Assembly: GCA_023264975.1 (NCBI GenBank)
Contig: JAHFUS010000044.1
Span: 1-32,643 of the forward strand
Direction: 5' to 3'
Source: Actinomycetes bacterium
GTDB lineage: Bacteria; Actinomycetota; Acidimicrobiia; Acidimicrobiales; GCA-2861595
Length of the DNA stretch: 32,643 nt
Part shown: one piece after another, positions 1 to 32,643 of the stretch
Layout of the letters: each line of letters opens with the position of its first letter
Position numbering within the stretch: position 1 is the stretch's first letter
Position numbers and translations under genes: made by a program
Notes under the pieces: model-generated
The model's input: the letters and a program-made list of their open reading frames with translations, nothing else
Database searches by the model: none
Told to the model about the DNA's origin: nothing

Positions 1-88
1 GTTTGCCACCCACATGGGACCACCCTGAGGGCAGTTTTGCCACGGGCATGGGACCACCCCGTTGCCAGTCATGGGACCACCTCGGTAT
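1..88 (+). repeat. IS21 left-end multiple terminal repeats
   Basis: Three near-copies of a TTGCCA-(3-5 nt)-CATGGGACCACC motif lie about 26-31 bp apart (starting near 3, 35 and 62). The same motif occurs inverted twice at the right end. IS21-family transposases bind such arrays at each end. They are too few and too variable to be a CRISPR. Confidence 0.85.
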
Positions 89-151
89 CCCCCAAAGCCG
101 GTCGGACGCACGTTCGACTCGTGCCCAACGTCAACCAGACGAAGGGTGCGC

Positions 152-1717
152 ATGGCCTACAGGGAGGTATCGGTGTTCGAGATCAAAGAGGTGCTGCGGC
201 TGTGGCTGCGGGGTGAGGGCTACCGGGCGATCGACCGCCTGAGCGGCGTCGACCGCAAGACGGTCCGTCGCTACGTAGAAGCGGCCATCGCCGCCGGGCT
301 CAGCGCGGACGGCGGCGAGGAGCAGCTGAGCGACGTGGTGATCGGCCAGGTGTGCGAGACGGTCCGCCCGGCCCGACCGGCCGGCCACGGCGCCGGATGG
401 GAGTCCCTGGTCCCCCATGAGGCCGAGATCAAGGCGTGGCTCGAAAAGGGGCTGAAGCTGGTCAAGGTGCAGGACCTGCTCGCCCGCAAGGGTGTCGTCG
501 TCGCCTACCGCACGCTCAACCGCTTCGCCACCGAGCGCTGTGGCTTCGGGGGGCGAAAGACCACGGTGCGGGTGAACGACGGCGAGCCGGGATCGGAGCT
601 CCAGGTCGACTTCGGTCGCATGGGCCTGGTCCCCGACCCGGCCGGCGGCGGGCAGCGGGTGGTGCAGGCGCTGATCTTCACCGCCTGCTATTCCCGGCAC
701 TGTTTCGTGTGGCTCAGCCACCGCCAGACCACCGCCGCGGTCATCGAGGGCTTCGAGGCGGCGTGGACGTTCTTCGGCGGCGTCTTCGCCGTGGTCATCC
801 CCGACAGCATGGCGGCCATCGTCGACGAGGCCGACGCCGTCGCCCCCCGCTTCAACGCCGCCTTCTTGGAGTACGCCCAGTCGAGGGGCTTCGTGATCGA
901 CCCGGCACGGGTGCGCTCGCCCAAGGACAAGCCGAAGGTCGAACGCCAGGTCCAATACGTACGGGGCTCGTACTTCGCCGGCGAGAGCTTCGTCGACCTG
1001 GCCGACGCCCAGCGCCGGGCGACCACCTGGTGCTCGACGACGGCCGGCCTGCGCACGCATGGCACCACCCAGTGCAAGCCCCTCGAGGTGTTCCGCGTCG
1101 AGGAGGCGCCCGTCCTGCTCCCTGCGCCCGCCGAGGCCTACGACCTCCCGCTCTACGCCACTCCGAAGGTGCATCGCGACCACCACATCGAGGTGGACAA
1201 GGCGCTGTACTCCATTCCCGGCAACCTCATCGGCTTCCGGGTCAACGCCCGGGCCGACGCCCGCGTGGTCAAGGTCTTCCACCGGGGCCAGCTCATCAAG
1301 GTCCATCCCCGCCAACGCCCCGGCGGCCGCCACACCGACGCCTGCGACCTGCCCACGGGCACCGAGGTCTACGCCATGCGCGACATCGACCAACTCAAGC
1401 GCATGGCCGCCGGCCATGGCCAAGCCGTCGGGGCCTACGCCGCCGCCCTGTTGGACAGCCCGCTGCCGTGGACCAGGATGCGCCAGGTCTACCGGTTGCT
1501 GGGCCTGGCCAAGAAGTGGGGGGACGAGCGCGTGGAGACGGCCTGCGCCCGGGCACTGGAGGCCGAGGCGGTGGACGTGGGCCTGATCGGGCGCATGCTG
1601 GAGCGAGCGACGGAGGCAGCACCACAGCCGGCGCTGCCGGGCCTCGCCAACGTGATCACCGGGCGCTTCTGCCGTGACGCCAGCGAGTTCGCCACCGGCG
1701 AAGGAGCAGGCTCATGA
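152..1717 (+). CDS. istA: IS21-family transposase IstA
   Basis: DDE-type transposase that cuts and joins the element's ends, working with the IstB ATPase. The 521-residue length is normal for IstA. An N-terminal helix-turn-helix (about residues 25-50, YRAIDRLSGVDRKTVRRYV) precedes a retroviral-integrase-like core. Likely catalytic acids are D153 (in LQVDFGRMG), D218 (in IPDSM, where the family usually has DN) and E264 (in KPKVERQ). A beta-barrel DNA-binding region with HHIEVDKALYSIP follows. The ATG at 152 was chosen because GAAGGG lies five bases upstream and the HTH follows at the usual distance; longer in-frame starts run into the terminal repeats. The stop overlaps the istB start (ATGA), so translation is probably coupled. 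The gene looks intact. Confidence 0.93.
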   Translation: MAYREVSVFEIKEVLRLWLRGEGYRAIDRLSGVDRKTVRRYVEAAIAAGLSADGGEEQLSDVVIGQVCETVRPARPAGHGAGWESLVPHEAEIKAWLEKGLKLVKVQDLLARKGVVVAYRTLNRFATERCGFGGRKTTVRVNDGEPGSELQVDFGRMGLVPDPAGGGQRVVQALIFTACYSRHCFVWLSHRQTTAAVIEGFEAAWTFFGGVFAVVIPDSMAAIVDEADAVAPRFNAAFLEYAQSRGFVIDPARVRSPKDKPKVERQVQYVRGSYFAGESFVDLADAQRRATTWCSTTAGLRTHGTTQCKPLEVFRVEEAPVLLPAPAEAYDLPLYATPKVHRDHHIEVDKALYSIPGNLIGFRVNARADARVVKVFHRGQLIKVHPRQRPGGRHTDACDLPTGTEVYAMRDIDQLKRMAAGHGQAVGAYAAALLDSPLPWTRMRQVYRLLGLAKKWGDERVETACARALEAEAVDVGLIGRMLERATEAAPQPALPGLANVITGRFCRDASEFATGEGAGS

Positions 1718-2526
1718 GCCCGTCACCGGCCGCCACGGTGTCCTCGGAGCTGGCGGCGGTGCTGCGCCGGCTCAAGCTGGGCAAGATGCTCGACACCCTG
1801 CCCGAACGCCTCACCCTGGCCCGCCAGGGAAACCTGCCCCACGCCGACTTCTTGGAGATGGTGCTGACCGACGAGATCACCCGCCGTGACCGCACGTCGG
1901 CCTCGGTGAGGGCCCGAGCCGCCCATCTCGACCCGACCATGGTGGCCGAGGCCTGGGACGACACGGCCAAGGTCAGCTTCGACAAGGCCATGTGGTCCGA
2001 GCTCACCACGCTGCGCTTCGTGGAGGACGCGGCCAACGCCCTGGTGCTCGGCCCCGTCGGGGTGGGCAAGACCTTCCTGGCCTCGGCCCTTGGTCACATC
2101 GCCTGCCGGCGGCGCTTCTCGGTGCACTTCGAGCGGGCCGACCGCCTCCACCGCCGGCTCAAGGCCACCCGCCTCGACGCCACCCACGAGGTCGAGATGC
2201 GCAAGCTCATGCGGGTCGACCTCCTGGTCCTCGACGATTTCGCCCTCCACAGCCTCGACGCCATCGAGACGGCCGATTTCTACGAGCTGGTGGTCGAGCG
2301 CCACCGCCGGGCATCCACGGTGATCACCTCCAACCGCGAGCCCGCCGAGATGCTGGCCATGATGGCCGACCCGTTGCTGGCCCAGTCGGCGATCGACCGA
2401 CTCCAGAGCGCGGCCTTCGAACTCGTGGTCGAGGGCGAGAGCTACCGGCGCCGACAAAAGCCCGTCGTGGGTGCGGGACCGGGAGCCGACGGGGCCGAGG
2501 CGGCCAGGCGGAAGGGACGATCGTGA
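1714..2526 (+). CDS. istB: IS21-family transposition ATPase IstB
   Basis: AAA+ ATPase of the DnaC/IstB family that assembles on target DNA and activates the IstA transposase. The protein is 270 residues, the usual size. Visible motifs are the Walker A GPVGVGKT (113-120) and the Walker B LLVLDDF with D174/D175. A sensor-like stretch VITSNREPAEM follows, and the C-terminus is short and basic. The start overlaps the istA stop by ATGA. The end overlaps the GTG of the next small gene (GTGA at 2523-2526), so all three genes appear to be translated as one unit. No frameshift or missing motif was seen. Confidence 0.93.
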   Translation: MSPSPAATVSSELAAVLRRLKLGKMLDTLPERLTLARQGNLPHADFLEMVLTDEITRRDRTSASVRARAAHLDPTMVAEAWDDTAKVSFDKAMWSELTTLRFVEDAANALVLGPVGVGKTFLASALGHIACRRRFSVHFERADRLHRRLKATRLDATHEVEMRKLMRVDLLVLDDFALHSLDAIETADFYELVVERHRRASTVITSNREPAEMLAMMADPLLAQSAIDRLQSAAFELVVEGESYRRRQKPVVGAGPGADGAEAARRKGRS

Positions 2527-2873
2527 CGGTTCCGTTCCGGCACGAAACCCCGCTGCACACCTGTGGTGGCCCCGGGTGCAACGAACCCGTCCCCCGGCCG
2601 GCGACAGGCCGTCCTGGTCGCTTCTGCTGTGGGGCGTGCCGGTCCCGGGCACATCGCCAGAGCCAGCGGGACAACGACGTGCCCGTCGTCGTCGAGGTCG
2701 ACCTCGGATCGGCAAGCTCGCGGGGCCGGCCGCCCGAACGGTCGTGGATGGTCCGGATGCGCAGAGGTGATCGCTGGGTGATCGTTGCAATCGGACTCCG
2801 GCGTTACGCCGCCGATCGCCTCGCCGAGCAGATCACCGACCTCCTCAACAACGGCCGGCGCGACCGCTCTTGA
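2523..2873 (+). CDS. Zinc-ribbon passenger protein of the IS21 element
   Basis: A 116-residue protein whose GTG start overlaps the istB stop (GTGA) and which ends inside the right terminal repeats, so it belongs to the element. Near the N-terminus are the cysteine pairs CGGPGC and CCGAC, the latter within RFCCGACRSRAHR. This resembles the CxxxxC/CCxxC zinc ribbon common in small actinobacterial DNA-binding proteins. The C-terminal half (about 75-110) contains MRRGDRWVIVAIGLRRYAA and looks folded. IS21 elements normally carry only istA and istB. The role is unknown; it could help DNA binding or regulate transposition. It is supported by tight coupling and sensible composition, not by recognition of a named family. 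Confidence 0.65.
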   Translation: MTVPFRHETPLHTCGGPGCNEPVPRPATGRPGRFCCGACRSRAHRQSQRDNDVPVVVEVDLGSASSRGRPPERSWMVRMRRGDRWVIVAIGLRRYAADRLAEQITDLLNNGRRDRS

Positions 2874-2923
2874 CGAAGTCCGTCCCGGCAAGGATCATCG
2901 TGCACGATCGGCTCAAGGGCGCC

Positions 2924-2975
2924 CGAGGTGGTCCCTAGGTCGTGGCAACGGAGTGGTCCCATCACCGTGGCAAAC
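2924..2975 (-). repeat. IS21 right-end terminal repeats
   Basis: Two inverted copies of the left-end motif. The reverse complement of 2950-2975 gives GTTTGCCACGGTGATGGGACC, and the inner copy (about 2926-2948) gives GTTGCCACGACCTAGGGACC. They mark the right boundary of the element. Confidence 0.8.
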
Positions 2976-3353
2976 GACACGTGTCGTGGACTCGCGCGGG
3001 CATTCCGCATTGCCGGAGATTTTTCCTTGTGGTCCTTGTCGACGCGCGCACCCGTGGCCCAACCCCAACAATGCGACGATTTCGGTCTCGCTCCGACGCC
3101 GATCCCCTCAACGACTGCCGAAATGGCGGTCCTCACCCTCGCCGCACGCCACCCTCTCCGGGAATGGCGCACCAGCCAGCTCGTCCGTCAGCTCCCGGCG
3201 TTCGGGGTGCTCGATGTCGTCATCGCGGTCACGCATCTCCACAGGAGCGGTGAACTGGAACGAACCGGCGGGGCGACATACCGTTTCCCGACCCGTGGTC
3301 CAGCGGAGACGGCAGCGCACAACGAGGAAATCATGTGGGGCGAAGCCCCCTGA
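2976..3353 (+). pseudogene. 3' remnant of a small winged-helix-like gene cut by IS21
   Basis: An open frame runs out of the right end of the IS21 element to a TGA at 3353 and is followed directly by a strong terminator, as a real gene end would be. The last 100 residues contain MAVLTLAARHPLREWRTSQL and then LDVVIAVTHLHRSGELER, with a final aromatic/basic strand. This pattern suggests a winged-helix fold. The original start was lost when IS21 inserted. The frame could still be read from GTG 2967 in the repeat, or from ATG 3123 as a 76-residue domain. The function is unknown; a DNA-binding regulator is a guess from the fold pattern. Confidence 0.5.
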
Positions 3354-3355
3354 CG

Positions 3356-3386
3356 ACGGGCCCCCGGCAAAGCCGGGGGCCCGTTT
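3356..3386 (+). terminator. Strong intrinsic terminator
   Basis: A perfect 13-bp stem (ACGGGCCCCCGGC, loop AAA, GCCGGGGGCCCGT) begins two bases after the stop of the truncated winged-helix gene and is followed by TT. The U-tract is short, as is common in high-GC bacteria. Confidence 0.8.
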
Positions 3387-3450
3387 GGCGTCGATTGCCC
3401 TAGGTGACGCGGCACAGGCCTGCGACTGACGGCGTCCTCTTCGACATAGG

Positions 3451-4153
3451 TCAGTCCGAAAGCCGATAGGTCGTTCTCGGTGGGGGAGCTGCTGGCCTTT
3501 GCTGAGGCTGTCGACGCGGAGGTGGCCGGGCGGCGGGCGGTTGCACGGGGCACCCGGTGGTGAACCTGGGGAGAGGGACGAGGCAGGCGGCGTACTCGCG
3601 TCGGCCCGTTTCGGTGTCGTCCCAGGCGTCGGTCATGCCGATCGTGCAGATGCCGACTAGGTCACCGTCGTCGCGGCGGGTCGGTTGGGTGCGTTCGCAG
3701 ATGACGAGGTCCCACCGCCGGCTGGCCACCACCGCCTCGGCAGGCTGAGCTGGCGATCTCGGCGATGTCGGGCCGCGGGGCGTGTTGACGTTCGACAGCC
3801 ACCAGCCCTCCCGGGGCGCGGACTCCGGGTGGGCACAGGGGAACTTGGCGTCATCGGCGATGTCGGGGATGTCGAAGTCCGGGTCGGCCGGGTTGTAGCG
3901 AGCCACCCACAGCCGCCGCTCGACGTGGACGATCTTCGGCCCCGCCGGAGGTCGCGCGTCGAACGGGACGCTCGGCGCCGGATACGGGTCGCCGTCGCCG
4001 CCGGACCAGCCTGCGGCGCCGAACGTCGTCTCGATGGCCGCCCACGCCGCCTGGTCGCGGGCGTCGAGACGGTTCCGGACCTCGTCATAGGTCCATGTGC
4101 CCTCGGTCGCCGAGGACGCGGGCCAGCTCGACGTCGAGGTCCACCTGGTTCAT
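3451..4153 (-). pseudogene. Frameshifted gene of unknown function
   Basis: Reading on the minus strand, the gene starts at ATG 4153 (MNQVDLDVELARVLGDRGHM), overlapping the stop of the upstream small gene by ATGA. It hits TGA after 22 codons. A shift near 4095 opens a long frame beginning YDEVRNRLDARDQAAW and continuing through VERRLWVARYNPADPDF and RRWDLVICERTQPTRRDDGD to the stop at 3451. The composition of the shifted frame (regular acidic/aromatic mix, repeated Trp) looks like true coding sequence, and the GC-rich tail after about residue 200 looks worn. I do not recognise the family. It could be one frameshifted gene or two fused remnants. Confidence 0.45.
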
Positions 4154-4338
4154 CGGGGGGCCTTCCGGGTCGTCGGGCGATGCCCGGTCGTCTTGTGCTT
4201 CGGTGGCGGCACGTTCGGCGGGTCCCACACGACGCGGCCGAGCTCGGGCGCGACGAGCACGACCGGCTCGTGGGACGTGTCAGCCGGTCGCTCACTGATC
4301 GGCGCTCGCTGGCCCTCAGCCCTATTGCCAGTCGGCAC
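4150..4338 (-). CDS. Small hypothetical protein upstream of the frameshifted gene
   Basis: A 62-residue frame whose TGA overlaps the ATG of the next minus-strand gene (ATGA at 4150-4153), which is the main reason to believe it. The centre contains EPVVLVAPELGRVVWDPP followed by a basic Pro/Lys/Arg-rich tail. No family was recognised. It may itself be the 3' end of a longer decayed gene, since the DNA upstream on this strand (4340-4660) is open in several frames without a clear coding pattern. Confidence 0.35.
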   Translation of the reverse strand: MPTGNRAEGQRAPISERPADTSHEPVVLVAPELGRVVWDPPNVPPPKHKTTGHRPTTRKAPR

Positions 4339-4421
4339 GTCCTGGGCCGCCGGACCTCGCAGAACTCATGCTGGCGGTCGAGCCGAAAGCGCGCGTGGCG
4401 ATGGACCGGCGGTAACCAGGG

Positions 4422-5015
4422 GTGCACCGGAAGTCTGACGACCACCGACACGGGAATGGTGGTCCAGTGGGCGGGCGCGCTGCCCTCGACCACGCCCTCG
4501 CCGTGTCGCTCTCTTGGCTCCTCAGTCCCCTGCCCGTGCCCACCATGGTCCTGCTTGCATGCGGGCGGGCCGATGCCGTGGCGCATCTGGCCGGCCCCGA
4601 GGCGGCGGCCGCCGTCACCGGTGCTCGCGCCCAGGTCGCTTGCGCGCGTCCGGAGCACGCCGCCGCCGCTGCCGCCGCCGACACCACCGCCCAGTCGCCG
4701 TGCGGGTCCGACTCGCTGCAGCTAGTCCAGGTGCCGCACCACGGCAGCAACGAGAACGTCGGACCCACCGTCCTTGACCGGCTCGCCGGCCCCCGCACGG
4801 GACTCGACCTCTTCGTCAAGTACGGCATCGTGTCCGCCGCCGTCAGCGGCGAGAGCGTCGGGCAACCGTCCCGCCAGGTCACGAACGCGTTCCGCCGCCG
4901 CGGCACCCCCGTCTACGCGACGCAGGGCGTCAACCTCAGGTACGCCGAGAATGCCCCGCTCCCCGGATACGGGCTGGCCACCCCACTCCCGCTCTACACC
5001 GAGGTCGACGAGTGA
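4422..5015 (+). pseudogene. 5'-truncated metallo-beta-lactamase-fold hydrolase (ComEC-like)
   Basis: The last 105 residues match the C-terminal part of the metallo-beta-lactamase hydrolases related to the ComEC/Rec2 catalytic domain. SLQLVQVPHHGSNENVG contains the HHGS signature (HHG being a metal ligand region), followed by SRQVTNAFRRRGTPVYATQG. The N-terminal half should hold the HxHxDH metal site. Here it is replaced by an Ala/Pro-rich stretch with no such motif, so the 5' part is lost and the enzyme should be inactive. The GTG at 4422 is only the first available start. The stop overlaps the GTG of the membrane-protein gene (GTGA), which shows the two were an operon. Confidence 0.6.
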
Positions 5016-5757
5016 ACGGCATGTTCGACGCCTACTCCCGGCGGGCCCGAATGCAGCCGGTGCTGTGCGCCGCCCCCGTCGCCCTCGCAGCCTTTTCCAT
5101 CGGCATCACCGAGGCGTGGCTAGCGCGGGCGGGGACTGCGGAGTGACCTTCGGGGTCGCTGCCGTCCTCGTCGCCGCCGCCCGGGACCGAGGCGTCGTGC
5201 TGCAGGAGCGCCTGTGGGCGGACTGGCGCGGGCCACCGACGGCGACGCTCATGCTCTCCACCTCACCGTCGCCTTCTCCCCACCTGGCTCGCCACCGTGC
5301 CCACGCCCGCCGCCTCCTGCCCTCGCTCGAGCAGCTCACGGACGAGCGCGACCATGTGGACCCCGTGGGCTCCAGCGAGACCATCGAACGCTTCGTCGCG
5401 CATCTCCGGGAGCGCACCCGGGACGGTGCCAAGTTCCCAATCGTGAGCGATGCCAACGCCGACTACGGCTTCCGCCGCAACGTCCTCGGGCTCCGCCCCG
5501 TCGGGCTCGCCGTCAGCGCTGCCGCGATCGCCATTTCCGCCATCGCCCTTGGCGCCGTGGCCGTCGGCGCCGTCGACCGTGACGTTCGGCTGCTTGGCGC
5601 CGCCGTGGTCGCCTCCGCCAGCGCCGTCGTGTGGTGGTGGCGACTCTCGCCCCGTTGGGTGCGGGTGCAGGCCGACCGGTACGCCAAGGCCCTGCTCGAC
5701 GCCGCCGAGGTGCTCGACCCGACCGACGTCGGAGCGCCAGTACGGGGGGCGACATGA
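5012..5757 (+). pseudogene. Frameshifted four-helix membrane protein, partner of the hydrolase
   Basis: Starts at GTG 5012 (VNGMFDAYSRRARMQPVL), which overlaps the stop of the preceding hydrolase. The frame ends at TGA 5144-5146, but the coding pattern continues in another frame from about 5130 (GVTFGVAAVLVAAARDRGVV) to TGA 5757. Read through the shift, the protein has two hydrophobic helices near the N-terminus, a soluble middle with FRRNVLGLRPVG, and two more helices before WWWRLSPRWVRVQADRYAKA. From memory, similar proteins sit beside metallohydrolase genes on mobile elements in other bacteria; their function is unknown. The end overlaps the recombinase start by ATGA. A sequencing error cannot be excluded. 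Confidence 0.55.
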
Positions 5758-6848
5758 CGGCGAGTGCGGACCGGCGCCGACTCCGGCACGAGCGGTTCGC
5801 TGCCGGGTTCGGACCGGTCTGCGACCAGGACTGCGAGCCGTGCTCGGACCCGACTTTCGACTTTCGGTGCCAGTGCGGCTGTGCGAGGTGCGCCAGCTCG
5901 GCGGTCAGGCTCCCCGACCTGCAGGACACTCCCGTCAGCGGTGAGGTGTACAACCGACGTGCCATCGACGAGGTCGCCACGGTCGCCAAGCGGACGGCCT
6001 GCCGGCGCGGTCGCCACGAGAACCGCCGCCGCGCCCAGCGGGGCCTGCCGGCGAAGAACGCGGACGGCGTCGGCGCCGCCGAGACGGCCGTGTCGGCGAT
6101 GCGGGCGTTGTTTCAGGACGTCCCCGAGCTCATCAATGGCTACGACGGCCGCGACGTTGACAAGCCGCACCGCACCTCTCGGGAGCGGCGCCCGCTGATG
6201 GATTTCGAGCTCGTGGAGCTCCACCACGAGACCGCCACCGGCGGAAACGACCCCGAGCTCGACCTCCTGCTCGTTGACTACGGCTTGCATACCGGCGCCC
6301 GCCGGTCCGGCGCCTATGGGCTCACCGTCGGCCAGGTCCGTCCGAGCAGCCAGCTCATCCGGGTCAAGGACAAGTACGCGCGCGAGCACGACGCCCCCGT
6401 CTCTGCCGAGCTCATCGACCGGCTCCTCGCGCACGCGCGCACGAGGGGCGGGCCGGTTTGTGACCCAGACAGCCCGGCGTACCGCCCAGATGCCCCCCTG
6501 TTCCACTACCGGCTCCGAGCCGGCGGCCACGCCCCCGTCACCTCCCGCCGCTTCGACACGCTCAACGCCCGCTGGCAGCGCTCCCTGGCGTGGGCGGCCG
6601 AGGAGCAGGTCGCCTACCACCACATCCGCCACACCATGGCGCACCTGCTCAAAACCCACTACGGCCCGCAGTACGCCAAGCGGTACCTCCGTCACTCAAA
6701 GGGCGACGTGACCGACACCTACGGTGCCTGCACCACAGCCGAGCTCGCCCGGGCGCTCGGCGACCTCTTTGAGTTCACCCACCCACTCGTCGACGGCGTC
6801 GACGACCGCCGCGCCGAGGCCCGCCGCCGCTTCGGCGACCGCCGGTGA
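5754..6848 (+). CDS. Tyrosine recombinase (phage-integrase family)
   Basis: Site-specific DNA recombinase, 364 residues. The C-terminal catalytic domain has the expected set: Arg in HTGARRSGAYGL (R183 or R184), a Lys in RVKDKYAREH, the box HHIRHTMAHLL with H289 and R292, then H314 (RYLRHSKGD) and the nucleophile Y323 in DTYGACT. The N-terminus is unusual, with a cysteine-rich stretch at about residues 22-45 (CDQDCEPCSD, then CQCGCARCAS) that could bind zinc. The ATG overlaps the membrane-protein stop (ATGA), so the recombinase was the third gene of one transcript. The gene looks intact although both partners are broken. It probably mobilised this cassette. Confidence 0.85.
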   Translation: MTASADRRRLRHERFAAGFGPVCDQDCEPCSDPTFDFRCQCGCARCASSAVRLPDLQDTPVSGEVYNRRAIDEVATVAKRTACRRGRHENRRRAQRGLPAKNADGVGAAETAVSAMRALFQDVPELINGYDGRDVDKPHRTSRERRPLMDFELVELHHETATGGNDPELDLLLVDYGLHTGARRSGAYGLTVGQVRPSSQLIRVKDKYAREHDAPVSAELIDRLLAHARTRGGPVCDPDSPAYRPDAPLFHYRLRAGGHAPVTSRRFDTLNARWQRSLAWAAEEQVAYHHIRHTMAHLLKTHYGPQYAKRYLRHSKGDVTDTYGACTTAELARALGDLFEFTHPLVDGVDDRRAEARRRFGDRR

Positions 6849-6959
6849 CGCATGGGCGGCGACCAGCCCGGCAGCCTCCGATGCGAGGCCACCAGCGGCC
6901 GGTCAAGGTTTGCTGCGGCGACTCTGTGGTCGGCGGCGCGACGGGTGGTCGAGGTGGTT

Positions 6960-7320
6960 GCGGGCGAATAGCGCCACCGCCATGGGCAGTCGCTCGGGTG
7001 GCGCAGCTCGAGACCGCAGCTGTAGCTGAAAGCGAAGTCTGACGGCGCAGGACGGACCGTCCTCTCGAGGCGATGCCGGCCGTCGGCGCCGGCAAAGTCG
7101 AACGTGACGCCGCCGGGAACTCACTGGCGACGGCGTCCTGTAGGAAAGCCGCGTACCCGCCAGACTCACCGGCGAGGCATCGGAACCGGACCACTCGCTG
7201 CGAACGTGAGCAGAACTCGACGTGGGTGACCTTGCCAGCAGGGAGTGGTTCCTGGCAGGTCCATCCGGCAGCAACGACGCTGAATGCGCCGTCAGGCTGG
7301 CTCCGGACCGTCGAGAGCCA
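6960..7320 (-). pseudogene. Decayed minus-strand gene remnant
   Basis: From 7320 downwards one frame reads WLSTVRSQPDGAFSVVAAGW and then TCQEPLPAGKVTHVEFCSRS, continuing to SGGYAAFLQDAVASEFPA near 7112. The coding pattern then moves to a second frame with VTFDFAGADGRHRLERTV and FAFSYSCGLELRHPSDC down to about 6960. No clear start codon precedes the first part and no clean stop closes the second. It converges on the tyrosine recombinase. I do not recognise it; it is reported because both halves have protein-like composition, unlike the other frames here. Confidence 0.35.
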
Positions 7321-7483
7321 TGCTCCCCGCTGATGGATCTGAGAACCGCCCGCTCTACCGCTCTGAGGACCTCGCCGCTCGTCTGCGTTCGTGCATCGCC
7401 GAGGAGGCGTCGACCGAGGTCAAGGTCCGCTTCCACGCTGTGGAAGGGGCAAACAAGGGTGGCCCTAAGTGCTCTGGACCGTA

Positions 7484-7505
7484 AGTCCGATCACGTATTT
7501 CCGGG
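7484..7505 (+). repeat. IS630 terminal inverted repeat, left copy
   Basis: AGTCCGATCACGTATTTCCG and following bases pair with the reverse complement of 8697-8718. The CGATCACGTA core is identical and the inner TCxGGG partly conserved. The partner copy ends at 8718. Confidence 0.7.
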
Positions 7506-7511
7506 CCTTGC

Positions 7512-8657
7512 TCACGCTGCCGTTCGGTAGTCCTCCTTTTCCGCCAGGCGTTCCATGAGCTTGGCCAGGTCGCTGCGGGTGAACTTCCACTCGAACGGCG
7601 TGGCCGTCCGCTCATAGCGCCGCTCGAACGCGAGCAGGCGGGCCTCGACCTCGGCCAGGTCGGCGAAGTCGTTGGGCGTCAACACCTTGCGCTGGATCAC
7701 CGAGAAGTAGATCTCCACCTGGTTGAGCCACGAGGCGTGGACGGGCACGTGGACCAGGTGGGCGTTCGACCAGCGCTCGTGGAGCCGATCGATCGATCTC
7801 TGGCCCCGGTGTGAGCTGCCGTTGTCGACCACGAAGAACACCCGCCGGGCGGCCGCGTAGGGCTCGGTGGTCATCACCTGGTCGACCAGGCGGGCGAACG
7901 GCTCGATGCCGGTCGTGTCCTCGCAGCGGCCGAACACCTTGGCCCGGGGCACGTCCCAGGCGGCCAGGTAGGCCAAGGCGCCGCCGCGCTCGTACTCGTG
8001 CGCGACGCGCATGTCGCGTCCGGGTGCCGGGGGCAGCGTGGCGTGGCAGCGGCCACGGGCTTGGATCGAGGTCTTCTCGTCGGCGAGACCACGAAGTCGT
8101 CCTTTCCCAACGCCTTGCCCTGCCACTGGCGGGCGTAGAGGTCGAGCACCCGGGCGGCCTTGGCCTCGAAGTCGGGATCACGGGGGAAGATCCACGACCG
8201 GTGCGCCCACGGGCGGATGGCGTCCTCCGACAGCCACCGCCACACCGTCGTCCCCGAGATCTCGGCAACGATGCCCCGAGACACCGCCTCGGTGGCGATG
8301 TCGCCGACGTGCAGGCGCGACAGCGCCACACCGAGGCGAGACGGCAGTTCGCAGGCCAGCGCCTTGACGGCGACGACCACCTCAGGGGGAAAAGACCGGG
8401 GGTCGACCGCCCCAGGGACGCTCCTCCAAGCCGGCGAGGCCGGCCTCGTAGAAGCGCTTTCGCCACTTGGACACGATCTCCCGGCGGGTGTCGAGCCGGG
8501 CGGCGATCTCGTCGTTGTCCAGGCCCTGGGCGGCCATGAGCACGATCTTGGCTCGTACCACGTCCCGATACGGCAACGTATAACGACGGCTCCTGGCCTC
8601 CAACTCTCGGCGCTGGTCGGCCGTGAGGGTCAACACGTAAGGGCTCTTCCTGGGCAT
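7512..8657 (-). pseudogene. IS630-family transposase, frameshifted twice
   Basis: Starts at ATG 8657 after a GGAGG-like site. Segment one (8657-8382) is an HTH domain with LDNDEIAARLDTRREIVSKW. It ends at TGA after FSP, and the continuation EVVVAVKALACELPSRLGV is reached by a +1 shift at CCC-TGA. This could be programmed, since CCC-TGA is a known +1 shift site and some IS630 members use frameshifting. Segment two runs to KDDFVVS, where one G appears lost near 8085. Segment three resumes with ADEKTSIQARGRCHA (first catalytic D), FFVVDNGSSHRG (second D) and QVEIYFSVIQRKVL (E). The second shift sits at the catalytic core and would inactivate the enzyme unless it is a sequencing error. Confidence 0.85.
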
Positions 8658-8707
8658 GGCCTCCCCTCCTGGGGAGAGACCATACGTTACCGAAGTCCCA
8701 GACTTAC

Positions 8708-8953
8708 GTGATCGTAGTTACTGGCTTGTATTTCTGCCGGGAGGTACCTAGGTCCGATTCTGGTAACGCGACCGGCGCCTCTCGGACTCTCAAACCGAAG
8801 GTTCGAGTTGAGACTGACTACGCTCTCCCGGATACCGATCGAGGAGGCATCGTCATCGAAGCTGCGCAGGGACCACGTCGCTATGGCGTGGACGAACCTC
8901 ATCGAGATGACCAGTCGCTCGAGTTCGTCGCCGCCAGCGGAGGACAACGATGA
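8708..8953 (+). CDS. Possible small gene upstream of the serine recombinase
   Basis: An 81-codon frame overlapping the recombinase start by ATGA. Its first codons lie in the right end of the IS630 element, so the natural start is unknown. The interior (KVRVETDYALPDTDRGGIVI, ending FVAASGGQR) is not recognised. The overlap is the only strong argument, and another frame across the same DNA is also open. Confidence 0.2.
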   Translation: MIVVTGLYFCREVPRSDSGNATGASRTLKPKVRVETDYALPDTDRGGIVIEAAQGPRRYGVDEPHRDDQSLEFVAASGGQR

Positions 8954-11430
8954 GCAATCGCCGGAGCCTCCGGTCGCGTCGGGGCGGCTCGGTACCGATC
9001 ACGAAGACCGAGGAGCTCCAGTACGACCACCTCGTCCTCATGCGCGAGTCGTCAGCGTACGACCGGGTGCTTATGGAGGGGATGATCCACCAGACCCTCA
9101 GCACCGTCCTCCACCTACCCGGGGCCGCTGAGTTACGCGACGCCGGAGTCCGCGTGTTCGAGAATCCGGGCGCCTACGGAGGCACCCTGCTGCGAGTCGG
9201 CAGGAGCCGGGTGGTGCTTCTTGAGCGCGAGGGCACCATCTACATGTACGTGATGGGAAGCGCGGCTGCCCGCGACAACGAGGACGATACCAACGGCTTC
9301 GTCCGCGAGCTGATCCGGATCCTGGCGAGGTACCGCCCGCAGGAGTTGTGGATGGCGGCGTTCACGCGCCTCGTCCGCAGCTCCGAGCACACCGGCGACC
9401 TGCTCAAGGCGATCACCGAGAACGTTCGCGTCCTCCACTGCGAGACCACCATCACCCCGAGCACGCCCGAGGGCAAGCTGGTCTTTCAGACCCTGGCGAT
9501 GATCGCCGCGATCGAACGCGACTACATCGTGCGACGCCACACCGCCGGTCGGGTCGCTCAGTGGCGGCGGGGAGAGTGGATCCCGAACGCGTACCCCCCG
9601 GGCTGCTTGAAGATCGACAAGCAGCTACAACTCGACGCCCCGATGGTAGACCCCGTTCGGCAAATGCTCACGGCGTTGGGCGATCCCAACAACAACTCGG
9701 CCTCCCTGGTTGAGGAGTTTGGGGCGCTCGGCGTCACGACGCCGAAGCTCCAGGAGATCTACGGTCCGGGCGCGACGATCGCCGACGCCCGAAACCCCAC
9801 GGAGGTAATCACCACCCTGCTCGGCTGGCGGGAGGCCTACCGCACCGGCCGATACGAGCTGCTGTGGACGAACCCATTCCCGGGTATTGAGTCGATCGCC
9901 GGCGTCCCGGTGGAAGCCTCCGGCGACCCGGAACGGCCCAACGGCGTGCTGAAGATGGTCTACGACATCCCCGTTCCCGACGGAGGCTGGGCCGATGAGG
10001 AGACCTTCGACCGGATCGAGCAGCGGCTCCGGCGGCGGATCGACGGCGTATTCGATACGGGTGGGACCACCCACAGCCGGACGGCACCCCTCGCCGGGTT
10101 CTTCCGAACTGTGGACAGCGAAGGGAGGGAGTCGAAGCTGTTCGCGGGCGAGTCCGGCACCACGTACCGCCTGCTGCGGCGGCCACTGGACGAAAGCCGC
10201 CGCCACACCGGCTGGACATCCGCGAAGTCAGACGCCGCGGTCGTCGCTGTGATCGAGCGCCGCGACCTGCACCGGTCAATCGTCGAGACTGCTGCCGCTG
10301 CGTTCGAGGCCGGATTGCCGGCCGACCTCGACATCACCCGCTTCGTCCAGCAGGGAACCCTGCCGCGCTTCGACCCGGCCGGCATCCGCCGGCGAACGCT
10401 CGACCGTGACCTGACCGACGTGCGGGGGCGGCTCCGGATCGCAAAGCGAAACGCCGAGCTCGCGGGCGACGACGAGGACGCGAAGATCTTCGTCGACGAG
10501 GTCCTCGCCCTCACGAAGGCGGAGCGACAGCTCATCCGCCGTCTCGAACTTCTGCGGACCAAGCGGCGCGACGCCATCCTCACCCCCACCTTCGAGTCGG
10601 ACGCCGCGCAGCTCGTCTATGCCCTATCGACCCTTGCGCAGTTGGTCGGCAGCGGCCCGGCGCAGCTGCGGAGCGCACTGCGGATCGTGATCAGCAACGA
10701 GACCATGACCCTGGGCGAGGACTGCGTGCATTGGAGCCTGACGCTCGAGCTTCCCCACGGGGATGGCACCGTGATCCTCGGACCCATCATCGGGTCGGTT
10801 CCATGTAGGCGACCCCGTGGGGCCCTCCTCAGCGGGCTCGTGCCGACCCTGCCTAAGCGAACGCGAAGGGCAATGGTAAACACGCTGATCGGGCTCGGGT
10901 ACCCGGATCGTGCCGCCCGCGCTGCTGCCGCCTGTCCGCACCCGGAGTTGGTTGCCGCCCTCACGGCAGCCGCCCGTCACGAGCCCGTTCCGCCGGGCCT
11001 CGACCCCTCGTGGGCCCGCTGGGTCGCCGACGAGTACCGGCGACCGGACTTCGCCTGGGAGCGGAACAAGTGGCGGCTCACCTACCCCACACGCCAGGCG
11101 GTTCTCGACGCCATCCACGCCAGGGATGGAGCGGCGTCCCGGAGCGATCTGGAGGGCGACGGCTTCGTCGAAGTCCAACTCCGCTACCTCGCGCGGGACC
11201 TCCCCGGGCCGACCGGCTGGCCCATCCTGGCCGTGGAAGGACGAGGCGCCTCCAAGCGTTACAGCTTGCTCGCCTGCCCTCACTGCGGTAGGTGGGCGAG
11301 CGAGTCGAGTGTCACGCCCGAGACAAAGCCGGGCATCCTCTGTCCGGATTGCCTGCGGCTGCCGATCGCCAGCTCGCCGGTCTTCCCGAGCTGGTATGTC
11401 CCGATCCGTAGCGGTAAGGCAGGTGGATAG
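8950..11430 (+). CDS. Large, divergent serine recombinase
   Basis: An 826-residue protein. The N-terminal region resembles the resolvase fold: FTRLVRSSEHTGDLLKAI (138-155) corresponds to the usual DRLxRS box. The stretch ITPSTPEGKLVFQTLAMI followed by AAIERDYIVRRHTAGR corresponds to the conserved E-helix region. The usual YxRxS nucleophile motif is not clear; LMRESSAYD with S34/S35 is the best candidate. The recombinase domain is followed by a long charged region (about 480-560, RRRTLDRDLTDVRGRL) likely to be coiled coil. The C-terminus has CPHC (776-779) and CPDC (798-801), a probable zinc ribbon. The start is supported by GGAGG six bases upstream of ATG 8950. It probably integrates the neighbouring island. 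An inactive relative is possible because the catalytic motif is divergent. Confidence 0.7.
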   Translation: MSNRRSLRSRRGGSVPITKTEELQYDHLVLMRESSAYDRVLMEGMIHQTLSTVLHLPGAAELRDAGVRVFENPGAYGGTLLRVGRSRVVLLEREGTIYMYVMGSAAARDNEDDTNGFVRELIRILARYRPQELWMAAFTRLVRSSEHTGDLLKAITENVRVLHCETTITPSTPEGKLVFQTLAMIAAIERDYIVRRHTAGRVAQWRRGEWIPNAYPPGCLKIDKQLQLDAPMVDPVRQMLTALGDPNNNSASLVEEFGALGVTTPKLQEIYGPGATIADARNPTEVITTLLGWREAYRTGRYELLWTNPFPGIESIAGVPVEASGDPERPNGVLKMVYDIPVPDGGWADEETFDRIEQRLRRRIDGVFDTGGTTHSRTAPLAGFFRTVDSEGRESKLFAGESGTTYRLLRRPLDESRRHTGWTSAKSDAAVVAVIERRDLHRSIVETAAAAFEAGLPADLDITRFVQQGTLPRFDPAGIRRRTLDRDLTDVRGRLRIAKRNAELAGDDEDAKIFVDEVLALTKAERQLIRRLELLRTKRRDAILTPTFESDAAQLVYALSTLAQLVGSGPAQLRSALRIVISNETMTLGEDCVHWSLTLELPHGDGTVILGPIIGSVPCRRPRGALLSGLVPTLPKRTRRAMVNTLIGLGYPDRAARAAAACPHPELVAALTAAARHEPVPPGLDPSWARWVADEYRRPDFAWERNKWRLTYPTRQAVLDAIHARDGAASRSDLEGDGFVEVQLRYLARDLPGPTGWPILAVEGRGASKRYSLLACPHCGRWASESSVTPETKPGILCPDCLRLPIASSPVFPSWYVPIRSGKAGG

Positions 11431-11625
11431 GTGCCGTCGCTGGAGCCTCGATCGCCGGTACACCTGGTCGCCCGACATGTCCCATGTACATGTGATGCCA
11501 GCCGAATCCACTCCGTCTGGCCCCTAGTCGCCGCCGGCAGGCGGTGTCCCCGGAGCGACGTCGGCGGCCGGAGGCGGGCGGCGCCGGAGCCGGCTGTCAC
11601 GGGTGGTTCGTAGACTCGGGCGGCG
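11431..11625. other. Intergenic region before the large operon
   Basis: 195 bases with no gene. ACATGT occurs twice (11475-11480 and 11488-11493) around the palindrome ATGTACAT (11484-11491), a possible operator or recombinase site. Near the end, TAGACT (11611-11616) fits the TANNNT -10 consensus and lies nine bases before GTG 11626, which would give a leaderless or nearly leaderless transcript. No clear -35 box or terminator was seen. Confidence 0.35.
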
Positions 11626-14600
11626 GTGAGTGCAGAACGGGTCGCCTTCCTGGTCGAGGTGCTCGGCAGCGCCGGGCCGGCGGGCCTGGAGGCGGCCGAG
11701 CTCCTCGGGCACCTGCGCCGGCGCTGGCCGGCGCTGACCCCGGCCCAGGCCCAGCGCCTGGTGGAGGCCGCCGGCGCCGCGGTGATGGTCGAGGGCGGCC
11801 GGCTGCGGGCGTCGGCGTCCACCGGCCGGGAGGCCGGCCCGGCCGGGACGGCGCCGGGGGCGGGCCGGCCGTGGCGAGCCGTGGCCGTCGACGTCGAGTC
11901 GTCCACCCGGCTGGTGACCGAGGCGCCCTACGTGGCGGCCCGGATCTTCCAGGTGGGGGCCGTGCGCTTCGGGCGCGACACCGCCTGGGTGGCGGCGGCC
12001 GAACGCTTCGAGGCCTGGGTCGAGCTGCCCGAGGGCTACGCCATCTGGGACCCGGGCCGGGCCGGCCGCCACGCCACCGAGGCGCGCCCGGAAGCCGACG
12101 TGCTGACCGAGCTGGCCCGCTTCTGCGCCGATGCCGATGCCCTCGTCGCCCACAACGGCGTCGAGTTAGACTTCCGGCTGCTGGACGAGGCGGCCGCCCG
12201 GGCGGGCCAGCCGCCGCTGGGCGGCGCCCGGGTGGACAGCCTCTACGCCGGTCTGGCCCTGTGGCCCCTGCCCGCCAACGCCCACCGCCTGCGCGACCTG
12301 GCCGAGCGGGTGGGGGTCGAGGTCGGCGACCTGTCCTGGCACGACGCCGTCGACGACGCCGTGTGTGCGGCGCGCCTGATGGAGGCGGCCGGCGCCGCCG
12401 TGGCGTCCTGGGACGGGGCCCGGGCCGGCCTGGTCGGGGCGGTGGGCGCCGCCAGCCCGACCTGGCGGATGGTGTTCGACCTGGCTGGGCGCCCGGTGCC
12501 GGCCCGCGCGCCGGGAGACGCCGAGGTGGCGGCCTGCCTGGCCGCCCTCGTGGCCGGCCGGCCCGTGCTGCGGGGTGCGCCGCCGCCGCCAGCCCCGGTG
12601 GTCCCCGCTGCCCTGCGCGACTCCGACGGGGCCGTGGACCCCCACCGCATCGCCTTGGCGGTCCGGGGCGGCGCCGAGCGCCGCCCCGCCCAGGACGAGA
12701 TGGCCGCCGTGCTGCGCCGGCTGGTGGCCGACGGGAGCGACGGCATGGTGGAGGCGCCCACGGGGGCGGGAAAGACCTACGCCATCCTGGCCGCTGCCCT
12801 GGACTGGCTGGACGCCCACCCCGACGGGTGCGTGGTGGTGGCGACCCACACCAAGCAGCTGCAGACCCAGCTGGCCGGCGACCTCGAGGCCCTGGCCGCC
12901 GCCGGGCTGGGGTGGGTCGGCTCCGCCGCCGCGCTGGTCAAGGGCCAGGCCAACCGCCTGTCCCTGCGGGCCTTGGTCGGAGCCCTGGCCGACAGCGCGG
13001 CAGCCGCCGTCGGCCCGCCGCCCCGGCGGCGCCGACGCGGCCCGGCCCCGCCGGCCGAGGACTTCCGCTTCGCCGAGCTCGCCCTCTATGTGCTGGCCCG
13101 CCTGGCCGCCACACCGTCCCGCCTGGCCGAGGCGTGGGAGGCGGCGTCGGTGGACCCCGTCGACGTCCCCGCCTTCTTCGACGCCTACCTGGGCTGGCGC
13201 CGCGGCCGGTACCTGGGCGCGCTGTCGCAGGCGGAGTCGGGCGACTACCCCGACGACGGGGGCCGGGACGCCCTACGGGCGCGCACCGAGACAGCGGCCG
13301 AGGCGCTCGGGCGCCACCGCCTGATCGTGGCCAACCATGCTCTGGTGCTGGCCCACCTCGAGGACTTCGACGTCCCCGACACGCTGCTCGTCATCGACGA
13401 GGCGCACGGCTTCGAGGCTGCGGCTACTGAGGCGCTGTCGGCCGAGGTCGACTACCAGGGCTTCGAGGCCCTCGCCGCCGAGGCCGCCCGCTTCGGGGCC
13501 GAGGTGGCCGCCGCCACGTCGGCCGGCGCCGCGGTGTCGGGGGCGGCGGGCGCCCTGGAGCGCATCCTCGACTCCGGCCGCCTGCCCAACGCCGCCATGC
13601 GGGCCTTCGACCGCCTCGCCGGCCCCCCCGACCGCAACAGCACGCCCCGCCAGGCCGTGCTGGTGTCGGATTACGCCGGCGCCGCCGGCCGCCGCCACGT
13701 GTTCCAGGTGGTGGGGGAGCTGCGTCGCCTGGCCCGGTCCGTCGCCAGCCTGCGCCGGGCGCTTGGGTACTTCGCCGCCGTGGTCGACCCGACCACCCTC
13801 GACCGCTTCGACGCCGACCGGTACTTCTCGCTCACGAGCCGGGCCACCGCCCTGGGGGAAGCCACGGAGGCCATCGTCGCCGACGTGGACGCCATGCTCG
13901 GCCCGCCGCCCGCCCTCGGCGGCGGGGACGGCGGCGCAGCGGGTGCCGGGGACGGACCGGGGGCGCCGGGGGACGGCTCGGGGCCGGCGGGGGACACCCG
14001 GAACGGTTCGGGGACGAGCGCCCCGGGGAGCCGCGAGTACCCCGAGCGGGAACCGGGCGGTGAGGGGGAGGAGGAGACCGCCGACGCCGACGACCTGGAG
14101 GGGGTGGCCGAGCTGGTGGCAGCCGAGGAGGCGGCCCGGGAGCGCAACGGGATCGGGGAGGAGAGCGCCGGAGGGCCCGGCGGGGGGGTCGGGGAGGAGG
14201 GCGCCGGAGGGCCCGGCGGGGGGGTCGGGGAGGAGGGCGCCGGAGGGCCCGGCGGGCCGGGTGCAGCCCTGGCGCCGCTGTCAAACCGGGTGGTGTGGGC
14301 GGCCGAGCTCGGGGGCGGGAGGCTGGTCGAGGGCGAGCGGGGGTTCCGCTTCCGGATCGTCACCAGCCCCATCGACCTGCCCCGGGAGCCGGCCTGGGCC
14401 GGCCTGCGGGCCCGCTTCGCCCGCAGCCTGTGGGTGTCGGCCACCCTCACCGTTTCCGGGTCGTGGGGCTACATCCGCTCGAGGTGGGGCTTCGGCCCCG
14501 AGGTGGCGGCCGCCCGGCTGGGCTCGCCGTTCGACTACGCCACCCAGGCCCGCCTCGTCTGCCTCGGGGACTTCCCGTCGTGGGCCGAGCACCCCGACCA

Positions 14601-17600
14601 GGCCCTGCGCTCGGTGTCCTGGCAGGCGGCCGGGTTCCTGGCCGAGTGCGCCCGCAGCGAGCCTCCCGGCCCCGACGGCATCCGCGCCCTGGCCGGCGGT
14701 GCCATGGTGGTCACCACCTCCACGGCCGTCGCCGCCGGCATCGCCGAGCGCCTGGCCGCCGACCTGGCCGGGCGGTGGCCGCAACGGCGGGGGACCGAGG
14801 CGGCTCCGGTCGTCCACGCCGCGCCGCTGGTCGGCAACGCCCGGGCGGCGGCCGGCTACCGGGCCGGAGGCGGGGCCCTGGTCGGCACCAAGGGCCTGTG
14901 GGCCGGGGTGGACGTGGCCGAGCCGGCGCGGACCCGGCTGCTGTGGGTCAACAAGCTGCCCTTCGCCCCCTTCGGCGACCCCCTGGTGGCCACCCGGCGC
15001 GCCGCGGTGGTGGCCCGGGCGGAGGCGGCGGGGGCCGAGGACCCCGAGGCGGTGGCCACCGAGGACTACTACCTGCCGCTCGCCGCCCTCGAGCTGCGCC
15101 AGGGGGTGGGCCGGCTCATCCGTTCGAGCGCCCACCGGGGGGCGATCGTGATCTCGGACCGCAAGCTGGCCGGCGACGACCGCCTGCGCCGGCTCTACCG
15201 CCGGGTGTTCCTGGCCTCCCTCGACGAGGGGCTGTGCGCCGGGGACCCGGCCGGCGACGACGGCTGGGCCGCCAATGTCGCCACCATGGCCGAGGGCTGG
15301 GCCCGCATCTGGTCGTTCCTGGCCGACGGAGGCGACGTCGAGGCGGACCGGGCGGCTGAGTTGTGCCAGCCCGAGGCCCTCGAGGACCACACCGTGCTGC
15401 CCGAGACCCGGGCCATCCGGGCCCTGGCCCTGAGCGAGGGCGAGGTGGCGGAACTGGCCGGCCAGGGCCGGCTGGTGGCCGAGGTGGCCGAGCGCTGCGC
15501 GGCGGTGGCTGGTTACCTGCGCCTGGCGGGAGGGCCGGTGGTGCTCAAGGAGCACCAACGGGCGGTCATCGCCCGGGTGGCGGCCGGCGACGACACCCTG
15601 GCCCTGCTGCCCACCGGCTACGGCAAGAGCTTCTGCTACCAGCTGCCCGCCCTCGTCCTGCCCGGGGTGACGGTGGTGATCTCCCCCCTGGTGGCGCTCA
15701 TGACCGACCAGGCGCTGTCGCTCAACCGATCCATCGGCGGGGCCGTGCGGGCCCTGGTGGGGCCCATGCGGGAGTCGGTGTCGCGCACGGGCAAGGCCGA
15801 GGTGGCGGCCCAGCTGGCCGGCTCGGCCGATCACGGCATCCGCCTGGTGTACGTCTCGCCCGAACGCGCCGCCCAGCGCGCCTTCGCCGACGCGCTGCGG
15901 GCGGGGGCGGCGACGGGCAACCTGGCCCGCCTGGCCGTGGACGAGGCGCACACCCTGGTGGCCTGGGGCGACGACTTCCGACCCGCCTTCCGCCGCCTCG
16001 AGGGCCTCATCGACCAGCTGCGGGGCCTGGCCGCGGCGGGCGGGCGGGACCTGTCCGTCACCGCACTCACCGCCACGGCCAACCGCAGCGTCCGCGACGG
16101 CCTGCGGTCCCAGCTGTTCGGATGTCCGCCCGACGGCCCCGACCGGGCTCGCTTCGCCACCGTGGCCGCCAACCCGATCCGGCCCGAGATCGCCGTGTGG
16201 CGGCGCTCGCTCGGCCGGGCCCGGGGCGGGCCGCTCGGAGTGGCGGGGCTGGTGGAGGCCGTGGCCGACGCCGCCCCGGGCCACCTCATCGTGTACTGCA
16301 CCACCATCCGGGAGACCGACACGACCTGGGCCCAGCTGCGGGACTGGGCCGGGCCCGAGGGCTCCTGGCGGGTCCGGCGCTTCCACGGCCGCCTGCCCGG
16401 GGCGGAGAAGGCCGACGTCCTCAATGCCTTCCGTTCCGCCCCCCGGGCCGGCGAGGAGGGCTACGCCCCCATGATCGTGGTCGCCACCTCGGCTTTCGGC
16501 CTGGGCGTGGACCGCGACGACATCGCCGCGGTGCTGGTTGCCTCGCCTCCCACCGACCTGGCCGCCCTCCACCAGGCCATCGGCCGGGCGGGGCGGGCCC
16601 AGGCCGGGCTACCGCCTGGGGATCCCCGACGCACCGGGGCGGTGGGCATGGCCCTGGCCACCGCCCGGGGATGGCGCACGGTGGACTTCCTCACCACCGC
16701 TGACCTGCCGGCCGCCGCGCTGGAGGCGGCGGGCCGGGCCGTGCTGGGCTCGGGCGGGCTGGTGGACCCCTCAGCCATCGGGGACCGCCTGTTGGCCGCC
16801 GAGGTGGCAGCGGGGCGCATGGCGGCGAGGCGGGCGATGCTGTGGCGCACCCGGGACGCCTACCGGCTGGCCGTGCTGCGGGCGCTGGCCGCCCTGGCCT
16901 TCCTGGGCGCGGTGGAGGACCGCGGCGACCTGCCCGAGGTGGTGCGGCTCCAGCCCGGCGAGGTGGCGCCCACCGAGGCGGCCGACGCCGCCCTGGTGGC
17001 CGGCGTGCTCGGCGTGGAGGCCGACGAGCGCCGGGCCGTGCGCCTCGAGGACCTGGCCCGCCACCTGCGCGCCGGCGGGGCGGTGGAGGCGGGGTGGGGC
17101 CCGGCCGAGGTGTGGTCGGCGCTGGTGGAGGCGCACGCGGCCGGGTGGCTGGACGTGTCCCAGGCGCCCACCCGGCGCTGGTTGACCGCCGTGGTGGTCC
17201 GCCGCACCACCCTGCCCGACGCCTACGGCGCGCTGGTCGGGCGCCGGGCGGTGCGGGCGGCCGGCGAGCTGGCCGAGCTGCGGGCCTGGTTCGACGACCG
17301 GGCCTGCGCCCAGGAGGGCCTGGCCCGGTACTTCGACGTGGCCGCGCCCGCCGAGACCTGCGCCGACGCCGGCTGCCGGTGCTCGACGTGCTGGTTCGAC
17401 CCGGCCGCCCTGGCCGGCGACCCCTCGCCCCAGCCGCCGTTGTTCGGGGCCTTCTTCGCGGCCCGCCCCCGGCCGGTGTCGGCGGCCACCGAGGTCCGCC
17501 AGGCGGCCGAGGTCGACCGCCTGGTCACCCGCCTGCTGTGGGACACCCACGGCGGGCTCGGCCCGACCCTGCTGCACTCGGTGCTGGTGGGACGCGACAC

Positions 17601-17859
17601 GGTGTTCAACGCCCGCACGGGCGACCGCCGGCCCTTGCGGCCCCGCCTGCTCTACCACGCCGCGTTCGGGCGCAAGCCTGGCCTGCGGCCCCAGGCCGTG
17701 GTCGACAGCCTGGAGCGCCTGGCCGACGCCGGCGCGGCGGTGCGGGTGGACGCCACCTTGTGGCGGTGGGCCGGCCACGTCGAGGCCGACCGCCGCCGGG
17801 CTGCGCGGACGGGCACCGCCCCCGGTGCCGCAGCCGACACCGTCACACCCGGTCCGTAA
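11626..17859 (+). CDS. DnaQ exonuclease - DinG helicase - RecQ helicase fusion protein
   Basis: 2077 residues, three nucleic-acid enzymes in one chain. Residues about 84-250 form a DEDD 3'-5' exonuclease: D89-x-E91, AHNGVELDF (H176, D182), and H239/D243/D244. Residues about 370-1200 form a DinG/XPD-type helicase: Walker A APTGAGKT (377-384), DEAH 591-594, motif VI QGVGRLIRS from 1159. It lacks the Fe-S cysteines, because the usual KGRxNYxC site reads KGQANRLSL. A Gly/Glu-rich linker (about 765-885) interrupts it. Residues about 1305-1680 form a RecQ-like helicase: Walker A PTGYGKS (1329-1335), DEAH from 1439, TALTATANRS, and HQAIGRAGRA. A cysteine cluster follows at 1912/1917/1919/1922 (RecQ-type zinc site), then a wHTH-like end. 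First gene of a three-gene operon, intact. The start is GTG 11626 with no strong ribosome site. Likely role: DNA unwinding and degradation in phage defence or repair (inferred). Confidence 0.88.
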   Translation: MSAERVAFLVEVLGSAGPAGLEAAELLGHLRRRWPALTPAQAQRLVEAAGAAVMVEGGRLRASASTGREAGPAGTAPGAGRPWRAVAVDVESSTRLVTEAPYVAARIFQVGAVRFGRDTAWVAAAERFEAWVELPEGYAIWDPGRAGRHATEARPEADVLTELARFCADADALVAHNGVELDFRLLDEAAARAGQPPLGGARVDSLYAGLALWPLPANAHRLRDLAERVGVEVGDLSWHDAVDDAVCAARLMEAAGAAVASWDGARAGLVGAVGAASPTWRMVFDLAGRPVPARAPGDAEVAACLAALVAGRPVLRGAPPPPAPVVPAALRDSDGAVDPHRIALAVRGGAERRPAQDEMAAVLRRLVADGSDGMVEAPTGAGKTYAILAAALDWLDAHPDGCVVVATHTKQLQTQLAGDLEALAAAGLGWVGSAAALVKGQANRLSLRALVGALADSAAAAVGPPPRRRRRGPAPPAEDFRFAELALYVLARLAATPSRLAEAWEAASVDPVDVPAFFDAYLGWRRGRYLGALSQAESGDYPDDGGRDALRARTETAAEALGRHRLIVANHALVLAHLEDFDVPDTLLVIDEAHGFEAAATEALSAEVDYQGFEALAAEAARFGAEVAAATSAGAAVSGAAGALERILDSGRLPNAAMRAFDRLAGPPDRNSTPRQAVLVSDYAGAAGRRHVFQVVGELRRLARSVASLRRALGYFAAVVDPTTLDRFDADRYFSLTSRATALGEATEAIVADVDAMLGPPPALGGGDGGAAGAGDGPGAPGDGSGPAGDTRNGSGTSAPGSREYPEREPGGEGEEETADADDLEGVAELVAAEEAARERNGIGEESAGGPGGGVGEEGAGGPGGGVGEEGAGGPGGPGAALAPLSNRVVWAAELGGGRLVEGERGFRFRIVTSPIDLPREPAWAGLRARFARSLWVSATLTVSGSWGYIRSRWGFGPEVAAARLGSPFDYATQARLVCLGDFPSWAEHPDQALRSVSWQAAGFLAECARSEPPGPDGIRALAGGAMVVTTSTAVAAGIAERLAADLAGRWPQRRGTEAAPVVHAAPLVGNARAAAGYRAGGGALVGTKGLWAGVDVAEPARTRLLWVNKLPFAPFGDPLVATRRAAVVARAEAAGAEDPEAVATEDYYLPLAALELRQGVGRLIRSSAHRGAIVISDRKLAGDDRLRRLYRRVFLASLDEGLCAGDPAGDDGWAANVATMAEGWARIWSFLADGGDVEADRAAELCQPEALEDHTVLPETRAIRALALSEGEVAELAGQGRLVAEVAERCAAVAGYLRLAGGPVVLKEHQRAVIARVAAGDDTLALLPTGYGKSFCYQLPALVLPGVTVVISPLVALMTDQALSLNRSIGGAVRALVGPMRESVSRTGKAEVAAQLAGSADHGIRLVYVSPERAAQRAFADALRAGAATGNLARLAVDEAHTLVAWGDDFRPAFRRLEGLIDQLRGLAAAGGRDLSVTALTATANRSVRDGLRSQLFGCPPDGPDRARFATVAANPIRPEIAVWRRSLGRARGGPLGVAGLVEAVADAAPGHLIVYCTTIRETDTTWAQLRDWAGPEGSWRVRRFHGRLPGAEKADVLNAFRSAPRAGEEGYAPMIVVATSAFGLGVDRDDIAAVLVASPPTDLAALHQAIGRAGRAQAGLPPGDPRRTGAVGMALATARGWRTVDFLTTADLPAAALEAAGRAVLGSGGLVDPSAIGDRLLAAEVAAGRMAARRAMLWRTRDAYRLAVLRALAALAFLGAVEDRGDLPEVVRLQPGEVAPTEAADAALVAGVLGVEADERRAVRLEDLARHLRAGGAVEAGWGPAEVWSALVEAHAAGWLDVSQAPTRRWLTAVVVRRTTLPDAYGALVGRRAVRAAGELAELRAWFDDRACAQEGLARYFDVAAPAETCADAGCRCSTCWFDPAALAGDPSPQPPLFGAFFAARPRPVSAATEVRQAAEVDRLVTRLLWDTHGGLGPTLLHSVLVGRDTVFNARTGDRRPLRPRLLYHAAFGRKPGLRPQAVVDSLERLADAGAAVRVDATLWRWAGHVEADRRRAARTGTAPGAAADTVTPGP
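14152..14259 (+). repeat. In-frame tandem repeat, three copies of 36 bp
   Basis: Three adjacent copies encode IGEESAGGPGGG, VGEEGAGGPGGG and VGEEGAGGPGGP inside the linker of the helicase fusion. The last two copies are nearly identical at DNA level. It probably varies in number between strains by slippage. Confidence 0.9.
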
Positions 17860-17910
17860 GCTGGAGAAGACGGCCGCAACTATGTGCGCGGCGGTCGTCC
17901 CGGAGGCTCC

Positions 17911-20094
17911 TTGCCCGCACCGCCGCTGGTGGCCGAACTCGAAATGCCGGTGCTCTTCGTGCCCGAGCTCGTCCTCGGCGTCGACGCCCTGGCGCCGGTC
18001 GACCGCGCCCGGCTGGTGGCGCACCTGGGCCGGGTGGCGGCCGGCCGGGGCGGGCTCGTGCATCCCAACGTGGCCTGGAACGCCCTGTACTTCGGCTGGG
18101 ACCCTGTCGAGGGGACCTACGGCGCCCACGGGGTGGACCTCGACGCCTGCCCGCCCCTGCGCCACGGCGACGCCACCGACGCCGTGCCCGTGGGGACCCT
18201 GTGCTGGGTGGCGCTGGGCAACGACGTGTGCTGGGGCGAGGTCGTCTACAAGGAGGGCGCCCACCCCGGCATCGGCGCCGACGGTGAGGTGGCCCCGGAG
18301 ATCTCGGGTGGGGCGGCCACGGCGTCGTGGGGCACCGACGGCCCGGTGGCGGTGGTCGTCGAGCGCCTGGTGGTGGACTTCGAGGCCTTCGGGCCCGACG
18401 AGCGCCGGGGCCACCGCCTGGAGCGCTTCGCCCGCCAGGGCCGCCACCTCGACGCCGCCGGGCACGTGGTGGTCGATGCCGTCTACGCCCCTCCGGCCGA
18501 CGCCGAGGTCGACGACCGGGCCTTCTACGCCCGGTGGCTGTGGAGGACCCAGCGCCAGTCCCTGCGGGAGGGATGGCTGGGCGCCTGCCTGGACGACGCC
18601 GGCGACGACGAGGCCTTGTGGGCCGCCCTGGTCGGCTCGCTCGCCACGGTGGACTCCCTGCTCGACGAGGTGCCCGGCCTGGCCGCCTGGGGCGCCTACC
18701 GTTACGTGGAGGCCGGCTACCGGGTCCGCCTGGGCGATCACGACATCCCCCTCGGCGCGGCCGACGCCCGCCACCTCACCGCCTCCCTGGCATCGCCGCC
18801 TCGGCCGCCGGCGCGGGTTGCCTACCGGGCCCTGCGTCCCCGGCTGGTGGAGCTGGCCGGCGCCGGCGAGGCCGACCTGCGCTTCGCCGCCTACCCGGCC
18901 ACGGTGTGCCACGCCAACCGCATGGTGGCCGACACCCTGGCGGAGGCCGCCCCCGACGGGGTGCTGGCCCGGGCCGGCCACGCCGTGCACCTGCGCCTCG
19001 ACGACACCTGGCAGGCGGGCGGGGTGTGGCGGGCCGAGCTACTCGACGCCGCCACGGCCTGCCCGCTGCTGGCGGTCGAGCCCACCCGGCCCCTGGGCCT
19101 GGGCGCCTCGGGCGAGGCGGCCGATGTCCATTCCCCGCTGCCGGTGGTCGAACCGGAGCCCGAGCCCGGCCCGGGACCCCAGCCCGACCCGGGACCCGAA
19201 CCCGAGCCCGAACCCGAACCCGACGAGCCCGCCCTCGCCGACAGCCATGTCCACTGGTGTGTGGCGCTGCGCCGCTCGCACCACGCCGAGGGCTACCTGG
19301 TGGTGCCCGAGGCCGCGGGGCTGACGGAGGGCACTGCGGTGGTGCGCCTGGCCCATGAGGGCGACCTGGCTCCCGAGGAGGCGTCCCAGTGCGCCCGGGT
19401 CACGGAGGGCGGCCGGCGCCTTGAGGGCCTGGTGTGGCCGTTCGACTTCTTCCCCGGCATCCGCCTGTGGTGCATCGCGGCGCCCGGCAGCCCGGTGGTG
19501 CACCTGGCCACCGCGGCACTGGCCGAGCCGGTGGAGGTCGAGGGGGTCCCCTACTGGTTCGCGCTGGACCCCTCCGTGCTCGACCCCCGCCGCCCCAGCG
19601 GGGGAGAGGCGACGCTGGCCGACCTGGCCGTGCGGGTCCTGCGCCGCCACGGCGCCGACGACGGCCAGGGACGCCTGGCGCTCGGCTCGGGGGACCTGGC
19701 CAGGTGCCTGTTCGGGCCCGAGGTCGACCCCGTGGTGACAGCCGCGCTGTCCGAGGCGCTGGACGCCGCCGCCGGGCGAGGCCGGGTGTCGGTCACCGCT
19801 GACGGGCGTTTCGCCGTGGAGGCCCCCCGCCAGGGCCGGTCCGGCCCGGCCGGCGGGGCCTTCGCAGGCGCCGACACCCCCACGGGGGGCGGCCTGTCGC
19901 GGCTGCACGCCGGAGTCCGCAGCCTGCACTGGGTCGTCCTGCACCTGCGGCAGTTGCCGGTGTCCCCCCGAGCCAGCGCCGAGCGCCGGGCCGAGTACCG
20001 CGTGCTGCGGGCCGACGCCCCCAACCGCCACCTGCTCCCGCCCGAGCTGCCCGACGGGTACACCTTCGTGGCCGAGCACCGGCGGGGCTCGTGA
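17911..20094 (+). CDS. Middle protein of the three-gene operon, unrecognised
   Basis: About 727 residues from TTG 17911, chosen because GGAGG (17902-17906) lies four bases upstream; GTG 17884 and ATG 17944 are alternatives. It begins 51 bases after the helicase stop. The protein has two folded halves joined by a Pro/Glu hinge (about 414-440, with PEPEPEPEPDEP). The N-terminal half begins near LEMPVLFVPELVLGVDAL and contains HPNVAWNALYFGWD and AYPATVCHANRMVADTLAEA. The C-terminal half has HWCVALRRSHHAEGYLVVPE and WPFDFFPGIRLWCIAAPG. No catalytic motif, membrane helix or signal peptide was seen and I recognise no family. Its place between a helicase and an ATPase suggests an adaptor or structural subunit (inference). 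TerB-type motifs were looked for and not evident. Confidence 0.75.
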   Translation: MPAPPLVAELEMPVLFVPELVLGVDALAPVDRARLVAHLGRVAAGRGGLVHPNVAWNALYFGWDPVEGTYGAHGVDLDACPPLRHGDATDAVPVGTLCWVALGNDVCWGEVVYKEGAHPGIGADGEVAPEISGGAATASWGTDGPVAVVVERLVVDFEAFGPDERRGHRLERFARQGRHLDAAGHVVVDAVYAPPADAEVDDRAFYARWLWRTQRQSLREGWLGACLDDAGDDEALWAALVGSLATVDSLLDEVPGLAAWGAYRYVEAGYRVRLGDHDIPLGAADARHLTASLASPPRPPARVAYRALRPRLVELAGAGEADLRFAAYPATVCHANRMVADTLAEAAPDGVLARAGHAVHLRLDDTWQAGGVWRAELLDAATACPLLAVEPTRPLGLGASGEAADVHSPLPVVEPEPEPGPGPQPDPGPEPEPEPEPDEPALADSHVHWCVALRRSHHAEGYLVVPEAAGLTEGTAVVRLAHEGDLAPEEASQCARVTEGGRRLEGLVWPFDFFPGIRLWCIAAPGSPVVHLATAALAEPVEVEGVPYWFALDPSVLDPRRPSGGEATLADLAVRVLRRHGADDGQGRLALGSGDLARCLFGPEVDPVVTAALSEALDAAAGRGRVSVTADGRFAVEAPRQGRSGPAGGAFAGADTPTGGGLSRLHAGVRSLHWVVLHLRQLPVSPRASAERRAEYRVLRADAPNRHLLPPELPDGYTFVAEHRRGS
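19150..19230 (+). repeat. Pro/Glu dipeptide repeat (hinge in the middle protein)
   Basis: A run of alternating CCC/GAG/GAA codons encodes PEPEPGPGPQPDPGPEPEPE and following residues. This is a typical extended inter-domain hinge and a likely site of length variation. Confidence 0.85.
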
Positions 20095-20183
20095 GCGGCC
20101 GGCCGTGGTGGCGGGGCGACCGGGCCGTCCCGTCGGGTACGGCGGGCACTGGAGGCGGCCCAGCTCCCGTTGGCACTCGAGGC

Positions 20184-20190
20184 AAGGAGG
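20184..20190 (+). promoter_or_regulatory. Ribosome binding site that fixes the ATPase start
   Basis: AAGGAGG lies six bases before GTG 20197. The upstream in-frame TTG 20170 has no comparable site, so 20197 is preferred. The 102-base gap after the middle gene shows no terminator, consistent with one transcript. Confidence 0.75.
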
Positions 20191-20196
20191 AGCACC

Positions 20197-23100
20197 GTGG
20201 TTGACCACAGCGACGTCTTCAAGGCCGACGACGGCGAGGACGCTCCCGTAGACGAACCCATGGCCGAGGTGATCGCCGCCATCGAAGCGGCCTGCCAGTT
20301 CCTCGACGGGCTCCCTGACCCGTTGCGTCAGCTGTGGACGCGCCTCGACCCCGCCGAGCTGGAGCGCCTGCTGCGCGATTGCGGGCCGCGCGTCGAGACC
20401 ATGCTCCGGGACTTTTCGGCCCCTTCCCCCCGCCGCCCCAACCGGGCCACCGCCCACCACCTGCGCCGGGCCGTCGGCAGCCTCAGCCCCAGCCGGCTGG
20501 AGCGGGCGGTGCACTTCGTGTGCACGCCGGTGATCTCCGAGGTACGCCACCAGGGCGTCGACGACGCGCTCGTGCGCTGGGGTCCGGCCCTCTGTCAGCT
20601 GGCCCTGGTCGCCGGCGCGCTGAACCGGAAACGCTCACCAGCCCTGGCACCGTACTGCGTAAGCTCCCTGCTCGAACTCGACCTGCTCCCCGAGGCCTGG
20701 CAGGCGCACCGCGACGACCTCGAGGCGGTCTGCGACGAGGCCATCGGGGCCCTGGCCGGGGCGGACGAGGACGAGGACGAGGACTTCGAGGACGTCGACG
20801 TGGAAGAGATGGAGCGGGCCACCATCGCCGAGGAGCTGGCCGGACTGAAGCCGGCGGAGCTGGCGCCGTGGGCGGCAGCCCAGGTCGAAGCCTGTCGTGG
20901 TGCCCTGGCCGAGGCGCGGGAGGCGGGGGCCGCCGTGGTGGCCGCCGTCGACGCCGGGGCGACTCCCGACTTCGACTCGGCCCGGATCGTGATGATGAGC
21001 ATCGCCGTAATCAGCCGGGCAGCCCGGCGGGTCCACGCCGCCCTGCAGCATTCCGGCGGGACGCCGGTGGCGGGCGACGACATCGCCTCCCTGGAGCGGG
21101 CGGTGTCGGCCATCGCCGACGCAGTGGACCCCGGTGCGGCCGTGCTGCGGCGCCTGGCGGCCGTGGAGGGTCCGCCGGGCGCAGACGCACTGATGGCCGG
21201 CCTGGTCCAGGCGGCCCGCGACCCCGACCGGCGCGAGTTCGCCCTGGCCCTGGTCGGCCTCATCGACGCCGTCGCCGTCGGAGCCGGGCCGCTGCGGGTG
21301 GCGGAGTTGGACGCCGCCGCCCGCCAGGTGGCGCCGGGCGAGCTCACCGCCGCCGTCGTGCTGGCCGCCACCGGGCATCTCCACCTCCCCACGGCCACCT
21401 CCCCGACGTCCTCGGCGCCCGACGGGGCCGCCGCCACGGCTGGCGATGCATCGAAGCCCCAGGCGGCGCCGCCCACCCCCGAGGTTGTCGCCGAGGGTCC
21501 CGAGCCGCCGGCTGCGCCGCCCACCCCCGAGGTTGTCGCCGAGGCCCCCGCTGCGCCGCCCACCACGGCCGTGGAGGCTGGCCGGTCGGGGACCGGCATC
21601 GGCTCCGAGCCAGCCGCGGCGGATCACCACGCAGGCCCACCCGAGGCCGCGTCCCATGCCCCCACCGGCGAGGTGGGTCGACCCGCGCCGGCGCCGACCG
21701 CCACCAGGGCGCAGCCGGCGTCCGGCCCGTACGCACCGGGCAGACCCGTGGTGAGCCCGGTCCCCGCCCCGGCGCCCTCGCTCAGCGACGAAGCCGCCGT
21801 CGAGGCCCAGGCGGAGGAGCGCATCTGGGCCTGTGAGCAACTGGTGCTCTCCGCCCTGGAGCAGCGCCGTTTCGCCCTGGCGTGGTGGGCGTCGGTTGCC
21901 TCGGGCGCCCCGGCGCGGCTGCTGCGCCTGGTGGCCCTGGCCACCTCCGTGCACACCTCGACGGGACCGACCACCGACGCCCTTCGGGACGAGACCCTGG
22001 GGCTGTCGCGCGCGTCGTACGGGTCGTTCCCCGGCATCCAGGTGCTCGCCGCCCTCGCCGCGGTGCGAGCCTCGCTGGTCGCCCCCACGGGCGCCACCTC
22101 CTCGGTGGCCGCCGAGCTGGCCCGTATGCTCGAGCTACCGGGCCTGGGCCGACTGGCCGAGGCGGCGGTCACCGCCGCCAACCGGGGCGTGGCCCTGGCC
22201 GGCGACACCCTGTCGGGCCTGGGCGACGCCGACCGGCTGGATACCCGCATCCGGGCTCACGCCGCCGAAGCGGCCGGCCTGCTGGGCAAGGAGCGCCGCT
22301 TCAACTTCCAGCGGGCCAGCGAGATCTGGCGGATGTGGACCGCTGCCGACGGACTGCTCGGCGCCGTGCTCGCCCCGGTGGCGGCCGACGACAGGTCCAG
22401 GGTCGGGGAGGTGGCCACCGTCGCCGCCGCCCTGCGGGAGCGGGGGGCGGCGGAGCGGGCACTGCGTGACGCCGACGGGAGGCTGCGGGGCAGCGGGTCC
22501 AAGCGCATCGAGGGCTCGGCCCGCAACAACCTGCTGGAGGCCGCCGCCGACGCCGCCGGGCGGGCCCTGGCCTGGTGCAACGACGTCGCCCAGCTGTCGC
22601 GCTCGGCTCGCGACGCCGGTTGGCTCGACGTCCCCACCGCCGAGCTGCGCTCCGCCGCCACCGAGGTGGAGGTCGTGGTGCGCAACGAGCTGCGGGGGGC
22701 CGCCACCGATCCCGTCAGCGCGGCGGCCGCAGGCGCCGCCGGCGAGGTGCTGGACGACATCTACCGCCTGCTGGCGGGCCAGCCGCCGGAGGCAGGGCTG
22801 GAGGCGCCGGCGATGATCCTCGGCCTGGACCTGCTGCTCGGCGATTCCCGGGTGGACGCCGAGCTGGCGCCGGTGGGCCGCCTTGAGCCCGAGCAGCTGG
22901 CCCCGGGCCTCACCCGGGACCTGCGCGACGCCTTCGCGGCCCGGTCCCGGCGGGGCGACCACCTGGCCTCGGGGCTGATCGTGGAGGCGCTGGCCGCCAC
23001 CGACCCGGACGACGCCCGGGCGCTAGACGCCCGCCGCACCGAGATGGTGGCTGCGGCCCGGGCCGCCACCGAGGCGGCGGTGGCGGTGGCCCGCACCCAA

Positions 23101-26100
23101 CTCGACCAGGCCCGCCGCCAGCTGTTCGTCTCCGAGGACCGCTACGCGGAGCTGGCGGCGCGCCTGGAGGGCGCGGCCCGGCCCGGTCGCGAGGACTTCG
23201 ACGCGCTGGAGGAAGAGCTCGCCGCGGTGGAGGTCGAGGTCGGCGAGGACCGTCGCCTGGCCGTCGAGCAGTTCCTCTCCCAACTCGACCGGGCGGCCGC
23301 CGACGCTCCTGCGCTGGCCGCCGTGCGCGACCGGATCGCGACGCTGGCGGTCACCGACCTGGCCACTGCGGCCGAGTGGCGGTCCCTGGCGGCCGAGGGC
23401 CGCTCGCTGGCCGAGGCGGCCGAGGTCGACTTCGACCTCGGCGAGATCTGGCCGGGCGCCGTCGAGGCGGTGGGGCCGTCCATCACCGACGAGCTGGTCG
23501 AGGCGGCGGCCGCCCGCCGGGACCACGGGTCGCTGCAGTTCTCCGCCCTGGCCCCGGAGGCGGCCGAGCGGGGGGCGGCCGCCCTGCGCCGGTGGCGGCG
23601 CCTGGGCCGGGGCGCGGCCCGGCGCAACGACTGGCTGGAGGAGCTGCGCCCGGTGCTTCGCCTGCTCGGCATCGATGCCGACGGGTTGGACGCCGCCGCC
23701 GCCAGGGCCCTGCCCTCGTCCCCGCAGCGCCAGTGGATCGAGCTCACCGGGGTGGACCGCCGTGGCTCGCGGGCCCTGGTCCCGGCCTTCGGGTCCAAGG
23801 CCGGCCCCCGCCTGCGGGTGCTGGTGGCCGCCGCCGCCCCCTCGGAAGCGGCCCTGCTGGAGTGGGCCACCCCCGAGCACACTGACCGGCCCGTGCTGGT
23901 GTTGCACCTGGGGACCCTGCCGGCGGAGTTCCGGGACCGCTTCTCCCAGTCCTGCCGCCAGCGCCGCGCCCGGCCCACAGTGGCCGTGGTGGACGACGCG
24001 GTGCTGGCGTGGGCGGCGGCGCGGGGCGAGTTTCGCTTCGAGACGCTCATGCGGGCCGTGCTGCCGTGGTGCGCCACCAACCCCTACCTCCCGCCGTCGG
24101 GCGACTGCCCCCCGGAGCTGTTCTACGGCCGCTCCGACGCCCGGCGCTCCCTAATCGACACCGCCGGGTCGTGCTTGCTCTACGGAGGCCGCCAGTTGGG
24201 CAAGTCCGCCCTGTTGCGCTCGACGGTGCGCGACTTCGACGCCGTGCCCGGCAACGTCGCCTGCTACATCGACCTGAAGCCCTCCTCCATCGCCTCCACC
24301 CGCCGCGCCGACGTGGTGTGGGACCTGCTGTGGAAGCGCCTGGGCGAACACGGCGTGGTGCCGGCGGGCAAGGCCGTGGGCAAGGACCCGGCCACCAAGG
24401 TGGAGGCTGCGGTGAAGGCCTACCTGGCCGCCGACGCCGGCCGGAGGATCCTGGTGGCCCTGGACGAGTGCGACGAGTTCTTCGACGTCGACGCCGCCAC
24501 CAGCTTCGCCACCACCAGCCGGCTCAAGGACCTCATGGACACCACCGGCCGGCGCTTCAAGGTGGTGTGGGCCGGCCTGCATCAGGTAGCCCGCTTCGCC
24601 AACATCCCCAACCAGCCGCTGGTCCACCTGGGTCGGCCCATGCCCATCGGCCCCCTCGACCCCGGCTCGGCACACCGCCTCATCGCCGATCCCATGCGGG
24701 CGCTCGGGATCACGTTCGCCAGCCCCGACCTGGTCAACCGGGTCCTGGCCTACTGCAACTACCAGCCGGTGCTGCTGCACCTGTTCGGCTCCGCCCTGGT
24801 GGAGCAGATGCTGTTCCCGCCCAAGGCCCCGCCGCCGGTGGTGGTGGAGGCCACCGACGTCGAGGCGGTGGCGTCCTCGCCCGGCCTCCAGCACGAGGTG
24901 TGGGAGCGCTTCGAGTGGACCCTCCAGCTCGACCCCCGCTACCGGGTCATCGCCTACACCGTCGCCTTCGAGGCCCATAACCGGGGCATCGAGGTGGCCC
25001 TGCCCGCCTCCGAACTGCGGGCGGCCTGCGAGCGGTGGTGGCCGACGGGCTTCGCCAGCCTCGACCCTGCGGAGTTCCGGGCCCTGCTGGAGGAGATGGC
25101 CTCCCTCGGCGTGCTGTCCGCCTCCACGGGCCGCACCGGCTGGCGGCTGCGCTCGCCCAACGTGCTGCGCATGCTCGGCACCGTGGCCCAGGTCGAGGAC
25201 CGCCTGCTGGAGGAGGAGTCCCGCCTGCCGACCTGGCTGGTGGCCACCGAGGCCCGCCGGGTCCTGGCCGACGGCCGGCGCTCGCCGGTGACCGAGGGCC
25301 AGCTGGCCGACCTGGTGGGCGAGGGCCGCAACCAGGTGCGGGTGGTCATCGGCTCCGAGGCCACCTGCGTGGGCGCCCTGGCCGATGCCGTGCGATCGGT
25401 GGCGGACGCCACCGGGCGGTTCCGGGTCCGCCTTCCCGGCAACTACGACACCTTCCGGCGCAACCTCGGCGAGGGCAGTGTGGGCGAGCACCTCGTCGTC
25501 GTGTCGGACCTGCGGGGGGTGTCGGACGAGAGCTTCGCCAAGACCCTGTCCGCCGCCGTCACCCGGGTGCCCAGGGGCGGGACCCGCTCGGTGCTGGTGG
25601 TGGCCGACGCCTCGAACTTCGAGGCGGTGGCCGGACTGGTCGACCCCGCCGGCGAGGCCGTCGCAGGGGTCGAGGTGCTGCCCCTTCGCCGCCTGGACTC
25701 GCGAGGCATGCGGGCATGGGCGCTCGAGGTGGAGTCGGCCTTCCAGGACGACGAGGCCCGCCGGCGGCTGGCCGACATCACCGGAGGCTGGCCCGTGCTG
25801 ATCGACCAGGCGGGCGAGCTGGCCCGCAAGGGCCTCGGCACGGGCGAGATCCTGGCCGAGATGGCGACCCGCCTGGCCGCAGACGTCGGCATGGCCGGGT
25901 TGATCGCGGCCGTCGGCCTCGGCCGCGAGGGCCCGCTGGTCGCCCTGGTGAAGTCCCTCGCCGCCTCCCCCGGCGCCGGCCTGGCTCCCGAGGACCTGGC
26001 CGTGTTCGTAGAGGACTGCGACCGCCCGGCGGCGGTGGTGGCCATGCTGCGCGGCCTTGGGGTGCTGGAGACGGCGCTCGGTACCGAGGGCGAGCTGCGC

Positions 26101-26154
26101 CTTGAGCCCGTCCTGGCCCGCTGCTGGGCGGCGGCCCCCAACGGCGACGGTTAG
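20197..26154 (+). CDS. Giant STAND/AAA-like ATPase, third gene of the operon
   Basis: 1985 residues. The N-terminal third is helical, with an acidic patch (about 189-206, DEDEDEDFEDVDVEEME). A Pro/Ala/Thr linker follows (about 422-522). The middle (about 540-1130) is Ala/Arg/Glu-rich helix likely to include coiled coil (DALEEELAAVEVEVGEDRRL). A pre-ATPase block ends in NPYLPPSGDCPPELFYGR from 1295. The P-loop is GGRQLGKS (1330-1337), Walker B is ILVALDECDEFF (D1423, E1424), and the sensor-like stretch is VVWAGLHQVARF. Winged-helix and further C-terminal regions follow (about 1590-1985). The order P-loop, LDECDEF and GLHQV fits STAND-type ATPases, which in other systems act as sensors or switches. 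A strong ribosome site fixes the GTG start. The gene looks intact. Ligand and partner are unknown. Confidence 0.82.
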   Translation: MVDHSDVFKADDGEDAPVDEPMAEVIAAIEAACQFLDGLPDPLRQLWTRLDPAELERLLRDCGPRVETMLRDFSAPSPRRPNRATAHHLRRAVGSLSPSRLERAVHFVCTPVISEVRHQGVDDALVRWGPALCQLALVAGALNRKRSPALAPYCVSSLLELDLLPEAWQAHRDDLEAVCDEAIGALAGADEDEDEDFEDVDVEEMERATIAEELAGLKPAELAPWAAAQVEACRGALAEAREAGAAVVAAVDAGATPDFDSARIVMMSIAVISRAARRVHAALQHSGGTPVAGDDIASLERAVSAIADAVDPGAAVLRRLAAVEGPPGADALMAGLVQAARDPDRREFALALVGLIDAVAVGAGPLRVAELDAAARQVAPGELTAAVVLAATGHLHLPTATSPTSSAPDGAAATAGDASKPQAAPPTPEVVAEGPEPPAAPPTPEVVAEAPAAPPTTAVEAGRSGTGIGSEPAAADHHAGPPEAASHAPTGEVGRPAPAPTATRAQPASGPYAPGRPVVSPVPAPAPSLSDEAAVEAQAEERIWACEQLVLSALEQRRFALAWWASVASGAPARLLRLVALATSVHTSTGPTTDALRDETLGLSRASYGSFPGIQVLAALAAVRASLVAPTGATSSVAAELARMLELPGLGRLAEAAVTAANRGVALAGDTLSGLGDADRLDTRIRAHAAEAAGLLGKERRFNFQRASEIWRMWTAADGLLGAVLAPVAADDRSRVGEVATVAAALRERGAAERALRDADGRLRGSGSKRIEGSARNNLLEAAADAAGRALAWCNDVAQLSRSARDAGWLDVPTAELRSAATEVEVVVRNELRGAATDPVSAAAAGAAGEVLDDIYRLLAGQPPEAGLEAPAMILGLDLLLGDSRVDAELAPVGRLEPEQLAPGLTRDLRDAFAARSRRGDHLASGLIVEALAATDPDDARALDARRTEMVAAARAATEAAVAVARTQLDQARRQLFVSEDRYAELAARLEGAARPGREDFDALEEELAAVEVEVGEDRRLAVEQFLSQLDRAAADAPALAAVRDRIATLAVTDLATAAEWRSLAAEGRSLAEAAEVDFDLGEIWPGAVEAVGPSITDELVEAAAARRDHGSLQFSALAPEAAERGAAALRRWRRLGRGAARRNDWLEELRPVLRLLGIDADGLDAAAARALPSSPQRQWIELTGVDRRGSRALVPAFGSKAGPRLRVLVAAAAPSEAALLEWATPEHTDRPVLVLHLGTLPAEFRDRFSQSCRQRRARPTVAVVDDAVLAWAAARGEFRFETLMRAVLPWCATNPYLPPSGDCPPELFYGRSDARRSLIDTAGSCLLYGGRQLGKSALLRSTVRDFDAVPGNVACYIDLKPSSIASTRRADVVWDLLWKRLGEHGVVPAGKAVGKDPATKVEAAVKAYLAADAGRRILVALDECDEFFDVDAATSFATTSRLKDLMDTTGRRFKVVWAGLHQVARFANIPNQPLVHLGRPMPIGPLDPGSAHRLIADPMRALGITFASPDLVNRVLAYCNYQPVLLHLFGSALVEQMLFPPKAPPPVVVEATDVEAVASSPGLQHEVWERFEWTLQLDPRYRVIAYTVAFEAHNRGIEVALPASELRAACERWWPTGFASLDPAEFRALLEEMASLGVLSASTGRTGWRLRSPNVLRMLGTVAQVEDRLLEEESRLPTWLVATEARRVLADGRRSPVTEGQLADLVGEGRNQVRVVIGSEATCVGALADAVRSVADATGRFRVRLPGNYDTFRRNLGEGSVGEHLVVVSDLRGVSDESFAKTLSAAVTRVPRGGTRSVLVVADASNFEAVAGLVDPAGEAVAGVEVLPLRRLDSRGMRAWALEVESAFQDDEARRRLADITGGWPVLIDQAGELARKGLGTGEILAEMATRLAADVGMAGLIAAVGLGREGPLVALVKSLAASPGAGLAPEDLAVFVEDCDRPAAVVAMLRGLGVLETALGTEGELRLEPVLARCWAAAPNGDG
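21466..21543 (+). repeat. 30-bp direct repeat in the ATPase linker
   Basis: Two exact 30-bp copies (21466-21495 and 21514-21543), each encoding APPTPEVVAE, separated by 18 bases. They lie in the Pro-rich linker and probably arose by slippage or duplication. Confidence 0.9.
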
Positions 26155-26557
26155 CACACGCGCCGGCACCTCAAGGAGTTCGCGTCCAAGACTCCCGGGA
26201 TTGGCTACACATCCTGGGACAACGTGCTGAATGGCCGAACACCGATCCGCTCCGACCACGTCGGCGCCGCTGCCCTGGTATTCGGCTCCCTCGGGTGTTG
26301 AGCGACACGCTCATTGAGCACGCGGGGCTGGCCAGGCGTCACTGAACGCCAGCACGTCGGCGGGGCGAGCCGCTGCTTGCGGTGTCGGTGCGGTGACGAC
26401 AGCGTGAGGACGTCCTGGACGCGCAAGGACCCCCGTGTGCCACGAACGCAGAAGGAGAGAGCGATGTAGAGGATCGAAACTCGACGGATGCGGTGCTGTG
26501 CCAGAGATGGAGGAATCGACCCTCCGGGATCGCCCTGCACTCGACGAGCGACGAGCG
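26155..26557. other. Intergenic stretch after the operon, with a possible coding remnant
   Basis: No convincing gene. Directly after the TAG of the ATPase and in the same frame, 26155-26301 reads RRHLKEFASKTPGIGYTSWD and then VLNGRTPIRSDHVGAAALVF, ending SLGC at TGA. This looks protein-like, either the 3' fragment of another gene or a former tail of the ATPase. The rest (26302-26557) has no sensible frame and no clear terminator. Confidence 0.35.
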
Positions 26558-27211
26558 TCATTGGAGATGCCGATACTCCGCGTGCTGATGGCTCCGTTCC
26601 TCTGCCAGTTCCCGCTGTCTTCTATGGATCATCTCATGGTGCTCAAACAATGCCGTAACGGCTTCGCGGGATTGTTCTTCCTCCCAAAGGGTCTGTTCAT
26701 CATCGCACTCCTCCATATCGCTGTCGTCATCGTCTGAATCCTCGTCGGCGCCCTGATCCTTCCATTCTCCGGAAAGTATCCACGACTGAAGCTCTTCCTC
26801 ACAGTTTTCACAACGTGGTAGAACACTGTCGTCGTCACTGTCGTCGTCAGGCATATGAGCGTTGAACTCGTCGCTGCACATTGCTCGACTGGTTCCGATG
26901 ACGCGACGATGAAATCTGGTTTGATTATCCCAAACTAAGTGAAAAACGACATCCTCAATGTGGGTGGCAATGATCGAGGCTATACGAGCCTGTTCCTTCT
27001 CTCGATCCCTCTGTTGAGCAGCCGCCTGACGTTTGGCTTCTTCAGCGGCACGTCGCACAATCTGCGCTTCCTTGAATCTAGCTGCGCATCTCAAACAGCG
27101 GAATCTCTTCCGATAATAGTCGCCATGCTGGCGACAAACAGCTAAACTACACTCGACGCACTCGCCTGACGCATAGAGTCCACACATGCACTTCGGCGGA
27201 GAAGGCAACAT
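26558..27211 (-). CDS. Cysteine-rich zinc-binding protein with acidic tail
   Basis: About 217 residues from ATG 27211; GTG 27247 is an alternative that would fuse 12 more residues. Counting from that GTG, cysteines and histidine at 20, 22, 30, 33, 38, 41, 51 and 54 (KCMCGLYASGEC, then ECSLAVCRQHGDYY and CLRC) resemble a B-box or double zinc-finger arrangement. A charged helix (about 58-90, RRAAEEAKRQAAAQQRDREK) follows, then a second CENC pair and two very acidic runs (MPDDDSDDDSV, DEDSDDDDSDMEEC). There is no signal or membrane segment. The DNA is clearly AT-richer and uses more A/T-ending codons than its neighbours, a sign of transfer. Function unknown; zinc-dependent protein or DNA binding is likely. 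It is transcribed away from rpoC. Confidence 0.65.
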   Translation of the reverse strand: MLPSPPKCMCGLYASGECVECSLAVCRQHGDYYRKRFRCLRCAARFKEAQIVRRAAEEAKRQAAAQQRDREKEQARIASIIATHIEDVVFHLVWDNQTRFHRRVIGTSRAMCSDEFNAHMPDDDSDDDSVLPRCENCEEELQSWILSGEWKDQGADEDSDDDDSDMEECDDEQTLWEEEQSREAVTALFEHHEMIHRRQRELAEERSHQHAEYRHLQ

Positions 27212-27247
27212 GACTACATAGTAGCAATAGTCCGGCCTGGGGTTCAC

Positions 27248-27358
27248 GGAGATCAGACCGGCACGGAACCGGACATCTGTCAGGTACGCCCGGGCCGCCG
27301 ACTCCGTGTCGAACCAGGCCTCGAACTGGCGGTAGTCACGCGGGTAATGCCGGGCCAG
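27248..27358 (-). pseudogene. N-terminal fragment of an IS1595/ISXO2-type transposase
   Basis: The minus strand reads LARHYPRDYRQFEAWFDTES and then AARAYLTDVRFRAGLIS, which matches the start of the IS1595-type zinc-ribbon domain (typically xxPRxxxEFxxWFxxEExCRxYLxxLRWPxG). It stops just before the expected CPxC and runs in frame into the zinc-binding gene downstream. The rest of the transposase is gone, so this is a scar of an old element. Confidence 0.5.
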
Positions 27359-27370
27359 CGGCCTGGCCCT

Positions 27371-28158
27371 CGTCGTTGAAGCGCCACCGCACTCATCCTC
27401 ATCGGCCAGGCGTCGATTTTCCTGAAGTCAGCCCGAGCGCCCACACAAGATGGAGGGCGCTGCGCAGATACAACGATACCCCCTCAGCGGTGATCCGGGG
27501 ATGCCGCCGACGGCGGGCACCTGAACACGTACTTACAACGCCTCGAGCTGACAAATGCGCCCGACGAGTAACACCTGTCGCTCCCGTAGACGCCCTTGGG
27601 GATGCAGGTCGCGTTCGACGTATTTCAGGAGTCGCCTATCGCCCGGAGGTAGAACGTGGCACCCTTGCGTTGCAGAAGGACGCAGGAAGGGGCGGGGGCG
27701 TGGCAGTCGGCGACGAGATTCTTGAAGCGCTCCGGCACTCACCCGCTGTCGGCCTCATCGGCGCGGTTCTCCCTGTACGTTTCATTCGTCGGCGTCATCT
27801 ACTACCAGGCGGAGCTGAACAAAGGGTGGCAGCGCTAAGGGACCGCGAGCGAACTACGTGAGGAAAGAGGCGACGCCGGTTCGCGCCCTCCTGCCGGGAT
27901 GGCCAACGAGAAAGCCTTGCTGCACAAGCGATTCTTGTAGTCCGGCCCAAAAGTCAGGCGCGAACCAGCGTCGCCTCTTCCGAGCAGGTAGTCACTCGCT
28001 GTCCCTAACGCACCGCAAGGCCACGACACACGCTCGAGTCTGCAGATTCTCAAGGGCATCCTCTGCCGCCGACTGGCCAGCGTGGGCCCATACGCAGGTC
28101 GACGCCCCTGCCGATGACCGACGACCGCGTTGGCGCTGCTCGGACGGCTGAGTCGCGA
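27371..28158. other. Long non-coding stretch before rpoC
   Basis: About 790 bases with only short, inconsistent open frames on either strand. A minus-strand piece (27533-27742, including PPGDRRLLKYVERDLHPQGR) could be a gene relic but is not recognised. It includes the 113-bp inverted-repeat element at 27866-27978. No rpoB sequence, tRNA or clear promoter was seen here. Confidence 0.5.
27866..27978. repeat. 113-bp inverted-repeat element (MITE-like)
   Basis: The left arm 27866-27887 (AGAGGCGACGCCGGTTCGCG then CC) and the right arm 27957-27978 are inverted copies matching at 21 of 22 positions, with about 69 bases between them. Such an arrangement fits a small non-autonomous element or a long hairpin. 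No target duplication could be identified. Confidence 0.7.

Positions 28159-32643
<4,485 letters not shown>

Follow-up and report, generated by a model that had tools for sequence, protein, structure and literature searches.

An undescribed three-gene operon of Actinomycetota that combines an NLR-type NTPase with an exonuclease-DinG-RecQ fusion, a probable defence system

Three long genes follow one another behind a series of recombinases in a draft genome of the Actinomycetota, which raises the question of what a multi-domain DNA enzyme, a protein without known family, and a giant NTPase do together. The window, i.e., the whole stretch of DNA that was analyzed (32,643 nucleotides), is one whole contig (C7) of this genome and comprises the following genes:

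62-2526, upstream of the operon: IS21 gene pair
5631-6848, upstream of the operon: tyrosine integrase
8950-11430, + strand, directly upstream of the operon: large serine recombinase, 826 aa
11626-17859, + strand: gene A, exonuclease-DinG-RecQ fusion, 2077 aa
17884-20094, + strand: gene B, 736 aa, no family matched
20170-26154, + strand: gene C, giant STAND-type NTPase, 1994 aa, or 1985 aa if read from the GTG at position 20197

The preliminary description of this locus had reported three intact, co-directional genes without intervening terminators, next to recombinases and insertion sequences. This layout was confirmed: all three are intact open reading frames on the plus strand within 11626-26154, the serine recombinase, tyrosine integrase, and IS21 pair lie upstream, and the only terminator-like site on the scanned stretch is located 3' of C (26977), with none between A, B, and C. 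The lengths previously given for B and C (727 and 1985 aa) and the gaps (51 and 102 bases) reflect later starts; the longest reading frames yield gaps of 24 bases (A-B) and 75 bases (B-C). The later start was well chosen in the case of C, where the GTG at 20197, behind a GGAGG motif, is a better choice than 20170. Downstream of the operon, a reading frame of rpoC (28114-32643, + strand) carries on into a low-complexity Ser/Pro-rich extension that reaches the contig end, where the frame runs off the window. The gene rpoB is usually located directly upstream of rpoC; here, the place directly 5' of rpoC is taken by the foreign block together with two short genes on the minus strand. A 229-aa protein encoded at 26558-27247 (- strand) has a Cys-rich, zinc-ribbon-like N-terminus, an acidic tail, and no Pfam match.

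The composition of the block differs from that of the genome. Its G+C content is 77.2%, compared with 71.0% in a 615-kb sample of the same draft genome. Values above 77% are reached by only 0.3% of the 2-kb pieces, and the tetranucleotide distance of the block (0.29-0.34) lies above the 95th percentile (0.24). This fits a horizontal acquisition of the block, as judged by composition; the contig might conceivably be mis-binned, but the left flank looks native. A search for direct repeats marking the ends of an island detected only repeats of coding composition.

Gene A encodes three modules in a single chain:

11887-12390, + strand (approximately aa 88-255): domain 1, DnaQ-like DEDDh 3'-5' exonuclease; RNase_T E 9e-5, just short of the Pfam cutoff
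12664-15225, + strand (approximately aa 347-1200): domain 2, DinG/XPD-type helicase; Helicase_C_2 E 5e-17
15532-17391, + strand (approximately aa 1303-1922): domain 3, RecQ core and zinc-binding region; DEAD E 1e-27, Helicase_C E 4e-13

The Pfam matches of A thus comprise RNase_T (weak), Helicase_C_2, DEAD, and Helicase_C, and the single helicase of the preliminary description has to be replaced by two, DinG and RecQ. The exonuclease domain is readable in the window sequence only, where its DEDDh motif set is complete (DVES, HNGVELD, and HDAVDDA at positions 89, 176, and 239). The DinG part carries the motifs APTGAGKT, DEAH, SATL, and GRLIRS (Walker A at 377, DEAH at 591, SATL at 938, GRLIRS at 1162) and matches 6fwr in structure comparisons. 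The four FeS cysteines of this part are absent from the window protein and likewise from L014 and L026, the two homologues whose sequences extend into this region, where all three conserve a KGxxNRLSLRA motif. The RecQ part, which is 54-60% identical to its homologues in 27 loci, contains PTGYGKS, DEAHT, and GRAGR (Walker A at 1329, DEAH at 1439, GRAGR at 1653) and matches 1oyw and RecQ/BLM/WRN. Its assignment to the RecQ helicases is based on the SF2 motifs and a C...YF...C..CxC..C pattern kept in all 27 loci; the cysteine cluster at 1894-1922 is its zinc site. The helicase motifs of A are all conserved among homologues. On plasmids, only partial matches to A were found, mostly to RecQ, and no full-length homologue.

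The N-terminal part of the protein encoded by gene C is helical and contains a Pro-rich linker; an NTPase and a further alpha/beta domain follow:

24076-25179, + strand (approximately aa 1303-1670): NB-ARC/Orc-Cdc6-type NTPase and winged helix; Walker A GGRQLGKS, Walker B LVALDECDEFF
25252-25851, + strand (approximately aa 1695-1894): second NTPase-like domain of alpha/beta type, which lacks Walker motifs and has a TGGWP motif; assigned by inspection of the strand and helix order in the model and of the sequence

In an AlphaFold model of residues 1195-1994 (pLDDT 87), approximately 320 residues align with an archaeal ATPase (2qen, Z 20.5), Orc2 (19.4), the NRC4 resistosome (17.9), and CED-4 (17.2). 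The P-loop fold with its winged helix and the conserved FYGR, GGRQLGKS, and DECD motifs are those of STAND proteins, so that the earlier designation of C as a STAND-like ATPase can be sharpened to genuine membership in the STAND/NLR fold class. Matches to nSTAND1, AAA_22, and ATPase_2 are spread over the relatives of C (nSTAND1 in 3 of 20). The second NTPase domain is, in the model, a degenerate one, since its sequence has no Walker A motif. No nuclease or protease domain was recognized in C. STAND NTPases are ligand-triggered switches.

Gene B matched nothing in Pfam, PADLOC, NCBIfam, or the PDB sequences, except for low-complexity matches to its linker. The protein consists of an N-terminal domain, a Pro/Glu linker (aa 416-452), and a C-terminal half with a predicted winged helix (aa 576-651), which is the only part of the AlphaFold model (pLDDT 82) that matches solved folds (Z about 8). 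Foldseek against the PDB and viral models, and likewise VIA-align, returned this winged helix and no other known fold, and no convincing match to any viral model was found. The fold of B, as modelled, is possibly new. An alignment of 38 members (A2) contains seven invariant residues (H60, D165, H194, D373, D374, W382, and H491), but a catalytic domain was not recognizable.

The three genes form a unit. A scan of approximately 85,000 (84,980) species genomes with the core of C yielded 159 relatives at the sensitivity used, and the 80 that were fetched are all actinobacterial. Among the latter, gene A is located directly upstream of B-C in 27 actinobacterial genomes other than that of the window, from six families. 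Gene order, strand, and short intergenic distances are retained in all of them, which indicates that the operon is not a product of chance. The next most common neighbor gene occurs in at most 6 of the approximately 90 loci in which C is conserved. In a set of 21 trios, the pairwise distances of the three proteins correlate with one another (r 0.95-0.98; 0 of 2000 permutations). B and C of the window are about 32% identical to their homologues, compared with 54-60% for the RecQ part of A. The flanks of the trio vary between loci, and the trio sits at different places.

The surroundings of these loci point to a role in defence. A PADLOC search of 85 neighbor proteins encoded within 10 kb of 24 trio loci detected a complete Wadjet III set (L014), pPIWI_RE in three loci (L026, L045, and L053), a Mokosh-like protein (L029), and matches to Cas1e (CRISPR I-E) and PD-Lambda-1. 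The neighbors of B-C loci include matches to MADS, PD-T4-6, type IIG, and Lamassu-like systems, some of which concern broad kinase or ATPase models. The sole reference for the 224 kb examined downstream of the trios was the published mean of 6.14 defence systems per actinobacterial genome (PMC10482375). A unit that is recurrent, mobile, and encoded beside known phage-defence genes is probably an unrecognized bacterial immune system. The preliminary description had already proposed a defence system and suggested a survey of gene neighborhoods. That survey found the trio together in 27 other loci, with defence genes nearby and at no fixed chromosomal site; along with the foreign composition and the lack of a match to any characterized system, this makes a role in defence likely.

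Profile searches of Pfam, PADLOC, and NCBIfam matched no characterized system, in agreement with the earlier suggestion that the trio may be undescribed; a description was also absent from PADLOC (2023), the PDB sequences, and open-access papers, although a very recent one could exist. Also in open-access papers, no report of a DinG-RecQ fusion was found. The trio has a helicase and an ATPase in one operon in common with Shango (TerB, ATPase, and helicase), from which it had tentatively been set apart; indeed, in a PADLOC search with E values up to 0.1, neither B nor C was hit by any model, those of SngA/TerB and SngB included. ExoDinG (dinG_rel, TIGR01407; reviewed in PMC11981726) shares with A the order of a DnaQ-like exonuclease fused to DinG, but A reaches only 143.3 bits against a cutoff of 547.7, has an extra RecQ module, and was always accompanied by B and C wherever it was seen. 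The RecQ core of A scores on the RecQ-like DpdF (189.9 bits, with the NCBIfam cutoff at 550), but the Dpd models detect neither B nor C; the score of A on Csf4, the CasDinG of type IV CRISPR, is equally insufficient (65 bits, cutoff 400). Membership in DISARM was rejected after the same profile searches. BREX likewise combines an Orc/STAND-type NTPase, an inactive STAND-like domain, winged helices, and a helicase (BrxC is an Orc/Cdc6 ATPase and BrxB an inactive STAND; PMC12839542), but its gene set differs, and none of the BREX models in PADLOC detects B or C. Like the STAND/NLR NTPases of Avs, plant resistosomes, and CED-4, C combines an NB-ARC/Orc-type NTPase with a winged helix and a long helical partner region; it differs in its additional degenerate C-terminal NTPase and in that the effectors are encoded by separate genes.

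The trio is probably a horizontally mobile, undescribed anti-invader system of Actinomycetota, probably directed against phages or plasmids, in which a C-B switch would license A. In such a system, C would transduce the signal as an NLR-like NTPase, with the trigger probably bound by its long helical N-terminal part. As obligate partner of C, B would be an adaptor or effector that couples C to A, with its winged helix as a putative DNA-binding element. Activated C-B would then recruit or license A. DinG translocates in the 5'-3' direction and RecQ in the 3'-5' direction, and DEDDh exonucleases degrade from 3' ends. Gene A is therefore expected to encode a single-chain machine with two motors of opposite polarity and a 3'-5' exonuclease, which would unwind invader DNA, engage both strands, and degrade it in the manner of RecBCD or AddAB. 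The trigger, the formation of a complex, and the degradation of DNA are steps that we infer, and the division of labor by which C senses and A degrades is plausible but falls a little short of probable.

The most serious alternative is that B-C alone is a complete immune device, with C as switch and B as effector (e.g., abortive), and that A, which would process DNA independently or in an auxiliary role, rides along. Approximately 30 loci, among them a clade of 24 rows of Streptomyces and Kitasatospora, have B-C but no A, which indicates that B-C is the core and A a dispensable arm that is not always needed; in these loci, B-C must have its own activity or another effector. Elsewhere, C pairs with a single partner (partner D, see below) or is fused to pPIWI_RE. 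However, every A seen directly upstream is accompanied by B and C, A co-varies with both (r 0.95-0.97), and the junction of A and B is a 4-nt overlap in 10 of 25 cases, a sequence feature that suggests co-translation. A tree of C, built with a quick method, places trio members basally in both large clades and the window on a deep branch. The B-C loci that lack A are arranged in nested groups, which is explained more simply by a loss of A. Gene A looks ancestral by this topology and was apparently lost later in some lineages, which renders an independent B-C device rather unlikely. One locus (L044:5960-12559) retains a 55-aa remnant of RecQ (71% identical) before C and has apparently lost most of A as well as B. 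Streptomyces sp. SBT349 possesses two B-C loci (L018 and L060), one from each deep clade of C.

The wider family of C includes natural fusions with pPIWI_RE (L007:3991-14175, 3394 aa; L092:2930-12463, 3177 aa), both followed by partner D, and a relative located downstream of a split pPIWI_RE (L004). Partner D, which ends in a HEPN-like ARNxxAH motif, also follows relatives of C in L003, L032, and L091; it shows no relationship to B (HHalign probability 0.1%). The fused and D-paired relatives stem from plasmids and viral contigs; C itself was not found in phages, nor A and B in viral contigs. These fusions, the pPIWI_RE modules that adjoin six B-C or A-B-C loci (L002, L026, L045, L051, L053, and L072), and the DinG-type helicase common to the trio and pPIWI_RE (Ppr) islands, together with the action of DinG on R-loops, would be compatible with an RNA- or R-loop-directed restriction, as modelled for pPIWI_RE by Burroughs et al. 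(PMC3702460), in which C provides a nucleic-acid-guided signal and A unwinds the hybrid. Such a mechanism is improbable, because most trio loci have no pPIWI_RE module nearby and A, B, and C of the window contain no PIWI, MID, RNaseH_pPIWI_RE, REase, or Z domain (PF13032, PF18157, PF18154, and PF18155 are all absent); the islands comprise three genes, for PIWI-RE with MID/RNaseH, an REase-Y protein, and a Z-DinG helicase, whereas the trio has RecQ, an exonuclease, and B instead. A variably distributed operon for DNA repair or genome maintenance, with an ATPase as regulator of RecQ, DinG, and a DnaQ-type exonuclease, which are repair enzymes in the best-known cases, is hardly credible in view of its patchy spread (159 relatives of C among 84,980 species at the sensitivity used), variable flanks, foreign composition, NLR-type NTPase, and defence neighbors.

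The preferred reading, a mobile anti-invader system with A under the control of C and B, adds a conserved and probable defence operon to the Actinomycetota, a phylum from which, according to the literature, new anti-phage systems are likely to come. It joins one NLR-like NTPase family to at least three partner arms (A with B, pPIWI_RE, and a HEPN-like protein), and the sequence relationships suggest that the NTPase of C is a switch that can be re-used with different effector arms. The fusions of C with pPIWI_RE also offer a handle on the mechanism of pPIWI_RE, which has been open since 2013. Whether the trio even represents a categorically new immune machine, in which the switch C and a B of possibly new fold license a bipolar chain of DinG, RecQ, and DnaQ, a one-polypeptide counterpart of RecBCD, on a chassis re-used with PIWI-RE or HEPN-like effectors, is a more tentative proposition. 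In one member of the wider family, a prophage-like viral contig (L091:162-13347), a DEAD helicase and a protein with an MrfA zinc domain precede the C-D pair beside phage tail genes; the former two resemble DrmA and DrmB of DISARM, with the DISARM and tail labels assigned by domain content and inspection. On a Salinibacter plasmid (L003:11767-32316), the C-D pair is accompanied by a DUF3320 protein and an adjoining type I-E CRISPR locus.
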